This document shows positions 1-64,000 of a stretch of DNA of 64,000 nt, one piece after another. Position numbers and translations under genes: made by a program. The stretch lies in the NCBI RefSeq assembly GCF_019334345.1, contig NZ_JAHWQX010000005.1, positions 1 through 64,000 on the forward strand. The letters are read 5' to 3'. The notes below the pieces were generated by a model. The model saw nothing but the letters and a program-made list of their open reading frames with translations, was not told the origin of the DNA and made no database searches. Within the stretch, counting starts at the first letter, position 1. Each line of letters opens with the position of its first letter. Source of the DNA: Neohoeflea coraliihabitans. GTDB taxonomy: Bacteria; Pseudomonadota; Alphaproteobacteria; Rhizobiales; Rhizobiaceae.

Positions 1-338
1 GCCCCGTGCGGCTTGAGATGGCTGAGCGGCAGACCGGCGGCATCGAGAAACCCCTTCAGAGCCCCGGTCTGGTACAAAATGATGTTGGCCATCTCGTCGC
101 GCTCGATCTTCATCTCGCGGCGCCCGAAACCGGCCAGATCCGGAAGCGACACATGCGCCCCGACCCGGACCCCGTGCGTGCCCGCCAGATCAACCGTGCG
201 GCGCATGTGATTGGGATCGGAAGCGTGAAAACCACAGGCAACATTCGCCTGCGAAATCAACGGCATCAACGCCGCATCATCGCCAAACGAATACAGACCG
301 AAACTCTCCCCCATGTCACAGTTCAGATCAACAGACAT
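1..338 (-). CDS. pxpA: 5-oxoprolinase subunit A (LamB/YcsF family), 3' end cut by window
   Basis: The first 112 residues are visible; the rest lies beyond base 1. The N-terminus carries family landmarks DLNCDMGESFG, NVACGFHASDP and GAHVSLPDLAGFGRR, and the fragment ends in LKPHGA. LamB/YcsF proteins are the A subunit of PxpABC, which opens 5-oxoproline to glutamate using ATP. The ATG at 338 is preferred: AAGGAG lies about 10 bases upstream, whereas the in-frame ATG at 347 is only one base from that ribosome site. The neighbouring hyuA/hyuB genes encode another type of cyclic-amide hydrolase, so this looks like a cyclic amide or 5-oxoproline locus. Whether pxpB and pxpC follow cannot be seen. 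Confidence 0.85.
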   Translation of the reverse strand, partial: MSVDLNCDMGESFGLYSFGDDAALMPLISQANVACGFHASDPNHMRRTVDLAGTHGVRVGAHVSLPDLAGFGRREMKIERDEMANIILYQTGALKGFLDAAGLPLSHLKPHG

Positions 339-399
339 CAAACACATGCTCCTTCTGCAGCGGCCGCGCATTCACGACAAGCCGCCCGACCTGTTCCGG

Positions 400-418
400 T
401 ACGATAGGGAACATCGTA
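400..418. promoter_or_regulatory. Inverted repeat upstream of pxpA
   Basis: TACGAT at 400-405 and ATCGTA at 413-418 form perfect 6-bp arms around a 7-bp spacer, about 60-80 bp upstream of the pxpA start in the gap after hyuA. Size and position fit a dimeric repressor operator. The cognate regulator is unknown; no GntR-type gene is visible nearby. Confidence 0.4.
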
Positions 419-479
419 TGCGATTGTAAATGCGGTACCGTTCATAAGCCATAGGCCGGTGTGCGGCGGCGAGGGTCAC

Positions 480-2564
480 TCAGGCCGCTGTCGTGCTGGT
501 AATGACATAGACCCCGCTTTCGTGCAGGTCAGCCGTCCAGCCGGGCTCGATCACCAGCGTCGTGGTCACCTCCTCGATCACCGCCGGACCGGAAACGCGG
601 TCCCCCGCGCCCAGTTTCCCACCGTCGTAAACCGGTGTGTCGGTGGTCGCCCCGGAGGCGTCGAAGACCATCGGCCGCCGGCCCTTGAGTGCCGTGTCGG
701 CCCCTTTGCCGGCAGCGAGATGCATGCGTTTGGGATTTTCGACATGACCCTGGATCGTGCTCTCGATGTTGACGACCTCGACGGCACTGTGCGGCTCGTC
801 ATAGGTGTAGAGTTCGCGATGGCGGGCATGGAAGGCCGAGCGGATTGCATCAAGGCCTGCCTCATCGATGGACCCTGCCTCGATCTCGACGGTGCATTCG
901 TGCACCTGACCGGTGTAGCGCATGTCGAGGCTGCGGCGAATGGAGATCCGGTCGCGGGTGAACTCATCTGCCTCGAGATCGGCGATGCCACGGGCTTCGA
1001 GCTCACCAAACAAGGTGTCGAGTTTTTTCGCCGCCTCAGCGCCTTCCAACCGGGTCGGGGCCGGCGCCATGTAGTTGTACTTCACATCGGAGATGATCTG
1101 CCCGTAGGCACACAGGCCGGATGCCAGCTTGGAGACCAGCACCTTGCGGATGCCGATCTCGCGAGCCAGTGCGGTGATATGCGCACCGGTCGCCCCGCCG
1201 GCGCCCATCAACACGAAATCGCGCGGATCATAGCCGCGTTCCACCGAGACGCGGCGGATGCCGTTGACCATGTTGTTGTTGACAATGGTGAACATGCCGT
1301 GCGCCGCCTTCTCGACGCTGATGCCGAGCGGATCGGCAAGCTTGTCACGGATGGCCTGGCGCGCCTTGTCGCGATCGAGCGGCAGACGCCCGCCCACAAG
1401 CCCCTCATCGCTGAGATAGCCGAGGGTGATATTGGCGTCGGTGGTTGTCGGTTCCTCGCCGCCCTGGCCATAACAGGCCGGCCCCGGTTCCGATCCGGCC
1501 GATTGCGGTCCCATCTGCAGCAGGCCCATTTCGTCGATCCAGCCGATCGAGCCGCCGCCGGCGCCAAGCGTTTCCACCTGGATCATCGGAATGCCGATGC
1601 GGTAGCGCAGGAAATCGATGTTCTTGTTGATGTTCGCCTTGCCGTCGCGGGTCAGGGTGATGTCGAAGGAAGTACCGCCCATGTCGATGGTGATGATGTT
1701 CTTCTCGTCCCATGGCTCGCCAATATAAAGGGCGGCCTGCGGCGCGGAGGCGGGGCCTGAATTGATCGCATAGACCGACTGATCGGAGACGACGCTGCCT
1801 TTCGCCAGACCGCCGTTGGACTGGAAATAGCGTACCGGATTGCGGGCGCCGAGAGCGGCGAAATGGGCGTCGACGGCTTCAACGTAGCGGCGCAGGATCG
1901 GACCCAGATAGGCATTGACCACGGCGGTCGAGGTGCGGGTGTATTCGCGGACCTGCGGGTAGAGTTGCGAACCGACGGTCAGAAGCACATCCGGCATCAT
2001 CTCGCGGACAATTTCAGCGGCGCGCAATTCGTGCGCCGGATGCAGCACCGACCAGACAAAGGAAATGGCAACGGATTCGACGCCTTCGTTGAGAAAATGG
2101 CGGCAAGCGGCGCGCACATCGTCCTCATTGAGGGGCGTGTGCACGGTGCCATTGGAAATCACCCGCTCGCGCACGCCGCGGCGCAGATAGCGCGGCGCCA
2201 GCATGGTCGCCGGCGGGTATTCCGGATCATAGCGATAGCCATCCTCCTTGTGGCCGAGGCGAATCTCGATGCTGTCCTCATGTCCCCTGGTGGCAATCAA
2301 GGCGGTCTTCGCGCCGCGATGGGTAATCAGAGCATTCAGGCCGACGGTGGTGCCATTTATGCACAGATCGGAGTTGGCGACGATCTCTCCGGCGGCGATG
2401 CCGGTTTCCTCGGTGATCAGATCAAGGCCATTGCGGATGGCGCGGGTCGGATCCGAGGGGGTGGAAAGGACCTTGAACAGGCGAACATTGCCGTTCCTTT
2501 CGGCGAGAACGAAGTCAGTAAAGGTGCCGCCGGCATCAATTCCGAGACGATATTGTGTACGCAT
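480..2564 (-). CDS. hyuA: Hydantoinase/oxoprolinase subunit A (HyuA family)
   Basis: A 694-residue protein of the ATP-dependent hydantoinase/5-oxoprolinase A family, which phosphorylates and opens cyclic amides (hydantoins, 5-oxoproline, or N-methylhydantoin in relatives) together with the B subunit. The N-terminal nucleotide-binding motif LGIDAGGTFTDFVL is at residues 7-20 and a second phosphate motif, IDMGGTSFD, lies in the middle, as expected for the acetate-kinase-like fold. Length is normal. The ATG at 2564 is chosen because GAGGGG lies just upstream and it falls 16 bases after the hyuB stop; an upstream in-frame ATG at 2618 would overlap hyuB and lacks such a site. It forms an operon with hyuB. 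The exact substrate cannot be inferred. Confidence 0.88.
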   Translation of the reverse strand: MRTQYRLGIDAGGTFTDFVLAERNGNVRLFKVLSTPSDPTRAIRNGLDLITEETGIAAGEIVANSDLCINGTTVGLNALITHRGAKTALIATRGHEDSIEIRLGHKEDGYRYDPEYPPATMLAPRYLRRGVRERVISNGTVHTPLNEDDVRAACRHFLNEGVESVAISFVWSVLHPAHELRAAEIVREMMPDVLLTVGSQLYPQVREYTRTSTAVVNAYLGPILRRYVEAVDAHFAALGARNPVRYFQSNGGLAKGSVVSDQSVYAINSGPASAPQAALYIGEPWDEKNIITIDMGGTSFDITLTRDGKANINKNIDFLRYRIGIPMIQVETLGAGGGSIGWIDEMGLLQMGPQSAGSEPGPACYGQGGEEPTTTDANITLGYLSDEGLVGGRLPLDRDKARQAIRDKLADPLGISVEKAAHGMFTIVNNNMVNGIRRVSVERGYDPRDFVLMGAGGATGAHITALAREIGIRKVLVSKLASGLCAYGQIISDVKYNYMAPAPTRLEGAEAAKKLDTLFGELEARGIADLEADEFTRDRISIRRSLDMRYTGQVHECTVEIEAGSIDEAGLDAIRSAFHARHRELYTYDEPHSAVEVVNIESTIQGHVENPKRMHLAAGKGADTALKGRRPMVFDASGATTDTPVYDGGKLGAGDRVSGPAVIEEVTTTLVIEPGWTADLHESGVYVITSTTAA

Positions 2565-2580
2565 GTCTTTTCCCCCTCGT

Positions 2581-4332
2581 TCAGGCGCTGGCCCGCAGCT
2601 TGGATGTCGCTTCGGCATCGATTTGCAGTGTCTGCGCGTCGCTGATCACCACGCCATAGTCGCGGCGGGCGCCCTCGATCGAGACCAGGCCATTGCGGAC
2701 ATCGTCGACGACGCGCTGGGGGTCGCGCTCGAAGGCTGGGCCGAAACCGCCGCCACCGGGATTCATGTTGGCGGCCCTTTCCCCGGGATGAATGGTCTCG
2801 ATCACATTGTCGGTGATCACCTGGGTGCGACCGTCGCGGGTCAGCTCGAGGCGACCGACTTTCTTGTCGATCATTTCCGATTTGGCACCGGCCGCGCCCA
2901 TTGCCGGGATCCGGCGGCCTTCACCAAAGGTGATCAGTGTCATCGGACTGTCGAGCGGCTCAACCTGCCAGCGGGTTCCGGAGCCGCCGCGATGCTTGCC
3001 GGCGCCGCCGGAGTCCTCCATCAGCCCATATTCGTGGATGATGATCGGGTAGCTGTGCTCGAGCATTTCGATATCGCCGGAGGTCAGCGCGCCAAAGCAG
3101 CATTCCGGGCCGCAGGCATGCCAGCCATCCTGGGTGGCGGTGGCGCCGGCGCCGGAGATGATCGAGGCCAGCACCATGGTGACATATTCCTCGTCATGCC
3201 GGGTATCCCAGCCAGCAATGTTACAGCCGTTGGCATGGCCCCAGCTGGCTGACACCTTGTCGGGAGCCGCCTTCTCAAAGGCCAGCCGCACTGCGTCCGT
3301 CAGCGTCTCCATCGGCGTTGTCGTGCAGTTCATGTGCGGCGCCGGTGACTTGGCATTGCACAGCGTGCCTTTCGGGCCCATGTCGACCGTGACGTTGCGA
3401 TACAGCCCCTCGTTGTAGGGTGGGGGGAGCTGGGCAAACATCATCAGGCCAAGATAGACGCCGGAATAGCTGTTGCCCTCATAACTGTTGATGAAATAGG
3501 GGATCTGCGGCGGGCTATCGATGGTGATGTGACAATTCTCGCCCTCGATGAGGACGGTGGCGGTGATCTCGAAATCGCCGAAGCCGTGCCCGGCATCCTC
3601 GAGAATGGCGGTGCCCGAATAGGTGCCATCCGGCACCTCGGCAATCAGCTTGCTCATGTGGCGGTTGGCCATGTCGAGCAGCACCTCGATGCAATCCTGC
3701 ACGGTCTGCTTGCCGTATTTGTCGAGGAGGGCAATCAGGTTGCGGGCGCCGACCTGACAGGCACCGATCAGCGCGTTGAAATCGCCCTCCTGGTCGCGCC
3801 GCGCCCGCATATTGGTCAGGAGCATGTTGAGGATGTCATTGCGCGGTGTGCCGCGATCCCAGATCTTGATCGGCGGGATACGCAGTCCCTCGGCGTAAAT
3901 CTCCTTGGCGTCCGGATTGTAACCGGCGGGAACCGGCCCGCCGATGTCTGTGAGGTGACCCTTGCACACGGTCCAGAAGACCAGTTCTCCCTGGTAGAAG
4001 ACGGGGTAATACATGCAGGTATCGATGATGTGGCTGCCGGCATAATCCGGGTCGTTGTGAAGGATCAGGTCGCCTTCATGGATGTCTCCCTCGAAGAAGG
4101 AATCGACTGCCTTCATCGCCGGTATCAGGCTGCCAAGATGGATCGGGATATCCTGGCCCTGCAGAATCATTTCCGGCGTGTGGTTGAACAGCGCGGTCGA
4201 ATAATCGTGCGCCAGATTGAACACAGAGGAGCGTGCGGTCTGCTCCAAAGCCAGTGTCATCTCGCGCTGCGTGGTTTCCAAAACGCCCCTGACCACTGAC
4301 AAGGTGATCGGATCGACTTCCGGTATTGCCAT
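2581..4332 (-). CDS. hyuB: Hydantoinase/oxoprolinase subunit B (HyuB family)
   Basis: A 583-residue partner of HyuA. Family landmarks include DPITLSVVRGVLETTQREM near the N-terminus, the block GDLILHNDPDYAGSHIID around residues 87-104, and a glycine-rich C-terminal part (GGAGKHRGGSG, NPGGGGFGP). HyuB-type subunits carry out the hydrolytic half of the ATP-dependent ring opening. The start at 4332 is chosen because GGAGG lies 9 bases upstream; ATG codons further upstream lack a comparable site. It is the first gene of a minus-strand operon divergent from an AraC-type gene, which is the obvious candidate regulator. Confidence 0.88.
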   Translation of the reverse strand: MAIPEVDPITLSVVRGVLETTQREMTLALEQTARSSVFNLAHDYSTALFNHTPEMILQGQDIPIHLGSLIPAMKAVDSFFEGDIHEGDLILHNDPDYAGSHIIDTCMYYPVFYQGELVFWTVCKGHLTDIGGPVPAGYNPDAKEIYAEGLRIPPIKIWDRGTPRNDILNMLLTNMRARRDQEGDFNALIGACQVGARNLIALLDKYGKQTVQDCIEVLLDMANRHMSKLIAEVPDGTYSGTAILEDAGHGFGDFEITATVLIEGENCHITIDSPPQIPYFINSYEGNSYSGVYLGLMMFAQLPPPYNEGLYRNVTVDMGPKGTLCNAKSPAPHMNCTTTPMETLTDAVRLAFEKAAPDKVSASWGHANGCNIAGWDTRHDEEYVTMVLASIISGAGATATQDGWHACGPECCFGALTSGDIEMLEHSYPIIIHEYGLMEDSGGAGKHRGGSGTRWQVEPLDSPMTLITFGEGRRIPAMGAAGAKSEMIDKKVGRLELTRDGRTQVITDNVIETIHPGERAANMNPGGGGFGPAFERDPQRVVDDVRNGLVSIEGARRDYGVVISDAQTLQIDAEATSKLRASA

Positions 4333-4538
4333 CTGCGTCATCCTCCGTGGGAATGCGCGTAACTCCCATTGGCGCGCATTCAAACGCGCAGGCTGCCCTG
4401 TTTCCCCGCTGCGGTCTTGACGCTGGGCGAAGCATCGTTTGTCGCTCGGCGCAGGAGAGGTTGGGCGCGAAGGTGCTTGCTAGAGGGTCCTGCCGGCTCT
4501 AGTCTTCACGGGAGATAGCGGCAGGAAACAATGTCCCG
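4333..4538. promoter_or_regulatory. Divergent promoter region hyuBA / AraC regulator
   Basis: This 206-bp non-coding gap separates the divergent hyuB and AraC-type genes and must carry both promoters. A TTGACG hexamer (about 4417-4422) could be a -35 element toward the AraC gene. I see no convincing long repeat that would mark the AraC binding site. Confidence 0.4.
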
Positions 4539-5486
4539 ATGACGTGGATTGCCCACTCGACAGACCGGATTCCGCCCCCGGACCGCGCTGCGGCGTGGAG
4601 TGCGGTAATCGCCGATGTCTATTTTCCCCTGGCCCTGACTTATCGATCGGCCAGCCGGTTCAAGGGCAAACTGTCGAACCGCTCCGTGGGGCGCATCGAA
4701 GTCTCGCGGCTGCGCACCGAGCCGTTGCAGTATGAGCGTCTGCCGCGCCACATCAGCAGCACCAGCGAAGAAGAGTTCCTCGTCACGCTGCCACGCAGAA
4801 GTCCGGTCACCTTTTATCAAATGAACCGCGAAGTGCGGTGCGAGCCCGGCGGTTTCATTCTCGAGCGCGGCGATGCCCCGTACCGGTTTTCCTATGAGGA
4901 GGCCAATGACCTGCTCGTCCTGAAGGTGCCGAAACCGCTGCTCGGCACCTATTTGCGCGAACCGGACCAGCATTGCGCGCGCGTATTTGACGGGCGCTCC
5001 GGCATGGGCGGGCTGTTCTCGGCAATGGCTCGGCGGCTGCACGACGAGGATACGATCACCGACGCGGCGAGCGCTGCGGTGGTCAGCCGGCACCTGATTG
5101 AACTCCTCACTCTGGCGCTCGAGGACCGCGGATCAGGCGAATCCATGGCCGGATCGGCGGTGCGGACGGCTCACCTGCGGCGGGCAGGCGATTACATCGC
5201 GGCGCATCTGACCGATCCCTCGCTATCGCCCGAAACGATCGCCAATGCCTGTGGCGTGTCGAAACGCTATCTGCATGACCTGTTCAGAGATGTGAACGGG
5301 ACGGTTTCGCAGCACATTCGCGACCAGAGGCTTATAGCGGCGCGCGCGATGCTGGAGGTGGCCAGCAACCGGTCGATCGCCGAGATCGCCTACCGGTTCG
5401 GCTTTTGCGACCAGGCGCAATTCTCACGTCTGTTCAAGGCACGGTTCGGCGAGACGCCCTCGGAGCACAGGGCGCGGCAGGCCTGA
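4539..5486 (+). CDS. AraC-family transcriptional regulator
   Basis: A 315-residue protein with an AraC-binding-like N-terminal domain (about residues 20-200) and a C-terminal double helix-turn-helix (about 215-312). The latter includes ANACGVSKRYLHDLF for the first recognition helix and the family signature IAYRFGFCDQAQFSRLFKARFGETP split over the second helix and the conserved tail. Architecture matches the FeaR/OxyR-unrelated group of catabolic activators that dimerise through the N-terminal domain. It is divergent from hyuBA, so control of cyclic-amide hydrolysis is likely but inferred. The ATG at 4539 is used; AGGA lies about 12 bases upstream. Confidence 0.85.
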   Translation: MTWIAHSTDRIPPPDRAAAWSAVIADVYFPLALTYRSASRFKGKLSNRSVGRIEVSRLRTEPLQYERLPRHISSTSEEEFLVTLPRRSPVTFYQMNREVRCEPGGFILERGDAPYRFSYEEANDLLVLKVPKPLLGTYLREPDQHCARVFDGRSGMGGLFSAMARRLHDEDTITDAASAAVVSRHLIELLTLALEDRGSGESMAGSAVRTAHLRRAGDYIAAHLTDPSLSPETIANACGVSKRYLHDLFRDVNGTVSQHIRDQRLIAARAMLEVASNRSIAEIAYRFGFCDQAQFSRLFKARFGETPSEHRARQA

Positions 5487-5640
5487 TCTGCCTCAGTCTC
5501 GCGCCCGTTCTCTCTCTGGGCATTCAGAAAAATCGCCGGAAGGTCAGACTATTTTGTCTCAGAGGGCCGCGCCGGGCTCCGGGGAAGCTTGAAACCACCG
5601 TGTTCAAGGCTAGTTGCAACGTTTCGGCAGTTCCCAACCC

Positions 5641-7923
5641 ATGATGAGATCGAAACGGCGAATGAGCGAGCGCGAGACGAGCAAACGATCTGATCGTGAT
5701 CCCGCTGGCGAGAGTCGCCACGATGGCGACGAGGTGTCCCGCAGCGGCCATGCCTTTCGCTCTCTGCTTTTCGCTCTGCGGGACGACGCCGCCCGGCTGA
5801 CCCGGCAGGCCCGCGCCACTGCCGGCCCCGCTGCGAGGGACGCTGCACGCCGGTTGAGGGCGATGACGGCCTCGGCGGTCGTCAGCACGCGCCGCACCGC
5901 GGCTGCGGACGATCGCTCCGCAGCTCCCGATACCCGACATCGAACCGGTTCGGCCGGGTTGCGCCGATTGCGGGAGATGCCGCTCAGGCGCCGCCTCGTT
6001 GCGCTGCTGGCCGGGGGTGCCCTGACGGCCCTCCTCGTTGTGGCCCTCACGGCGGTCTGGGCGCTGCATGACGTACCATTGTCGAAGATCGCGGACGAGA
6101 CGGTCGACCCGATCGTTGTCCTCAAGTCGGCGGACGGGGAAGCGCTGATCCAACAGGGACCGTATCGCGGCGCAAATACCCCGTACAGCGCCTTTCCCGA
6201 CCATCTGGTCAAAGCAGTGATGTCGATCGAAGACCGGCGCTTCATGGACCACTGGGGCTTGGATCTGCGCGGCATGACGCGGGCGCTGGTGCGCAATGTC
6301 ACGGCCGGTCAGGTTGTCGAGGGCGGCAGCACGATCACCCAGCAATTGCTGAAAATCCTCTATCTCGAACGCGACCGGACGATCCGCCGCAAGATCCAGG
6401 AAGCCTTTCTCGCCCTGTGGATCGAGCGCCGCATGAGCAAGGAGCAGATTCTCGAAAGGTATCTGAACAACATCTATCTCGGCGCCGGCGCGACGGGAAT
6501 GCCTGCCGCGGCGCGGATCTATTTCAGCAAGGAGGTGGGTGAGCTGACCTTGCCGGAAAGTGCCATGCTCGCCGGCCTGATTCGCGCGCCCTCGCAGCTT
6601 AATCCTCTTGAAAACCCGGAGGCGGCGCGCGAGCGGGCACGCACTGTCATCAATGCAATGCAGGCTGCCGGTCATATCGAAACGGATGCCGCCAGCGACC
6701 GCGAGACGGCGGCGCTGGCGTCCCTGGATCTCAATCCGGGGCGAGAAGAGACTGGCGACGGCTCCTGGTTCACCGACTGGATTCGCCCTTCGGCACGGGA
6801 AATTGCCGGATCGTTTCGCGGCGACATCTCTGTGTCGACGACGCTTGTGCCGGAACTGCAGAGAATGGCCGAGGCGGCGATCGAGACCGTGATGAACGAA
6901 GAGGGCGCGGCCTCGGGGGCGTCGCAGGCGGCCCTCGTGGCGCTGCGGCCGGATGGTGGTGTGGTGGCGATGGTCGGCGGACGCGACTACAGCGCATCGT
7001 CGTTCAACCGGGCGACCTCGGCGGAACGGCAGCCCGGCTCGACGTTCAAGCTGTTTGTCTACTACGCAGCGCTGCGCGCCGGCTATGAGCCCAACGACCG
7101 CCTGAATGATGCGCCGATCGAGCTCGACGGCTGGAAGCCGGAAAACTATGGAGGGAAATTTCACGGTCGGGTCAGCCTGGCGGAAGCTTTTGCCCGATCC
7201 CTCAATGCCGCCACGGTGCAGCTCGCCCTCGATGTGGGCATCGACAATGTCGCCGCAGCGGCGCGTGATCTCGGCATCAACGCGGACCTGACCGAGACAC
7301 CCAGCCTGGCCCTTGGGGCATCGGAAGTGACTTTGCTCGACCTGACGGGGGCCTATGCTTCGGTGCGGGCCGGGGTGGCCCCCATCGAACCGTGGGGCAA
7401 TGTATCCTTCTCGGTCGACGGCAGCAATCAATCCTTCCGGGTGAGCCGGCCGGCGGAGCCGAAGATACGGCTGTCGGAAAAGGACCACCGCACCCTGACC
7501 GGCCTGCTGCAACTGGTTGTCGACCGCGGCACCGGCAAGGCGGCGCGGCTTGACGGATTTGCGGCCGGAAAGACCGGCACCAGCCAGAATTTCCGGGATG
7601 CGTGGTTCATCGGGTTCAATGAATCGATGACGGTGGGCGTCTGGGTTGGAAATGACGACGGAACCGCGATGGACAATGTCGCTGGTGGCGGTCTACCAGC
7701 CAAGATCTGGCAGAAATTCATGGCCAATGCCTCCGGGTACCAGCCGGCGGGGTCTCTGATCTCCCGACCGCAAAAGGAGGGAGAACCGCTGGCGCAAGCA
7801 AGAGAGAGACAGGCCGCGCCGGCCTGCAATGTCCGTGCCTGTTCGCGGGCCTACCGGTCGTTCAGGGTGTCTGACTGCACCTTTCAGCCCTACCGAGGGC
7901 GGCGCAAGCTGTGCACCAAGTGA
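5641..7923 (+). CDS. Class A penicillin-binding protein (PBP1A/1C type) with BA14K-like tail
   Basis: A bifunctional peptidoglycan glycosyltransferase/transpeptidase of about 760 residues. A long basic cytoplasmic N-terminus (residues 1-118) precedes one membrane helix (about 119-142). The GT51 domain follows, with EDRRFMDHWG (catalytic Glu near 197) and GGSTITQQL. The transpeptidase domain has the SxxK serine in PGSTFK (about Ser467), SLN, and KTGTS (about Lys644). The last 30 residues (about 729-758) are cysteine-rich, with CSRAYRSF, TFQPY and RRKLC, resembling the BA14K motif of Rhizobiales surface proteins. The start is uncertain: ATG codons at 5641, 5644 and 5662 all lack a clear ribosome site. 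The gene appears monocistronic. Confidence 0.88.
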   Translation: MMRSKRRMSERETSKRSDRDPAGESRHDGDEVSRSGHAFRSLLFALRDDAARLTRQARATAGPAARDAARRLRAMTASAVVSTRRTAAADDRSAAPDTRHRTGSAGLRRLREMPLRRRLVALLAGGALTALLVVALTAVWALHDVPLSKIADETVDPIVVLKSADGEALIQQGPYRGANTPYSAFPDHLVKAVMSIEDRRFMDHWGLDLRGMTRALVRNVTAGQVVEGGSTITQQLLKILYLERDRTIRRKIQEAFLALWIERRMSKEQILERYLNNIYLGAGATGMPAAARIYFSKEVGELTLPESAMLAGLIRAPSQLNPLENPEAARERARTVINAMQAAGHIETDAASDRETAALASLDLNPGREETGDGSWFTDWIRPSAREIAGSFRGDISVSTTLVPELQRMAEAAIETVMNEEGAASGASQAALVALRPDGGVVAMVGGRDYSASSFNRATSAERQPGSTFKLFVYYAALRAGYEPNDRLNDAPIELDGWKPENYGGKFHGRVSLAEAFARSLNAATVQLALDVGIDNVAAAARDLGINADLTETPSLALGASEVTLLDLTGAYASVRAGVAPIEPWGNVSFSVDGSNQSFRVSRPAEPKIRLSEKDHRTLTGLLQLVVDRGTGKAARLDGFAAGKTGTSQNFRDAWFIGFNESMTVGVWVGNDDGTAMDNVAGGGLPAKIWQKFMANASGYQPAGSLISRPQKEGEPLAQARERQAAPACNVRACSRAYRSFRVSDCTFQPYRGRRKLCTK

Positions 7924-7954
7924 AAACGAGCATGAAATCCGGGTGGTTGTGGCC

Positions 7955-8659
7955 TCACTTGTCGCGTGCCGCCCACAAAGCGCCGCGACGGATGATCTCT
8001 GTCACCTGCGGCACCTTGAGGTCATCGAGCTCGTGCCCGATCGAACAGTAAAAGACCCGGCCCTTGTCCCAGCGCCGCTTCCAGACCACCGGGATGACCG
8101 TTCCCTCGATCCACCATAGATGATCGCCGGAAAATGTCGTCGTCGCCAACACCTCGTTGGAGGGATCAACGAGCATGTAATATTGCTCCGAGCGCAGCCG
8201 GAAGCTGCGGATGCCGCGGACGATCGGATCGTCCGGCCGGCAGATGGTGACATCGTAGTCGATGTAATCCTCGGTGGGCTGCAGGTTGTCGGGCCATCCC
8301 GGCGGGTGGGCGACAAACTGACCGCCAATGAGAAAATGGTAGGTCGGCCGGTCGCGAAACGCGTCGCCCATGTGCCCATGCCAGCCGGCGATGCCGCAGC
8401 CGGACGAAATCAGCTGCAACAGCCCGTCTTCCTGACGTTTGGTCATGTTGCCAAACTCGTCCTGATGGCCGGAGCGCGCTGACGACCAGATCGGCGTGAT
8501 CAAATCGATATCGGCCAGCTTTTCCGGCTCTTCGAGCGGTTCAAGCGTGTCATAGACATCGACCTCGCAGCCGTTTTCCTCGAGCAGGGCTTTGTACCAG
8601 TCGGCGAAATGGGTCGGCGTATGGCCTTCCCACCCGCCGACGAACAGGGCTGCCTTCAT
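7955..8659 (-). CDS. ThuA-like domain protein
   Basis: A 234-residue protein of the ThuA family (trehalose-utilisation type, glutamine-amidotransferase-like fold). Visible features are the N-terminal strand MKAALFVGGWEGHTP, the central GCGIAGWHGHMGDAF loop, and the C-terminal VFYCSIGHELDD followed by EIIRRGALWAA, all typical of ThuA proteins. Family members are linked to metabolism of sugars and keto-sugars, but the reaction is poorly defined. The start codon overlaps the stop of the upstream beta-hydroxyacid dehydrogenase gene (ATGA), and the gene is last in the sugar ABC operon 1, so a role in processing the imported substrate is inferred. Confidence 0.82.
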   Translation of the reverse strand: MKAALFVGGWEGHTPTHFADWYKALLEENGCEVDVYDTLEPLEEPEKLADIDLITPIWSSARSGHQDEFGNMTKRQEDGLLQLISSGCGIAGWHGHMGDAFRDRPTYHFLIGGQFVAHPPGWPDNLQPTEDYIDYDVTICRPDDPIVRGIRSFRLRSEQYYMLVDPSNEVLATTTFSGDHLWWIEGTVIPVVWKRRWDKGRVFYCSIGHELDDLKVPQVTEIIRRGALWAARDK

Positions 8660-9531
8660 TCCGATTTCTCCTTGATGAAACTGAAAATCGAAGCCATGTC
8701 GCGCTGCCCGAAATCGGCGGCAATGGCCTCGCGCAGGACCGACAGGGTGGCTTGTGTCTGCGGCATTGCAACGCCGTGCCGTGCGGCGAGGTCAAGCGCC
8801 ACGCCGACATCCTTGGCGGCCAGGTCGACAGTGAAGGAAACGTCCTGTGCCGCCTCGTCGAGATAATGCGCCCGCCGGTATTTGAGCATCGGGGCAGCGG
8901 CGGCGGAATTTTCGATGACGTCATAGGCGTCGGACTCGGTGATACCGGCCCGAGCCGCAAGGGTCAGGGCTTCGGCCAGAGTCTGGTTCAGGCCATGAAT
9001 CAGCATGTTGACGGCCAGTTTCATGACGGCGCCATGGCCGGTGGCGCCGAGCCAGATGGTCTTGCGTCCCATCGCCGCAAAGACGGGTTCGAGGTCTTCA
9101 AAATCGGTTTGCTGGCCACCAGCCATGATCAGCAATTGCGCCTGTCGCGCTGCTTCCGTCGCACCGGATACGGGCGCATCGAGAAAGCGCTTGTCTTTCT
9201 TGCGCGCCGCGGCAGCGAGTTCGGCAATCAGCGCCGGGCTCATCGTTCCCATTTCAACCAGGATCGAGGCACCCTGGCCTGAGAGCAAGCCGTCATCGCC
9301 ACAATAGACCCGGCGCGCAGCCTCGTCATCGGCAAGCATGGTGATGACGACATCGCTGTTTGACGCCAGTTCGGCAGGGTCCGAGACGACGCGGGCGTCA
9401 GGCAGCGTTGCGGCCAGTTCCTCGGCCGGCCCGCGGCTGCGGTTCCACAGATTGAGCTGATAGCCGGCCCCGGCGCAGTTTGCAGCCATCCGACGGCCCA
9501 TGCGGCCAAGTCCGGCGAAGCCGATGCGCAT
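8656..9531 (-). CDS. Beta-hydroxyacid dehydrogenase (3-hydroxyisobutyrate dehydrogenase-like)
   Basis: A 291-residue NAD(P)-dependent dehydrogenase. The Rossmann motif GFAGLGRMGRRMA opens the protein, the substrate-binding motif DAPVSGATEAA follows near residue 118, and the catalytic Lys lies in GHGAVMKLAVNM (about residue 170). These are hallmarks of the 3-hydroxyisobutyrate/6-phosphogluconate/tartronate-semialdehyde reductase family. The start at 9531 lies one base after the stop of the ABC ATPase gene, so translation is probably coupled. Tartronate-semialdehyde or another 3-hydroxyacid is possible as substrate; the sequence does not decide. Confidence 0.85.
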   Translation of the reverse strand: MRIGFAGLGRMGRRMAANCAGAGYQLNLWNRSRGPAEELAATLPDARVVSDPAELASNSDVVITMLADDEAARRVYCGDDGLLSGQGASILVEMGTMSPALIAELAAAARKKDKRFLDAPVSGATEAARQAQLLIMAGGQQTDFEDLEPVFAAMGRKTIWLGATGHGAVMKLAVNMLIHGLNQTLAEALTLAARAGITESDAYDVIENSAAAAPMLKYRRAHYLDEAAQDVSFTVDLAAKDVGVALDLAARHGVAMPQTQATLSVLREAIAADFGQRDMASIFSFIKEKSE

Positions 9532-9532
9532 A

Positions 9533-11043
<1,511 letters not shown>

Positions 11044-11047
<4 letters not shown>

Positions 11048-12045
11048 ACTTTCAACTCCCCTTTGGCCTTGACGTTGAGCTGGCGGTCGAGGAAGAGCAC
11101 CGCAACCAGGATCAGTCCGATCACCAGATTTACGGTCTCGGTGCCGGCACCGATGTAGCCCAGGCCTTTCCTGAGCAACTGGATGGCAATGACGCCGCCG
11201 AGCGTCGATATGATCGATCCGGATCCGCCAGCCAGTTTGGTCCCGCCAAGAACGACCGCGGTGATGGCCCACAATTCAAACAGGCTGCCGTCATTGGGAT
11301 TGACCGAACCGCTCTCGGAGTAAAAAACCACTGCGGAGAGAGCCGCAAGAAAACCGATCAGCACGAAATTGAGCAGCATGTGAGGTCCGACGCGAATGCC
11401 GGCATTGACGGCAGCCTCGCGGTTGTCGCCGATGGCATAGGCATTGCGCCCGTGCACGGTGCGGTTCATCAGCAACCAGAGGATGACCGCGACGCCCAAC
11501 AAGAACCATGTGGCGGTGTGCAGGCCGAGGAACTGCGCTTCGGCAAAATCAACCAGCGTCCAATTGAGATGCGAGGTCGGATCCTCGCCATTGTACATGA
11601 AGACCAGACCGCGATAGCCGAGCATCGAGCCAAGAGTGACGATGAAGGCATCGACACCGGTCTTCCAGACGATCAGCCCGTTGACGGCGCCGAGCACTGC
11701 GCCGGTCAGGAGAGCAAGGGCCCAGGAGATCGGGATAACCCAGTCACCCAGTCCGGCGAAAATCGGCCACGTCATGCTGTCGAGCAGCACGATGGCGGAA
11801 AGCGCATAGGTGGCGCCGACGCTCAGGTCGATGTTGCCGTTGATCATGACAATGGTCATGCCGAGCGCGATGATGCCGATCGGCGCCGATTGCTTGAACA
11901 GCAGAAGCATGTTGTCGGCATCCATGAAGGCGCCCTTGGACAGCGAGAAATAGCTGCCGGCCACCGAGAAGAAAATCAGTTCGAAGGCGATGAAGCCCCA
12001 GATGGCACCCTGTTTGAAGAGACGGGTTTTGGTTTCGCTTGTCAT
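11044..12045 (-). CDS. Sugar ABC transporter permease (RbsC type), system 1, second subunit
   Basis: A 333-residue inner-membrane protein with the usual string of hydrophobic helices of the RbsC/BPD_transp_2 family. Characteristic stretches are IALGMTIVMINGNIDLSVGA (about residues 58-77), DAFIVTLGSMLGYRGLVFMY and TAVVLGGTKLAGGSGS. It is paired with a second, different permease gene 10 bp upstream, so the channel is probably a heterodimer. The closest relative in this window is the second permease of system 2 (29889-30866), with which it shares TxVMINGxIDLSVGAT and GGT.L.GG.G blocks. Confidence 0.92.
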
Positions 12046-12055
12046 CAGTTCGACC

Positions 12056-13030
12056 TCACGCCAGGGGGGACCAGAGCCGGCCGCGCTTGGCCGCGATGTC
12101 GAGCCAGACCGCCAGGATGATGATGATCCAGGTCACGACGTACTGGGCGTAGAATTGCAGCCCGACGAGCAACAGCCCGTTCTGGATGAAGCCGAGAATC
12201 AACACCCCGATGATTGTCTTGAAGATGGTTCCCGAGCCACCGAGCAGCGAAGCGCCACCGAGGATCACGGCAGCGAGAACCTCCAGTTCCAATCCCTGAC
12301 CGACCGTATTCTGGCTGCCGAGGCTGCGGCTTGCCTGGATCAGTCCGGCTGTGGCGACGCAAAACGAGGAGAGGAGATAGCAGGCAAAGACGATGCGCGC
12401 GCGCCGAATGCCGGAGAAGGTTGCAGCCACCCCGTTGCCGCCCACTGCATAGACCTTGCGACCGAATGGCGTTCGCGCCAGCACGATGCCGAGAAGGGCG
12501 GCCAGGCCCACGAAAATCAGGATCGGCACCGGAATGCCGAATATTTCCCCCTGCCCGAAGATCGAGAACCAGGTGCCGCCCTTGTCGGCAATGTCCATGT
12601 TCTTGCCGCCGGAATAGGTCAGGGTAAGCCCATGAATGGCCGAGAGCATGCCGAGCGTGACAATCAGCGAATTGAGCTTGAGGTAACCCACAAGAAAGCC
12701 GATCAGCGCCCCGAGGCACAGTGTCAGGGCGAACATGGCGGGAATGGCCAGGGCCGGCCCGAGCTTGTCATGCAGGTCGAGCACGACGATGGTCGAAAAG
12801 GACATCATCGACCCCACGGACAGGTCGAGATTGCCACTGATCACGACGAATGTGACGCCGAGCGCCATGACGCCGAGAATGGCCGATGAGCGGACCACGC
12901 CCATGATGTTTTCCGGTGCGAGGAAACGCTCATTGGCGATGGTGAAGCCAATGATGAACAGAAAAAAAGCGATCAGGATTCCCTGTTTGGCGAGAAATCC
13001 GCCGATATCCGATCTGGTCCAACCAGCCAT
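12056..13030 (-). CDS. Sugar ABC transporter permease (RbsC type), system 1, first subunit
   Basis: A 324-residue polytopic membrane protein of the RbsC family. Visible motifs include MALGVTFVVISGNLDLSVGS, LNSLIVTLGMLSAIHGLTL, VYAVGGNGVAATFSGI and AAVILGGASLLGGSGT. The start at 13030 is preferred over an upstream ATG because GGGAGG and AGGACGGC lie directly before it. It is most like the first permease of system 2 (28936-29892), so the two-permease arrangement is duplicated as a set. It presumably acts with the tandem ATPase at 9533 and the binding protein at 13975. Confidence 0.92.
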   Translation of the reverse strand: MAGWTRSDIGGFLAKQGILIAFFLFIIGFTIANERFLAPENIMGVVRSSAILGVMALGVTFVVISGNLDLSVGSMMSFSTIVVLDLHDKLGPALAIPAMFALTLCLGALIGFLVGYLKLNSLIVTLGMLSAIHGLTLTYSGGKNMDIADKGGTWFSIFGQGEIFGIPVPILIFVGLAALLGIVLARTPFGRKVYAVGGNGVAATFSGIRRARIVFACYLLSSFCVATAGLIQASRSLGSQNTVGQGLELEVLAAVILGGASLLGGSGTIFKTIIGVLILGFIQNGLLLVGLQFYAQYVVTWIIIILAVWLDIAAKRGRLWSPLA

Positions 13031-13096
13031 GCCGTCCTGCCTCCCGCAGTTGTGCGTGTCTCTGCCGCACATTCAGTCGTGATTTTGGTCCTGCCG

Positions 13097-13894
13097 TCAG
13101 ACAAGAACCATGCCGCCGTCGATCATGACAATCTGACCGGTCATGTAATCGCTGTCCGGTGATGCCAGAAAGGTCGTCGTGCCGGTGATGTCGCCGGGTT
13201 TCGCGACGCGGCCCTTGAGGATGCCGGCGGCGAACTCCTCCATCGCCTGGCCGGGCCGGTCGGCGGCACCGATGTCGAGAAGATCCTGATCGACCTGCTC
13301 CCACATTTCGGTGGCGACGACGCCGGGCGCAAAGCCGGTGACGGTGATGTTGTGCTTGGCCAGATCGCGGGCGCCGGACTGGGTCAGGGCGACCACCGCC
13401 CATTTGCTGGCGCAATAGGGCGCAACATTGTCAAACCCCTGGCGGCTGGCGATCGAAGCAGTATTGATGATCTTGCCGCCGGTGCCCTGGGCGATCATCT
13501 GGCGTGCCGCTTCCTGCATGCCGATCATGCAGCCGAGCCCGTTGACCCCCATGATGAAATTCCAGTTGTCATCGGTGACGTCGAGAAAATTCATCGGCTT
13601 GTTGACGCCGGCATTGTTGAATTTGACGTCGATCTTGCCGAACTGATCCACCGCATGGGAGATCATGGCGCAGACCTGGCTGCGATCGGTGACATCGACT
13701 GCCGCATGGGTCACCCTGCCGCCGCCCTGTCGGGCGCGCATCTCATTTGCCCGCGCCACTTCGGCGACCCCGGCGCCGTCGATGTCGGCAAAGCAAACGT
13801 CCGCGCCCTCATCAAGCAGTGCTTCCCCGATCGCACGGCCGATGCCGCGCGCCGCACCGGTGACGATGCATGAGCGTCCTGAAACCCGAGCCAT
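13097..13894 (-). CDS. Short-chain dehydrogenase/reductase, polyol/sugar type
   Basis: A 265-residue classical SDR. The cofactor motif TGAARGIGRA lies near residues 12-21, NNAG follows near 88, and the catalytic Ser-Tyr-Lys set is in NTASIASRQ and YCASKWA. The C-terminus DSDYMTGQIVMIDGGM is typical. It sits between the binding protein gene and the permease genes of system 1, suggesting that it oxidises or reduces the imported compound. It is clearly related to the SDR at 17016-17822 (shared NKPMNF/NKPRFF, GMQEAARQMIAQG and DSDYMTGQ blocks), on the other side of the divergent promoter. Start: ATG at 13894 with GGGAGGCAATC upstream. Confidence 0.87.
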   Translation of the reverse strand: MARVSGRSCIVTGAARGIGRAIGEALLDEGADVCFADIDGAGVAEVARANEMRARQGGGRVTHAAVDVTDRSQVCAMISHAVDQFGKIDVKFNNAGVNKPMNFLDVTDDNWNFIMGVNGLGCMIGMQEAARQMIAQGTGGKIINTASIASRQGFDNVAPYCASKWAVVALTQSGARDLAKHNITVTGFAPGVVATEMWEQVDQDLLDIGAADRPGQAMEEFAAGILKGRVAKPGDITGTTTFLASPDSDYMTGQIVMIDGGMVLV

Positions 13895-13928
13895 GATTGC
13901 CTCCCAGACCCCATGGTCAACATGAAAA

Positions 13929-13956
13929 GCCGGGCGCCGCCCCCGCGACGCCCGGC
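13929..13956 (-). terminator. Terminator-like hairpin between binding protein and SDR genes
   Basis: GCCGGGCG (13929-13936) and CGCCCGGC (13949-13956) pair perfectly; on the minus strand the stem is followed directly by TTTT. It lies 19 bases past the stop of the binding-protein gene and before the SDR gene of the same operon, so partial termination or mRNA stabilisation that raises binding-protein expression is likely. Confidence 0.6.
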
Positions 13957-13974
13957 GCACAACAGAGCCGGCGA

Positions 13975-14931
13975 TCAGAAGACCGGCTTGGTGTAGTCCG
14001 ACATGTTGTCCTGGGTGATCTTCGGCGTATCGAAGTAGTTGAGGAAGGGCACATCCTTGCCTTCCAGGACGTCGACAGCCGTTTTCAGCGCGGCTTTGGC
14101 GTCATCAACCGGAGACTGGTAGATCGAGCCCCAGTATTCACCCTTTTCCATGGCTTCGTATCCAACCGCGAAGTTGGTGGCACCGACAAAGATGATACCA
14201 TCGCGACCCGCAGCCTTGGCAGCGTTCAAGGCGCCGACGCCCATGTTGTCATCGCCGGCATAGACGCCATCGATCTTGTCGTATTTGACCAGGAACGCTT
14301 CCATCACCTTCTGCGATTTCTCGCGGTTCCAGTCGCCAGGCTGGGTTTCCAGAACTTCCACATCAGGGCAGACTTCCGGAAGACGGTCATCAAAGCCCTT
14401 CTGACGCTCGATCGCCGTGGTGTAACCGGGCTGTCCGGAGATCTGCACGACCTTGGCGCTTGTCTCGATGCCCATATCCTTGAACTTGTCGCACATGATT
14501 TCAGCGGAGCGCGCGCCTTGCGTGATGTTGTCCGGTCCCGAGAAGGACTTGACGAAATCAAAGCCGGCCTCGGCAATGTTCGAGTTGGTGACAATCACCG
14601 GAATGCCGGCCTTCTTTGCCTTGCGCACGGCCGGGATGACGGCCTCGCCGTTGGTCGGCCAGATGATGATCGCATCGACTTCCTGCTGAATCAGGTCTTC
14701 GATCTGGGCAATCTGGCGGGCGACATCGCCGCCGGCATCGAGAACAACGGCTTCGACATCGGGATTGGCTTCCGCCGCCTCCTTGAAGGCCTTGTCATAG
14801 GTCGTCTGGTAGCTGTCGACGCCCACATTGTTCTGCGTGATGCCGATCGTGTATTCCGCGGCAAGAGCGGCATTGGCCAGGGTCAAGCCGGCCACAGCCG
14901 TCGACACGGCAAGTATCGTGCGAATTTTCAT
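13975..14931 (-). CDS. Periplasmic sugar-binding protein (RbsB type), system 1
   Basis: A 318-residue periplasmic binding protein. The N-terminus is a clear signal peptide (basic MKIR, hydrophobic core, ANAALA cleavage region before AEYTIGI). The mature part has the type-I sugar-binding fold pattern: VDAIIIWPTNGEAVIPAVRKA, then GIPVIVTNSNI, then DGVYAGDDNMGVGALNA. Such proteins deliver pentoses, hexoses or polyols to RbsC/MglC-type permeases. It is the first gene of the minus-strand operon and is divergent from the unusual winged-helix/solute-binding regulator. A strong hairpin directly follows it. It is related to the system 2 binding protein at 27668. Confidence 0.92.
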   Translation of the reverse strand: MKIRTILAVSTAVAGLTLANAALAAEYTIGITQNNVGVDSYQTTYDKAFKEAAEANPDVEAVVLDAGGDVARQIAQIEDLIQQEVDAIIIWPTNGEAVIPAVRKAKKAGIPVIVTNSNIAEAGFDFVKSFSGPDNITQGARSAEIMCDKFKDMGIETSAKVVQISGQPGYTTAIERQKGFDDRLPEVCPDVEVLETQPGDWNREKSQKVMEAFLVKYDKIDGVYAGDDNMGVGALNAAKAAGRDGIIFVGATNFAVGYEAMEKGEYWGSIYQSPVDDAKAALKTAVDVLEGKDVPFLNYFDTPKITQDNMSDYTKPVF

Positions 14932-14985
14932 CTCGTTTCCTCCCGAATTGCGTTCTCACATCGAATGTCGTTTCTCATTTTCCGC

Positions 14986-14998
14986 TGCTCAGTGAGCA
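14986..14998. repeat. Perfect 13-bp inverted repeat upstream of binding-protein gene
   Basis: TGCTCA-G-TGAGCA is a perfect palindrome centred 61 bases upstream of the system 1 binding-protein start. It could be a protein-binding site or a small 5' leader hairpin. The same sequence was not noticed in the system 2 promoter region, so it is not obviously part of the shared operator. Confidence 0.35.
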
Positions 14999-15073
14999 TC
15001 ACAGCTGGAAGCGGAGGCGATCCGCAGTCATGGAAACAGGCGGCCACCCTGCCAAGAACCCGGCGACGCAAAC

Positions 15074-15118
15074 ATCCGATTTATATCCATAATGAATATT
15101 TTTCTATCCAAATCGGAT
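15074..15118. promoter_or_regulatory. Candidate operator pair for the winged-helix/solute-binding regulator
   Basis: Site one on the plus strand is TATCCAAATCGGATT (15105-15119); its core ATCC-AAATC-GGAT is a near palindrome. Site two is the inverted arm ATCCGATTT (15074-15082), which reads AAATCGGAT on the other strand. The arms are about 36 bp apart centre to centre, i.e. between three and four helical turns. Related sequences TGTCCAAATCTGAT occur upstream of regulator 2 and of ABC system 2, so this is probably the recognition sequence of the paralogous regulators. Position in the divergent gap fits joint control of operon 1 and of the regulator itself. Confidence 0.6.
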
Positions 15119-15170
15119 TTCTTGTCCCTATGCTGAAACCCTCAAACTGAACATCTTGCGAGGAACCGCC

Positions 15171-17000
15171 ATGAGGAAGGGCCGGTCGCCATCCGAACAC
15201 AGCACCCGCCAGCCGGGCAACGGCGACTGGAGGACGGGAGCTATGCTTTCGATGAACAAGGGAGGAACAGAAGCGCGAACCCTGCCCGTCTCACAGTTCG
15301 AAAAGAACGAACTGCTGAACATTCTCGCCTTTCTCGAGGATTTCGAGGACGAGCTTTCCGATGCCTTGGCGATCTTCGCGCCCAATCCCTATGTCCGCAT
15401 GTCCCTGCATCTCATCCGCAATCATCTGGAAGCCAAGACCGTGACGCCGACCTCTCTGATCGGCGCGTCGGGCGTTCCCTATGCAACGGCAACCCGGCGC
15501 ATCCGGGAAATGACCGAAAACGGGTTGATCGACCAACGCCCGCGGACGCGCAGCGGCAAGACCTTCTCAATGCATCCGAGCGAGAAGCTCCTCGATTCCT
15601 GGATGCAGCTGACCGGGCGTTTGAAGCGACTGGCGCATACCCGTTTCGGGCAGCCGAACAGCGGTAGCGATAGCCGGGAATATTACTATGGCGGCTCCTA
15701 TATGGCGGCGCGCTCCATACCGCCGCTGCAGGTCCTGCCCGAACCGCTGCGCATTGCCGGCGGCCTGCGCGTCCTGGTGCATGGCGATCCGACTTTCATG
15801 GTGATGGACAACCTCAAGCGGCAGTTTGAACTGGTGGTCGGAACCGACATTCATCAGCGCGCCTTCTCGATCGATCGGCTTCACCAGGAGGCTTTGAAAA
15901 ACGCGGAGCGCAAATCCAGCCGCTACGACATCATTGCAGTTGATCTACCGTGGATCGGCGAATTTGCCGAGAAACAGGTGCTGATGCCACTCGACCAGGC
16001 GCTCGACATCGCCAGGCTCGATCCGACAGATTTTCACACGGCGGGCTGGAATGCCACGCATTGGCGCGGCCGGCCCTATGGCGTTCCGGCGCAAACCACG
16101 CCGGAGCTGCTGTTTTACCGCAAGGATCTGTTTTCCGACGCCGGCATCGAGCCGCCGAGGACCACCTCCGATGTCATCGACGCGGCGCGATCGTTCCACG
16201 ATCCTGCCAAAGGCTTTTACGGAATCGCCTGGAATGCGGCGCGGGGAACGGCGCTCGGCCACACTTTCCTGATGACGCTCGCCGATTTCGGCCATTCGAT
16301 CGTGCCCCTGTCGTCAGCGGCCAACGGATATACGACCGACCGTCTTGCCGCCGGGATCCAGCGTCCGGTGATCGATTGCGACGCGGGCCTGGCAGCGGCC
16401 GAATATCTGATGGAACTGCTGCAGTACTCCCCGCCCTACATTCTTTCGATGTCGTGGTATGAACGGGTACGGCCCTATGCCACGGGCGAGGTCGCAATGG
16501 CCTATGGATACACCCTGCTGGCGCCGTATTTCGAGCTTGATTCGACATCGCCGGCGCATGGGCAGACCGGCTTTCTGCCGCATCCGGCCGGATCAACCGC
16601 CCCCTCGGTGGCGCCCGTTGGCGGCTACGTCATGGGTATTCCGCACAATATCGCACCGGAGCGGATCGCGGCAGCGGCAGAGGCCTTGATCGTCTTTACC
16701 TCGCCGGGCGCCCAAAAGCTTTACGTGCAGAACGGCAGCCGAACGAATCCGCGTTACTCGGTGGGATCGGATCCGGAGGTGCGTCGCAGTTCGGCAATCT
16801 TCGAAGCGGTCGACCAGATGTCATGGCGTGACGAGCTGCAGTTCTGGCCGCGCCCTCCGATTCCACAGATCGGCGAAATCTTTCAGATCTGCGGTGAGGA
16901 GCTGCACGACATGCTTCGCGGCATCATCGCACCGAAAACCGCCCTGCGGAATGCGCAGGAGCGAACCGACCGCATCATGCGTGAACGCATACAAACCTGA
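15171..17000 (+). CDS. Winged-helix transcriptional regulator fused to a MalE-like solute-binding domain (regulator 1)
   Basis: About 609 residues with an uncommon domain order. Residues about 70-135 look like a winged-helix DNA-binding domain (SGVPYATATRRIREMTENGLI, with basic wing RPRTRSGKTF split after it). Residues about 195-600 resemble a family 1 extracellular solute-binding protein (ELLFYRKDLFSDAGI, GEVAMAYGYTLL, PVGGYVMGIP). There is no signal peptide, so the sugar-binding fold should act in the cytoplasm as a ligand sensor. The C-terminus repeats features of the paralogue at 25884 (YVQNG, NPRYS, DPEVR, WPRPPIP). It is divergent from sugar ABC operon 1 and 15 bases before an SDR gene. 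The ATG at 15171 has GAGGA six bases upstream; ATG at 15243 is an alternative. Confidence 0.75.
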   Translation: MRKGRSPSEHSTRQPGNGDWRTGAMLSMNKGGTEARTLPVSQFEKNELLNILAFLEDFEDELSDALAIFAPNPYVRMSLHLIRNHLEAKTVTPTSLIGASGVPYATATRRIREMTENGLIDQRPRTRSGKTFSMHPSEKLLDSWMQLTGRLKRLAHTRFGQPNSGSDSREYYYGGSYMAARSIPPLQVLPEPLRIAGGLRVLVHGDPTFMVMDNLKRQFELVVGTDIHQRAFSIDRLHQEALKNAERKSSRYDIIAVDLPWIGEFAEKQVLMPLDQALDIARLDPTDFHTAGWNATHWRGRPYGVPAQTTPELLFYRKDLFSDAGIEPPRTTSDVIDAARSFHDPAKGFYGIAWNAARGTALGHTFLMTLADFGHSIVPLSSAANGYTTDRLAAGIQRPVIDCDAGLAAAEYLMELLQYSPPYILSMSWYERVRPYATGEVAMAYGYTLLAPYFELDSTSPAHGQTGFLPHPAGSTAPSVAPVGGYVMGIPHNIAPERIAAAAEALIVFTSPGAQKLYVQNGSRTNPRYSVGSDPEVRRSSAIFEAVDQMSWRDELQFWPRPPIPQIGEIFQICGEELHDMLRGIIAPKTALRNAQERTDRIMRERIQT

Positions 17001-17015
17001 ACATGGAGCAGCACG

Positions 17016-17822
17016 ATGGACGCCAACCGGCTGAAGGGCAAACATATTCTGATCACGGGCGCAGCACGGGGCATGGGGGCCGCCAATGCGGAGGCTTTCG
17101 CCCAGCAGGGAGCCGATGTCTGTCTCGGTGATCTCGACCTTGACGAAGCTCAGAAGGTTGCCGACCGCATCAATGATGCCGGCAATGGCAAGGCGATCGC
17201 GGTGAAGATGGACGTCACCAAACGCGAGGACAATGCCGCCGCGGTCGCTGCCACCGTCGAAGCCTTCGGCTCGATCAATGTCGGCCTGTTCAACGCCGGT
17301 CTGAACAAACCCCGGTTCTTCATGGATATCGATGAGGACAACTGGGACATGATCATGAACGTCAACACCAAGGCGATGTGGCTCGGCATGCAGGAGACGG
17401 CGAAACAGATGATCGCCCAGGGTCCGGGCGACGAGCCGTACAAGATCATCAATGTCGGCTCCATCGCCTCGCGCAAGCCGCTGGTCGATGTCACGGTCTA
17501 CTGCACCTCGAAATACGGATGCCTGGCGCTGACGCATTGCGGCGCGGTGGCACTCGCCGAGCACAATATCACCGTCAATGGCTATGCGCCGGGGGTCGTC
17601 GTGACACCATTGTGGGAACAGCTCGACAAGGATCTGGTCGACATCGGCTTCAAGGAGAAAGCCGGCCAGGCCTATGAGGACATCGTGCGCGATGCCCTTC
17701 AGATCAAGCGGGTGTCCTATCCGAACGACATTGTCGGCACCGCATCGTTCCTGGCCAGCAGGGACAGTGACTACATGACCGGTCAGATGATCCACATCGA
17801 TGGCGGCTGGTGCATCCAATAG
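17016..17822 (+). CDS. Short-chain dehydrogenase/reductase, polyol/sugar type
   Basis: A 268-residue classical SDR. The Rossmann motif TGAARGMGAA is near residue 15, and the catalytic Ser, Tyr and Lys are in NVGSIASRK and VYCTSKYG. The C-terminal DYMTGQMIHIDGGWCIQ is complete. It is a paralogue of the SDR at 13097-13894. Position just 15 bases after regulator 1 and ahead of the M24 protein and the dehydrogenase complex suggests that it forms a ketone from the imported polyol or sugar acid, an inference. Start ATG at 17016 with GGAG about 9 bases upstream. Confidence 0.87.
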   Translation: MDANRLKGKHILITGAARGMGAANAEAFAQQGADVCLGDLDLDEAQKVADRINDAGNGKAIAVKMDVTKREDNAAAVAATVEAFGSINVGLFNAGLNKPRFFMDIDEDNWDMIMNVNTKAMWLGMQETAKQMIAQGPGDEPYKIINVGSIASRKPLVDVTVYCTSKYGCLALTHCGAVALAEHNITVNGYAPGVVVTPLWEQLDKDLVDIGFKEKAGQAYEDIVRDALQIKRVSYPNDIVGTASFLASRDSDYMTGQMIHIDGGWCIQ

Positions 17823-17888
17823 GGATAGTCAGCCTCCTGTCATTGCTACCCCAACCGGCGTGCAGATGCATGCCTAGAGGAGATATTC

Positions 17889-19187
17889 ATGTCGCGCGCC
17901 CTTACCCCGAATGTCCTGACACCCCAGGATCTTGACCCGCAGTGGCGGTGGGAGAAACGCCTGCCGGCCCATGGCCACACCTCCGTCGACTTCGAGCGCC
18001 GTATCGATCACGACCGGCTGCGCCGCTATCGGCTGAGCCGCGCCCGGCAGGCGCTGAAGAATTCGCCGGCGGGGACGCTGCTGCTGTTTGATGTCAACAA
18101 CATCCGCTACGTCTCGGCAACCAAGATCGGCGAATGGGAGCGGGACAAGATGTGCCGCTTCTGCCTGCTAACCGGCGATGATTCCCCTTATGTCTGGGAT
18201 TTCGGATCGGCGGCCGTGCACCACAAGAAGTTCGCCGACTGGCTTGAACCCGACCATTGCCGGGCGGGCGTGGTCGGCATGCGCGGCACCATTCCGCCGG
18301 AATTCGGTCTGATGCGCAAATATGCACGCGAGATTGCCGGTCTGATCAAGGATGCCGGGATGGCCGACATGCCGGTGGGCGTCGACTACGCCGAGACGGC
18401 GATGTTCCACGCCCTGCAGGAAGAAGGCCTCAATGTCATTGACGGCCAGCAGATCATGCTGGCAGCGCGCGAGATCAAGAACTGGGATGAAATCCAGCTT
18501 CTGACCCAGGCGGCCTCGATGGTCGACGGTGTCTATCACATGATCTACGAGGAGCTGAAACCGGGCATCCGCGAGAACGACATCGTCGCGCTGTCGAACA
18601 AGATGCTCTACGAGATGGGGTCGGACGATGTCGAGGCCATCAATGCCATCTCGGGTGAGCGCTGCAACCCGCATCCGCACAACTTCACCGATCGCTATTT
18701 CCGGCCCGGCGATCAGGCGTTCTTCGATATTCTGCAGTCCTATCAGGGCTATCGCACCTGCTACTACCGGACCTTCAATATCGGCCGGTCCACGCCGGCT
18801 CAGAACGATGCCTATGTGAAGGCACGCGAATGGATCGACGCGTCCATCGCGATGATCAAGCCGGGCGTGTCGACCGACAAGGTTGCCGAGGTCTGGCCGA
18901 AGGCCGAGGAGTTCGGATTCCCGAGCGAAGAGGCCGCTTTCGGCCTGCAATTCGGTCACGGTCTCGGGCTGGCCCTGCATGAAAGGCCGATCATCAGCCG
19001 GGCGATATCGCTCGATCATCCGATGGAGATCCAGACGGGCATGGTGTTCGCCCTGGAAACCTACTGTCCGGCGGCGGACGGCTTCTCGGCCGCACGCATC
19101 GAGGAAGAGGTTGTGGTGACCGAGACCGGCTGCGAGGTGATCTCGCTGTTCCCGGCCGAAGAGCTGCCAATCGCCAATCGGTATTGA
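17889..19187 (+). CDS. M24-family (creatinase/aminopeptidase P/DddP fold) protein with altered metal site
   Basis: A 432-residue protein with the M24 'pita-bread' C-terminal domain after an N-terminal domain (LLLFDVNNIRYVSA near residue 58). In active metallopeptidases two Asp residues 11 positions apart, a His and two Glu bind two metals. Here Asp280 is present but the partner position is Cys291 (GYRTCYYRTF); His357 (FGHGLG), Glu390 (ALETY) and a Glu near 405-407 are kept. That resembles family members that are not peptidases, such as creatinase or the DMSP lyase DddP, rather than a standard aminopeptidase. The surrounding genes are for sugar or polyol oxidation, so a C-N or C-X bond-cleaving role on a small substrate is possible. 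An AGAGGAG site precedes the ATG. Confidence 0.8.
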   Translation: MSRALTPNVLTPQDLDPQWRWEKRLPAHGHTSVDFERRIDHDRLRRYRLSRARQALKNSPAGTLLLFDVNNIRYVSATKIGEWERDKMCRFCLLTGDDSPYVWDFGSAAVHHKKFADWLEPDHCRAGVVGMRGTIPPEFGLMRKYAREIAGLIKDAGMADMPVGVDYAETAMFHALQEEGLNVIDGQQIMLAAREIKNWDEIQLLTQAASMVDGVYHMIYEELKPGIRENDIVALSNKMLYEMGSDDVEAINAISGERCNPHPHNFTDRYFRPGDQAFFDILQSYQGYRTCYYRTFNIGRSTPAQNDAYVKAREWIDASIAMIKPGVSTDKVAEVWPKAEEFGFPSEEAAFGLQFGHGLGLALHERPIISRAISLDHPMEIQTGMVFALETYCPAADGFSAARIEEEVVVTETGCEVISLFPAEELPIANRY

Positions 19188-19260
19188 TCCTCCCTGGCCG
19201 GCCCGGACCGCATAACTCGATGCGGCCGGGCCGGACCACGAGCCCTTGGAAAGACGACAC

Positions 19261-20256
19261 ATGAGTACCCGCAAGTCGAAGAAACCCGCCAGCCACAATG
19301 CCGAGGATTATCTGCGCATGTACCGGCAGATGGTGCGCATCCGCACCTTCGAGGATCATGCGAACCAGCTCTATCTGTCGGCCAAGATGCCGGGTCTGAC
19401 GCATATGTATTCCGGCGAGGAAGCCGTCGCCGTCGGCATCTGCGAGGCGCTGAAAGTGACCGACAAGATCACCTCGACGCATCGTGGGCATGGTCACTGT
19501 GTCGCCAAGGGCGCGAATTTCAAGGAGATGTTCTGCGAGCTGCTTGGCAAGGAAGAAGGCTATTGCCGCGGCAAGGGCGGCTCGATGCACATTGCCGACC
19601 AGTCGAATGGCAATCTTGGCGCCAACGCCATCGTCGGCGGCTCGATGGGAATAGCCACAGGCGCGGCATTCACCGCCAAGCTGCTCGGCAATGACGATGT
19701 GACCGTGTGCTTTTTCGGCGACGGTGCGACAGCCCAGGGGCTGATGTACGAAGTGATGAACATGGCGGCGCTGTGGCAGCTGCCAGTGATCTACGCCTGC
19801 GAGAACAACGGCTATTCCGAGTATACGCGCACCGACGAAATCGCCGCCGGCTCGATCACGGCGCGCGCCGAGGCGTTCGGTATCGAAGCGCACAAGGTGG
19901 ACGGCCAGGACGTTCTCGCGGTCAATTCCCTGACCGCACAGCTGGTTGAACGCTGCCGCAAGGGCGAGGGCCCGTTCTTCATGGAGCTTGAGACCTACCG
20001 CTATCACGGCCACCATGTCGGCGATATCAACCGGGAATATTACCGGTCGAAGGACGAGGAAAAGGACTGGCGCGACAACAAGGATCCGATCGTTTCCTTC
20101 GCGCGTCACCTGACCAAGGAGGGCATTGCGACGGAAGACGAGCTCGAGGCCATGCAGGCGGAGATCAAAGCCGATGCCGACGCAGCCGTCGCCTATGCGC
20201 TGGAAGCGAAATACCCGGATGCGTCCGAGGTCGACATGCATGTCCACGCGGCCTGA
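19261..20256 (+). CDS. TPP-dependent dehydrogenase E1 alpha subunit (acetoin/pyruvate dehydrogenase type)
   Basis: A 331-residue E1 alpha subunit. The thiamine diphosphate motif starts at GDGATAQG (about 153-160) and ends in CENNGYS about 28 residues later. The conserved HRGHGH loop (about 74-79) and GKGGSMH (about 104-110) are present. Sequence features are closest to AcoA-type acetoin dehydrogenase and branched E1 proteins, but the substrate cannot be read off. It would decarboxylate or cleave a 2-oxo compound and pass the acyl group to a lipoyl domain. It is followed 10 bases later by the beta subunit. ATG at 19261 chosen; an upstream TTG at 19246 is also in frame. Confidence 0.88.
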   Translation: MSTRKSKKPASHNAEDYLRMYRQMVRIRTFEDHANQLYLSAKMPGLTHMYSGEEAVAVGICEALKVTDKITSTHRGHGHCVAKGANFKEMFCELLGKEEGYCRGKGGSMHIADQSNGNLGANAIVGGSMGIATGAAFTAKLLGNDDVTVCFFGDGATAQGLMYEVMNMAALWQLPVIYACENNGYSEYTRTDEIAAGSITARAEAFGIEAHKVDGQDVLAVNSLTAQLVERCRKGEGPFFMELETYRYHGHHVGDINREYYRSKDEEKDWRDNKDPIVSFARHLTKEGIATEDELEAMQAEIKADADAAVAYALEAKYPDASEVDMHVHAA

Positions 20257-20266
20257 GGAGAAAACA

Positions 20267-21262
20267 ATGCGCGAGATCACCCTGTCCCAGGCCGTCAACG
20301 AAGCGCTCGCCGAAGAGATGCGGCGCGATGCGACGGTGTTCATCATCGGCGAGGATGTCGCCGAAGCCGGCACGCCGTTCAAGGTTCTGTCCGGGCTCGT
20401 CGAGGAATTCGGCACGTCGCGCGTGGTCGATACGCCGATCGCCGAGCCTGGTTTCATGGGAATTGCAGTCGGCGCGGCGATGACCGGCACCCGTCCGGTG
20501 GTCGATTTGATGTTCGGCGATTTCCTGTTTCTGGTAATGGATCAACTGTGCAATCAGGCCGCCAAGACCCACTATATGTCGGGCGGCAAGCTGACGGTGC
20601 CCTTGGTTCTGCGCACCAATCTCGGCGCCACGCGTCGATCGGCGGCGCAGCATTCCCAGTCGCTGCACGCCCTGGTCGCCCATATTCCGGGACTGAAAGT
20701 GGCGCTCCCCTCTTCCGCCTACGAGGCCAAGGGGCTGATGAAAACCGCGATCCGCGACAACAATCCCGTGGTCATCTTCGAAGACAAGCTGATGTACCAG
20801 GAAAAGGCGCCCGTTCCGGAGGAGGAATATCTGATCCCGTTCGGAAAGGCCAACATCAAGCGGGAAGGCACCGACATCACGTTGATCGGCACCTCGTCGA
20901 TGGTGCAGGTGGCTGAGAAGGCGGCGGAAATTCTTGCCTCAGAGAACATTTCGGCGGAAGTCATCGACCCGCGTACGATCGTGCCACTCGATGAAGCGAC
21001 GCTGATCGCTTCGGTCAAGAAAACCTCGCGGGCGATCGTCATCGACGAAGGTCACCAGAGCTACGGCGTGACGTCCGAGATCGCCTCGCGTCTTAACGAG
21101 AAAGCCTTCTATCATCTCGACGCGCCGGTGGTGCGCATGGGCGCCATGGACGTGCCGGTGCCGTTCAGCCCGGCGCTGGAGGATCTGACCGTACCCACGC
21201 CGGAAAGTGTTGCGGCGATGGCGCGCAAGCTGGTCGGCGGGGAGTTGATTCATGCCGCATGA
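20267..21262 (+). CDS. TPP-dependent dehydrogenase E1 beta subunit
   Basis: A 331-residue E1 beta subunit of the transketolase-like family. Landmarks are GEDVAEAGTPFKV near residue 25, DTPIAEPGFMGIAVGAAMTG, and the C-terminal swivel domain with IDPRTIVPLDEATLI and DEGHQSYG. It forms an alpha2beta2 enzyme with the preceding gene. The start at 20267 follows GAGGAG by six bases, directly after the alpha stop. Its last 11 bases overlap the next gene, encoding the lipoyl-domain protein, so translation is coupled. Confidence 0.9.
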   Translation: MREITLSQAVNEALAEEMRRDATVFIIGEDVAEAGTPFKVLSGLVEEFGTSRVVDTPIAEPGFMGIAVGAAMTGTRPVVDLMFGDFLFLVMDQLCNQAAKTHYMSGGKLTVPLVLRTNLGATRRSAAQHSQSLHALVAHIPGLKVALPSSAYEAKGLMKTAIRDNNPVVIFEDKLMYQEKAPVPEEEYLIPFGKANIKREGTDITLIGTSSMVQVAEKAAEILASENISAEVIDPRTIVPLDEATLIASVKKTSRAIVIDEGHQSYGVTSEIASRLNEKAFYHLDAPVVRMGAMDVPVPFSPALEDLTVPTPESVAAMARKLVGGELIHAA

Positions 21263-22631
21263 GGTCATCATGCCGGCGCTTGGCATGGCGCAGGACAGCG
21301 GCCTGCTCGTCTCCTGGCTGAAGCAGCCCGGTGATGCCGTGAAGATTGGCGATGCCCTGATGGAGGTCGAAACCGACAAGGCCACCATGGAAGTCGAAGC
21401 GCAGGCCGACGGGTTCCTTGCCAAGGTTCAGGCGGCAGCCGGCGAGCAGGTTCCGGTCGGCCAGGTGGTAGCCATCATTACCGACAGTGCCGAGGAGGCC
21501 GAGGCGGCTTCGCCGACAGAATCCGGGCCAGCGCCACAGGACGGGCCGGCTGCAAGCGCTACCTCGCCCACGGAGAACGACGATCTTCCAAGTGGCGCGG
21601 AGATCATCATGCCGGCGCTCGGCATGGCACAAGACACCGGGCTAATTGTCGCCTGGCGCAAGGAGCCGGGCGAACCGGTGGCGGCCGACGCCATCCTGTT
21701 TGAGGTGGAGACCGACAAGTCGGTCGTCGAAGTCGCGGCCGGGCATGATGGTTTCCTGGCCGCCGTGCTCGCCGAGGCGCAGCAGGCGGTGCCAGTCGGC
21801 GCGGTCATCGCGATCATCTCGGAAACGGCGCCGGAGGCGCCGGTCAAGCGCACCTCGGCAGCTGCACCTGCCGCCTCGCAACAGGCCAAACCGGCTACAG
21901 CGGATGCATCTGCAGATCCTGTGGCGCGCAAGAAAGCCCCATCGCCCGAGCCTGAAGCCCGGATGGCGACCCCCTCGACGGGGCGGATCCTGGCGTCACC
22001 GAAGGCGCGGCGGCTGGCCGCCGAAAGAGGCCTGGACCTGGCCCGGCTGGCGCAAACCGGCGTCGCGCCCCCCTATCATGTCGCGGATCTGACCGTTCTC
22101 GAAAATCTCGGCCCGCGCGCGCCAGGTGTTGCCGAGGGCACAGCGGTATCGGGCCCGGTTTCCTCGCATATCAGCGCCCGCGTTTCGGCACAGGGTTGCA
22201 CGGATTTTCTTGACTGGGCGAAAAGCGAAGCCGGATCGGAGGTGGCGGCTGATCGTCTCTTCGCGAGCTTCGCCGCGGCGGCGTTGCGGCAGGCGCGAAG
22301 CGAAGCACGCCAACCGATCATCGTCACCGTGCGCAGGGCTGGTCAAAATCCCGTGCGCTTCAGCGATGCCGATTGCCGCCGTCTGTCGCAAAGCGCGGCA
22401 GATGAGGGCGAAGAACCGCCGGCGCTCGTTGTGCGCGACATGACCGGTTCGAAGATCACCGCGATGTCTGGCATGACCGGATCTGTTCCGACGCTGACGC
22501 TGGGCCGGGATGGCAGCGACTTCGTGCTGTCACTCGACTATTCAGCCGGTGCACTGGATGAAGACCAGGCTGTCGAACTTGTCAGCAGCTTTGCCGAACG
22601 GCTCGGTGAACCGCTGCGCCACCTACTCTGA
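21252..22631 (+). CDS. Double lipoyl-domain E2-like protein with degenerate acyltransferase domain
   Basis: A 459-residue protein. Two lipoyl domains carry the attachment motif at VETDKATME (Lys43) and VETDKSVVE (Lys156), joined by Ala/Pro/Glu-rich linkers. A peripheral subunit-binding domain follows at about 246-285 (ILASPKARRLAAERG). The remaining 160 residues align with the E2 acyltransferase fold but are eroded: the catalytic DHRxxxG motif is replaced by DYSAGALD, so the active-site His is absent. The frame is open to a normal E2-like end, so this is not a frameshift. The active core seems to be supplied by the lipoyl-less E2 at 24077. I infer that this subunit is the swinging-arm carrier of the complex. 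Confidence 0.82.
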   Translation: MPHEVIMPALGMAQDSGLLVSWLKQPGDAVKIGDALMEVETDKATMEVEAQADGFLAKVQAAAGEQVPVGQVVAIITDSAEEAEAASPTESGPAPQDGPAASATSPTENDDLPSGAEIIMPALGMAQDTGLIVAWRKEPGEPVAADAILFEVETDKSVVEVAAGHDGFLAAVLAEAQQAVPVGAVIAIISETAPEAPVKRTSAAAPAASQQAKPATADASADPVARKKAPSPEPEARMATPSTGRILASPKARRLAAERGLDLARLAQTGVAPPYHVADLTVLENLGPRAPGVAEGTAVSGPVSSHISARVSAQGCTDFLDWAKSEAGSEVAADRLFASFAAAALRQARSEARQPIIVTVRRAGQNPVRFSDADCRRLSQSAADEGEEPPALVVRDMTGSKITAMSGMTGSVPTLTLGRDGSDFVLSLDYSAGALDEDQAVELVSSFAERLGEPLRHLL

Positions 22632-22644
22632 CCGGAGCACGAAG

Positions 22645-24075
22645 ATGCAACACACCAATCTTTATATTGACGGGCAATGGTGCGAGGCCGCAACCGGCGA
22701 GCGGTTCGATGTTCTCAATCCGGCCACCGAAGAAGTCATCGCCTCGGTCGCATCGGCCGATATCGCCGACGCCGATGCGGCGCTCGATGCGGCCCAGGCG
22801 GCATTCGGTTCGTGGGCCGCAAAGAAACCGCGCGAGCGCTCGGAAATCCTGCGCAAGGCGTGGGAACTGATGACGGCGCGGCTTGATGAATTTGCGCGGT
22901 TGATCACTTTGGAAAACGGCAAGGCGCGCGCCGATGCCATCGGTGAGGCGACCTATGCCGCCGAGTTCTTTCGCTGGTTCGCCGAGGAAGCCGTGCGTGC
23001 CGATGGTCTGATCACGCATGCGCCGGCTTCGGGCGCACGTATCGTCGTCCAGCACAAGCCGGCCGGTATCGCCGTCCTGGTGACGCCGTGGAATTATCCT
23101 GCCGCCATGGGCACCCGCAAGATCGCGCCGGCGCTGGCCGCCGGCTGCCCGGTGATCATCAAGCCGGCTTCGGAAACACCGCTGACCATGCTGGCCCTGA
23201 TGCCGCTTCTGGAAGAGGCCGGTGTTCCGAAGGGTCTTGTCAATGTGTTGCCGTCGCGCAGTTCCGGCAAGCTGGTCGATCACATGCTGCACGATCCGCG
23301 CGTGCGCGTCGTATCGTTCACCGGATCGACCGAGGTGGGGCGCAAGCTGTTGCATTCGGCTGCCGACCAGGTTCTCAAGCCGGCCATGGAGCTCGGTGGG
23401 AATGCGCCGCTGATCGTGTTCGAGGATGCCGATATCGACAAGGCGGTGGCCGGTGCGATGCTTGCCAAGATGCGCAATCTCGGCGAAGCGTGCACCGCTG
23501 CAAATCGCTTCTACATCCACAAGGACGTGCTTGCTCCCTTCACCGAGAAATTCACTGCGGCGATGGCAGCTCTGAAGGTGGGCAACGGGCTGGAGGACGG
23601 CGTCGACGTCGGGCCGCTGGTCAATGCGAGCACGCGCGACAAGGTGGCTGCCCTGGTCGAGGACGCGGTTGCCAAGGGCGCGACGATCGAGTTGGGCGGC
23701 ATGGTGCCGGAGGGGACAGGATTTTTCTATCCGCCGACCGTCCTTTCCAATGTTCCGGAAAGCGCCGATTGTGTCGACGAGGAGATCTTCGGTCCGGTTG
23801 CGGCGCTGCAGAGCTTCACCGATCAGGACGACGTCATCCGCCGCGCGAATGCCACCGAATACGGACTCGTGGCTTATGTGTTCTCCGAGAACATGAAGCG
23901 TGCCCTGCAGGTGTGCGAGCGGCTCGAATATGGCATGGTCGGTCTCAATCGCGGCCTCGTGTCCGATCCGGCGGCGCCATTTGGCGGGGTCAAGCAATCG
24001 GGTCTCGGACGCGAGGGCGGACACGAGGGCATGCTCGAATTCATGGAAACTCAGTATATCTCGGCGGAATGGTGA
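22645..24075 (+). CDS. NAD(P)-dependent aldehyde dehydrogenase (succinate-semialdehyde dehydrogenase-like)
   Basis: A 476-residue ALDH superfamily enzyme of normal length. It has the NAD-binding PWNYPAAMGTRKIAPALAAG block (about 140-160), the catalytic Glu in MELGGNAP and the catalytic Cys in GEACTAANRF (about residue 285), and GLVAYVFSENM near the C-terminus. The GabD/succinate-semialdehyde branch is the closest match by eye. It sits between the two E2-type genes, so it probably oxidises an aldehyde released in the same pathway, possibly the product left by E1 cleavage. The stop is one base from the next start. Confidence 0.88.
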   Translation: MQHTNLYIDGQWCEAATGERFDVLNPATEEVIASVASADIADADAALDAAQAAFGSWAAKKPRERSEILRKAWELMTARLDEFARLITLENGKARADAIGEATYAAEFFRWFAEEAVRADGLITHAPASGARIVVQHKPAGIAVLVTPWNYPAAMGTRKIAPALAAGCPVIIKPASETPLTMLALMPLLEEAGVPKGLVNVLPSRSSGKLVDHMLHDPRVRVVSFTGSTEVGRKLLHSAADQVLKPAMELGGNAPLIVFEDADIDKAVAGAMLAKMRNLGEACTAANRFYIHKDVLAPFTEKFTAAMAALKVGNGLEDGVDVGPLVNASTRDKVAALVEDAVAKGATIELGGMVPEGTGFFYPPTVLSNVPESADCVDEEIFGPVAALQSFTDQDDVIRRANATEYGLVAYVFSENMKRALQVCERLEYGMVGLNRGLVSDPAAPFGGVKQSGLGREGGHEGMLEFMETQYISAEW

Positions 24076-24076
24076 G

Positions 24077-24988
24077 ATGAGCCAGTCCGAATTCGTTGCA
24101 AGCCCTTCCGTTGTGGCGCTGGCCGGCCGCATGGGCGTCGATCTGGCCGATGTGGCGCGCAGCGCCGACCGCACGCATATTGCCCGCGAGGATGTCGAGC
24201 GGCATGCCGGCGGGACCGGCGGGGGCTCAACCCAAACCGCGTCCGCGATCGCGCATGACAGCCGCTACTGGGAGGTCGATCATGCGGCTTTCGGGCCGGT
24301 AACCGAGGAGCCACTCTCGAAATTTGCCAAGGTCGCGTCGGACAATCTTTCGGCAGCCAATCGGATGATCCCACAGGTCACCCACCATGACCGCGCCGAC
24401 ATGCGCGCCGTCGAAGCCTTCCGGAGCAGTTTGAAAGGCGAGGCTGCGACACGGGGGATTCGGCTTACGGCGCTGGCCTTCCATGTGAAGGCGCTGGGCG
24501 TGTGCCTCAAGGAATTCCCGCGCTTCAATGCATCGCTGAGCAGCGACGGATCGACGTTGATCCTCAAATCCTATTGCCACATCGGCATTGCGGTCGACAC
24601 GCCGCACGGCCTGATGGTTCCGGTCATCCGCGATATCGACCGAAAGGGCCTGTGGCAGATCGCCAGCGATATCGCCGATCTGGCACGCCGTGCTCAGGAG
24701 CGCAAAATCCGGCCGGACGAGATGGGCGGCGCGTCGATGTCCATTTCCAATCTCGGCGGCATCGGCGGCACCGCATTCACGCCGATCGTCAATCCGCCGG
24801 AACTGGCAATCCTTGGCATCACGCGCAGCGACGTGGTTCCGGTGTGGGAGAACGACAGCTGGGTTCCGGTGCCGATGGTGCCGCTCGATCTGTCCTATGA
24901 TCACCGGGTGATCAATGGCGCCGATGCGGCGCGCTTCCTCGCCCGGTTCGCCGCCCTTCTGGCTGATCCGCGGCTGATGCTGATCTGA
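24077..24988 (+). CDS. Lipoyl-less E2 acyltransferase core
   Basis: A 303-residue protein with a short subunit-binding domain (about residues 5-45, ASPSVVALAGRMGVDLADV) and a complete 2-oxoacid dehydrogenase acyltransferase domain (about 80-303). The catalytic motif DHRVINGADAARF is intact (His about 276), as are SISNLGGIGG and LMVPVIRD. No lipoyl domain precedes it, although canonical E2 proteins have one to three. With the double-lipoyl protein at 21252, which lacks the catalytic motif, the pair makes one functional E2 split over two genes. An E3 (lipoamide dehydrogenase) gene is not present in the window. Confidence 0.85.
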   Translation: MSQSEFVASPSVVALAGRMGVDLADVARSADRTHIAREDVERHAGGTGGGSTQTASAIAHDSRYWEVDHAAFGPVTEEPLSKFAKVASDNLSAANRMIPQVTHHDRADMRAVEAFRSSLKGEAATRGIRLTALAFHVKALGVCLKEFPRFNASLSSDGSTLILKSYCHIGIAVDTPHGLMVPVIRDIDRKGLWQIASDIADLARRAQERKIRPDEMGGASMSISNLGGIGGTAFTPIVNPPELAILGITRSDVVPVWENDSWVPVPMVPLDLSYDHRVINGADAARFLARFAALLADPRLMLI

Positions 24989-25030
24989 GAAGCGCACGGC
25001 AAGCTGCGGCAGCGATAAACGGGAGCCTCG

Positions 25031-25795
25031 ATGGTGCAGGGACTGCAAATTGATTTGCGCGGTCGGACCGCTCTGGTCACCGGCGCCAGCCGGGGTATCG
25101 GCCGATCGATCGCCGAGACCCTGGCTCAATGCGGCGCCGACATTGTCGGGATCGGCACAAACCTCAAAAGCGCGCCGGGCGACCTCGCCGAGGCGATCGC
25201 TGCACGCGGCCGCCGTTTCACCGCCATCGATTGCGATCTCGGCGAGAGATCGCAGCTTGCCGCGCTGATCAAACGGCTGGCTGACCGGCAGATCGACATC
25301 CTGATCAACAATGCGGGCATCATCCGGCGGGCGCCGGCGGCAGAGCATGCGATCGAGGACTGGGATGCGGTGATGGCAGTCAATTGCGATGCGCCGTTCC
25401 TGCTGACCCAGGCGCTTGGCCGTGAGATGCTGAAACGCGGCAGCGGCAAGGTCGTCTTCGTCGCCTCGGTGTTGAGTTACCAGGGCGGAATCAACGTGCC
25501 AGGCTACGCAGCCAGCAAGGGGGCCGTGGCGCAATTGGTCAAGGCTTTCGCCAATGAATGGGCATCGCAAGGGGTAAACGTCAACGGTGTCGCGCCCGGC
25601 TATGTCGCCACCGACAACACGGCCGCACTACAGGCGGATTCGGAGCGGGAACGTGCCCTTCTCGAGCGGGTGCCGGCCGGACGCTGGGGGCGGCCCACGG
25701 AAATCGCCGAGCCCGTCGCATTTTTATGCAGTGATCTGGCCCGCTTCATCCATGGCACGATCCTGCCCGTCGATGGCGGCTGGCTCAGCCGGTAG
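25031..25795 (+). CDS. kduD: KduD-like short-chain dehydrogenase (2-deoxy-gluconate/5-keto-4-deoxyuronate type)
   Basis: A 254-residue SDR strongly resembling KduD: GADIVGIG after the Rossmann motif TGASRGIGRS, DILINNAGIIRRAPA, NEWASQGVNVNGVAPGY, then TDNTAALQADSER, RVPAGRWGRP and a DGGWLSR end. The catalytic Ser, Tyr and Lys (ASVLSY, GYAASKG) are in place. KduD proteins act on 2-dehydro-3-deoxygluconate-type compounds in uronate breakdown, which fits a sugar-acid pathway here; exact substrate unproven. GGGAG lies five bases before the ATG. It closes the dehydrogenase-complex operon and lies 88 bp before regulator 2. Confidence 0.8.
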   Translation: MVQGLQIDLRGRTALVTGASRGIGRSIAETLAQCGADIVGIGTNLKSAPGDLAEAIAARGRRFTAIDCDLGERSQLAALIKRLADRQIDILINNAGIIRRAPAAEHAIEDWDAVMAVNCDAPFLLTQALGREMLKRGSGKVVFVASVLSYQGGINVPGYAASKGAVAQLVKAFANEWASQGVNVNGVAPGYVATDNTAALQADSERERALLERVPAGRWGRPTEIAEPVAFLCSDLARFIHGTILPVDGGWLSR

Positions 25796-25810
25796 CTCAG
25801 CTTCAGGCTT

Positions 25811-25826
25811 TGTCCAAATCTGATAA
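25811..25826 (+). promoter_or_regulatory. Candidate operator upstream of regulator 2
   Basis: TGTCCAAATCTGATAA lies 57-73 bases before the GTG start of regulator 2. It shares TRTCCAAATC with sites in the other promoter regions of the two ABC systems and is identical over 14 bases to the site at 28787-28800 in the divergent promoter region of ABC system 2. Autoregulation of regulator 2 is the simplest reading. Confidence 0.6.
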
Positions 25827-25883
25827 GTTGCTGCTTTCCTGATTGCCAGGATCTGAAATCCTCAGCCATCTTGGGAGGCGCCG

Positions 25884-27587
25884 GTGACGCGAGATGAGTT
25901 ACTTCGCATCCTGGACTTTGCAACCACGTCCAGGCTGCTGTCTGAAGAACGCACCAATCTGGCGCAGACCGACGCGCGCTGGAATATTATCGCCTATGCG
26001 ATGCGCCGGCACCTGGAAGGCAAGCTGCTGACGGTGACTTCGGCGGCCGCTGCTTCGGGCGTACCATATGGTACGGCGATGCGGCGGATCAACGAATTGC
26101 TCGAGGAAGAGCGCCTGCACAAGCGCTCGCGCTCGAAGTCCGGGCGCTCGTTCTCCCTGCACCCCTCGCGGGAACTGATCCGCGAGTTCGAGGCCTTCGC
26201 CCTGCAACTCAAGGCGCATGTGGGCAAGACCTTCGGTTTCAGCCAGGAGGATGGTGCCATCGGCGATTTCTTCTTTGGCGGCTCCTACATGACCGCGAAG
26301 ATCCTGTCGTTCCCGAACGCGATGCGGACCGGGGTCGGCTACGACAAGACGCTGCGTGTGCTCGGGCCGCTGGATCCGACGTTTCGCACGCTGAAGGACA
26401 ACAGCCGCACGCTGAACGAATTGTGCGGCTGCAATTTCGAATTCACGCTGTTGCCACTCGATGAACTACACGAGGCACTGCTCGACAACAGCCGCGCCCG
26501 CATTTCACGTTTCGATGTCGTCTCGTTCGACCTGCCATGGATCGGAGAGCTTTCTGAAAAACAGGTGGTGCTGCCGCTCGACAAGATCATCGAAACGGCA
26601 CGCTACAATGCGTCCGATTTTCATACGGCGGCATGGAAGGGATCGCGCTACGGGCGGCATCAATACGGCATACCGATCCAGCCGACGACCGAGCTGCTCT
26701 TTTACCGCAGCGACATGTTTGCGCAGGCCGGGCTCGATGCGCCGGCGACAACCGAAGACGTGCTGCTGGCTGCCAAGACCCTGCACAAGAGCCGTATGGA
26801 CATGAGCGGGATCGTGATGAATTACGGTCCGGGCCTGCCTGTGGCGCACAGCTTCATTCAGACCATGGCCGATTTCGGTGTGCCGGTGATCAATCTGCGC
26901 CGGGTCGGCAGCGACTACGACGCGTCGTCGATTTCGGGCGCGGAATTTCGCCCGATGGTCGACAGCGAGGCTGGACGGCAGGCCGCCGAATATCTGCGTG
27001 CACTTCTCGACTATGCCCATCCGGAGAGCCTGAAGTGCACCTGGGATCGGCGCATCGGTCTATTTTCCGATGGCCATGCCGCAATGACCTATGGCTGGTC
27101 CATTCGCGCCGCGGCCTTCGAACTCGACACCAAGTCGAAAGCCTATGGCAAGGTGTCATTCGTCGCTCACCCCGGCGGTTCGCCGGGGCATCGGGTCTCG
27201 CCGATCGGCGGCTTCGGGCTTGCCATTCCGGCCAATCTCGAAAAGGACCGGGTGCCGAACAGCTGGAAGGTGATGGAATATCTGGCGCGGCCGGAGATGA
27301 TGAAGTGGTATGTGCAGAACGGCAATCTGACCAGTCCGCGCTATTCGACGAGCGCCGATCCGGAGGTGCGGTCCTTTTCCCCGATGATCCAGTTTCTCGA
27401 CGGAATGGAACGACGCGGCGAAACTCAGATCTGGCCACGCCCGCCGATCCCCGAAATCAATGGCATCCTCGCCATTCTGGGGGTGGAAATCCACCGGATG
27501 CTGCGCGGCGAGACGCGCGTGGCGGATGCCCTGTCCAGCAGCCAGAAGCAAATTGACGAGATGATGCGCGCCAACGGCCGCTACTGA
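25884..27587 (+). CDS. Winged-helix transcriptional regulator fused to a MalE-like solute-binding domain (regulator 2)
   Basis: A 567-residue paralogue of the regulator at 15171. Residues 32-95 form the winged-helix part (SGVPYGTAMRRINELLEEE and the basic wing RSRSKSGRSF). Residues about 155-560 match family 1 solute-binding proteins: TTELLFYRSDMFAQAGL, SDGHAAMTYGWS, FVAHPGGSPGHR, GGFGLAIPANLEKD. No secretion signal is present. Two other shared blocks are YVQNG and WPRPPIPEI. The GTG start has GGGAGG five bases upstream. It is convergent with the system 2 binding-protein gene and separated from it by a strong bidirectional terminator. By location and shared promoter motif it probably controls ABC system 2 and itself in response to a sugar. 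Confidence 0.78.
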   Translation: MTRDELLRILDFATTSRLLSEERTNLAQTDARWNIIAYAMRRHLEGKLLTVTSAAAASGVPYGTAMRRINELLEEERLHKRSRSKSGRSFSLHPSRELIREFEAFALQLKAHVGKTFGFSQEDGAIGDFFFGGSYMTAKILSFPNAMRTGVGYDKTLRVLGPLDPTFRTLKDNSRTLNELCGCNFEFTLLPLDELHEALLDNSRARISRFDVVSFDLPWIGELSEKQVVLPLDKIIETARYNASDFHTAAWKGSRYGRHQYGIPIQPTTELLFYRSDMFAQAGLDAPATTEDVLLAAKTLHKSRMDMSGIVMNYGPGLPVAHSFIQTMADFGVPVINLRRVGSDYDASSISGAEFRPMVDSEAGRQAAEYLRALLDYAHPESLKCTWDRRIGLFSDGHAAMTYGWSIRAAAFELDTKSKAYGKVSFVAHPGGSPGHRVSPIGGFGLAIPANLEKDRVPNSWKVMEYLARPEMMKWYVQNGNLTSPRYSTSADPEVRSFSPMIQFLDGMERRGETQIWPRPPIPEINGILAILGVEIHRMLRGETRVADALSSSQKQIDEMMRANGRY

Positions 27588-27614
27588 ATTGCCCCGACCC
27601 GATTGCGGCGCAAA

Positions 27615-27644
27615 AAAACCGCGGCATGGGCATGCCGCGGTTTT
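27615..27644. terminator. Bidirectional intrinsic terminator
   Basis: AAAACCGCGGCATG (27615-27628) and CATGCCGCGGTTTT (27631-27644) form a perfect 14-bp stem with a two-base loop, flanked by A-rich and T-rich ends. It lies between the convergent regulator 2 and binding-protein genes and should end transcripts from both sides. Confidence 0.9.
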
Positions 27645-27667
27645 CAATTTCATTCGGGAGAAGCCGC

Positions 27668-28666
27668 TTACCAGCTTGGACGCTCAAACTCCTCGACATT
27701 CTCCGGGGTCACCTTCGGTGTCTCGATGCCCTGCAGATCGGGGATATCGATGCCGTTGGCAGCCTTGACCGCGGTCTGAATCGCCAGGATGGCATCATCG
27801 ATCGGCGATTGCTTGTTCGATCCTGAATGCCAGCCTTCCTTCATCGCATCCCAGCCTTCACCAAACTGGTTGCAGGTCACCACCTTGACCTCGCCCGGCT
27901 CCTTGCCGGCGCCTTTCAGGGCACTGATCACACCAAGGCCCATGCCATCGTCAAAGGCGTAGACACCATCGATCTCGTCGCCGAACTGGGTCAGGAAGGT
28001 TTCCATCACCGTCTGGGCTTTTTCGCGATTCCACTCCGCAGTCTGGCTGGCGAGAATGTTGATGCCGGGATAGTCGTCGGCCACCTTGTCAAGAAAGCAG
28101 TTCTTGCGAAGTATCGAGACCGTGTAGCCGGGTGTGCCCTCGACCACGACGATATTGCCTTCACCACCCAGCGCGTCCGCCAGCATTTCAGCCGATTGTT
28201 CGGCCTGCGCACAGTCATCGGGTCCGGTGTGGCCCTCGATATAGCGCCGCCCGGCCTCGCCAATCGGCGAGTTGGAGGTGATGATCGGGATTCCACTGCG
28301 CGATGCGGCCCGAATGGCCGGGATGAGCGCGTTCTGCGAGGTCGGCCAGACAACAATGGCATCCATGTTCTGCGACGCCATATCCTGGATCTGATTGAAC
28401 TGTGTCGCGGGATCGCCTTGCGGATCCATGACGGTTGCGTTCAAGCCCAGTTCCTTGGTGTAGCTTTCGGCTGTCTCGGCATATTTGGCTTGGTAGGCAT
28501 TCGAGCCGGGATACAACACCGTGATGCCGATACGCGTTTCGGACAACGGCTTTTTCAGTTCGCCGCCCAACCAATCAGGTGCATCCTGCGCCATGGCTGC
28601 CGACGCGACGGTGCTGGCAAGTATTGCGGCCACCGCCACACGCAGCGCTTTCGATTTCAGTTTCAT
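27668..28666 (-). CDS. Periplasmic sugar-binding protein (RbsB type), system 2
   Basis: A 332-residue binding protein with a signal peptide (MKLKSKALR, hydrophobic stretch, ASAAMA before QDAPD). The mature domain has the type-I sugar-binding pattern: MDAIVVWPTSQNALIPAIRAA, SGIPIITSNSPIGEAG and DGVYAFDDGMGLGVI. It is a clear relative of the system 1 protein at 13975. It is transcribed alone, divergent from the permease/ATPase genes starting at 28936, and ended by a strong terminator. Separate transcription allows it to be made in excess over the membrane parts. Confidence 0.92.
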   Translation of the reverse strand: MKLKSKALRVAVAAILASTVASAAMAQDAPDWLGGELKKPLSETRIGITVLYPGSNAYQAKYAETAESYTKELGLNATVMDPQGDPATQFNQIQDMASQNMDAIVVWPTSQNALIPAIRAASRSGIPIITSNSPIGEAGRRYIEGHTGPDDCAQAEQSAEMLADALGGEGNIVVVEGTPGYTVSILRKNCFLDKVADDYPGINILASQTAEWNREKAQTVMETFLTQFGDEIDGVYAFDDGMGLGVISALKGAGKEPGEVKVVTCNQFGEGWDAMKEGWHSGSNKQSPIDDAILAIQTAVKAANGIDIPDLQGIETPKVTPENVEEFERPSW

Positions 28667-28935
28667 CAGTTTCCTCCTCCTTAGCGGGTTCCCAGCGCAA
28701 GCTCGTTGGCGACCGGAACATCTGCTTCAAGCTCTTTCACATCTGCCATGTGACCGGCTCGCGGCGACAGGCTCAACCGTGGTGTTGTCCAAATCTGATT
28801 TATCCGGCGAAGCCCATCTGACACGTCACCGGCGCTGGCACAAACGCTCAAGCTGCACCACGATCCAGAATGGACTATTTCAATCTGTAAAGTGCAGGGC
28901 GCATTTCGTAAGGGAATGGGGGAGAGGAGATTTTC
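28667..28935. promoter_or_regulatory. Divergent control region of ABC system 2
   Basis: This 269-bp gap separates the binding-protein gene (minus) from the permease operon (plus). It carries the candidate operator TTGTCCAAATCTGATTTA at 28785-28802, near its middle and so able to affect both promoters. The rest shows no long repeat or hairpin that I can see. A strong ribosome site GGAGAGGAG precedes the permease start. Confidence 0.6.
28785..28802 (+). promoter_or_regulatory. Candidate operator in ABC system 2 promoter region
   Basis: TTGTCCAAATCTGATTTA shares 14 identical bases (TGTCCAAATCTGAT) with the site upstream of regulator 2, and TCCAAATC with the site beside regulator 1. It lies in the divergent gap of system 2. 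Confidence 0.6.
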
Positions 28936-29892
28936 ATGGACCGATCGTCGGCTGTCATAGCTCTTGTTCGCCGTCACGGCCTTATCGTCGCATTTCTGAT
29001 CTTCATCGTTCTGGTCTCGGCGAACTCGCCGACATTTCTGACGGTTGGCAACTTTCTCGATGTGATACGGCAAACGTCGATCACCGGAATGATTGCCCTC
29101 GGCGTGACCTTTGTGGTGATTACCGGCCGATTCGATCTGTCAGTCGGCTCCATGCTGACCCTGCTGACGGTTGTCGTCGTCGATCAGCACAATGCCGTTG
29201 GACCGGGTCTGGCCCTGCTGTTCGTCCTGGTGGGCGGCATGGTGCTTGGGGCGGTCAACGGGCTGCTGATCGGTTTTATCGGGCTGAACGCGCTGATCGT
29301 CACGCTGGCCATGCTGTCCTTCCTGCAGGGCCTGACACTCCTCTATTCCGGCGGCGCCAACGTCAACATCGCCGATGCGCAAAGCTGGTTCGCGCTTTTC
29401 GGACGCGGGACGGTGTATAACATTCCCGTACCGGTTCTGATTTTTCTCGCCAGTGCCGCGGCGGCCAGCTTTCTCCTGCGCAAGACGATCTTCGGCCGCA
29501 CGGTCTACGCTGTCGGCGGCAACGAGGTGGCGACCCGCTTTTCCGGCATCAACTCGCGATGGACGATCTTTCTCGCCTACGTGTTGTCGGGTCTGGCGAC
29601 CGCCGGCGCGGCGATCATCATGGGCAGTCGCGTGATGGGCGCTCAGAACACGATCGGACAGGGCTACGAGCTCACCGTCCTTGCCGGTGTCGTGCTTGGC
29701 GGCACGTCGCTGATCGGCGGCTCGGGCAGCATCTGGCGGACCGTGCTCGGGATCATCATGCTCGGTTTCATCCAAAACGGTCTGCTGCTTCTGGGCTATC
29801 CCTATTATGTGCAGTGGCTGGTCACCTGGTTTGTCATCATCGCCGCGGTCTGGATCGATCTCGGGGCGAAACGCGGGAGACTTTTCGCATGA
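28936..29892 (+). CDS. Sugar ABC transporter permease (RbsC type), system 2, first subunit
   Basis: A 318-residue polytopic membrane protein of the RbsC family, with IALGVTFVVITGRFDLSVGS, LNALIVTLAMLSFLQGLTLLY, VYAVGGNEVATRFSGI and AGVVLGGTSLIGGSGS. It is most similar to the first permease of system 1 (12056-13030). The ATG at 28936 follows GGAGAGGAG by about five bases. The stop overlaps the next permease start (ATGA), indicating coupled synthesis of a heterodimeric channel. Confidence 0.92.
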   Translation: MDRSSAVIALVRRHGLIVAFLIFIVLVSANSPTFLTVGNFLDVIRQTSITGMIALGVTFVVITGRFDLSVGSMLTLLTVVVVDQHNAVGPGLALLFVLVGGMVLGAVNGLLIGFIGLNALIVTLAMLSFLQGLTLLYSGGANVNIADAQSWFALFGRGTVYNIPVPVLIFLASAAAASFLLRKTIFGRTVYAVGGNEVATRFSGINSRWTIFLAYVLSGLATAGAAIIMGSRVMGAQNTIGQGYELTVLAGVVLGGTSLIGGSGSIWRTVLGIIMLGFIQNGLLLLGYPYYVQWLVTWFVIIAAVWIDLGAKRGRLFA

Positions 29893-30866
29893 CTGCAATG
29901 CTGGGCGCTTCGCGCTCCTCCGCCCACCTGCCGCGCGTGACAAACTGGCTGCTGCGCAATCATATCTGGATTTTCCTGGCGATTGCGATCGCGCTGTTCT
30001 CGTTCGCTTCGCCGTTCTTCCTGACGCTGAACAATCTCGGCAACGTGCTGACCCAAGCCGCATTCATCGGCATTTTGGCGATCGGCATGACGATGGTGAT
30101 GATCAATGGCGAAATCGACCTTTCCGTCGGCGCCACGCTGGCTCTGGCGAATGCGCTGGCGATTGGCCTTCAGGGCGTGATCGGGGTCTGGCCAGCGGTG
30201 TTTTGCGGCTTGCTGGCCGGGGCCGGCCTCGGGTTCCTCAATGGCAGCATCATTGTGCTGTCGGGCATGCATTCCTTTGTTGTCACGCTCGGGGCACTGA
30301 TCGGCATTCGCGGTCTGGTGTTTGTCTATACCGGCGAGAACGCCTTGATGGTCGAGGACTTCTCCTACACTGAATATGCCGACATCAGCTGGGGTCCGCT
30401 GTCGCTAACCGCGCTGATCTTTCTCGGGCTTGCCCTCTTCTTTCAGTGGATCCTGGCATGGACCCGGCATGGCCGGGAGGCCTATTCCGTCGGGGACAAT
30501 ATAAATGCGGCATTCGATGCGGGCATCAACATCAAGCGCCACAAGATCATCAATTTCACGATCTGCGGGGCGTTGGCGGCCGTCGCCGGGATTCTTCTGT
30601 CGATGCGTCTAGGAACGGCCGAGCCGAATGCCGGCAAGATCTGGGAGCTCTGGACGATCATCGCGGTGGTTCTCGGTGGCACCCGTTTGCAAGGCGGTTT
30701 CGGCAATATGTGGATGACCATCGGCGGCGTGCTGACGCTGGCGGTGCTGCGCAACGGATTGCGGCTTCTCAACACGCCCAACTACGTGGAACTGATGGTG
30801 ATGGGCGCGTTTCTGATCCTCGCCCTGCTGCTCGACCGGTTCATCTCGCTGAGGATGGCGAAATGA
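29889..30866 (+). CDS. Sugar ABC transporter permease (RbsC type), system 2, second subunit
   Basis: A 325-residue membrane protein of the RbsC family. IGMTMVMINGEIDLSVGATL, HSFVVTLGALIGIRGLVFVY and AVVLGGTRLQGGFGN match the second permease of system 1 (11044-12045). It overlaps the preceding permease and the following ATPase gene by four bases each, an arrangement typical of fixed-stoichiometry complexes. Confidence 0.92.
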   Translation: MTAMLGASRSSAHLPRVTNWLLRNHIWIFLAIAIALFSFASPFFLTLNNLGNVLTQAAFIGILAIGMTMVMINGEIDLSVGATLALANALAIGLQGVIGVWPAVFCGLLAGAGLGFLNGSIIVLSGMHSFVVTLGALIGIRGLVFVYTGENALMVEDFSYTEYADISWGPLSLTALIFLGLALFFQWILAWTRHGREAYSVGDNINAAFDAGINIKRHKIINFTICGALAAVAGILLSMRLGTAEPNAGKIWELWTIIAVVLGGTRLQGGFGNMWMTIGGVLTLAVLRNGLRLLNTPNYVELMVMGAFLILALLLDRFISLRMAK

Positions 30867-32440
30867 CTGCAAGGCCTCAGGACGCGCCGGTTCTTGAAAT
30901 TCGCGGCATCTGCAAAACGTTTCCCGGTGTGCGCGCCCTCGACGAGGTGTCGTTCAATGTCGGCAAAGGCGAGGTGCATGCGATTGTCGGCGAGAACGGC
31001 GCCGGCAAATCAACCCTGATGAAAGTGCTGGCCGGGCTGCACGCTCCCGACGGCGGCAAGCTCGTCTACAACGGCCAGGAGCAATCCTTCACCTCACCGC
31101 TCGATGCACGCCTGAAGGGCATTCTGCTCGTTCACCAGGAACTGTCGCTGTCGCCGGAGCTGTCTGTTGCCGAAAACATCTATCTGGGTGCCTGGCCGAC
31201 CAACCGGGTCGGCGTCTTGAGGAAAAAGAAACTGCACGAGGATGCACGGGCGGCGCTGCAGGCGCTGGGCAGCGATATCAACCCGATGACACGGGTGGGA
31301 GAACTGTCGATCGCCCGTCAGCAGATGGTGGAAATCGCCCGCGCCCAGGCGTTCAACGCCAATGTGGTGATATTCGACGAACCCACGGCTTCGCTGGCCG
31401 ATACGGAAAAGGCGCAATTGTTCAAAACGATTCTGGAGCTGAAGGAACGCGGCCGGAGCATTCTGTACATCTCGCACAAGATGGACGAGATTTTTGCCAT
31501 CACCGACCGGATAACCGTTCTGCGCGACGGCAAGTACCAAGGCACGGAGACGACTGCCGAGACGGATATCGACAAGATCACACGGATGATGATCGGGCGC
31601 GATCTCGATGCTTATTTTCATCGCGCCAAGAGTGCCCCCGGGGCCGAGGTGCTGCGGGTCGAGAAAATGTGCAGCAGCGATTTCTCGGATGTCTCGCTTT
31701 CGGTGCATGCGGGTGAAGTGCTCGGCCTTTACGGTCTGATCGGCGCCGGGCGGTCCGAAGTTGCGGAATCCCTGTTCGGCATGCGCCAGATCCGTAGCGG
31801 AACCCTCTATTGGCATGGCGAGGAAACGCCATTTCCGAAGCCGCGCCAAGCCATCGAAATGGGGATCAGCCTGGTTCCGGAAAGCCGCAAGGAACAGGGA
31901 TTGGTGCTCGGCATGAATGGCCGGGAGAACACCACCCTGCCCCATCTGAGCGCTTATGCGCAGGCCGGGGTGATGGTTCATTCGCGCGAGATGCAGACCT
32001 ACCGAGAGTATGTCGATCTGCTCGACATCCGCACATCGGGCCCCGACCAGCTGGTGGCCACCCTGTCGGGCGGCAACCAGCAGAAATTCGTTCTTGCCAA
32101 GTGGCTTTGCGGCCATCCCAAGCTGATCATTCTCGATGAGCCGACCCGCGGCATCGATATCGGATCGAAATCCGCCATTCACAAATTCATCGCCGGCCTC
32201 GCCGAGCAGGGCCTCGCGGTCATCGTGATCTCCTCGGAGATGCCGGAGATCCTTGGCGTCAGTCACCGCGTCGCGGTGATGTCAGAAGGCAAGATTGTCG
32301 CCGAATTTACCGGCGCTGACCAGACCGAGGAAAATCTGATCGCTGCCGTTTCGGAACGCCGGAACGTGGAGGCGCCGGAGGAGGGATCGGCGGAGCGCCC
32401 GCCGGTTGACGCGCGGGCGGTTATGGGCGGGCAAGGCTGA
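30863..32440 (+). CDS. Sugar ABC transporter ATPase, tandem (RbsA/MglA type), system 2
   Basis: A 525-residue tandem ATPase. The first domain has Walker A GENGAGKST (about 43-51) and Walker B VIFDEPTAS; the second has the signature LSGGNQQK and VDEPTRG-like LDEPTRGID. It is a paralogue of the ATPase at 9533 but ends in an extra 25-residue Glu/Pro/Arg-rich tail with no recognisable motif. The start at 30863 overlaps the permease stop. It powers uptake by system 2. Confidence 0.92.
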   Translation: MTARPQDAPVLEIRGICKTFPGVRALDEVSFNVGKGEVHAIVGENGAGKSTLMKVLAGLHAPDGGKLVYNGQEQSFTSPLDARLKGILLVHQELSLSPELSVAENIYLGAWPTNRVGVLRKKKLHEDARAALQALGSDINPMTRVGELSIARQQMVEIARAQAFNANVVIFDEPTASLADTEKAQLFKTILELKERGRSILYISHKMDEIFAITDRITVLRDGKYQGTETTAETDIDKITRMMIGRDLDAYFHRAKSAPGAEVLRVEKMCSSDFSDVSLSVHAGEVLGLYGLIGAGRSEVAESLFGMRQIRSGTLYWHGEETPFPKPRQAIEMGISLVPESRKEQGLVLGMNGRENTTLPHLSAYAQAGVMVHSREMQTYREYVDLLDIRTSGPDQLVATLSGGNQQKFVLAKWLCGHPKLIILDEPTRGIDIGSKSAIHKFIAGLAEQGLAVIVISSEMPEILGVSHRVAVMSEGKIVAEFTGADQTEENLIAAVSERRNVEAPEEGSAERPPVDARAVMGGQG

Positions 32441-32447
32441 TTGCCGA

Positions 32448-32462
32448 TGTCCAAAACGGACA
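32448..32462. promoter_or_regulatory. Palindrome related to the candidate operator, upstream of GMC oxidoreductase
   Basis: TGTCC-AAAAC-GGACA has perfect 5-bp arms and starts 8 bases after the ATPase stop, 46 bases before the GMC gene start. Its left half TGTCCAAA is the same as in the sites at 25811 and 28787. It may be a further, more symmetric copy of the operator controlling the oxidoreductase genes. Confidence 0.4.
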
Positions 32463-32507
32463 CCGCACAGATTTTTCCAGGGCCCGTCCCGTGGCACCAT
32501 TGGATCA

Positions 32508-34136
32508 ATGACAACGGGGCAGCGGGAACACACGGTGACGAAAGATGTGAAGAGCTACGACTACATCGTCATCGGCGCCGGTTCGGCGGGCTGCGCCGTG
32601 GCGGGACGACTGGGTGAAGCCGGCCACAAGGTGCTGCTGCTCGAGGCGGGCGGCGCGGATCGCAATCCGTGGATCCACATCCCGCTTGGCTATTCGCGTC
32701 TCTATGCCAATCCGAAGGTCAACTGGTGCTATGAAAGCTGCGAAGAGCCGCATCTGAACAACCGCCGGCTGTTCCAGCCGCGCGGCAAGGTGCTGGGTGG
32801 GACCGGCGCCATCAACGGCATGATCTACATGCGCGGCCAGCCCGAAGATTTCGATGGATGGCGGGAACAGGGCTGCACCGGCTGGGGATGGGACGACGTG
32901 CTGCCGTTCTTCAAGTCCTGCGAAGACCAGGAACGTGGACCGAATGCTTATCACGGGGTCGGCGGACCGGTGGCCGTTTCCGATCTGCGGACCCGCCATC
33001 GGCTGGGCGAAGCCTTTCACGCCGCCTCGGAACGGCTTGGCGTTCCGCCCAACAGCGATTTCAACGGCGCTCGGCAGGAAGGCACCGGCTATGTGCAGAC
33101 CACGACCCGCAAGGGGTGGCGCTGGAGCACCGCATCGGGGTATCTGCGCGGGGCGGCGCTGAAAAACATCAATATCCGGGTCAATGCCCTCGTTCAGCGG
33201 ATCCGCATCGCCGAGGGGCGGGCTGTCGGTGTGCGGTGGACCGAGGGAACCGCAGAGCATGAAGCGAAGGCGGATGGCGAGATCATCCTGTGCGGCGGCG
33301 CCTTCAATTCCCCGCAGATCTTGCAGGTCTCCGGCATTGGGCCGGGTGCGGTGCTGCGCGCGGCGGGGATCGACGTCGTGCACGACCTTCCCGGAGTCGG
33401 TGAAAACCTCCAGGACCATTTCGGAATCGGCGCCGAGTACCGCTCGACCGTCAAATCGACCGTCAATGATCTGTACAACAATCCGATCAAGGGCGGGGCG
33501 CAGCTGCTGCGCTATCTGCTGTTTCGCACCGGACCATTTGCCGATAATGGCAACTATTCCAACACGTTCATTCGCAGCGGCCCGGACATCGACCGGCCTG
33601 ACATGATGGTCACGTTCATGGCCTGGTGCACCTCCGAAGAGCTCAAGCCATTGCCATTTTCAGGTTTCACGATCCTGGCGGAGCATATGCGGCCGCAATC
33701 GCGGGGTCATGTCCAGGTGACCTCGGACGATGCGGCAATCCAGCCAAAAATCCAGTTCAATTTCTTCGCCGACGAGGCCGACCAGCAGGCGGCGCTGGCC
33801 GGCCTGAAGTTCGCGCGCAAGATCGGGCAGACACAGCCGATGGCCGACTGCATCGACTATGAAATCGCCCCCGGGCGCGACGTCGAGACCGACGACGCCC
33901 TGCTGGCCTATTGCCGCGCCAATGGTCTGTCGCTGCTGCACCCCGTCGGCACCTGCAAGATGGGGACGGGTGCAGATGCGGTGGTTGATCCGCAATTGAA
34001 AGTGCATGGTCTCAAGGGTCTGCGCGTTGTCGATGCCTCGATCATGCCGCGTATCGTCACCGGCAACACCAACGCGGCCACGATCATGATCGGAGAGAAG
34101 GGCGCCGCCCACATTCTTGCCGATGCCAGGCAGTGA
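32508..34136 (+). CDS. GMC-family FAD-dependent oxidoreductase (choline dehydrogenase-like)
   Basis: A 542-residue flavoprotein of the glucose-methanol-choline family. The FAD-binding motif YIVIGAGSAGCAVAGRL is near residue 20, GGTGAINGMIYMRG near 97-110, and the C-terminal catalytic region has LLHPVGTCKMG and TGNTNAATIMIGEKGA, which hold the active-site His and Asn. GMC enzymes oxidise alcohols or sugars, often choline or polyols. It follows ABC system 2 directly and precedes two Gfo/Idh/MocA genes, so a polyol or sugar substrate is plausible. Start uncertain: ATG at 32508 lacks a strong ribosome site; GTG at 32536 is an alternative that keeps the whole FAD domain. Confidence 0.86.
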   Translation: MTTGQREHTVTKDVKSYDYIVIGAGSAGCAVAGRLGEAGHKVLLLEAGGADRNPWIHIPLGYSRLYANPKVNWCYESCEEPHLNNRRLFQPRGKVLGGTGAINGMIYMRGQPEDFDGWREQGCTGWGWDDVLPFFKSCEDQERGPNAYHGVGGPVAVSDLRTRHRLGEAFHAASERLGVPPNSDFNGARQEGTGYVQTTTRKGWRWSTASGYLRGAALKNINIRVNALVQRIRIAEGRAVGVRWTEGTAEHEAKADGEIILCGGAFNSPQILQVSGIGPGAVLRAAGIDVVHDLPGVGENLQDHFGIGAEYRSTVKSTVNDLYNNPIKGGAQLLRYLLFRTGPFADNGNYSNTFIRSGPDIDRPDMMVTFMAWCTSEELKPLPFSGFTILAEHMRPQSRGHVQVTSDDAAIQPKIQFNFFADEADQQAALAGLKFARKIGQTQPMADCIDYEIAPGRDVETDDALLAYCRANGLSLLHPVGTCKMGTGADAVVDPQLKVHGLKGLRVVDASIMPRIVTGNTNAATIMIGEKGAAHILADARQ

Positions 34137-34155
34137 ACGGGAAAGGAAGTTTGCG

Positions 34156-35157
34156 ATGCTAGGACTGGCCTTGCTGGGAAGCGGCCGCATGGCCGATGTC
34201 TACGGCCCGAAGATCAATGCGCATCCCGGCTTTCATCTGGTGACCATCTACAATCCGAGGCTGGCATCAGCCGAGAAGGCCGTTGCCCGCCACGGCGGGA
34301 CAGCCGACGATGACCTTGCCCGGGTGCTCGGCGACGATCGGATCGACGCTGTGATCATCGCGACACCGACGGACACACATCTGGAATATGTGCAGGCCTG
34401 CGCCAAGGCCGGCAAGCCGGTCTATTGCGAGAAGCCGCTCGACATGACTCTCGAGCGGGTCGACAAGTGCCTGGATGCGCTGGCAGCCCATCCGGTGCCG
34501 TTCATGCTCGGGTTCAACAGGCGCTTCGACCCGGATATAAGGCGCCTGCAAACCGCCGTGCGGGATGGCGAGATCGGCGCCCTGACCTTTCTGATGAGCT
34601 GGAGCCGCGAGCCGGCGCCGCCACCGATCGCGTATGTTCGGCGCTCGGGCGGTTACTTCATCGATGCCACCATCCACGACATCGATCTGCTGTGCTGGAT
34701 AGCCGGCGAACGACCTGCGGAGGTGTTTGCATCCGGCTCGTGCCTGTTTGACCCGGCAATTGCCGCGGAGGGCGACGTCGATGCGACGATGACCGTGATG
34801 AAGATGCCCTCGGGGTGCCTGGCCCATGTCAACAACAGCCGTGCCTGCGCTTATGGGTTCGATCAGCGGCTGGAAGCCTTCGGACGTGATGGCATGCTGC
34901 AAACGCGCAACCATCGCGATGACAATCTGGTGCGCTGGGACGACACGCGTACCAACGCCTCGATGCCTCTCAAGCATTTCTTCCTGGAGCGCTACGATGC
35001 CTCCTTCTATCACGCACTGGACGAATTTCACCGCGCCCTGACAGAGGAGCGCGCGCCGTCCTGCACCGCGGCAGACGGCCGGACGGCACTGGCGATCGCG
35101 CTTGCGTGCGAGCGCTCGCGGCGCGAGCATCGGGCCGTCGAACCGGAGTATGTCTGA
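34156..35157 (+). CDS. Gfo/Idh/MocA-family NAD(P)-dependent oxidoreductase (myo-inositol 2-dehydrogenase-like)
   Basis: A 333-residue protein. The N-terminal Rossmann domain has LALLGSGRMADVY, IIATPTDTHLEY and the family motif CEKPLDM (about residues 95-101). The C-terminal domain includes GGYFIDATIHDIDLLCW, with the conserved Asp and His of the active site. Enzymes of this family oxidise inositols, hexoses or keto-sugars. GGAAG lies eight bases before the ATG; an in-frame upstream ATG inside the GMC gene is less likely. It overlaps the next gene by one base, and both probably act on the same metabolites. Confidence 0.86.
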   Translation: MLGLALLGSGRMADVYGPKINAHPGFHLVTIYNPRLASAEKAVARHGGTADDDLARVLGDDRIDAVIIATPTDTHLEYVQACAKAGKPVYCEKPLDMTLERVDKCLDALAAHPVPFMLGFNRRFDPDIRRLQTAVRDGEIGALTFLMSWSREPAPPPIAYVRRSGGYFIDATIHDIDLLCWIAGERPAEVFASGSCLFDPAIAAEGDVDATMTVMKMPSGCLAHVNNSRACAYGFDQRLEAFGRDGMLQTRNHRDDNLVRWDDTRTNASMPLKHFFLERYDASFYHALDEFHRALTEERAPSCTAADGRTALAIALACERSRREHRAVEPEYV

Positions 35158-36317
35158 TGGCGTCCGACCCCAGGGAAACACAGGCCGAGCCGGAGGCGAA
35201 GACGCCGGTCGGCATCGGTCTGGTCGGCGCCGGCTTCATGGGGCGCTGTCACGCGCATGCGTTTCGGTCCGTTTCGGGCCTTTTCGATTTGCCGCTGACG
35301 CCGGTCGCGCGAGTGCTTGCCGATGCGACGCCGGAGGCGGCAAGACTGAATGCCGCCGCTCTCGGCTTCGCGCGTGGCACGGACAACTGGCGGCAGCTGT
35401 GCAGCGATCCTGATGTCGACATCGTCGCGGTGACGGCGCCGAATGCGCTGCATGAGCCGATCGTCATGGCCGCCATCGAAGCGGGAAAGACGGTTTACTG
35501 CGAAAAACCGCTTTCGACGACAGTGGCAAGCGCCGAGCGAATGGCTGCCGCCGCGGAAGCGGCCGGAACCGTGACGATGGTCGGGTTCAACTTTCTGCGC
35601 AATCCGATGGTCAAGCTGGCACGCGACATCATCCGCTCTGGCGAGCTGGGCGAAATCGTCAGCTTTCGCGGCCGTCACGCGGAAAACTACATGTGCGATC
35701 CCGACATCGCGCATTCGTTCCGCACCGATCGCAACGGCGGTGGGGCGGCAGCCGATATCGGCAGCCATATCGTTTCGATGTCGAGGTATCTCCTCGGTCC
35801 AATCGAGACCGTACGCGCGAGCTGCACGACGATCCATCCGACGCGGCCGGTCTGCGCCGGTAGCCAAACACGGACACCGGTCGAGGTCGACGATGTGACG
35901 CATGCCCTGGTCCGTTTTGCCAATGGCGCTCGCGGAAGCATCGAGGCAAACTGGGCCGCCTATGGACGGACAATGGATCTGTCCTTCGAAGTGACCGGAA
36001 CACGCGGCGCCATCGTGTTCACGCAGGAAAGGATGAACGAACTGCACATCGCCCGGGCGCTGCCGAATGGTGCTGCCGGACGGTTCTTGAAGATCGAAGC
36101 CGGACCGGAGCATGCACCCTATGGTCAGTTCTGTCCGGCCCCCGGCCATCATCTCGGCTTTAACGATCTGAAGATCATTGAGGTCGCGGAGTTGCTCGGC
36201 GCGGTTGCCGGGGGTGCCGCTTGCGGGCCGGATTTCCGCGAGGGCGTTGATGTGCAAAGGGTCATCGAAGCAATGCAAACCTCCGCGCGTGAAGATTGCA
36301 CCGTGACGCTGGCGTAA
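35157..36317 (+). CDS. Gfo/Idh/MocA-family NAD(P)-dependent oxidoreductase
   Basis: A 386-residue protein with the Rossmann motif GIGLVGAGFMGRCHAHAF, VTAPNALHEPIV, and CEKPLST (about residues 120-126). GGGAAADIGSHIVSM holds the conserved Asp and His of the catalytic set. It is longer than its neighbour and from a different subgroup. With the SDRs, the GMC enzyme and the first Gfo/Idh protein it makes a set of oxidoreductases fit for serial oxidation of a cyclic or acyclic sugar. The start codon overlaps the previous stop. Confidence 0.86.
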   Translation: MASDPRETQAEPEAKTPVGIGLVGAGFMGRCHAHAFRSVSGLFDLPLTPVARVLADATPEAARLNAAALGFARGTDNWRQLCSDPDVDIVAVTAPNALHEPIVMAAIEAGKTVYCEKPLSTTVASAERMAAAAEAAGTVTMVGFNFLRNPMVKLARDIIRSGELGEIVSFRGRHAENYMCDPDIAHSFRTDRNGGGAAADIGSHIVSMSRYLLGPIETVRASCTTIHPTRPVCAGSQTRTPVEVDDVTHALVRFANGARGSIEANWAAYGRTMDLSFEVTGTRGAIVFTQERMNELHIARALPNGAAGRFLKIEAGPEHAPYGQFCPAPGHHLGFNDLKIIEVAELLGAVAGGAACGPDFREGVDVQRVIEAMQTSAREDCTVTLA

Positions 36318-36333
36318 AATGCGCCGGACGATA

Positions 36334-36347
36334 GTTCGCGCGCGAAC
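36334..36347. repeat. Perfect 14-bp palindrome
   Basis: GTTCGCG-CGCGAAC begins 17 bases after the Gfo/Idh stop. No T-run follows, so it is not a classical terminator; it could be a binding site or a weak hairpin. Confidence 0.35.
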
Positions 36348-36375
36348 GGAATGCGGGCGAGTCCAGCGAAGTTTT

Positions 36376-36415
36376 ATCCGGTTTGAATATTTTCATTTTC
36401 GATTTGGATATTTTC
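36376..36415 (-). promoter_or_regulatory. AT-rich tandem sites resembling the shared operator, upstream of osmC/TRAP genes
   Basis: CGATTTGGATA (36400-36410) is the exact reverse complement of TATCCAAATCG in the regulator 1 promoter region. A second imperfect copy, CCGGTTTGAATATTTTC, lies about 20 bp upstream (36378-36394) and parallels TTCGATTTGGATATTTTC. The spacing of about two helical turns and the strong AT bias suggest a regulated promoter for the OsmC gene and possibly the TRAP operon behind it. Confidence 0.45.
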
Positions 36416-36487
36416 GCGATTTCGCAGATCCACCTGTTGCATTTCGATGTGCGCAAACGATTGCGCAACCGAAAAGGAAAGTCATTC

Positions 36488-36976
36488 GTGTCAGAAGCGA
36501 TCTTCAATGTTCATTTTTCCGCCCAGGGGGTCTGCGTCGGCAAGCTTCGCAACGAGGTGACATGCAAGGCGACAGAGCCTTTCCAAGTGGAACGGATGCT
36601 GGCCACCGATGAAGGCAAATTCCAGGGGGGCGAGGACACGTCGCCGACGCCGCTCGAGTTCTTTCTCACAGGCTGGGTCGGGTGTCTGATGACCCAGATC
36701 CGCGTGTTCTCGCGGCGCATGAAGATCGAAATCGACGATGTGGAAGTGCACTGCCGGGCCCGTTGGGAAGCTCTTCCGGACGCCGTTGCACCCTATCGCG
36801 GGCGGCCGGTTGGCTTTGAGGTCGACATTGACGTGACCAGCTCGAGCGACCGGGTTGATGACTTGATCGAGGCGGCGCGGCGCGGCTGCTTTGTCGAGCA
36901 GACACTCGCGCAGGCCAATCCGATCGTTCACCGGATGCGCGTCAATGAAGCCGCGTGGCAGACATTGGCGTCCTGA
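36488..36976 (+). CDS. OsmC/Ohr-family protein
   Basis: A 162-residue protein of the OsmC superfamily, which includes thiol peroxidases against organic hydroperoxides. The two family cysteines are visible in GWVGCLMTQ (about residue 74) and RRGCFVEQT (about 137), and the central helix starting at SPTPLEFFLTGW is typical. The GTG at 36488 is preferred: AAAGGAAA lies upstream and the protein then begins MSEAIFNVHF. A further upstream ATG would add an unusual Ile/Phe-rich segment read from the AT-rich promoter. It may be co-transcribed with the TRAP genes 31 bp downstream. Confidence 0.82.
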   Translation: MSEAIFNVHFSAQGVCVGKLRNEVTCKATEPFQVERMLATDEGKFQGGEDTSPTPLEFFLTGWVGCLMTQIRVFSRRMKIEIDDVEVHCRARWEALPDAVAPYRGRPVGFEVDIDVTSSSDRVDDLIEAARRGCFVEQTLAQANPIVHRMRVNEAAWQTLAS

Positions 36977-37007
36977 TCGGGACGTTTATTTTCAGAGGAG
37001 GAAACCA

Positions 37008-38105
37008 ATGACTCAATCCCCAGACCGCAACACCTTTCGGCAGGCACGACGCCTGCTTGTAGCCGGACTATTCGCCAGCGGCTGCGGCCTCGCATTGCCG
37101 GCGCATGCCGCCGAAGAGATCGACGTCTCGATCGTTTCGGGCTTTTCACCGGCTGTGGCCGCGGTCAAGATGCTCAAGGAGAGCTTCATGCCGGGCGTGG
37201 ACGAGCGGCTGGCAAAGACGGGTAACTACAAGATCAACTGGCAGGAAGCCTTTTCCGGCACGCTCGCCAAGCCGGCCGGAGAACTCGAAGCCATCGAGAC
37301 GGGCCTGGCCGACATGGGCGTCATTCCGACCGGGTTTCACGCCGACAAGCTGCCTGTCTACCAGATTGGCTATGTGACGCCATTCACCACCACGGATCTG
37401 GTCCTGATCCACAAGGTGGTGGATGAGCTGGTCGAGAAATATCCGGCCTTCCGCGAGACCTGGGAGGGGCTCAATCAGGTGACGCTCTCGGCGAGCGGCA
37501 TTCCGGACAATTACATTATCTGCTCGAGCAAGCCGGTCGAATCGGTTGCCGATATCGAAGGGTTGAAGATTGCCGGCGCCGGACCCAATCTGCGCTGGAT
37601 CGAACCGGCTGGCGCCACCGGTGTCACTGGCTCGCTGGGCAATTTCTACCAGCTCGTTGAAACCGGCGTCGTCGATGCGATGCTGGTGTGGGGCGAGTCC
37701 GTGGTCTCATTGAAATTCTACGAGGTTTGCGGCAATTATTTCGATGCCAAGCTTGGTGGCGTGAACTCCTATGTCATCAACGCAAACAAGCAATCCTGGG
37801 AGAGCTATCCGGATGAGGTCAAGGAGGCGATGATCGCCGCGGCCAAGGATTACGGTGTTGATATCGGCGAGTTCGCGGCACGGCTTGGCGCCAAGGCGCG
37901 CGAGACGGTTCTGGAAAACGGCGGCACCGTTGTCGAGATTGATCCGGCCGAGCGCACCGAGCTTGCCGAATCGCTGCCCAATCTCGCCCAGGAATGGGCT
38001 GAGTCTCTCGAAGCGCAGGGCGTGCCGGCGAAGGAAATCCTCGCCGAGTACATGCAGGCGATGCGCGATGCCGATCAGCCGATCGCGCGCCAGTGGGACC
38101 AATGA
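37008..38105 (+). CDS. TRAP transporter solute-binding protein (DctP type)
   Basis: A 365-residue periplasmic protein. The signal peptide has RRLLVAGLFASGCGLALP and a cleavage site near AHA-AEE. The mature part shows the DctP fold, with GELEAIETGLADMGVI and VVDAMLVWGESV. At the position where most DctP proteins have the carboxylate-binding Arg after the 'LKI' strand, this one reads GLKIAGAG (Ala189), with another Arg at 195. A non-typical ligand is therefore possible. AGAGGAGG precedes the ATG, the strongest ribosome site in the region. The stop overlaps the small-permease start. Confidence 0.87.
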   Translation: MTQSPDRNTFRQARRLLVAGLFASGCGLALPAHAAEEIDVSIVSGFSPAVAAVKMLKESFMPGVDERLAKTGNYKINWQEAFSGTLAKPAGELEAIETGLADMGVIPTGFHADKLPVYQIGYVTPFTTTDLVLIHKVVDELVEKYPAFRETWEGLNQVTLSASGIPDNYIICSSKPVESVADIEGLKIAGAGPNLRWIEPAGATGVTGSLGNFYQLVETGVVDAMLVWGESVVSLKFYEVCGNYFDAKLGGVNSYVINANKQSWESYPDEVKEAMIAAAKDYGVDIGEFAARLGAKARETVLENGGTVVEIDPAERTELAESLPNLAQEWAESLEAQGVPAKEILAEYMQAMRDADQPIARQWDQ

Positions 38106-38674
38106 CACCAGAGCAAAACAAAGCTTCCGGAGGGGCCCCGGCCCCTTCGGAAGCAAACTGGCTGTCGCGCGGCTTCAAGACCGTCGTCGGCAGCATGGAT
38201 ATCCTCGGCGCCGCCATGGTGCTCGGCATGGTTATCCTGGTGAATATGGATGTGTTCGGTCGCTGGCTGTTTAACGCGCCGATGCCGGGAACGCTGGAAC
38301 TGACCGAACTGGGAATCGTCGCGGTGGTCTATCTACAACTGGCCTATGCCATCCGAAGCCGGCGTCTGACGCGATCCGACAGCTTTCTCGATTTTCTCGC
38401 CCGCAAAGGGGCATTGCGCGCCAATGCCGGCCTGCGGTTTGTCTTCAATCTCTGCGGCGCTGCAATTCTGACGATCATTGCCTATGGCCAGTTGCCGCGG
38501 CTGATCGATGCCTGGAGCCGCGGCTACTTCAAAGGCAATGTCGGGGTGTTCACAGCGCCGACCTGGCCGTTCGAAACCATTCTGCTGATCGGCGCCAGCG
38601 CCGGCGCGATCCAGTTTCTGGTGTTGGCGTTCGGTAATCTGGCGCAATGGCGAAAAGCGAGGTCAGTCGCGTGA
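38102..38674 (+). CDS. TRAP transporter small permease (DctQ type)
   Basis: A 190-residue protein with about four membrane helices (around residues 38-58, 68-85, 110-130 and 158-178). MVILVNMDVFGRWLFN and the helix pattern are typical of DctQ subunits, which bridge the binding protein and the large permease. It starts in the four-base ATGA overlap with the binding-protein gene. Its N-terminal coding part contains a strong RNA hairpin (38123-38154). Confidence 0.88.
   Translation: MTPEQNKASGGAPAPSEANWLSRGFKTVVGSMDILGAAMVLGMVILVNMDVFGRWLFNAPMPGTLELTELGIVAVVYLQLAYAIRSRRLTRSDSFLDFLARKGALRANAGLRFVFNLCGAAILTIIAYGQLPRLIDAWSRGYFKGNVGVFTAPTWPFETILLIGASAGAIQFLVLAFGNLAQWRKARSVA
38123..38154. repeat. 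Strong hairpin within the start of dctQ
   Basis: GCTTCCGGAGGGGC (38123-38136) and GCCCCTTCGGAAGC (38141-38154) form a 14-bp stem with one G-T wobble and a CCCG loop, 18 bases after the binding-protein stop. Its position suggests protection of the upstream binding-protein mRNA or reduced readthrough into the membrane subunits. It lacks a T-run. Confidence 0.55.
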
Positions 38675-38717
38675 CCGTTCTGGCAAGGCGATTTTCCGCA
38701 ACGCCCGGAGGCGCCGT

Positions 38718-40064
38718 ATGAGCGGCATCGAAATCGGATTTCTCTCGGTCGGCTCGATCGTTCTGCTGATCTATTCGGGGCTGCATGTGGGTATTGCCCT
38801 GAGCCTGGTCTCCTTCGTATCCGTGGCGCTGCAGAAAAACAGCCTGACCCTGGCGGTCAAGCTGCTGACGCTGGCGGCCGCCGACGGCATTGCCGATCAG
38901 ACTTTCGCGGTCATCCCGCTGTTCGTGCTGATGGGCCTGATCATGAGCGCTTCCGATGTGGGGCGCGATGCCTACGATGTCGGCGACTATTTCCTGCGCC
39001 GGATTCGCGGCGGTCTGGGACTTGCGACGGTCGGTTCCAATGCCGTGTTCGCCGCCGTGACCGGCGTGTCGATCGCCTCGGCGGCCGTCTTCACCCGCGT
39101 CGCGGTCCCGGAAATGCTGCGCCTTGGCTACAATCCGCGTTTTGCAGTCGGCACCGTTGCCGGCAGTTCGGTGCTCGGCATGCTTATACCGCCCAGCATT
39201 CTCCTGATCATCTATGCCATCCTTGTCGAGGAATCGATCGGCATGATGTTCTTTGCGGGCATCGGTCCGGGCATTCTGCTTTCCGGCGTTTACTGCGCGG
39301 GGATCATCGGCATGGCCTATCTCATGCCCGGTTTCGTCTATGACCGCACCGGCCGCTACGCAGCGGCTGCGGCAGCGGCCGCCGGCGGGACCGCCGAACC
39401 ACCACGCAACGGACGAACGATCATTCTCAAGGCGCTGCCGCTGCTCGGCCTGGTCCTTATCGTTCTGGGCGGCATCTACGGCGGCATCTTCACGCCGACC
39501 GAAGCGGGAGCGGTCGGATCAGCCGCCGCCCTGCTGCTGGCCATTGCCCGCCGGCGGATGAACCTGAAAGCCTTCTGGAAGGTCGTGCGCGAGACGGGAC
39601 ACATCACGGCTTCGATCTGCTTTCTGATCATCGCCGCGACCATGTACAGCCGATCGCTGGCGCTGGCCGGCGTGCCGGCGGAAATCGGCGAGATGGTGCG
39701 CACAACCACCGGTGAATTTCTGCTTGTCGTGGCAATCTACGTGCTGATCGTCTTGGTTCTCGGCACCATCATCGATTCCGTCTCGATCATCCTGATCATG
39801 GTCCCGTTGTTTCTTCCAGTCATGCAGGGATTTGGGGCCGATCCGATCTGGTTCGGCATTCTGACGGTCATCGCCGTCGAAGTCGGCCTGCTCAGTCCGC
39901 CCATGGGGATTGCCTGTTTCGTCATCAAAGGCTGCCTCGACGACCCGTCGATCACGCTTGGCGATGTGTTCCTCGGCGCGCTACCATTCGCGATCATGAT
40001 GGTCCTGGTGCTGGCACTCCTGACAGCCTGGCCGCATCTGGTCTATATCAATCAGTGGCTGTAG
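38718..40064 (+). CDS. TRAP transporter large permease (DctM type)
   Basis: A 448-residue polytopic protein of the DctM family with about twelve hydrophobic segments. Landmarks are FAVIPLFVLMGLIMS, AVTGVSIASAAVFTRVAVPEM and LIPPSILLIIYAILVEESIG, all family-conserved. It catalyses Na+- or H+-driven uptake together with the DctP and DctQ proteins. The C-terminal GVKMPP-like counterpart of the active site region reads GLLSPPMGIACFVIKG, as is normal. A LacI-type regulator gene follows after 65 bp. Confidence 0.9.
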   Translation: MSGIEIGFLSVGSIVLLIYSGLHVGIALSLVSFVSVALQKNSLTLAVKLLTLAAADGIADQTFAVIPLFVLMGLIMSASDVGRDAYDVGDYFLRRIRGGLGLATVGSNAVFAAVTGVSIASAAVFTRVAVPEMLRLGYNPRFAVGTVAGSSVLGMLIPPSILLIIYAILVEESIGMMFFAGIGPGILLSGVYCAGIIGMAYLMPGFVYDRTGRYAAAAAAAAGGTAEPPRNGRTIILKALPLLGLVLIVLGGIYGGIFTPTEAGAVGSAAALLLAIARRRMNLKAFWKVVRETGHITASICFLIIAATMYSRSLALAGVPAEIGEMVRTTTGEFLLVVAIYVLIVLVLGTIIDSVSIILIMVPLFLPVMQGFGADPIWFGILTVIAVEVGLLSPPMGIACFVIKGCLDDPSITLGDVFLGALPFAIMMVLVLALLTAWPHLVYINQWL

Positions 40065-40129
40065 TCCGGCATGCTTGCGTGACTTGAGGTGAGCCGGACG
40101 CCGGCTCTGCGTGAGGCGAGGGCGGCACC

Positions 40130-41200
40130 GTGAACGAGAAAAAAGCCCCCAGAGGCCGTCCCCGGGTGCGGCTCTCCGATGTGGCCGCTGCGGCGGGGGT
40201 CCACGCTTCGACCGTGTCGCGTGTGCTGCGGCCGGGCGCTGATGGTCGCGTCTCCGGCGAAGTGGCCGAAAAGATCCGAAGCATGGCGCAGAAGATGGGC
40301 TACCGGCCCAATTCCCTGGCCTCGGGGTTGCGGACCAATTCGACCCGCTCCATCGGACTGATCATTCATGACATGAATGATCCGGTGTACCCGCCGATCC
40401 TCAGTGGCATCGAAGCGCAACTGGCGCCACAGGAATTCGTCGTGCTCGTCGGCAACACCGGCTACGATCTCAAGTCGGAACTCGAACTGGTCGATCGCAT
40501 GGCGGCGCAAATGGTCGATGGCCTGTTTCTGGCCACGACGCGGCTTGACGACCCGGTGGTGCGGCGGTGCCGCGACTACGCCATCCCCGTCGTCTCCGTG
40601 CTTCGCTTTTCGGAGGATGACTTCACGCCGGCGGTCATCAATGACTGCTATGGCGGCATGCGTGATCTGGTGCAGCACGCCATTGCGCTCGGGCATCGTG
40701 ATCTTGCACATATCGGGGCGCCGCAGACGCTTTCCACGGCGCGCGAGCGACTGCATGGTTACCGCGACGCGCTTGCAGAGGCCGGGTTCGCCATGCGCAA
40801 TGACCGGTTGACTTTTGTCACAAGGATGACGGTGGAAGGCGGCGAACAGGCAACGCGCCGGTTGCTTGCGGAAGCGGAGTCTCCTCCCTCCGTTCTGATC
40901 TGTGTCAATGATCTCGTCGCGCTGGGGGCGCTGCGGGCGTGCCGGGATGTCGGCCTGCGGGTGCCGGAGGATATCTCGATCACCGGCTACAATAATATCC
41001 CGCTGGTCGGCATGATCGATCCGCCACTAACCACCGTGAAAATGGATCTTGACCGGATTGGCCGAACTGCCGGAGCCGTGATGCTGGACCTGCTCTTGGG
41101 CAAATCCGACCCCCCATCCGCAAAGGCGGCGCAGCGGATCCGCCGCATCGCCTCGACCCAGATCCCCCGCGCTTCACTGGCACCGGCGCGCACCGGCTGA
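40130..41200 (+). CDS. LacI-family transcriptional regulator
   Basis: A 356-residue repressor. The N-terminal HTH is LSDVAAAAGVHASTVSRVLR (about residues 15-34) with hinge GYRPNSLASGLR. The effector domain is type-I periplasmic-binding-like (IGLIIHDMNDPVYPP, DGLFLATTR, LICVNDLVALGALRA, ISITGYNNIPL). The GTG start at 40130 is used. The gene follows the TRAP operon in the same direction, making the TRAP genes or the oxidoreductase genes its likely targets; no clear LacI operator was found by eye. Confidence 0.88.
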   Translation: MNEKKAPRGRPRVRLSDVAAAAGVHASTVSRVLRPGADGRVSGEVAEKIRSMAQKMGYRPNSLASGLRTNSTRSIGLIIHDMNDPVYPPILSGIEAQLAPQEFVVLVGNTGYDLKSELELVDRMAAQMVDGLFLATTRLDDPVVRRCRDYAIPVVSVLRFSEDDFTPAVINDCYGGMRDLVQHAIALGHRDLAHIGAPQTLSTARERLHGYRDALAEAGFAMRNDRLTFVTRMTVEGGEQATRRLLAEAESPPSVLICVNDLVALGALRACRDVGLRVPEDISITGYNNIPLVGMIDPPLTTVKMDLDRIGRTAGAVMLDLLLGKSDPPSAKAAQRIRRIASTQIPRASLAPARTG

Positions 41201-41227
41201 CTCCCCTGCCTTCCGAATCCAAGGTCG

Positions 41228-42133
41228 TCAGGAGTCCAGCCGTACATTGCGGATTGCCCGGCTGATGACATCGCAAATGTGCCGCTTTACGGGTCCGATT
41301 CCGCTGGTGGCGGAGACCAGTATCCCGATGCGCGTATTGGCCAGGCCCTCCTGGATGAGGGGGATGAATTTCAGCTGCCTTTGCTCGACCTCCTTGAGAA
41401 ATCCGATCTTGGTGTAAAGGCCGACGCCCTGACCTTCGAGAATCATCTGCTTGGCGACAACAAGGGTGTTGGTGAAAATGTGCGTCGACAGCGGCGAGGC
41501 GAGCGAGGATACGTGCTGGTCGATAATCGAGTTGCGGCCGCGGGCGTCGATCGTGCGGACGAGCCGATAATTGCCGATGTCCTCGACCGTGACATTGGTG
41601 CGCTCGGCAAGAGGATGGTCCGGCCGCAGGATCACACCAAACGGCGCCGATTTTTCAGAGACCACGCGCACGCCGGGATGCAGCTCGAACAAGAAGGTGA
41701 TGCCGACATCGGTCTCGCCGCTGGCCACGGACCGCATCACCTCGTCAGGCTGAGCCGTCGTGATCGATATCGAGATGTCCGGAAAGGATTGGCTGAAGCG
41801 CTGCAAGGCCTGAGGCAAGATCCCGTAGGCAACGGAATCGATCGTGGCGAGATTGATGTGACCTGTGCGCAGGTCACGCAGATCATCGATCAGGATCTTC
41901 GTCCGCTCGAAATCGTGGAGCGTCTTGCGGCAGTGCTCAAGCAGGATGCTGCCGATGCTGGTCAGCTCCACGCCTTCCGGCGTCCGGTCGAACAACGCCA
42001 CGCCGAGCCGTTTTTCGACGCTGAGGATCTTTCGGTTCACCGATGTCGAGGACACGTTGAGGACGCTCGACGCCTTTCTGATCGAGCCGTGGCGGGCGAC
42101 TTCATCGAAATATCTCAGGAAGATGGAATGCAC
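41228..42133 (-). CDS. LysR-family transcriptional regulator
   Basis: A 301-residue LysR-type regulator. The N-terminal HTH is FDEVARHGSIRKASSVLNVS (about residues 8-27), followed by the linker helix KRLGVALFDRTPEGVELT. The effector domain spans about 90-300. The GTG at 42133 has GGAGGTG six bases upstream and gives the standard N-terminus; ATGs further upstream would extend into the neighbouring gene. It is divergent from the ABC/CoA catabolic operon, and LysR proteins usually activate the divergent operon in response to a pathway intermediate. Confidence 0.87.
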   Translation of the reverse strand: MHSIFLRYFDEVARHGSIRKASSVLNVSSTSVNRKILSVEKRLGVALFDRTPEGVELTSIGSILLEHCRKTLHDFERTKILIDDLRDLRTGHINLATIDSVAYGILPQALQRFSQSFPDISISITTAQPDEVMRSVASGETDVGITFLFELHPGVRVVSEKSAPFGVILRPDHPLAERTNVTVEDIGNYRLVRTIDARGRNSIIDQHVSSLASPLSTHIFTNTLVVAKQMILEGQGVGLYTKIGFLKEVEQRQLKFIPLIQEGLANTRIGILVSATSGIGPVKRHICDVISRAIRNVRLDS

Positions 42134-42164
42134 CTGACACCTCCGGGCGCTAGGCGATGCATAA

Positions 42165-42188
42165 AATGCACCGCTGCAGGCTGCAATT
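42165..42188. promoter_or_regulatory. Candidate LysR binding site in the divergent promoter
   Basis: AATGCA-CCGCTGCAGGC-TGCAATT shows inverted TGCA arms around a T-N11-A core with CTGCAG in the centre, 32-55 bases upstream of the LysR start in the 144-bp divergent gap. Twenty of 22 bases recur inside the binding-protein gene (42623-42644). Confidence 0.45.
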
Positions 42189-42277
42189 AGTCCTTCCTGC
42201 ATCACACCGCAAGACTTAAGGTCAGCAGTCATTAGCCAAGTCCACGAACCCGAACGTATGAGCAACAGGAGAGAACC

Positions 42278-43321
42278 ATGATCCGTCTGGCGCAAACTGG
42301 CCTGAGCCGCCGATCCTTGTTGAAGTCGATGTGCGCTACGGCGGGGGCACTGTCCGCCGGCACGTTCGTCAGCATCGACAGGGCGCGTGGCCAGGATATG
42401 TTCGATGTGACACTGCAACTCGGCTGGCTGGCCAGCAATGGCATTCTGGGCGAAGTGGTCGCGGACAAGAAGGGATTCTTCGCCGAGGAGGGGCTGACGC
42501 TCGATATCGTACCGGGCGGACCAAATATTGACGGTGTCGCGTCGGTTGCCTCCGGGCGTGCGAATCTTGGATCGATTTCATCGAGCCCGTCCTTGATGCT
42601 CGCCCGCTCTGCCGGATTGCCGATAAAATGCATTGCTGCAGGCTATCAGCAGCATCCATTCACGTATTTCTCACTCAAGAAAAACCCGGTGAATGTGCCC
42701 GCAGATCTGGTCGGAAAGCGCGTCGCCACCAACGGCACCGCCCGTATCCTGCTTCGTGCCCTGCTGGCCAAGAACGAGATCTCGGAGGACGATGTCGAGG
42801 TTTCGGTGATGGGGTCCGACATGGCGCCGTTGATGACCGGGCAGGTGGACGTGGTCACCGGCTGGAAGACGAACACCAGCGCGCTAGCCATTCTCGGCGA
42901 TCAGCGCAACGACATGTCCCTGTGGGATGCCGGCATCCAGCTTTATGCAAACCCCTATTATGTCACCGACAGCACGCTTGCCGATCACCCGGAACAGGTT
43001 GCCGCCATGATACGGGCGATCTCACGCGGCTGGGGTTATGTCCATGACAATCGCGAGGAAGCCGTCGACATCCTGGTCGAACGGTATCCGAACATGGACC
43101 GCCAGAAGGAGCTTGAGACGGTCGATCTCGTCGTTGACTACTCGTTCAACGAGAACACCGCAGCCAATGGCTGGGGGACGATGACGAAAGAGAACTGGCA
43201 GGCCCAGATCGACATCTACGATGAGCTTGGACAGTTCGAGAACGACGCCCCTGCGGTCGATGACATCATGACGCTCTCGATCCTTGAGGAAACCGCGGAA
43301 ACGCGTCCCAAATACGGGTGA
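42278..43321 (+). CDS. ABC transporter substrate-binding protein (NMT1/THI5/TauA-like)
   Basis: A 347-residue periplasmic protein. The N-terminus has a twin-arginine signal: Ser10-Arg11-Arg12 then SLLK and a hydrophobic run ending near ARGQD, suggesting Tat export of a folded protein. The body matches NMT1/SsuA-like proteins: FDVTLQLGWLASNG, GFFAEEGLTLDIVPGG, GVASVASGRANLG. This family carries small anionic or heterocyclic compounds (sulfonates, nitrate, pyrimidine precursors, riboflavin, phthalate). It is the first gene of an operon that also encodes an FAD oxidoreductase and CoA enzymes, so the ligand is probably their substrate. Confidence 0.87.
   Translation: MIRLAQTGLSRRSLLKSMCATAGALSAGTFVSIDRARGQDMFDVTLQLGWLASNGILGEVVADKKGFFAEEGLTLDIVPGGPNIDGVASVASGRANLGSISSSPSLMLARSAGLPIKCIAAGYQQHPFTYFSLKKNPVNVPADLVGKRVATNGTARILLRALLAKNEISEDDVEVSVMGSDMAPLMTGQVDVVTGWKTNTSALAILGDQRNDMSLWDAGIQLYANPYYVTDSTLADHPEQVAAMIRAISRGWGYVHDNREEAVDILVERYPNMDRQKELETVDLVVDYSFNENTAANGWGTMTKENWQAQIDIYDELGQFENDAPAVDDIMTLSILEETAETRPKYG
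42623..42644 (+). repeat. Near-copy of the LysR-region element inside the binding-protein gene
   Basis: ATAAAATGCA-TT-GCTGCAGGCT matches 42161-42182 at 20 of 22 bases; only the central TT/CC pair differs. It lies about 460 bp downstream of the promoter copy and within coding sequence (PIKCIAAG). It may be a downstream operator or the trace of a short duplication. Confidence 0.4.
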
Positions 43322-43330
43322 GGTGAGCCG

Positions 43331-44140
43331 ATGTCTGGAACGGCCAAGATTTCAGCGGCGCCGACCTCCCTGCCGGCCGGCGCGATCGCTGCTTCGCTCA
43401 GGAACGCCTGTGTCAAGTTCGGGTCGTTCACGGCAATTGACGGCATATCGATCGATATCGAGGAAGGCCAGTTCTACACGATCCTCGGGCCATCCGGCTG
43501 CGGCAAGTCGACCATGCTGCGGCTGGTGTCGGATCTGATCCCCGCCGCTTCCGGCGATGTGACGATCTTCGGCAAATCGACGGAAGAGGCACGGCTTGCC
43601 CGGGAGTTCGCGTTCGTCTTTCAGGATGCGACCTTGCTTCCCTGGCGGTCCGCTCTGAAGAACGTGGAACTGCCGCTCGAGATCGGTCGCCGGCGCGGTG
43701 TGCCCATTCCGGTCGGCGACAAGACGCCACGCGAGCTGCTTGACCTGGTTGGGCTGAGCGGCCGTGAGGACGCCCTGCCGCATGAATTGTCCGGTGGCAT
43801 GCGACAGCGGGTCGCCATCGCGCGGGCCCTGGTGTGTCATCCGAAACTGTTGCTGATGGACGAGCCATTCGGGGCGCTCGACGAGATGACGCGCGATCAT
43901 CTCAACTTGCAGCTGCTGCGGATCTGGAAAGAAACCGGCGTGACGATCCTGTTTGTCACCCACTCCATTCCGGAGGCGGTGTTTCTCGGCCAGAAGGTTC
44001 TGATGCTGCAGGCGCACCCCGGCCGTCTGCGCGAAGTCGTCGATATCGACCTGCCCAGTCCGCGCACCATCGAACAGCGCGATACGCCGGAATTTACCCG
44101 CTACTCCGCATATTTGCGCAAGCTGTTAGAGACGTGCTGA
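43331..44140 (+). CDS. ABC transporter ATPase (SsuB/TauB type)
   Basis: A 269-residue ATPase. Walker A GPSGCGKST is near residue 56, the Q-loop lies in FVFQDATLLPW, the signature is LSGGMRQRVAIARAL and Walker B is LLMDEPFGALDE, followed by the H-loop in VTHSIPEAV. These match the nitrate/sulfonate/taurine importer branch. It overlaps the permease start by one base and is ten bases behind the binding-protein stop. Confidence 0.92.
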   Translation: MSGTAKISAAPTSLPAGAIAASLRNACVKFGSFTAIDGISIDIEEGQFYTILGPSGCGKSTMLRLVSDLIPAASGDVTIFGKSTEEARLAREFAFVFQDATLLPWRSALKNVELPLEIGRRRGVPIPVGDKTPRELLDLVGLSGREDALPHELSGGMRQRVAIARALVCHPKLLLMDEPFGALDEMTRDHLNLQLLRIWKETGVTILFVTHSIPEAVFLGQKVLMLQAHPGRLREVVDIDLPSPRTIEQRDTPEFTRYSAYLRKLLETC

Positions 44141-44946
44141 TGACTGCCGTGGACAACATTCCGACCGCCGAGGAGCCGATAGGTTCTGAACGCATGGAGG
44201 CGCGCCGCACCAGATCGGTGGCGATCGCTATCCCCGTGATGACGGCAGCAGCACTGATCGCGTTGTGGCAGATCGGGGTGAAGCTTTTTGACGTGCCGAC
44301 CTATATCGCGCCCGCGCCGTCGGATATTGCCTACACCCTGGTGGACAAGTTCCCGATTCTGCTGATGAATTTCTGGCCGACATTCTATGAGAGCGTGCTC
44401 GGCTTTTTTGTCGGCAATATTGCCGCCATTCTCATCGCCGTTGCGTTCGTTCACAGCCGCATGGTCGAGCGTGCGTTTTTCCCGATCGCGGTTTTCATAA
44501 ATACGATCCCGATCCTGGCGATCGCACCGATCCTGGTGCTTATTTTCGGGCCCGGCCTGACCGCAAAGGTGGTGATCGCGGCATTAATCTGCTTCTTCCC
44601 GACCCTGGTCAACATGGTGCGCGGCCTGCAAGCGGTAAGTCCGCAGGCTTTGGAGCTGGCGCGGATCCTGTCCGCTTCGAAAGCCGAGATCTTCTGGAAG
44701 ATCCGGCTGCCATCCTCGCTGCCATTCCTGTTTTCCGCGCTGAAGATCGCAGCGACGACCTGTGTCATTGGCGCGATTGTCGGAGAATGGGTCGGGGCGG
44801 ATGTTGGGCTTGGCGCATTGATCATCGATGCGACCTTCAACTTCAATTCACCGCTGCTCTACGCAACGGTCTTCATGTCGTCCGGTCTTTCCGTCGTGTT
44901 GTTCGCAACCGTTTCGACGATCGAGAGGCTGGTGGTGCGCTGGTAA
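44140..44946 (+). CDS. ABC transporter permease (SsuC/TauC type)
   Basis: A 268-residue inner-membrane protein with about six helices. The EAA-type loop is visible in QALELARILSASKAEIFWKIRLPSSLPFL (split here by its Gly-free centre), and GAIVGEWVGADVGLGALI is typical of the SsuC branch. The ATG overlaps the ATPase stop (TGATG). It completes the importer before the catabolic genes. Confidence 0.9.
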   Translation: MTAVDNIPTAEEPIGSERMEARRTRSVAIAIPVMTAAALIALWQIGVKLFDVPTYIAPAPSDIAYTLVDKFPILLMNFWPTFYESVLGFFVGNIAAILIAVAFVHSRMVERAFFPIAVFINTIPILAIAPILVLIFGPGLTAKVVIAALICFFPTLVNMVRGLQAVSPQALELARILSASKAEIFWKIRLPSSLPFLFSALKIAATTCVIGAIVGEWVGADVGLGALIIDATFNFNSPLLYATVFMSSGLSVVLFATVSTIERLVVRW

Positions 44947-44974
44947 GCGTAACACTTTGATTTAAATTAGGAAA

Positions 44975-45031
44975 ATGCGCCTCATGAGCCAAGCGGCCTG
45001 GTGGCGCAACAGAAGGAGTATGCGGCAGTGA
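44975..45031 (+). CDS. Possible 18-residue leader peptide coupled to the FAD oxidoreductase
   Basis: A short frame from ATG 44975 encodes 18 residues (MRLMSQAAWWRNRRSMRQ) and its stop overlaps the GTG start of the next gene as GTGA. AGGA lies just before it. It contains Trp-Trp and several Arg codons. Coupling or attenuation is possible, but a frame this short is easily fortuitous. Confidence 0.25.
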   Translation: MRLMSQAAWWRNRRSMRQ

Positions 45032-46410
45032 GCGCTCAGCAGAAAGATCACATCAGTTCCCGCAGCGAACAGGTGCCGGTCGTGGCGGATACCGACGTCG
45101 TCGTCATCGGCGCGGGCCCTGCCGGTGTGTCCGCTGCGGTGTCAGCGGCGCGCAACGGAGCCTCGGTAACGTTGCTGGAACGCTATCACCATCTCGGTGG
45201 CATGGCATCGGGCGGCATGGTCCTCGTGCTTGACGACATGGTCAACGAGGGCAATGAAATTGTCACCACCGGTATCGTCAGCGAATATGTTGACCGGATG
45301 GTCAAACAAGACGGCGCGGTCTATCCGCCTCCAGCGGATTGCCAGACCAACTGGGAGATGTGGCAGAAGTGGTCGCGCTGGGGCTGCATTGACTTCCACA
45401 AGACCGGTATGCCGCAACCGATCATTCATGCCGTCGCCTTCGATCCGGACGCGTGGAAACGGGTGAGTCTCGATCTGGTGCGCGAGGCGGGCGTGAACTT
45501 GCGGCTGCACTCGTGGTTTTCCGAAGCTCTTGTCGAGGACAACCGGGTGACCGGAGTGATCTGCCAAACCAAGGTCGGACGGCAGGCTATCCGGGCCAGG
45601 ATGGTTGTCGATGCGAGTGGCGACCTCGATGTTGCCGCCTCCGCCGGCGCCCGTTTCGTCGACGGACAATACATCGTCACGACGGTTTTCCGGCTCTGCG
45701 ATGTGGACACAGAGAAGGCCGAGGCGTTCGAATACGCCCATCCCGAAGAGTACAAGAAGCTCGATCGGCAGGCGCGCCGGGTCATCGGTGGAGCCTGGGG
45801 GATGTGGTGGCTGAAGACGCCGCTTCCCGGGGTCGTGTGGTGCAACTGCCCGCACATGCCCGGCTATGACGGTCTGTCGCCCGAAGACATGGTTGCGGCG
45901 GAATACGAAGGGCGCGAGCGCATGATGAAGCTGCTCGCCTTTGCCCGCGCCAATCTGCCGGGTTTCGAGAATGCGAAAATGCTCGGGGCCGCCGAGCAGA
46001 TGGGTATCCGTCAGACGCGTTTGCTGCAGGGCGAATATGTGGTGACGAAGGACGACGTGAAAAGCCGCCGTCATTTCGCCGACAGCGTCTGCCGGGGGCG
46101 GGATTACTATACGCCCTATCGTGCTCTTTTGCCCAAAGGCATCGACAATCTGATTGTCGCCGGGCGCCATTATTCGGTTGAGAGCGAGGCGCAGAAGATG
46201 TCGCGCGAAATTCCGCCCTGCATGTCGCAGGGCGAGGCCGCCGGCGTCGCCGTGGCGCTGGCGCTGCATCAGAACAAGGCGCTGCGGGACGTCGATCCGC
46301 GACAGATCCAGAAACAGATGCGCGCCCAGGGCGCCGATCCCGGCGATGTTCCCTCGCCCAATGCGCTGGTCGAGAGATCGTCGCCAGCCGCAGAAAAACA
46401 GGACGCATAG
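45028..46410 (+). CDS. FAD-dependent oxidoreductase (FAD_oxidored family)
   Basis: About 460 residues. The dinucleotide motif DVVVIGAGPAGVSAAVSAA is near residue 26 and HHLGGMASGGMVLVLDD follows; VVDASGDLDVAASAGA and the C-terminal DNLIVAGRHYSVESEAQKM are typical of the FAD_oxidored family (HdrA/fumarate-reductase-like flavoproteins of unassigned substrate). The GTG at 45028 is chosen since AAGGAG lies ten bases upstream; a GTG at 45001 is also in frame. A 7Fe ferredoxin in the same operon is its possible redox partner. Confidence 0.82.
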   Translation: MSAQQKDHISSRSEQVPVVADTDVVVIGAGPAGVSAAVSAARNGASVTLLERYHHLGGMASGGMVLVLDDMVNEGNEIVTTGIVSEYVDRMVKQDGAVYPPPADCQTNWEMWQKWSRWGCIDFHKTGMPQPIIHAVAFDPDAWKRVSLDLVREAGVNLRLHSWFSEALVEDNRVTGVICQTKVGRQAIRARMVVDASGDLDVAASAGARFVDGQYIVTTVFRLCDVDTEKAEAFEYAHPEEYKKLDRQARRVIGGAWGMWWLKTPLPGVVWCNCPHMPGYDGLSPEDMVAAEYEGRERMMKLLAFARANLPGFENAKMLGAAEQMGIRQTRLLQGEYVVTKDDVKSRRHFADSVCRGRDYYTPYRALLPKGIDNLIVAGRHYSVESEAQKMSREIPPCMSQGEAAGVAVALALHQNKALRDVDPRQIQKQMRAQGADPGDVPSPNALVERSSPAAEKQDA

Positions 46411-46419
46411 GAGATGGCG

Positions 46420-47586
46420 ATGCCGCAGAATACACTTCCCCTCGACGGTATCCGGGTCCTTGATTTCACCCAGGTCATGCTCGGTCCCTGCGCCACCCAG
46501 ATGCTCGCCGACTTCGGCGCCGATGTCATCAAGGTCGAACGGCCGGGCGCGGGAGATCTGTCACGCAGCTTTTACGGCGAAACAAGCGAGGAGGCGCTGA
46601 ACAACGCCGTGTTTGCCTCGCTCAATCGCAACAAGCGATCCGTGGAAATCGACACGAAATCGGCCGATGGCAAGGCGATGGTCTATGAGCTGGTGCGCCA
46701 GTCGGATGTGGTGGTCGATAATTTTCGGGCGGGCGTCATGGACCGGCTGGGTTTTGGCTACGACGAATTGAAAAAGATCAATCCGGGGATCATCTGCGCC
46801 TCCGGCACCGGGTTCGGAGCCACGGGCCCCTATGCCCACAAGGGGGGGCAGGACGTGCTCGCCCAGGCCATGAGCGGCGTGATGGAAAAAACCGCCGACC
46901 CGTCGATCCCGAAATCGATCTATCCGACAACATTGTGCGACTATACGGCAGGCATGCATCTGGTGCAGGGCGTGCTGGCGGCGCTGCTTGCGCGCGAGAA
47001 GACGGGGCACGGCCAGAAGGTCAGCGTTTCGCTCTACGATTCGATGATCGCCATGCAGATGCAGGAGGCTGCACAATGGAACAAGCATGGCGAAGTTCTC
47101 AACTGGGCGGCGATGCCGCTGACCGGTGTATTCGATACGACGGACGGGGCGCTCGTGGTTGTCGGCGCATTCAAGAAAAATCCGTTGCAGGATATCTGCA
47201 CGGCACTCGGCATCGAGGACCTGTCCACCGACTATCCGGATCTGGCGAGCCAGCGAAAGAACAAGCCGTTCCTGCAGAATGTATTCCGCGAGCGCTTCGC
47301 AACGAACACGACGGCGCATTGGCTGGAGCGCCTTGAATCACGGGACCTGTTGTGCGCGCCGGTGCGGCCGCTCGGCGAGGCCCTGGACGATCCGCAGACG
47401 GCGATCAACGAGATGCTCGTCAAGATCGACCATCCGGTACTCGGCGAGATCACGCTCGTCGGCTCACCCGTGCATCTGAGCGATGCACCGCTCAAGGTCC
47501 GCCACGTGCCGCCACGGCTTGGCGAGCATACGTCCGAGGTGATCGAAGAATTCGGCCTCGACAGACGAGAGAGAGCCGCGGGATGA
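46420..47586 (+). CDS. Class III CoA-transferase (CaiB/BaiF family)
   Basis: About 388 residues. The family N-terminus is DGIRVLDFTQVMLGPCATQMLADFGAD (split here after GPCAT), followed by DVIKVERPGAGD, with the catalytic Asp expected in the segment around KTADPSIPKS/ LCDYTAGMH (about 165). CaiB-type enzymes move CoA between carboxylic acids, usually as the activation step for degradation. ATG 46420 is preferred because GGAG lies six bases upstream; ATG 46414 is too close. It overlaps the enoyl-CoA hydratase gene by four bases. Confidence 0.88.
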   Translation: MPQNTLPLDGIRVLDFTQVMLGPCATQMLADFGADVIKVERPGAGDLSRSFYGETSEEALNNAVFASLNRNKRSVEIDTKSADGKAMVYELVRQSDVVVDNFRAGVMDRLGFGYDELKKINPGIICASGTGFGATGPYAHKGGQDVLAQAMSGVMEKTADPSIPKSIYPTTLCDYTAGMHLVQGVLAALLAREKTGHGQKVSVSLYDSMIAMQMQEAAQWNKHGEVLNWAAMPLTGVFDTTDGALVVVGAFKKNPLQDICTALGIEDLSTDYPDLASQRKNKPFLQNVFRERFATNTTAHWLERLESRDLLCAPVRPLGEALDDPQTAINEMLVKIDHPVLGEITLVGSPVHLSDAPLKVRHVPPRLGEHTSEVIEEFGLDRRERAAG

Positions 47587-48359
47587 GCGTCACATTTACC
47601 AGCAAAGATCATGTGGCGCGCGTTACGATCGACCGCCCGCAACGGATGAATGCCATCGATGCGGCAACTGCCGGCGAGCTGGAGACGATCTGGCAGAAGA
47701 TCGAGGCCGATCCATCCGTGCGCTGCGTCGTGTTGACCGGCGCGGGGGATCGCGCCTTTTCCGCCGGCGCCGATCTGAAGGACGAGACCGGGGTGAGCGG
47801 ACTCGATTACTGGGCGGCGGCCAACCCGGAAGGCTTCGGCGCCATCGCGTTCCGGCGCTCGCTGAAGGTTCCGGTCATCGCCCGGGTCAACGGCGTGGCG
47901 CTTGGCGGCGGCATGGAGATGGTGCTCGGCTGCGATATCGTCATTGCCGCCGAAAGCGCCCGCTTCGGGCTGCCTGAGGCCAAGGTTGGCAACCTTCCCC
48001 TTGCCGGCGGCATGACCTTGCTGCAGCGTCTCATCCCCCGCAACATCGCGGTCGGATTGATGATGACAGGCCGCATGGCGTCGGCACAGGAAATGGCCCA
48101 CTACGGCCTCGTCAATGCAGTCGTTCCGGCGGACGAACTGGACGCGGAAACCGACCGGTGGGTGGCCGATATCCTTGCATGCGCGCCGCTTTGCCTGCGC
48201 GCCATCAAGGCGACCGTGCGCGACACTGCCGAATTGCCGCCCGATCAGGCGCAGGCGATGCGCAGTCCGGATCTGATCGCCGCGCTCGTCTCCGACGATT
48301 CCCAGGAAGGGGTCCGCGCGTTCCGGGAAAAGCGGGCACCGGTCTGGCAGGGGAAGTGA
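47583..48359 (+). CDS. Enoyl-CoA hydratase/isomerase family protein
   Basis: A 258-residue crotonase-fold protein. The oxyanion-hole blocks are AFSAGADLKDE (about 58-68) and NGVALGGGMEMVLGCDI (about 103-119), and a catalytic Glu candidate lies in GLPEAKVGNLP. It resembles carnitinyl/crotonobetainyl-CoA hydratase (CaiD) and other members of wide substrate range. It presumably acts on the CoA ester made by the preceding CoA-transferase. Start overlaps the previous stop. Confidence 0.88.
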   Translation: MSVTFTSKDHVARVTIDRPQRMNAIDAATAGELETIWQKIEADPSVRCVVLTGAGDRAFSAGADLKDETGVSGLDYWAAANPEGFGAIAFRRSLKVPVIARVNGVALGGGMEMVLGCDIVIAAESARFGLPEAKVGNLPLAGGMTLLQRLIPRNIAVGLMMTGRMASAQEMAHYGLVNAVVPADELDAETDRWVADILACAPLCLRAIKATVRDTAELPPDQAQAMRSPDLIAALVSDDSQEGVRAFREKRAPVWQGK

Positions 48360-48365
48360 ACCGCC

Positions 48366-48713
48366 ATGGCGCTGGTCATCACAGGCGAATGCATCGATGT
48401 GAAGGACGGCATCTGTACGACCGCGTGTCCCGTCGACTGCATTTATGAAGGCGAGCGGATGTTCTACATCCATCCAACTGAATGCATCGAATGCGGAATG
48501 TGCGAATCGATCTGCCCGGTCGATGCCATTCGGTACGAAGATGAAGTCGAGGACGCGGATGCAGAATTCGTGAAAATCAATGCCGAGGTCTTCATGGATG
48601 ATGATGGTCAGATTTCGCAACCGGGCGGATGGAAGAAGCACTCGCCTCCCGTTCCGGATCATCCAATTGTCCGGACATTCAAGGGCCGTGAGCCTGAAAC
48701 GCAAGATCAATAG
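48366..48713 (+). CDS. 7Fe-8S ferredoxin (FdxA/FdI type)
   Basis: A 115-residue ferredoxin. Cysteines at 9, 17, 21 and 25 and at 40, 43, 46 and 50 reproduce the spacing of Azotobacter FdI (one residue shifted), which binds one [3Fe-4S] and one [4Fe-4S] cluster. CPVDCIYEG and CPVDAI are family motifs, followed by an acidic stretch and a Pro-rich tail. Unlike a housekeeping fdxA it is embedded in a catabolic operon, so it may carry electrons to or from the FAD oxidoreductase encoded upstream. GGAAG-type spacing is short: seven bases after the previous stop. Confidence 0.88.
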   Translation: MALVITGECIDVKDGICTTACPVDCIYEGERMFYIHPTECIECGMCESICPVDAIRYEDEVEDADAEFVKINAEVFMDDDGQISQPGGWKKHSPPVPDHPIVRTFKGREPETQDQ

Positions 48714-48719
48714 GAGAAA

Positions 48720-49646
48720 ATGATGGAGGGTATCGTTGCCGCCGTGCCGACGCCGGTAGACGCGCAAGGGGTGCCGCAGCGCGATCTGTTCATCGAGCAT
48801 TGTCGATGGGCGCTCGGCAATGGCTGCAATGCGCTGAACATTCTCGGATCGACCGGCGAAGCGAATTCGTTGAGGACGGAAGATCGCATGCGCGTCATGG
48901 GCTGGGCGGCTGAAACGCTGGATCGCACGCGCCTGATGGTCGGAACCGGCACACCCTCACTCGCAGAGACGATCAGCCTGACGCAATGCGCCGCCGAAAA
49001 CGGCTACCGGGTCGCTCTGGTGCTCCCGCCCTATTATTACAAGCCGGTGACGGATGACGGGCTTTTCCGATGGTATGCCGCCTTGCATGACGCACTCGGC
49101 GCGGCAAAGATCGGCATCTATTTCTACAATTTTCCGCAGATGACCGGGCTCAAGCTCTCGGTCTCGCTGATCGAGAGGCTGCATTTGGCATATCCGCACA
49201 GATTTGCCGGCATCAAGGATTCCTCCGGCGATCTCGCCTATTGCCGCGAGATCGTCTCGCGCCTGCCGGGTTTCAAAGTCTTTCCAAGCTCCGAAACCTC
49301 GCTGTCCGAGGCCGCGCAATCCGGCTTTGCCGGCTGTATCTCCGCGACGGTCAATCAGAGTGCGCCGCTTTGCGCTGAGCTGTGGGCGCGCCGGTCACAG
49401 CCGGACAGCGCTCTCGTTGAGGCGGTCGGCGCGATGCGAACAGCAATCAGCAGCCAGCCGCTGATTCCCTCAGTCAAATATCTGGTCGGGCGCCGCACCG
49501 GCGAAGAAAGCTGGAGCAATGTCGTGCCGCCCTTCGTGGCACTCGACGATGGCGTGAAAGCAGCCCTTGATGCCATCGACCTCAACCCGGTGGCGTCAGC
49601 CGAATTCGCCGCAGCAACCTCAGAGAGAAGCAATGAACAAGCATGA
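48720..49646 (+). CDS. DHDPS-family aldolase/dehydratase (DapA superfamily)
   Basis: A 308-residue TIM-barrel lyase. GSTGEANSL (about 41-49) is the pyruvate/keto-acid-binding loop, the catalytic Tyr is in FYNFPQMTG and the Schiff-base Lys is in FAGIKDSSGD (about residue 166). The gene pairs with a 2-oxoglutarate-semialdehyde-type dehydrogenase directly behind it; such pairs occur in 3-deoxy sugar acid and hydroxyproline catabolism, where the lyase gives 2-oxoglutarate semialdehyde. Whether that is the reaction here is not proven. GGAG precedes the ATG; MM at the start leaves two options (48720 or 48723). Confidence 0.85.
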   Translation: MMEGIVAAVPTPVDAQGVPQRDLFIEHCRWALGNGCNALNILGSTGEANSLRTEDRMRVMGWAAETLDRTRLMVGTGTPSLAETISLTQCAAENGYRVALVLPPYYYKPVTDDGLFRWYAALHDALGAAKIGIYFYNFPQMTGLKLSVSLIERLHLAYPHRFAGIKDSSGDLAYCREIVSRLPGFKVFPSSETSLSEAAQSGFAGCISATVNQSAPLCAELWARRSQPDSALVEAVGAMRTAISSQPLIPSVKYLVGRRTGEESWSNVVPPFVALDDGVKAALDAIDLNPVASAEFAAATSERSNEQA

Positions 49647-51069
49647 CAACCTGATCAACGGCAAGTGGGTCAGCTTTGACAACTATCATGACAACGTCAA
49701 TCCGTCGGACACCCATGATGTCATCGGTGTCTATTCCTACGGCAATGAGGACGCGGTGGCGACGGCAACCGAAGCCGCCGCGGCAGCTCGCGAGCAGTGG
49801 GCTGAAAGCACGCCGCAGGCCCGCCACGATCTTCTCGATGCCGTCGGCAATGCGCTTGCCGCCCGCCGTGAGGAAATCGGTCGACTGCTGTCGCGGGAAG
49901 AGGGCAAGACGCTTGCCGAAGGGATCGGCGAGACGATGCGCGCCTCCCAGGTCTTCAAGTTCTTTGCCGGCGAGGCCCTGCGGCAGGTCGGCGATCTGCA
50001 ACCCTCGGTCCGGCCCGGCATCGATGTCGAGGTAACCCGCGAACCGGTCGGCATCGTCGGCATCATCACGCCGTGGAATTTCCCGATCGCCATTCCGGCC
50101 TGGAAGATTGCGCCGGCACTGGCCTATGGCAATTGTGTGGTCATGAAGCCCGCCGACCTGACGCCCGGCTGCACGCATGTCATTGCCGAGCTGCTGCACG
50201 AGAACGGCTGCCCGCCCGGCGTCTTCAATCTGGTCATGGGCCGCGGCTCCAGCGTTGGCGAGGCGATCGTGACCCATCCGGACATTGCGGCGGTTTCCTT
50301 CACCGGCTCCGTCAAAACCGGCAATCACATTGCCGAGGTGTGCGGCCGGATGAAGAAGAAAGTGCAGCTGGAAATGGGCGGCAAGAACCCGATGGTGGTT
50401 CTCAATGACGCAGATCTGTCACTGGCGGTGCCGGCCTGCCTGAATGGCACCTTCTTCTCCACCGGACAACGCTGCACCGCGTCGTCGCGGCTGATCGTCG
50501 AATCCGGCATTCACGACGATTTTGTCGCGGAACTGAGCGCGCAGATGCAAGCTCTGAAAGTCGGTGATGCGCTCGACAGCGGCACGCAGATCGGTCCGGT
50601 GGTCGATGAGCGTCAGTTGAAATCCAATCTCGAATATGTCGAACTGGCAAAAACCGAGGCCGCCGAGGTTATCGGCGGTGAACGGCTGGATCTCGACAAG
50701 CCGGGCTTTTACCAGGCGCCGGCTCTGTTCATCGGCACCGACAACGCAATGCGCATCAATCGTGAAGAGATCTTCGGCCCGTGTGGCTCCGTGATCAAGG
50801 TCGATGATCTCGAGAACGCGATCGCCGTCGCCAATGATACGGATTTCGGATTGTCCGCCGGCATTTGCACCTCGAACCTCAAATCGGCGCGCGAATTCAA
50901 GCGTCGGGCGCAGGCCGGCATGGTCATGGTCAATCTGCCGACCGCCGGCGTTGACTATCACGTGCCTTTCGGCGGTCGAAAGGCCTCCTCGTTCGGCCCA
51001 CGCGAGCAGGGCCGCTATGCGGTCGAGTTCTACACGACCGTCAAGACCGCCTATGTGCTTGCAGGTTGA
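49633..51069 (+). CDS. Aldehyde dehydrogenase, 2-oxoglutarate-semialdehyde (2,5-dioxopentanoate) type
   Basis: A 478-residue ALDH. NAD-binding PWNFPIAIPAWKIAPALAYG is near residues 150-169, the general base in LEMGGKNP and the catalytic Cys in GQRCTASSR (about residue 284). NLPTAGVDYHVPFGGRKASS near the C-terminus is typical of the 2-oxoglutarate-semialdehyde dehydrogenase group. It would convert the product of the preceding lyase to 2-oxoglutarate. It overlaps that gene by 14 bases, so the two are translationally linked. Confidence 0.87.
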   Translation: MNKHDNLINGKWVSFDNYHDNVNPSDTHDVIGVYSYGNEDAVATATEAAAAAREQWAESTPQARHDLLDAVGNALAARREEIGRLLSREEGKTLAEGIGETMRASQVFKFFAGEALRQVGDLQPSVRPGIDVEVTREPVGIVGIITPWNFPIAIPAWKIAPALAYGNCVVMKPADLTPGCTHVIAELLHENGCPPGVFNLVMGRGSSVGEAIVTHPDIAAVSFTGSVKTGNHIAEVCGRMKKKVQLEMGGKNPMVVLNDADLSLAVPACLNGTFFSTGQRCTASSRLIVESGIHDDFVAELSAQMQALKVGDALDSGTQIGPVVDERQLKSNLEYVELAKTEAAEVIGGERLDLDKPGFYQAPALFIGTDNAMRINREEIFGPCGSVIKVDDLENAIAVANDTDFGLSAGICTSNLKSAREFKRRAQAGMVMVNLPTAGVDYHVPFGGRKASSFGPREQGRYAVEFYTTVKTAYVLAG

Positions 51070-51071
51070 CG

Positions 51072-51521
51072 ATGGCAGAAGAAGCTGAATGGCACGCCCG
51101 CTTTCTCGGACTGGCCGATACCGTTTCGGGCTGGTCCGAGGATCGCGATTTCAAGGTCGGCGCCGTCATTGTCGGCCCGCATCACGAGATTCGTGCCACC
51201 GGATATAACGGGCTGCCGCGGCGCGTTTCTGCCACCGACGAGGCGCGCTTTGACCGCAAGAGCGGCGAGAAGTTCTTCTGGATCGAGCATGCCGAACGCA
51301 ATGCGATTTACAATGCTGCACGCGTCGGCGCGACCCTTGATGGCTGCACCATCTACATCAACCGCTACCCCTGTGCCGACTGTGCCCGGGCGATCATACA
51401 GTGCGGCATCCGCATGGTGGTCTGCCCGCCGAAGCCGGAATTCGACGGAGCACTCGACCACTCTTTCGCGGTTTCCGAGATCATGCTGACGGAGGCCGGG
51501 ATCGTCTGCGTGAACCCCTAG
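51072..51521 (+). CDS. dCMP/cytidine-deaminase-family zinc hydrolase
   Basis: A 149-residue protein of the dCMP deaminase group. The zinc and catalytic residues are His73 and Glu75 in EHAERNAI and Cys101 and Cys104 in YPCADCARAI. The N-terminal KVGAVIVG and GYNGLPR also match. It begins two bases after the dehydrogenase stop and ends the catabolic operon, so it may deaminate an amino-heterocycle or nucleoside-like intermediate rather than dCMP. A housekeeping dCMP deaminase cannot be ruled out. An in-frame TTG at 51066 is a weaker start. Confidence 0.84.
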   Translation: MAEEAEWHARFLGLADTVSGWSEDRDFKVGAVIVGPHHEIRATGYNGLPRRVSATDEARFDRKSGEKFFWIEHAERNAIYNAARVGATLDGCTIYINRYPCADCARAIIQCGIRMVVCPPKPEFDGALDHSFAVSEIMLTEAGIVCVNP

Positions 51522-51635
51522 GACATATGCGATCCAGGGTTGTCCGTATGGTGCGGCACGACATGGCGCTTCCAGCTGCTGCGCCCGCCCGGGATTTCGG
51601 TGCGCGGCATGCGCGGAGGGTTCGCGACAGCTCGA

Positions 51636-52427
51636 TCAGCGTCTGAAGGGCTCGAGCAAATCGGCGTATTCGGCATCGAACAAACTGATCTGCTGGGCTG
51701 AGAGAACCTGTTTCCACTGCGCGGAAGACGGATTTCTGATGTGCTCGCTGGCAAGGTTCCTCGCTGCATACTTGGTCGCCAGGCCCACCCAGATCTGCTT
51801 TTCTGTCTCGGACAAGTGATAGTGATCGGCTAAATCTGCAAAGGCGGAAGTTTCGTCTGCAAGGATCGCATCATAGGTTTTGATCATCAGATGTGGCGAG
51901 GTGGCAACCGTCCGCAACCATTGCCGCATCGCCTCGAAATGCGGCCGGCGCATCTCTATCTCCATATCCAGGCCTTCAGCGTCGGACAGGCGCTGGAAGC
52001 AGGTGGCGATCGATTCGCCCGGGCGCAAAAAACGCTTTGGCAAACGCAGATTTACCGTCGCAAGTGTCTCGTCGGTGGGATCGACAGCGCGGGACCACGC
52101 CTCGGCGCCCCTTTTGTGATAAAAATATCCGGAGACGACAAGATCTCGCGGATCCCGCAGGAACAGGGAGAAACGCGCGTGCGGGGTCTTTTTGCGGATT
52201 GCGTCCAGATCCATGCAGTGATTGTTGAGGCTGCGCATATCGAGCGCAGCTTCCTGCCTGAATGCCCGGTGAAAACTGTTAAAGTGCGTGTAAGTTCTGC
52301 CCGTCTCAGCTGCGAAATCTGCAGCGACCTTGCCGTAATAGACCGTGAGGTTCTTATGAAAAGAGAAATGGCAAATCTGCTGCGGGACACGTCTGCCGCG
52401 AACCAGCGAACGCAGGAGCGTGAGCAT
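51636..52427 (-). CDS. Sulfotransferase-like protein
   Basis: A 263-residue protein with features of PAPS-dependent sulfotransferases. The N-terminal strand-loop ICHFSFHKNLT corresponds to the 5'-phosphosulfate loop (usually PKSGTT), and FLRDPRDLVVSGYFYHK (about residues 89-105) is the 3'-phosphate-binding motif with Arg and Ser in place. The P-loop is atypical, so activity is uncertain. It follows guaA after nine bases on the same strand. The acceptor could be a lipid, glycan or small molecule; nothing nearby tells which. Confidence 0.72.
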   Translation of the reverse strand: MLTLLRSLVRGRRVPQQICHFSFHKNLTVYYGKVAADFAAETGRTYTHFNSFHRAFRQEAALDMRSLNNHCMDLDAIRKKTPHARFSLFLRDPRDLVVSGYFYHKRGAEAWSRAVDPTDETLATVNLRLPKRFLRPGESIATCFQRLSDAEGLDMEIEMRRPHFEAMRQWLRTVATSPHLMIKTYDAILADETSAFADLADHYHLSETEKQIWVGLATKYAARNLASEHIRNPSSAQWKQVLSAQQISLFDAEYADLLEPFRR

Positions 52428-52436
52428 CCGGCCCCC

Positions 52437-54008
52437 CTATTCCCATTCAATAGTGCCGGGCGGCTTGGAGGTGACGTCGTAGACGACGCGGTTGATGCCC
52501 CGGACCTCGTTGATGATACGGGTGGCAGCGCGACCGAGGAAGTTCATGTCGTAGGGATAGAAATCGGCGGTCATGCCATCGACCGAGGTGACGGCACGCA
52601 GGGCGCAGACAAATTCATAGGTGCGGCCATCGCCCATGACGCCCACCGTCTGCACCGGCAGCAGTACGGCGAAAGCCTGCCAGATCTCGTCATATAGCCC
52701 GGCCTTGCGGATCTCATCGAGATAGATGGCATCGGCCTGCCGCAGGATGTCGAGCTTTTCGCGGGTGATGCCGCCGGGACAACGAATGGCGAGCCCAGGC
52801 CCGGGAAAGGGATGGCGGCCGATAAAACTGTCCGGCAGGCCGAGTTCGCGGCCAAGAGCACGCACCTCGTCCTTGAAAAGTTCGCGCAGCGGCTCGACGA
52901 GTTGCATGTTCATGCGCTCGGGCAAACCGCCGACATTATGATGCGACTTGATGGTGACGGAAGGTCCACCCGAGAAGGAGACGCTTTCGATGACGTCGGG
53001 ATAAAGCGTACCCTGGGCCAGGAAATCGGCGCCGCCGAGCTTTTTCGCCTCTTCCTCGAAAACCTCGATGAACAGGCGACCGATGGTCTTGCGTTTGGTT
53101 TCCGGATCGGCCTCGCCCTCGAGAGCGCCGATGAAGCGATCGGACGCATCGACCAGCTTGAGCGACAGATTGTAATGCTGGCGGAACATGGCGGTGACGT
53201 CGGCCGCCTCATTCTGGCGCATGAGCCCGTGATCAACGAGAATGCAGGTCAGTTGGTCGCCGATCGCCTCGTGGATCAGCAGGGCCGCGACCGAGGAATC
53301 GACACCGCCGGAGAGCGCGCAGATGACCTTGCCATCACCGACCTGCTCACGAATCTTGTCGACCATCTCCTTGCGGTAGGCAGCCATCGTCCAGTCGGAA
53401 TGCATCCCGGCGATCTTGTGCACGAAATTTTGCAACAGACGGGCGCCATCGGCGGTGTGCACCACTTCGGGGTGAAACATCGTCGTGTAATATTTGCGTG
53501 TCTCGTCAACGGCTATGGCACACGGCGCGTTGGGCGAGGTGCCGATCACTTCGAACCCTTCGGGCAGCCGGGTGACGCGGTCTCCATGGCTCATCCATAC
53601 GGGGTAGCGGCCGCCCACCTCCCAGATCCCCTCGAACAAAGGACTTGCCTTGAGGATCTCAACATCGGCACGGCCGAATTCGCGGTGATGGCCGCCTTCG
53701 ACACTGCCGCCAAGCTGGTGGCACAAGGTTTGCTGTCCATAGCAGATGGCAAGGATCGGCACGCCGGATGCGAATACCGCTTCCGGGGCGCGGGGCGAGC
53801 CGTCCTGTGGCACCGAGCCGGGGCCTCCGGAAAAGATCACGGCTTTCGGCTGCAGGCGCTTGAATGCCTCGTCGGCGAGCTGGAACGGAGCAATTTCCGA
53901 ATAGACACCGGTCTCGCGGATACGCCGGGCGATCAACTGGGTGACCTGGCTGCCGAAGTCGATGATCAGCACGGATTCAGGGTGGGAGATTTCTAGCGTG
54001 TCGCTCAT
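52437..54008 (-). CDS. guaA: GMP synthase (glutamine-hydrolysing)
   Basis: A 523-residue enzyme of full length. The class I glutamine amidotransferase domain (about 1-200) has the nucleophile Cys89 in [15 protein letters not shown] and the FHPEV region. The ATP pyrophosphatase domain starts with the P-loop [12 protein letters not shown] (about 228-239). The C-terminal dimerisation domain ends with the invariant KPPGTIEWE. It converts XMP to GMP in purine synthesis. The sequence is conserved and housekeeping in character. Confidence 0.97.
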
Positions 54009-54083
54009 GGGAAGCGCTTACGCCAATGCGAAGCCTGATGCAATTGCCCTCGGGCGACGGCAAAGCGGTTTTTCCCGAGAGCT

Positions 54084-54108
54084 GGAACATAGTCGCCAAA
54101 CCGGCGTT
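54084..54108 (+). promoter_or_regulatory. EcfG-type general stress promoter upstream of the DUF892 gene
   Basis: GGAAC (54084-54088) and CGTT (54105-54108) are separated by 16 bases, matching the alphaproteobacterial sigma-EcfG consensus GGAAC-N16/17-CGTT. The -10 element ends 49 bases before the start of the ferritin-like gene, a suitable position. Confidence 0.8.
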
Positions 54109-54157
54109 GAAGAAGGCAAGACGACCCGTCCCACCCCCAACTTCGGAGTGAACGACA

Positions 54158-54646
54158 ATGACCATCAAAAACCTTTCGGATCTTTTTGAGCACACACTAA
54201 AAGACATCTATTTCGCCGAGAAATACATCCATAAAAGCCTGCCGAAGATGATCGAGAACAGCTCGAACTCGGCACTCAAATCGCTCTTCGAGCATCATCG
54301 CGAGGAAACGGCCGGACAGATCGAGCGTCTGGAAAAGGTTTTTGAAGTTATCGGCAAGGAAGCGGCCGGCGAAGAATGCCCGGCGATCGAAGGTATCGTT
54401 GAGGAAGCGGAAGAGCTGATCGGCGAAATCGAGGATGCGGAGACGAAGGACGCGGCCCTGATAGCCGCCGCCCAGGCCGTCGAACATTACGAGATCACCC
54501 GTTACGGCACGCTGCTGACCTGGGCAAACCAGCTCGGGCACCAGGAGGCCATCGGACTTCTGCGCGACACGATCGAGCAGGAGAAGAGCGCCGACGCCAA
54601 GCTGACGCGTCTGGCGGAAGACAAGCTCAACGAGAAAGCTGCCTGA
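54158..54646 (+). CDS. Ferritin-like DUF892 (YciE-type) stress protein
   Basis: A 162-residue all-helical protein. It opens with MTIKNLSDLFEHTLKDIYFAE and contains two four-helix-bundle halves with Glu, His and Tyr residues (LFEHHREET, AAQAVEHYEITRYG, TIEQEKSAD) that suit a di-metal site. YciE/DUF892 proteins are linked to general and osmotic or oxidative stress. The upstream EcfG-type promoter agrees with induction in the general stress response. A hairpin terminator follows 43 bases after the stop. Confidence 0.88.
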   Translation: MTIKNLSDLFEHTLKDIYFAEKYIHKSLPKMIENSSNSALKSLFEHHREETAGQIERLEKVFEVIGKEAAGEECPAIEGIVEEAEELIGEIEDAETKDAALIAAAQAVEHYEITRYGTLLTWANQLGHQEAIGLLRDTIEQEKSADAKLTRLAEDKLNEKAA

Positions 54647-54688
54647 TCCTTTCCGGTGCAGCGCGCTTTTGACTCGGGCTTCGTCTGG

Positions 54689-54714
54689 CAAAGTCCCGCT
54701 CCGGCGGGACTTTG
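54689..54714. terminator. Bidirectional hairpin terminator
   Basis: CAAAGTCCCGC (54689-54699) and GCGGGACTTTG (54704-54714) form a perfect 11-bp stem with a TCCG loop, between the convergent DUF892 and nucleosidase genes. The TTTG/CAAA ends provide short U-runs on both strands. Confidence 0.8.
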
Positions 54715-54730
54715 TTGCGACAGGGCCGCG

Positions 54731-55378
54731 TCAGTCGGAATCTGACCCAAACAACGCGCCGGTCACCAACGCGGATTTCAGCTGATCGACGACGGCCGCG
54801 AGATTGCGATCGACCACGTGCAGATAGCGCGACCAGTCATCGTAATGATGCAATTCGTCGGCGCCATCGGAAATGCCTCGCAAGCAGATCACCGGCGCAT
54901 GCATGCGCATGCAGGCCCGCACCACGGCATAGCTCTCCATATCGACCATATCGGCATCGATCTGATCATAGGCGCCGCCGGAAATGACGGCGCCCCCGGT
55001 CGACAGTCGTGCTTGCGGCACGCCTTCGATCCGCAATGACAGCGGGACCTCGGCCGGCAGATCGAGAAATGGTGTACAGCCCTTTGCGAAGCCAAGAGAT
55101 GACGCATCCATGTCGCGATAGGACACGGACGCGGCCTGATAGACTTTTCCCTGCTCGAGGCTTCGCGAACCGGCGGACCCCAGCGAGACTACGAGATGAG
55201 GCTTTTCAGCAATCAAAGCAGCGGTGGTGTTAATCGCTGATTCAACGGGGCCGACACCAACGAAGAGCGGCGCGATGAGCCGGCGGAGCGCCTCTCCGTA
55301 CTCCGCATCCGCCGCCATGACGAACAACACCCGATACCCGCCAATATCTGCAGGCGGGGGGATGGCGGCAGCACTCAT
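54731..55378 (-). CDS. 5'-methylthioadenosine/S-adenosylhomocysteine nucleosidase-like protein
   Basis: A 215-residue member of the PNP/UDP phosphorylase family. GVGPVESAINTTAALI, VVSLGSAGSRSLEQGKVY, then DADMVDMESYAVV with the substrate Glu, and GISDGADE with the catalytic Asp, match MTA/SAH nucleosidases. The enzyme would remove adenine from methylthioadenosine or SAH. The gene starts in the stop of the thioesterase gene (four-base overlap), so the two are co-transcribed. Confidence 0.85.
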   Translation of the reverse strand: MSAAAIPPPADIGGYRVLFVMAADAEYGEALRRLIAPLFVGVGPVESAINTTAALIAEKPHLVVSLGSAGSRSLEQGKVYQAASVSYRDMDASSLGFAKGCTPFLDLPAEVPLSLRIEGVPQARLSTGGAVISGGAYDQIDADMVDMESYAVVRACMRMHAPVICLRGISDGADELHHYDDWSRYLHVVDRNLAAVVDQLKSALVTGALFGSDSD

Positions 55379-55824
55379 CCTGCCATGCCTTCGCGGCCAC
55401 GGACGACCATCATCGTGGCGGTCATCGAAGCAATCAGCTTGGCCGGACCGTTGTCGAGGGCAAAGGCGCGCCCGTCACTGACTATGATCGTGTTGCCGGG
55501 CTTTGTGACCTCGCCGCGGAACAAAAAGCGCGTGCCGCGCCCCGGGGACAAGAGATTGATCTTGAATTCAATTGTCAGTACCGCCGCATCGGCTGGCATC
55601 ACCGAAAGGGCGGCATAGCCACAGGCCGAATCGAGCGCCGTGGACAGAATGCCTGCATGCAGAAACCCATGTTGCTGGGTGAGCGCTTCAGAGAAAGGCA
55701 TCTCAAGTTCGACGGTGCCGTATTCGATCGACGTCAACTCAGCACCTATCGTACGCATGGCGTTCTGACGGCTGTAGCTTTCCTCAACGCGCTGGCGGAA
55801 CCGGCTGTCCGGTTTATCAATCAT
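55375..55824 (-). CDS. PaaI/hotdog-fold thioesterase
   Basis: A 149-residue hotdog-fold protein with the PaaI-type core QQHGFLHAGILSTALDSACG (about residues 50-69) including the conserved Gly and Asp. Such proteins hydrolyse acyl-CoA thioesters. The ATG at 55824 has GGAAGG seven bases upstream; a GTG one codon earlier is possible. It lies upstream of, and overlaps, the nucleosidase gene. Confidence 0.85.
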   Translation of the reverse strand: MIDKPDSRFRQRVEESYSRQNAMRTIGAELTSIEYGTVELEMPFSEALTQQHGFLHAGILSTALDSACGYAALSVMPADAAVLTIEFKINLLSPGRGTRFLFRGEVTKPGNTIIVSDGRAFALDNGPAKLIASMTATMMVVRGREGMAG

Positions 55825-55918
55825 CACACGGCCTTCCCTGATGCCGCGTTTTCGCAGCCCAAAATTGCGTATCTCGTATAGCAGACGGCTGTGAGGCCTT
55901 GCGCAGGTTCGCTCCGTT

Positions 55919-56368
55919 CTAGCCGTTCAGACGCCAGATCGCAAAATTAAGTGCAGTGGCGAAGGCGATCCAAGCAAGATAGGGCAGAAACAACAGCGCT
56001 GAGGCGCGATCGCGCCGCCATGTCGCGCCGACGAAGAGGACGATCGCGATCAACAGCAAGACAATGATGAGCAATGCGAGATCGGGTCGGTGAGCGGAAA
56101 AGAACAAGGGCGACCAGAGAAAGTTCAGCCCCATCTGGGCCAGCCAGAGGCGCGAAGGGCTCCTCAGATCGCGCGCCCAGACACGCGCCCCGGCGATCCC
56201 GATCAAGACGTAGAGAAAGGTCCATACGGGGCCGAAAACCCACGCGGGCGGATTGAAAGCCGGCTTTTCCAATTGCTGGTACCAGGGGCCGGGCGCCGTG
56301 ACAGTGCCGATCAGCAAGCCACCTCCAAGCGCGATGGCGAGAAAGACGAGCATGGTGCGCTTGGACAC
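55919..56368 (-). CDS. tspO: TspO/MBR family membrane protein
   Basis: A 149-residue membrane protein with five hydrophobic segments. The family signature WYQQLEKPAFNPPAWVFGPV (split at the loop) followed by WTFLYVLIGIA is clear, as is LNFLWSPLFF. TspO proteins bind porphyrins and affect tetrapyrrole and stress physiology, and are common in alphaproteobacteria. The GTG at 56368 is selected: GGAG lies seven bases upstream and gives MSKRTMLVF. Larger frames upstream run over the next gene and lack family similarity. Confidence 0.9.
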   Translation of the reverse strand: MSKRTMLVFLAIALGGGLLIGTVTAPGPWYQQLEKPAFNPPAWVFGPVWTFLYVLIGIAGARVWARDLRSPSRLWLAQMGLNFLWSPLFFSAHRPDLALLIIVLLLIAIVLFVGATWRRDRASALLFLPYLAWIAFATALNFAIWRLNG

Positions 56369-56427
56369 AGGCGATCTCCAGAGGTTGCGGTCCTTTGACA
56401 ACGCCTGAGACGCGCTTCGGTTCGCGC

Positions 56428-57720
56428 TCAGGCACCGGCGCGCTGGAACTGCACGATATAAAAGCCATCCGTAGCGGTGCGGTGGGGCGAGAGCAGAAGA
56501 TCTGCGGCCGTTGGACCTTCGGGAACCGGTGATCCTTCCGGAACAACAGAATGCCACTGGGCGGCACTGTCGCAGATTGTGAATTGCGGATGACGCGCGG
56601 CGAATGCAGCGGCGCGGTCGCCGTTTTCCGACGGCAGCACAGAGCAAGTGACATAGGTGAGCGTGCCACCCGGCCGGACATGCAGCGCTGCCGCATCAAG
56701 AACGGCATCCTGTTCCCCTTGGCGCTGCGCCAGGGTATCGGATGACAGCCGCCACTTGGCGTCGGGGCGACGGCGCCATGTTCCGGTGCCGGTGCAGGGC
56801 GCATCGACGAGAACCCGATCCATCCGCCCTTGCAGTGCGGCTAGCGCGTCCGCGTTCTCGACCAGCTGCACATTGCGTGCGCCAGCGCGCCGCAGACGTT
56901 CGACCATCGGCGCCATGCGATGGCGGTCGACGTCATAGGCGTGAATCTGGCCGCGATTGCGCATGGCGGCGGCCATCGCCAAGGTCTTGCCACCGGCGCC
57001 GGCGCAAAAATCGAGAATCTGTTCGCCAGCCTGCGCCCCGGTCATCGCCGCCGCCAGCTGCGAGCCTTCGTCCTGCACCTCGAACCACCCCTTGGCAAAC
57101 GCCACTTCATTGGTGGCGGCGATCTGCCGGCGCGGTCCTTCCGGCGCTGGGATTCGGATGCCATGTGGGGCCAGCGCGGTTGCGCCGGCGGCCGGTGTGC
57201 GCAGAGATTTCAGGACCTTGTCACGGTTGGCCTTCAGGCCGTTGATGCGGAGATCGAGCGGCGCCCGCTCGGCAAGAGCCTGCAATTCGGCGATCCATGC
57301 GTCGCCGAACGCGCTTTTGCATTCCTCGACAACCCATTCGGGACAATCGGCGCGGATAAATTCGGGCGCTTCATCCAGATCGCGAGAGAGCTGGTCGTAC
57401 AGTTGCTGTGGATCTCGCAATTCGGGGGCGAAACGATCGTCCCGCAATTCCTCGATCAGGGCATCGATCTGGTACCCCCATTGCCGCACGAGGGCGGCGA
57501 CAACAAGATCGGCAGCCGCATCGCTGTCCATCAGCCAGGCGTGGGACTGTTTGCGGCGCAGGACGTCGAGAACAAGATTGCTGATTGCCGCCCGGTCGCC
57601 AGAGCCGGCAAAACGATGCGCCTGCCCCCAGTCACGCAGCGCTTCCGGGACAGGTCGGTGCCGGGTCTGGATATCGGCGAGGATCTCCGCTGCCGCTTGC
57701 ATTCGTCCACCAAGCCGCAT
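56428..57720 (-). CDS. RsmB/NOP-family RNA cytosine-C5 methyltransferase
   Basis: A 430-residue protein. An N-terminal NusB-like helical region (about 1-140) precedes the methyltransferase domain. SAM motif I is ILDFCAGAGGKTLA, motif IV DAPCTGTGTWRRRPD contains one catalytic-cycle Cys, and motif VI YVTCSVLPSEN contains the nucleophile Cys. These fit the 16S rRNA m5C967 methyltransferase family. In Hyphomicrobiales an RsmB-type gene often lies near guaA, as here. ATG at 57720 or 57702. Confidence 0.88.
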   Translation of the reverse strand: MRLGGRMQAAAEILADIQTRHRPVPEALRDWGQAHRFAGSGDRAAISNLVLDVLRRKQSHAWLMDSDAAADLVVAALVRQWGYQIDALIEELRDDRFAPELRDPQQLYDQLSRDLDEAPEFIRADCPEWVVEECKSAFGDAWIAELQALAERAPLDLRINGLKANRDKVLKSLRTPAAGATALAPHGIRIPAPEGPRRQIAATNEVAFAKGWFEVQDEGSQLAAAMTGAQAGEQILDFCAGAGGKTLAMAAAMRNRGQIHAYDVDRHRMAPMVERLRRAGARNVQLVENADALAALQGRMDRVLVDAPCTGTGTWRRRPDAKWRLSSDTLAQRQGEQDAVLDAAALHVRPGGTLTYVTCSVLPSENGDRAAAFAARHPQFTICDSAAQWHSVVPEGSPVPEGPTAADLLLSPHRTATDGFYIVQFQRAGA

Positions 57721-57836
57721 CTGCGCTCTCCTGTATCCCGTTTGGATGTGCCGGCCTGGCAGGCCATCACAGTCTCGTTGTTCGAGGCTCGGCGATACGA
57801 TATCCGGGCGCCGCCGTCCACCGCCAGGGCAGGGAA

Positions 57837-59462
57837 CTACGTCTCGACCGTCTCGCCTGACGGTTCGTCAAGTGCGGCCGCAAGCGACGGCGTCGCCGCC
57901 AGCAAGCTCCGGGTATAAGGATGCCTGGGGTTATGAAAGATGTCCTCGGTCGAGCCGTCTTCAACGATGCGTCCCGCCTGCATGACGAGGACGCGGTCTG
58001 TGATGGCGCGAACGACAGTCAGATCATGCGATATGAACAGATAGGACAGGCCGAGGCGGTCCGACAGGCCTGCGAGCAGATCGAGGATCTGGGCGCGGAT
58101 CGAGACATCAAGTGCGGAAACCGCCTCGTCGAGCACGATCAGAGATGGTTCGATGATCAGCGCGCGGGCGATGGCGATGCGCTGGCGTTGGCCTCCGGAA
58201 AATTCATGTATGTATTTGTCCGCATCGCCGGCAGTGAGCCCGACATCCTCAAGCGCCTTGCCAATTCGGCGCTCGCGGTCGGCATCCTGCGGCGATTCGG
58301 GCATCAGAAAAAATGGCTCGCTGACCAGTCGGCGCACGCGATGGCGTGGGTTGAATGACCCATAAGGATCCTGAAAAACGACCTGGGCGGCGGCGCGCTG
58401 GCGAATGTCCGGGCCGGCACCTGCCGAAGAGAAAGCCTTGCCGTTCAAATGAATTTCGCCCGCCTGCACAGCTTCAAGAGCCAGAATGGCGCGTGCCAGG
58501 GTCGATTTTCCGCAACCGGACTCGCCAACCAGTCCGACATTCTCTCCGGCACGCACGGTCAGCGAGACGTGATCAACGGCGCGAAAAGGCGCCTGCGCCT
58601 GAAACAGATTCTTGCGCGGGCGTGGGTAATCGCGCACCACGTCCCTGACCTCGAGCACCGGCGTCGCCGCCGTTTCAATGCGCGGCTGGCGCTCGGGGAC
58701 ATGCGCTGAAGCTGTAAAAAGCGCCCTTGTATAGGGATGGCGCATCTGGCGAAAGAGCTGCCGGGTCGGCCCGGTCTCAACGACACGGCCCTTCTTCATG
58801 ACCGCCACCTCGTCCGCCAGCCCGGCGACGACGGCAAGGTCATGGGTGATGAACATCATTCCCATGCCGTCCTCGCGCACCAGTTTCCGCAGCAGGTCGA
58901 GAATCTGGGCCTGGGTCGTCACATCGAGGGCGGTGGTCGGCTCGTCGGCGATCAACAGTTTCGGACGCAGCGCAATCGCCATGGCTATGGCGACGCGTTG
59001 GCGTTGGCCGCCGGACAGCTCATGCGGATAGCGGTCAGGCGCCACCCGGTCGGGTGGCAGTCCGACGCGCCCGAGAACCTCGATGGCGCGCGCATGCGCA
59101 TGTCGACGACCGGCTTCCCCGTGGATGCGGACCACCTCGGCGACCTGATCGCCAATCGTATGGACCGGGTTGAGGGCGGTCATCGGTTCCTGAAAAATCA
59201 TCGAGACATCGCGGCCGCGCATGGTGCACAGGGCCCGCTCAGACATTGCCCCCACATCATTGCCGGCCACCTCGATCGTACCGGTCCAGCGCGCCGCCCG
59301 CGGCAGAAGCTGCATGATCGCCAGCGCCGTCATCGACTTGCCGGACCCCGACTCGCCGACGATCCCGAGTATGTGCCCGGCGTCCAGGGTGAGATCAACA
59401 TCCTCGAGTATCGGAATGCGGCCGATCTTCAGGTCGAGATTGCGCACAGACAGAACGCTCAT
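57837..59462 (-). CDS. Dipeptide/oligopeptide ABC transporter ATPase, two domains fused (DppD-DppF type)
   Basis: A 541-residue tandem ATPase. The first half has Walker [11 protein letters not shown] (about 35-44), the signature [12 protein letters not shown] and [11 protein letters not shown]. The second half has [25 protein letters not shown] and [10 protein letters not shown]. The two halves correspond to DppD and DppF, which are usually separate proteins but are often fused in alphaproteobacteria. The start overlaps the upstream permease stop (ATGA). It powers peptide or related uptake. Confidence 0.92.
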
Positions 59463-60331
59463 GTGCGCGCTCTCCGAAGGCGCGGGTCGTGCAGGTCGCG
59501 CAGGCCGTCTCCGAGCAGATTGAGCCCGAGTACCGTCAAGACGATGGCGAGGCCGGGAAAGAGGGCCAGATGCGGCGCCAGGGAGATGAAGGTCTGAGCG
59601 TCGGCGAGCATCCGGCCCCAGGACGGCAGGGGAGGCTGGGCTCCAAGACCGACATAGGCCAGAGCCGCCTCGGCGAGCACAGCCAGCGAGAACTGGATCG
59701 TACCCTGAACGATCAGCAGGTTCATCAGATTCGGCAATATGTGCTCAACGGAAATGCGCGCCCTGCCCTTCCCGGCAACACGGGCAGCCAGCACGAACTC
59801 ACGCGTCCAAAGCGACAAAGCGGCGCCGCGCGACAGGCGGGCGAAGACAGGGATATTGAAAATGCCGATAGCGATGATCGCATTGACGGCCCCGGGGCCG
59901 AACACGGCGGTGATCAGGATCGCCAGAAGCAGCGAGGGGAAGGCAAAGATCAGGTCATTGCCGCGCATGACCACCTCATCAAGCAGGCTGCCGCGATGGG
60001 CGGCTGCATACAGGCCGAGCGGCACGCCCAGAGATACGCCGATGCCGACGGCGATAATCGCCACGGCGATCGACACTCGCGCCCCGACCATCAGCATGGA
60101 AAATATATCGCGTCCGAAATGATCTGTCCCGAACCAGTGACCAGATGTGGGGGTCTGCAATTTCGCGGCGATGTCGAGACGGGTCGGGTCGTAGGGTGTC
60201 CAAAGATAGGAGAGCAGCGCAGCGCCGACGAACAAGAGCGTCAGCACCAGACCGGCAATAAAGGCCGGATGGCGCAAGGCGGCGCCGAGGAAATTGCCCT
60301 CGGCATTGCGGTCGGCGGGAGGTGCGCTCAT
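59459..60331 (-). CDS. Dipeptide-type ABC transporter permease (DppC type)
   Basis: A 290-residue membrane protein with about six helices. HWFGTDHFGRDIFSMLMVGARVSI (read as HWFGTDHFGRD then IFSMLM) is the DppC/OppC N-terminal signature, and the EAA loop is in REFVLAARVAGKGRARISVEH. It starts within the stop of the DppB-type gene and ends within the start of the ATPase gene. Confidence 0.92.
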   Translation of the reverse strand: MSAPPADRNAEGNFLGAALRHPAFIAGLVLTLLFVGAALLSYLWTPYDPTRLDIAAKLQTPTSGHWFGTDHFGRDIFSMLMVGARVSIAVAIIAVGIGVSLGVPLGLYAAAHRGSLLDEVVMRGNDLIFAFPSLLLAILITAVFGPGAVNAIIAIGIFNIPVFARLSRGAALSLWTREFVLAARVAGKGRARISVEHILPNLMNLLIVQGTIQFSLAVLAEAALAYVGLGAQPPLPSWGRMLADAQTFISLAPHLALFPGLAIVLTVLGLNLLGDGLRDLHDPRLRRART

Positions 60332-61278
60332 CGCCGCTGCCTCCTGAGGCGCGGATCAGCAATGGCATAGGCGATGTCGACCAGGAAGGTGACGGCGACG
60401 ACAGCAAAGACCAACAGGATGATCACCGAACGCACGACGATCAGGTCGCGCTGGCTGATGGCCTGAAAGACGAGGCGACCGAGGCCGGGAAGATAGAAGA
60501 CATTTTCGATGATGATGCCGCCGGCGAGCAGGAACGAGAACTGCAGACCAACGATTGTCAGCACTGGGATCAGGGCGTTGCGCAGCGCGTGCCCCCAAAG
60601 GGCCTGGCTGCGGCTCAGCCCCTTGGCGCGGGCGGTGCGCACGAAATCCTCGTCCAGCGTGTCGAGCAGAGAGGAGCGCATCACGCGCGCCAGGATCGAC
60701 GCCTGCGGCAGGGCCAGGGCAATGGCCGGCAAGGTCAGGGATTTGAGCGCCACCAGCACCCCGGCATCCCAGCCGGGAAAGCCGCCGGCGGAAAACCATT
60801 GCAGGGTGATCGCAAAAAGCAGCACCAACAGCATGGCGAACCAGAAATTGGGAACGGCGACGCCGAGCTGGGTGACACCCATGATGGCGATGTCTCCAGG
60901 CGCATTGCGGCGGGAAGCAGCGAAAACCCCCGCGGGAAAGGCGATCAGTGTCGACAAAGCCAAGGCGTAAAGGGTCAGGGGCAGCGATACGGCAATGCGA
61001 TCGCCGACAAGTTCGGAGACCGGCACCCGGTAGGTGTAGGACTGGCCGAAGTCGCCTTGCAGCATTCCCACTATCCAATTCAGATAACGGAAAGCGACCG
61101 GCTGGTCGAGGCCGAGCTCGCTGCGCAAAGCGGCGATGGCGGCAGGATCGGCATTGATCCCCATCATGAAGGCGGCGGGATCGCCGGGAATAATCTCGGT
61201 GACCAGAAAGACGACAATGCTGGCCGCCAGAAGGGTCAGCGACAGCGAAAGCAACCGCCGGAGCAAATACAGGGTCAT
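60328..61278 (-). CDS. Dipeptide-type ABC transporter permease (DppB type)
   Basis: A 316-residue membrane protein of the DppB/OppB branch. The opening YLLRRLLSLSLTLLAASIVVF, then IIPGDPAAFMMG, and the EAA loop DEDFVRTARAKGLSRSQALWG are diagnostic. It forms a heterodimer with the DppC-type protein. The gene lies 67 bases after the binding-protein gene, with a strong hairpin in between. Confidence 0.92.
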   Translation of the reverse strand: MTLYLLRRLLSLSLTLLAASIVVFLVTEIIPGDPAAFMMGINADPAAIAALRSELGLDQPVAFRYLNWIVGMLQGDFGQSYTYRVPVSELVGDRIAVSLPLTLYALALSTLIAFPAGVFAASRRNAPGDIAIMGVTQLGVAVPNFWFAMLLVLLFAITLQWFSAGGFPGWDAGVLVALKSLTLPAIALALPQASILARVMRSSLLDTLDEDFVRTARAKGLSRSQALWGHALRNALIPVLTIVGLQFSFLLAGGIIIENVFYLPGLGRLVFQAISQRDLIVVRSVIILLVFAVVAVTFLVDIAYAIADPRLRRQRR

Positions 61279-61306
61279 CGTTGCGGCCCGAGCGCGAGAC
61301 GGATCA

Positions 61307-61330
61307 ACCGGGCGCCCAAAGGCGCCCGGT
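61307..61330. terminator. Hairpin between binding-protein and permease genes
   Basis: ACCGGGCGCC (61307-61316) and GGCGCCCGGT (61321-61330) form a perfect 10-bp stem with a CAAA loop, 16 bases after the binding-protein stop in the minus-strand operon. No T-run follows in that direction, so it may stabilise the upstream mRNA or attenuate rather than end transcription. Confidence 0.6.
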
Positions 61331-61345
61331 CAAAATCATGCACCC

Positions 61346-62836
61346 TCAGTCTACCCAGTAAACCGCGGTCATGTCGTTGGCCTGGGTCGGCGCATTTGGC
61401 CACAGCCCCATGATCTTGGCATTGGCCACACCGGTTCGTGGCAGTTGGAAAAGATAGGCATTGACCGCGTCATCGGCGATCTTGCGCTGCGCCTTGCCCA
61501 GCAATTCGCTGCGATTGGCGGGATCCGTCGTCTTGTTCAACTCCTCGAGGATCGCCTTGAAGTCGGCATCCGCATACTGGAAGTAGTAGTCATCGCGCGC
61601 ATAGATACCGATATCCATCGGCTCGGTGTGGGAGACGATGGTCAGATCGAAATTCTTGGCCTTGAACACGTCCTCGAGCCACTGGGCCCATTCGACATTG
61701 GTGATCTCGGCTGTGATGCCCACCTCTTTCAACTGGGCGGCAATGATCTCGCCACCACGGCGGGCATAGGCCGGCGGCGGCAGCTTGAGCGACAGTGTGA
61801 GATCTGACACGCCGGCCTCATCAAGCAGTTTGCGCGCCATCTCCGGGTCGTGCGCAGACTGCCCGGTCAGATCGACATAATCGGGATTATGCGGCGCAAA
61901 GTGGGTGCCGATCGGCGTACCATAGCCAAACAACGCACCGTCGATGATCGCCTGACGGTCGATCGCATGGCTGATCGCCTGGCGTATCTTGATGTCGTCC
62001 AGCGGTGCCTTCTTGTTGTTCATCGCCAGGATCGTCTCGCCTTCTGTCGAGCCGACGATCACCGTAAAGCGCGGGTCCGCCTTGAACTGTTCCAGATTTT
62101 CGGGCGCCGGAAAATTCGGATAGGCATCGACATCACCGGCCATGACGGCGGCAAAGGCGGCGGTCGGGTCCGGGATGAATTTGAAGGTCACCTTGTCAAG
62201 GCGAGGCGCTTCGCCCCAGTACTCGGCGTATTTCTCAAGTGCAACACTGTCGCCCTTGGTCCAGGTGGCGAAGGCGAAGGGTCCGGTGCCGACCGGATCT
62301 GTCGCAAGAGTATCCGCGGTTTCCGGAGCCACGATGACCGCGTCCCCCCAGGCCATGTTGAACAGGAACAGCCCGTTGGGCTGGGACAGCGTGATTTTGA
62401 CGGTCTGCGCATCGACCGCCTCTACCGACTGAATGTCGGCGAACAATGCCTTTTGTGCATTGGTCGAGTCTTCGGCCCGGGCACGATCGATGGAGAATTT
62501 GACATCCTCGGCATCAAAGCTCGAGCCATCGTGGAAGGTGACACCGTCACGCAGATGGAACGTGTAGGTCAGGCCGTCCTCGGAAATATCCCAGGATTCT
62601 GCCAGGGCGGGCACCACTTCCCCGTCGGCTGTAAAGCGCGTCAGGCCTTCAAACACATTGGCATAAACCACTTCGTCGATGGCCGCCGCGGCGCCGCCGG
62701 TCGGGTCGAGATTCGGGGGCTCGAGCTGCATGCCGACGGTGATGTCGGTCTGCGCTGCCAAGGATGGCATCGTCGCCAGCCCGAGGATCAGCGCGACCGC
62801 CGAAACGGTGGCAGTGACGGTCTTGAAATTGGTCAT
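61346..62836 (-). CDS. Dipeptide-type ABC transporter substrate-binding protein (DppA type)
   Basis: A 496-residue periplasmic protein of SBP family 5. A signal peptide (MTNFKTVTATVSAVALILGL, cleavage near SLAAQ) precedes the mature start DITVGMQLEPPNLDP. LAESWDISEDGLTYTFHLRDGV (read in two parts, LAESWDISEDG and YTFHLRDGVTFHDG) is the family signature. It binds peptides, opines or other substrates of the Dpp/Opp class. It sits between an M20 peptidase gene and the permease genes. Confidence 0.92.
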   Translation of the reverse strand: MTNFKTVTATVSAVALILGLATMPSLAAQTDITVGMQLEPPNLDPTGGAAAAIDEVVYANVFEGLTRFTADGEVVPALAESWDISEDGLTYTFHLRDGVTFHDGSSFDAEDVKFSIDRARAEDSTNAQKALFADIQSVEAVDAQTVKITLSQPNGLFLFNMAWGDAVIVAPETADTLATDPVGTGPFAFATWTKGDSVALEKYAEYWGEAPRLDKVTFKFIPDPTAAFAAVMAGDVDAYPNFPAPENLEQFKADPRFTVIVGSTEGETILAMNNKKAPLDDIKIRQAISHAIDRQAIIDGALFGYGTPIGTHFAPHNPDYVDLTGQSAHDPEMARKLLDEAGVSDLTLSLKLPPPAYARRGGEIIAAQLKEVGITAEITNVEWAQWLEDVFKAKNFDLTIVSHTEPMDIGIYARDDYYFQYADADFKAILEELNKTTDPANRSELLGKAQRKIADDAVNAYLFQLPRTGVANAKIMGLWPNAPTQANDMTAVYWVD

Positions 62837-62872
62837 GACTTTTCTCCCTGTCTTCGCCGCGTCATCGCGCGA

Positions 62873-64000
62873 TCATTCCTGCTTCTGGCGCTTTTGCCGC
62901 GCGTGCAACAGATCATCAATGGCCAGCGCCATGACGAGTGCCGAATCCTGCATGTCGCTTATCCCCACATACTCATCCGGCTGGTGCGCCAGATCAAGAA
63001 TACCCGGACCATAAGCGATACAGTCCTTCAAGCGGCCAATGCGGTCAATGTGCTTCTGGTCGTAGGTGCCGGGCGAGAGGACGTGCACCGGTTCGCAGCC
63101 CAGAACCCGGCGAATGCCCTGGGCGACGGCGCCGACCACCGGGGCGTCCGGCTCGGTCAGAGACGGGTTGACGTGCCAGAGTTCCGAGAGATCATAGTCA
63201 AAGTCAGCCCGCTCGCGTCTGACGCGTTCGAGCAGTTCGACGATTTCGGCGCGCACGTCGTCATAGTTTTCCTCGACGAGATAACGGCGGTCGATCACCA
63301 TGCGTGCGGAATCGGGCACGCAGGCAGAAGGGAAACCGGTGAAGTCCGGTTCCGGCTCGGCCTGACCGCCATGCAAGGAGTTGATGTTCATTGTCGATTG
63401 CCGGGCGCCATCTGGAACCACCGGCATTTCGGTGCGCCGCTCCGCCAGGGCCGGGAACAGTCGTTCCTCCATCTCCATCATCACGGCGCCCATATGGCGC
63501 ACGGCGCAATCGCCGAGGAACGGCATCGAACCGTGGGCGATGCGGCCATGGGTGGTGATCTCGGCCCACCAGACGCCGCGATGACCGCGGCAGATGCGTT
63601 CCTTGTTCAGCGGCTCGGGAATAATGACATGCTGCACCCGTTCGGGCGAGAAATAACCCTGCTCGGCGAGCCATGCGACCCCGCCGTAGCCGCCGGTCTC
63701 CTCATCCGCCGTGCCGGAAATCTCGATGGTGCCCGGATGGTCGGGAAAGGCGGCAATATAGGCTTCGGCGGCGATGATCGAGGCGGCCAGCCCGCCCTTC
63801 ATGTCGCAGGCGCCGCGGCCGTAGACCTTGCCATCGCGGACAAGCCCTTCGAAGGGATCGACACTCCAGCCACGGCCGGTCTCGACAACATCGGTATGAG
63901 AATTGAAATGGACGCAAGGACCGGATGCCGACCCTTCGCGGCGCGCGATGACATTCCAGCGCGGATAGCGGTCGCTGTCACCCGGTGTGCCGGTGGCACG
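62873..64000 (-). CDS. M20-family metallopeptidase (ArgE/DapE type), 5' end cut by window
   Basis: At least 376 residues are visible; the start lies past base 64000. The zinc-site motifs are HFNSHTDVV with the first His and Asp, GRGACDMKGG with the bridging Asp, and TADEETGG with the catalytic Glu. The dimerisation domain (GRIAHGSMPFLG) and the C-terminal His region (PGTYDQKHI) follow. M20 enzymes hydrolyse dipeptides or N-acyl amino acids. It is the first visible gene of the Dpp-type operon and probably cleaves the imported compound. Confidence 0.88.
   Translation of the reverse strand, partial: RATGTPGDSDRYPRWNVIARREGSASGPCVHFNSHTDVVETGRGWSVDPFEGLVRDGKVYGRGACDMKGGLAASIIAAEAYIAAFPDHPGTIEISGTADEETGGYGGVAWLAEQGYFSPERVQHVIIPEPLNKERICRGHRGVWWAEITTHGRIAHGSMPFLGDCAVRHMGAVMMEMEERLFPALAERRTEMPVVPDGARQSTMNINSLHGGQAEPEPDFTGFPSACVPDSARMVIDRRYLVEENYDDVRAEIVELLERVRRERADFDYDLSELWHVNPSLTEPDAPVVGAVAQGIRRVLGCEPVHVLSPGTYDQKHIDRIGRLKDCIAYGPGILDLAHQPDEYVGISDMQDSALVMALAIDDLLHARQKRQKQE

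Follow-up and report, generated by a model that had tools for sequence, protein, structure and literature searches.

A conserved transporter, flavoprotein, CoA-transferase and hydratase gene set in Neohoeflea coraliihabitans with a possible role in oxidative nucleoside catabolism

The carnitine operon, in which caiTABCDE is accompanied by fixABCX, resembles a ten-gene operon of Neohoeflea coraliihabitans in combining a class III CoA-transferase and a crotonase with a FixC-like fold and a ferredoxin gene, and a carnitine-like recycling of CoA from product to substrate could apply to the latter as well. The Neohoeflea operon differs in that an ABC transporter replaces CaiT and that a deaminase, a DHDPS-family lyase and an aldehyde dehydrogenase (ALDH) are additional; neither a CaiA acyl-CoA dehydrogenase nor an ETF-type FixAB was found among the ten genes. 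The hydroxyproline route, as outlined in PMC4113996, ends with a DHDPS-family deaminase and an alpha-ketoglutarate-semialdehyde dehydrogenase. A DHDPS-family enzyme and such a dehydrogenase feed 2-oxoglutarate in the hyp cluster of Sinorhizobium meliloti pSymB, and our gene set likewise pairs a DHDPS-family enzyme with an ALDH that may be of this kind. The operon has no epimerase or D-amino-acid oxidase, however, its DHDPS-family enzyme is a different one, and the hyp cluster has no counterpart of its CoA-transferase, hydratase, ferredoxin, deaminase, and NMT1-type transporter. In the deoxyribose/deoxyribonate pathway (PMC6365646), a sugar of DNA is broken down oxidatively, in one host through acyl-CoA intermediates; the pathway starts from the free sugar or acid after base release and relies on different enzymes from those that we propose below.

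In the window analyzed (64,000 nucleotides, positions 1 to 64,000 of contig NZ_JAHWQX010000005.1), ten intact plus-strand genes without internal stops occupy positions 42278–51521, downstream of a divergent gene for a LysR-type regulator (41228 to about 42133, minus strand; GTG start inferred from homologues; Pfam HTH_1 and LysR_substrate). The successive intergenic gaps are 9, -1, 54, 3, -4, 6, 6, -14, and -4 bases, confirming the initial annotation of ten tightly packed and in several cases overlapping genes behind the regulator. Between 41000 and 52500 there are four promoter-like and 11 terminator-like sites, against 2.8 (s.d. 1.6) and 8.0 (s.d. 2.9), respectively, from shuffled sequence. 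Since both counts are close to the shuffled expectation, they offer no ground for splitting the run, and its earlier description as a single operon holds.

The first three genes encode an ABC transporter composed of a Tat-type NMT1/Thi5-like substrate-binding protein (42278–43321, plus strand; PF09084, E = 9.8e-52), an ATPase starting 9 bases past it (43331–44140, plus; PF00005), and a permease that overlaps the ATPase by one base and whose start was selected (44140–44946, plus; PF00528). R11 and R12 of the twin-arginine leader are invariant in 22 aligned sequences of the binding protein, whose predicted model (pLDDT 84.2) has as best Foldseek matches 3ix1 (a FAMP binder) and 4nmy (thiamin-bound), its top folds being FAMP-, thiamin-, and Thi5-/HMP-type proteins. 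The fourth gene encodes a PF12831 FAD oxidoreductase (45001–46410, plus; E = 7.5e-89), which we propose to be a 5'-dehydrogenase with the ferredoxin as its partner. Its predicted model (pLDDT 89.1) has two tied nearest folds, FixC of Fix/EtfABCX (7koe_C; Z 22.0, 4.8 Å over 317 residues) and the geranylgeranyl-reductase-like 3oz2 (Z 21.8, 4.2 Å over 310), neither of which we take to be a sugar-alcohol dehydrogenase, and by sequence it yields only a 41-residue match to solved structures. PF12831 paralogues mostly adjoin sugar transporters. The FdxA-like ferredoxin (48366–48713, plus; best NCBIfam model FdxA_Actino, 118.8 bits for a cut-off of 125) has eight cysteines, seven of them kept in 94/94 sequences and one in 93/94.

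A class III (CaiB/Frc) CoA-transferase (46414–47586, plus; PF02515, E = 3.8e-112) conserves Asp176, presumably catalytic, in 99/99 sequences, and the following enoyl-CoA hydratase/dehydratase of crotonase fold (47583–48359, plus; PF00378, E = 3.2e-59 when scored with a longer reading frame) conserves Glu112 and Glu132, which we also assume to be catalytic, in 97/97. The hydratase matches the 3-hydroxypropionyl-CoA dehydratase 5zai at 1e-44. The DHDPS-family lyase (48720–49646, plus; PF00701, E = 1.5e-35), a putative 4-hydroxy-2-oxoglutarate aldolase, and the ALDH (49633–51069, plus), closest to alpha-ketoglutaric-semialdehyde dehydrogenase models (NF042993, 512.7 bits for a cut-off of 770), are both assigned from sub-threshold models. 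Lys166 of the lyase is found in 52 of 53 sequences (the remaining one is ambiguous) and Tyr136 in all 53. An identity as DapA is not supported, the position that we equate with the DapA arginine binding aspartate semialdehyde being Met in 47, Leu in 5, and Asn in 1 of these 53 sequences. Cys281 of the ALDH is kept in 35/35 sequences. Six other loci carry instead a HypH-like ALDH, 55–65% identical to the ALDH of the Sinorhizobium hydroxyproline cluster, and the five of these loci that fall among the 58 close ones defined below all lack the window-type ALDH. With two ALDH subfamilies nearest to alpha-ketoglutarate-semialdehyde dehydrogenases, the 2-oxoglutarate-type end product suggested by the initial annotation is supported.

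The module is present in 100 further loci, 72 close and 28 distant, and its synteny far exceeds chance. Co-occurrence was counted in the 77 loci (58 close and 19 distant) for which 6 kb or more of flanking sequence was available. All 77 have the flavoprotein together with the binding protein, ATPase, permease, CoA-transferase, and hydratase, and 75 also have the ferredoxin, whereas DHDPS, window-type ALDH, and dCMP-type deaminase occur in 42, 30, and 45 of the 58 close loci and in only 5, 0, and 2 of the 19 distant ones. The core is thus the transporter, flavoprotein, CoA-transferase, and hydratase, with the ferredoxin in 75/77; the full set of ten is not fixed, as lyase, dehydrogenase, and deaminase vary between loci. 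This does not bear out the earlier view of the DHDPS/ALDH pair as the heart of the system; the CoA-ester chemistry also foreseen there is supported. A LysR relative (28% identity cut) lies near the flavoprotein gene on the opposite strand in 58/58 close loci; it is also nearby in 19/19 distant loci, on the opposite strand in 8 and on the same strand in 11.

The last gene encodes a zinc deaminase of the dCMP/cytidine-deaminase family (51066–51521, plus; PF00383, E = 8e-22), in which the HAE histidine and glutamate and the two PCxxC cysteines are kept in 52/52 sequences. An unrelated TRZ/ATZ amidohydrolase is found in 11/19 distant loci, and the two types never occur together (0/77); neither is present in 6/19 distant and 13/58 close loci. 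The nearest models of the amidohydrolase are those of 5'-deoxyadenosine, N-ethylammeline, 8-oxoguanine, and TRZ/ATZ enzymes, none of which reaches its cut-off, and the nearest solved relative of one copy (L123) is an MTA/SAH deaminase. This exchange between two unrelated deaminase folds, together with the pyrimidine-binder-like fold of the binding protein, supports the amino-heterocycle to which the initial annotation pointed.

We tentatively read the operon, with a probability of roughly 0.3, as a system for oxidative nucleoside catabolism, a reading in which the substrate and every reaction are deduced from sequences and predicted models. The ABC transporter would import a nucleoside, whose 5'-CH2OH would be oxidized to a carboxylate by the flavoprotein, its electron partner being the ferredoxin. 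Nucleoside oxidase, a flavoenzyme attributed to Koga et al. in 1997, reportedly converts the 5'-CH2OH to a carboxylate and is a precedent for this reaction; no CoA pathway that starts from it is known to us. The CoA-transferase would then shift CoA from product to substrate, yielding a nucleoside-5'-carboxyl-CoA from which the crotonase would eliminate the 3'-OH as water; in D-ribofuranosides, C4'-H and C3'-OH stand cis to each other, the geometry needed for syn elimination. Hydrolysis of the resulting enol ether would set free the base and leave a 2-oxo aldehyde of five carbons, which would be alpha-ketoglutarate semialdehyde if the substrate is a 2'-deoxynucleoside and its 4-hydroxy form if it is a ribonucleoside. 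The ALDH would produce (4-hydroxy-)2-oxoglutarate, the DHDPS-family enzyme would cleave 4-hydroxy-2-oxoglutarate to pyruvate and glyoxylate, and the deaminase would strip the amino group from a base of the cytidine type. If nucleosides are degraded in this way, the operon would connect DNA and RNA debris with the TCA cycle by a phosphate-free path and would provide a role for its PF12831 flavoprotein lineage. Somewhat more doubtfully, the sequence of 5'-acid, CoA activation, and crotonase elimination of the 3'-OH to base and (4-hydroxy-)alpha-ketoglutarate semialdehyde may represent a third kind of N-glycosidic cleavage besides hydrolysis and phosphorolysis, by which nucleic-acid scavenging would lead directly to 2-oxoglutarate or to pyruvate and glyoxylate without a sugar phosphate.

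The initial annotation named no substrate; at some loci, genes in the flanks hint at nucleosides or nucleobases. Those of the reductive pyrimidine pathway (PreTA, PydB, PydC) include the dihydropyrimidine-dehydrogenase gene PreA near the core at three independent loci (G701, G501, and L057) and dihydropyrimidinase at two (G701 and G501), all over cut-off, accompanied by PreT-like genes named by eye and, at G701 and G501, by a PydC-like amidase whose best model, N-carbamoylputrescine amidase, is below cut-off; a 28% identical NMT1-type binding protein also lies near the dihydropyrimidinase of G501. However, none of the enzymes of this pathway is inside the operon. AptA aminotransferase (over cut-off) adjoins the core at two loci (L086 and L019), and guanine deaminase, XdhA, and XdhB, all over cut-off, flank it at L047, with relatives in four kindred loci. 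In the initial stretches around the 100 loci, PydB/PydC were found near 2, PreA near 1, AptA near 2, and GuaD with XdhA near 5 kindred ones; most loci have no nucleobase gene nearby. Among 29 cluster-bearing genomes, PreA is present in 10 (at 1e-90) and lies within 15 kb of the core in 2 of these (rough chance 0.002, estimated after the hits were seen); in 6 it is far off on the contig of the core or lies on a different one, and the core contigs of G614 and G772 are too short to judge. In the window's own genome, PreA and PydB are on a different contig from the operon. PydB is absent from 15/29 genomes (present in 14 at 1e-100) and RutA from 29/29 (at 1e-100, with E. coli and Caulobacter controls matched), so that the base need not be the source of the gain. 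Nucleoside hydrolase occurs in 21/29 and pyrimidine-nucleoside phosphorylase in 23/29, which indicates that the operon is not generally their replacement; in none of the 29 genomes is either of them encoded on the core contig at 20 kb or less from the core, the nearest being about 23 kb away (G752). Neither enzyme was detected at the thresholds used in three genomes of one genus (G614, G701, and G772), nor was Ppnp in any of the 29, and if it degrades nucleosides, the operon could be the route for them in these three hosts.

Nucleoside catabolism is favored by the deaminase exchange, the binding-protein fold, the flanking pyrimidine and purine genes, the KGSADH-like and HypH-like ALDHs, the three hosts in which the cleaving enzymes were not detected, the PydB and RutA missing from many or all of the genomes, and the PF12831 paralogues beside sugar transporters. 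Against it stand the FixC- and geranylgeranyl-reductase-like folds of the flavoprotein model, a binding-protein fold matching thiamine-related and not nucleoside binders, the few loci with nearby nucleobase genes, the mostly distant PreA, the nucleoside hydrolases and phosphorylases that most of the genomes have and that lie away from the core, the sub-threshold DHDPS and ALDH assignments, and the loci devoid of either deaminase. It is quite possible that the substrate is some other amino-heterocyclic or guanidino acid that is not a nucleoside and does not derive from thiamine, with alpha-ketoglutarate semialdehyde or a similar aldehyde as the end point; this would fit the deaminase exchange, a carboxylate being activated with CoA, the two types of ALDH, and the pyrimidine-like binding protein, although no named compound was found whose breakdown would call on every gene, and the pyrimidine and purine genes of some flanks would have no explanation.

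The binding-protein matches (3ix1, 4nmy, and Thi5) also suit catabolism of the thiamine pyrimidine, in which HMP, its carboxylic acid, or thiamine would be imported, its 4-amino group removed by the deaminase, the acid activated with CoA, and its ring reduced through the flavoprotein and the ferredoxin, and 4-aminopyrimidine deaminases exist in both deaminase folds. We consider it unlikely, given that no TPP riboswitch was found, the window having no Rfam hit and seven related loci only two tRNAs, that no thiamine gene was noticed in the flanks, and that two alpha-ketoglutarate-semialdehyde-type ALDHs and the purine genes of five loci would be unaccounted for. The hydratase match to 5zai, the FixC- and reductase-like flavoprotein fold, and the PreA and AptA neighbors speak for imported cytosine or uracil being deaminated and the C3 product handled as a CoA ester, with 3-hydroxypropionyl-CoA dehydrated to acrylyl-CoA and then reduced by flavoprotein and ferredoxin; the absence of PydB from 15 and of RutA from all of the 29 genomes (at the thresholds used), and the DHDPS and HypH-like ALDH that it leaves without explanation, make this quite improbable. 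Catabolism of hydroxyproline or a sugar acid, the remaining genes being passengers, is very improbable, although the two terminal enzymes of the hydroxyproline route (PMC4113996) and the six HypH-like ALDHs could be invoked for it: it gives CoA-transferase, hydratase, ferredoxin, and deaminase no role, and HypRE, HypO, HypD, and HypY of S. meliloti, whose query ORFs were named by eye, have no homologue in any core locus at E 1e-25, the HypRE query for 4-hydroxyproline 2-epimerase matching only its own locus. The window DHDPS is only 23% identical to HypD (E = 0.004). As the initial annotation held, hydroxyproline explains the set only in part, the racemase and D-amino-acid-oxidase partners being absent in these searches.

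The families of the ten genes are already known, and the gene set as a pathway looks undescribed, no description of this operon having been found in literature searches on the gene set or on nucleoside routes. The core is common to about a hundred genomes and plasmids, yet its substrate was not found in print. Its carriers include Roseibium, Paracoccus, Sulfitobacter, Halomonas, and Rhizobium, and in several genera it resides on large plasmids.

The ten-gene run on the forward strand (42278-51521), assigned by ORF reading with Pfam and NCBIfam, encodes in order an NMT1 binding protein, an ABC ATPase, a permease, a PF12831 flavoprotein, a class III CoA-transferase, a crotonase (hydratase), an FdxA-like ferredoxin, a DHDPS-family protein, an aldehyde dehydrogenase (ALDH), and a dCMP-type deaminase; a LysR gene (41228 to about 42133, reverse strand) is divergent from it. 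Checking families and coordinates bore out the gene-by-gene description of the initial annotation. The run reads as one operon: adjacent genes overlap or are separated by no more than 54 bases, and the number of promoter- and terminator-like sites is close to the shuffled expectation. Immediately upstream of the LysR gene, the window carries a TRAP transporter (DctP, DctQ, and DctM) and a LacI regulator (36891-41200), a set seen beside the core in none of the related loci with ORFs listed. Downstream, past a weak sulfotransferase-like ORF, lies a guaA-like GMP synthase gene (52437-54008, reverse strand; Pfam GMP_synt_C), a purine gene whose proximity to the operon is probably a coincidence.

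The operon is real, widely conserved, catabolic, and new to the open literature searched. Searches directed at the gene set or at nucleoside routes in open full-text PubMed Central papers, a scope outside which most subscription papers fall, uncovered no description of the operon; the homarine and pRL11 locus-tag literature gave no lead. A flavoprotein scan recovered at least 73 loci, 69 of them matching at 77-90% identity, and searches of plasmids, relatives, and class-wide genomes added further loci, among them a second clade with flavoproteins 57-64% identical to that of the window. From 147 loci we removed 21 duplicates, 24 that either lacked the core or were themselves flank extensions, and two without a usable flavoprotein match (L068 and L118), leaving 100, a lower bound since more exist. 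Of these, 72 belong to clade A, defined by a flavoprotein with 70% or more identity to the window's, and 28 to clade B. Some of these loci are closely related, such as those of two Roseibium aggregatum strains. The flavoprotein is rare overall: at E <= 1e-80, a phylum-wide set of 398 genomes yielded 2 with it and a class-wide set of 385 yielded 16, the window's own genome being included in each count. Two contigs labelled as Solirubrobacteraceae and Kiritimatiellae MAGs (L019 and L054), whose flavoproteins share 84% and 77% identity, respectively, with that of the window, are probably misbinned or recently transferred.

Synteny was counted in the 77 loci flanked by 6 kb or more on each side (58 in clade A and 19 in clade B; 23 more had less than 6 kb on one side), using our own ORF calls. 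The flavoprotein gene is accompanied in all 77 by those for the three transporter components, the CoA-transferase, and the hydratase, and in 75 by the one for ferredoxin, whereas the DHDPS gene (42/58 in clade A, 5/19 in clade B), the window-type ALDH (30/58 and 0/19), and the dCMP-type deaminase (45/58 and 2/19) come and go. The core therefore comprises the transporter, flavoprotein, CoA-transferase, and hydratase, joined at nearly every locus by ferredoxin; the other genes are variable steps. Detection of LysR in clade B depends on the identity cut (2/19 at 35%, 19/19 at 28%). DHDPS relatives at 31-37% identity occur in unrelated gene settings.

Conserved residues accompany this synteny. In the hydratase, two glutamates that we take to be catalytic are invariant (97/97). 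In the CoA-transferase, Asp176 is present in 99/99 sequences and was taken as the catalytic residue instead of Asp209, which is variable (Asp in 82/99). Structural comparison of the flavoprotein model (Foldseek, VIA-align) points to geranylgeranyl-reductase-like proteins and to FixC, whose partner is ferredoxin-like, and so indicates the superfamily but not the substrate. In the binding protein, Trp50, Asp85, His126, Thr154, and Trp196 are invariant (95/95), and its model (pLDDT 84.2) has as closest folds the FAMP-binding 3ix1, the thiamin-bound 4nmy, and Thi5. These folds would suit a less probable rival to a nucleoside substrate, catabolism of thiamine or a related pyrimidine such as HMP; neither the window nor seven related loci showed a TPP riboswitch.

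Two exchanges among the variable steps are informative. In clade B, a TRZ/ATZ-type amidohydrolase replaces the dCMP-type deaminase in 11 of 19 loci, and the two never occur together (0/77). Its nearest curated models, all below cut-off, are 5'-deoxyadenosine deaminase, N-ethylammeline chlorohydrolase, TRZ/ATZ family hydrolase, and 8-oxoguanine deaminase, and for the L123 enzyme the closest relative with a solved structure is an MTA/SAH deaminase. Both folds, though unrelated, hydrolyse ring amino groups and stand at the same place, so such a group is likely present on the substrate or on an intermediate. The window-type ALDH, with alpha-ketoglutaric-semialdehyde dehydrogenases as best models (scores below cut-off), is substituted in 5/58 clade A loci by another ALDH subfamily, the two being together in none. 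A third ALDH, best matched by succinate-semialdehyde dehydrogenase, stands instead in L028, and L032 has an ALDH at the same place. On these family assignments, the simplest reading is that the product would be a five-carbon 2-oxo semialdehyde.

The second ALDH subfamily, with a total of six loci, shares 55-65% identity with an ALDH of a Sinorhizobium meliloti pSymB region that also has DHDPS-like, D-amino-acid-oxidase-like, and proline-racemase-like ORFs, and which we take to be the hydroxyproline cluster (the names HypD, HypO, HypRE, HypY, and HypH were assigned by eye). Hydroxyproline-type clusters include an alpha-ketoglutarate-semialdehyde dehydrogenase, according to one report (PMC4113996). 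Comparison with hydroxyproline and carnitine clusters, suggested by the initial annotation, showed that the operon is neither: the hydroxyproline partner genes, sought with the S. meliloti ORFs, are missing, and the ten genes include no acyl-CoA dehydrogenase or ETF. As for sugar-acid routes, only FAD paralogues of the flavoprotein accompany sugar transporters. These PF12831-like paralogues, 29-31% identical (G000:C2 about 403.9-405.3 kb, locus L092; L093, L095, and L096), mostly adjoin sugar-type ABC transporters and sugar-acid-type genes, the latter named by eye; they perhaps form a sugar-oxidising family, their neighbourhoods giving a hint of sugar oxidation only. Routes for picolinate, ectoine, biotin, itaconate, and pyridine were set aside, none being known to use both the deaminase and the alpha-ketoglutarate-semialdehyde-type dehydrogenase.

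The operon probably acts on an amino-heterocycle, with a product of the alpha-ketoglutarate-semialdehyde type. Our best single guess for the substrate, with a probability of about 0.3, is a nucleoside, which we propose could accommodate all parts of the operon. The amino group targeted by the deaminase would be on the base, and C5' would be oxidised to a carboxylate. Elimination of the C3'-OH, as an enoyl-CoA hydratase reaction run backwards, followed by hydrolysis of the enol ether would leave the five sugar carbons as a 2-oxo semialdehyde, the CoA being recycled by the class III transferase. The enoyl-CoA hydratase family uses syn geometry, which the proposed elimination would have. 2'-Deoxynucleosides would give 2,5-dioxopentanoate (alpha-ketoglutarate semialdehyde) and ribonucleosides its 4-hydroxy form, which the ALDH would convert to 4-hydroxy-2-oxoglutarate, a substrate of DHDPS-family aldolases. 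With the DHDPS step tied to the ribo form, loci with the ALDH and without DHDPS would handle deoxynucleosides. The weakest step is the electron flow from alcohol oxidation to ferredoxin, which is unusual. As a precedent for one FAD enzyme oxidising a sugar CH2OH to aldehyde and then acid, PMC11871447 describes a glucose 6-dehydrogenase from a fungus, which belongs to another family.

The flanks of some loci hint at nucleobases. In genome G701, the stretch ~5 to 16 kb from the flavoprotein gene holds dihydropyrimidinase and PreA (both over cut-off) together with a PydC-like amidase and a PreT-like gene. In G501, the corresponding distances are ~4 to 12 kb for dihydropyrimidinase and PreA (over cut-off) and for a PreT-like gene, and ~18 kb for a PydC-like gene, with an extra NMT1-like binding-protein gene between. 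Locus L057 has PreA (over cut-off) ~4 kb past the deaminase, adjoining an ORF that resembles part of PreT. PreT and PydC were named by eye, the best model for PydC being another amidase. An AptA omega-aminotransferase (over cut-off) adjoins L086 and L019. Five loci, all from one clade, have guanine deaminase, XdhA, and XdhB downstream, with matches over cut-off at L047. Most loci have none of these genes in their flanks. The flanks of six genomes were lengthened once some of the six had given initial signs; besides G701 and G501 these were G710, G780, G489, and G658, which by eye revealed no PreA or PydB. Chance estimates for the flanks were post hoc to the matches and assume 4.5 Mb genomes. 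The flank Pfam census, covering part of the nearest 150 of 563 dereplicated proteins plus hand additions (12 dropped for size), is biased by additions already of interest and so is no measure of enrichment.

At the thresholds used, RutA is present in 0/29 cluster-bearing genomes, and the operon is not the Rut pathway; PreA and PydB, near the core at some loci, occur in 10 and 14 of the 29 genomes, respectively. Base catabolism thus travels with the core in places, yet the core does not require it. Three nucleoside-cleaving families were covered, at the thresholds used: nucleoside hydrolase is missing in 8/29, pyrimidine-nucleoside phosphorylase in 6/29, both of these in three genomes of one genus (G614, G701, and G772), and Ppnp in all 29. 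Most hosts possess other nucleoside-cleaving enzymes too.

Several loci carry additional genes. The clade B locus L088 (12216-14821) has a tandem pair of binding-protein ORFs, the upstream one overlapped by a MaoC-domain ORF, and in L087 the genes past DHDPS and ferredoxin (12792-17814) encode a BKACE-family protein, an NMT1_3 (TAXI-type) binding protein, and a DctM-type transporter. A B12-binding-domain protein (Pfam at L047) is encoded just upstream of the LysR gene in L037, L044, L045, and L047, the last with a DUF1638 gene far downstream; a one-carbon link is possible for these genes.
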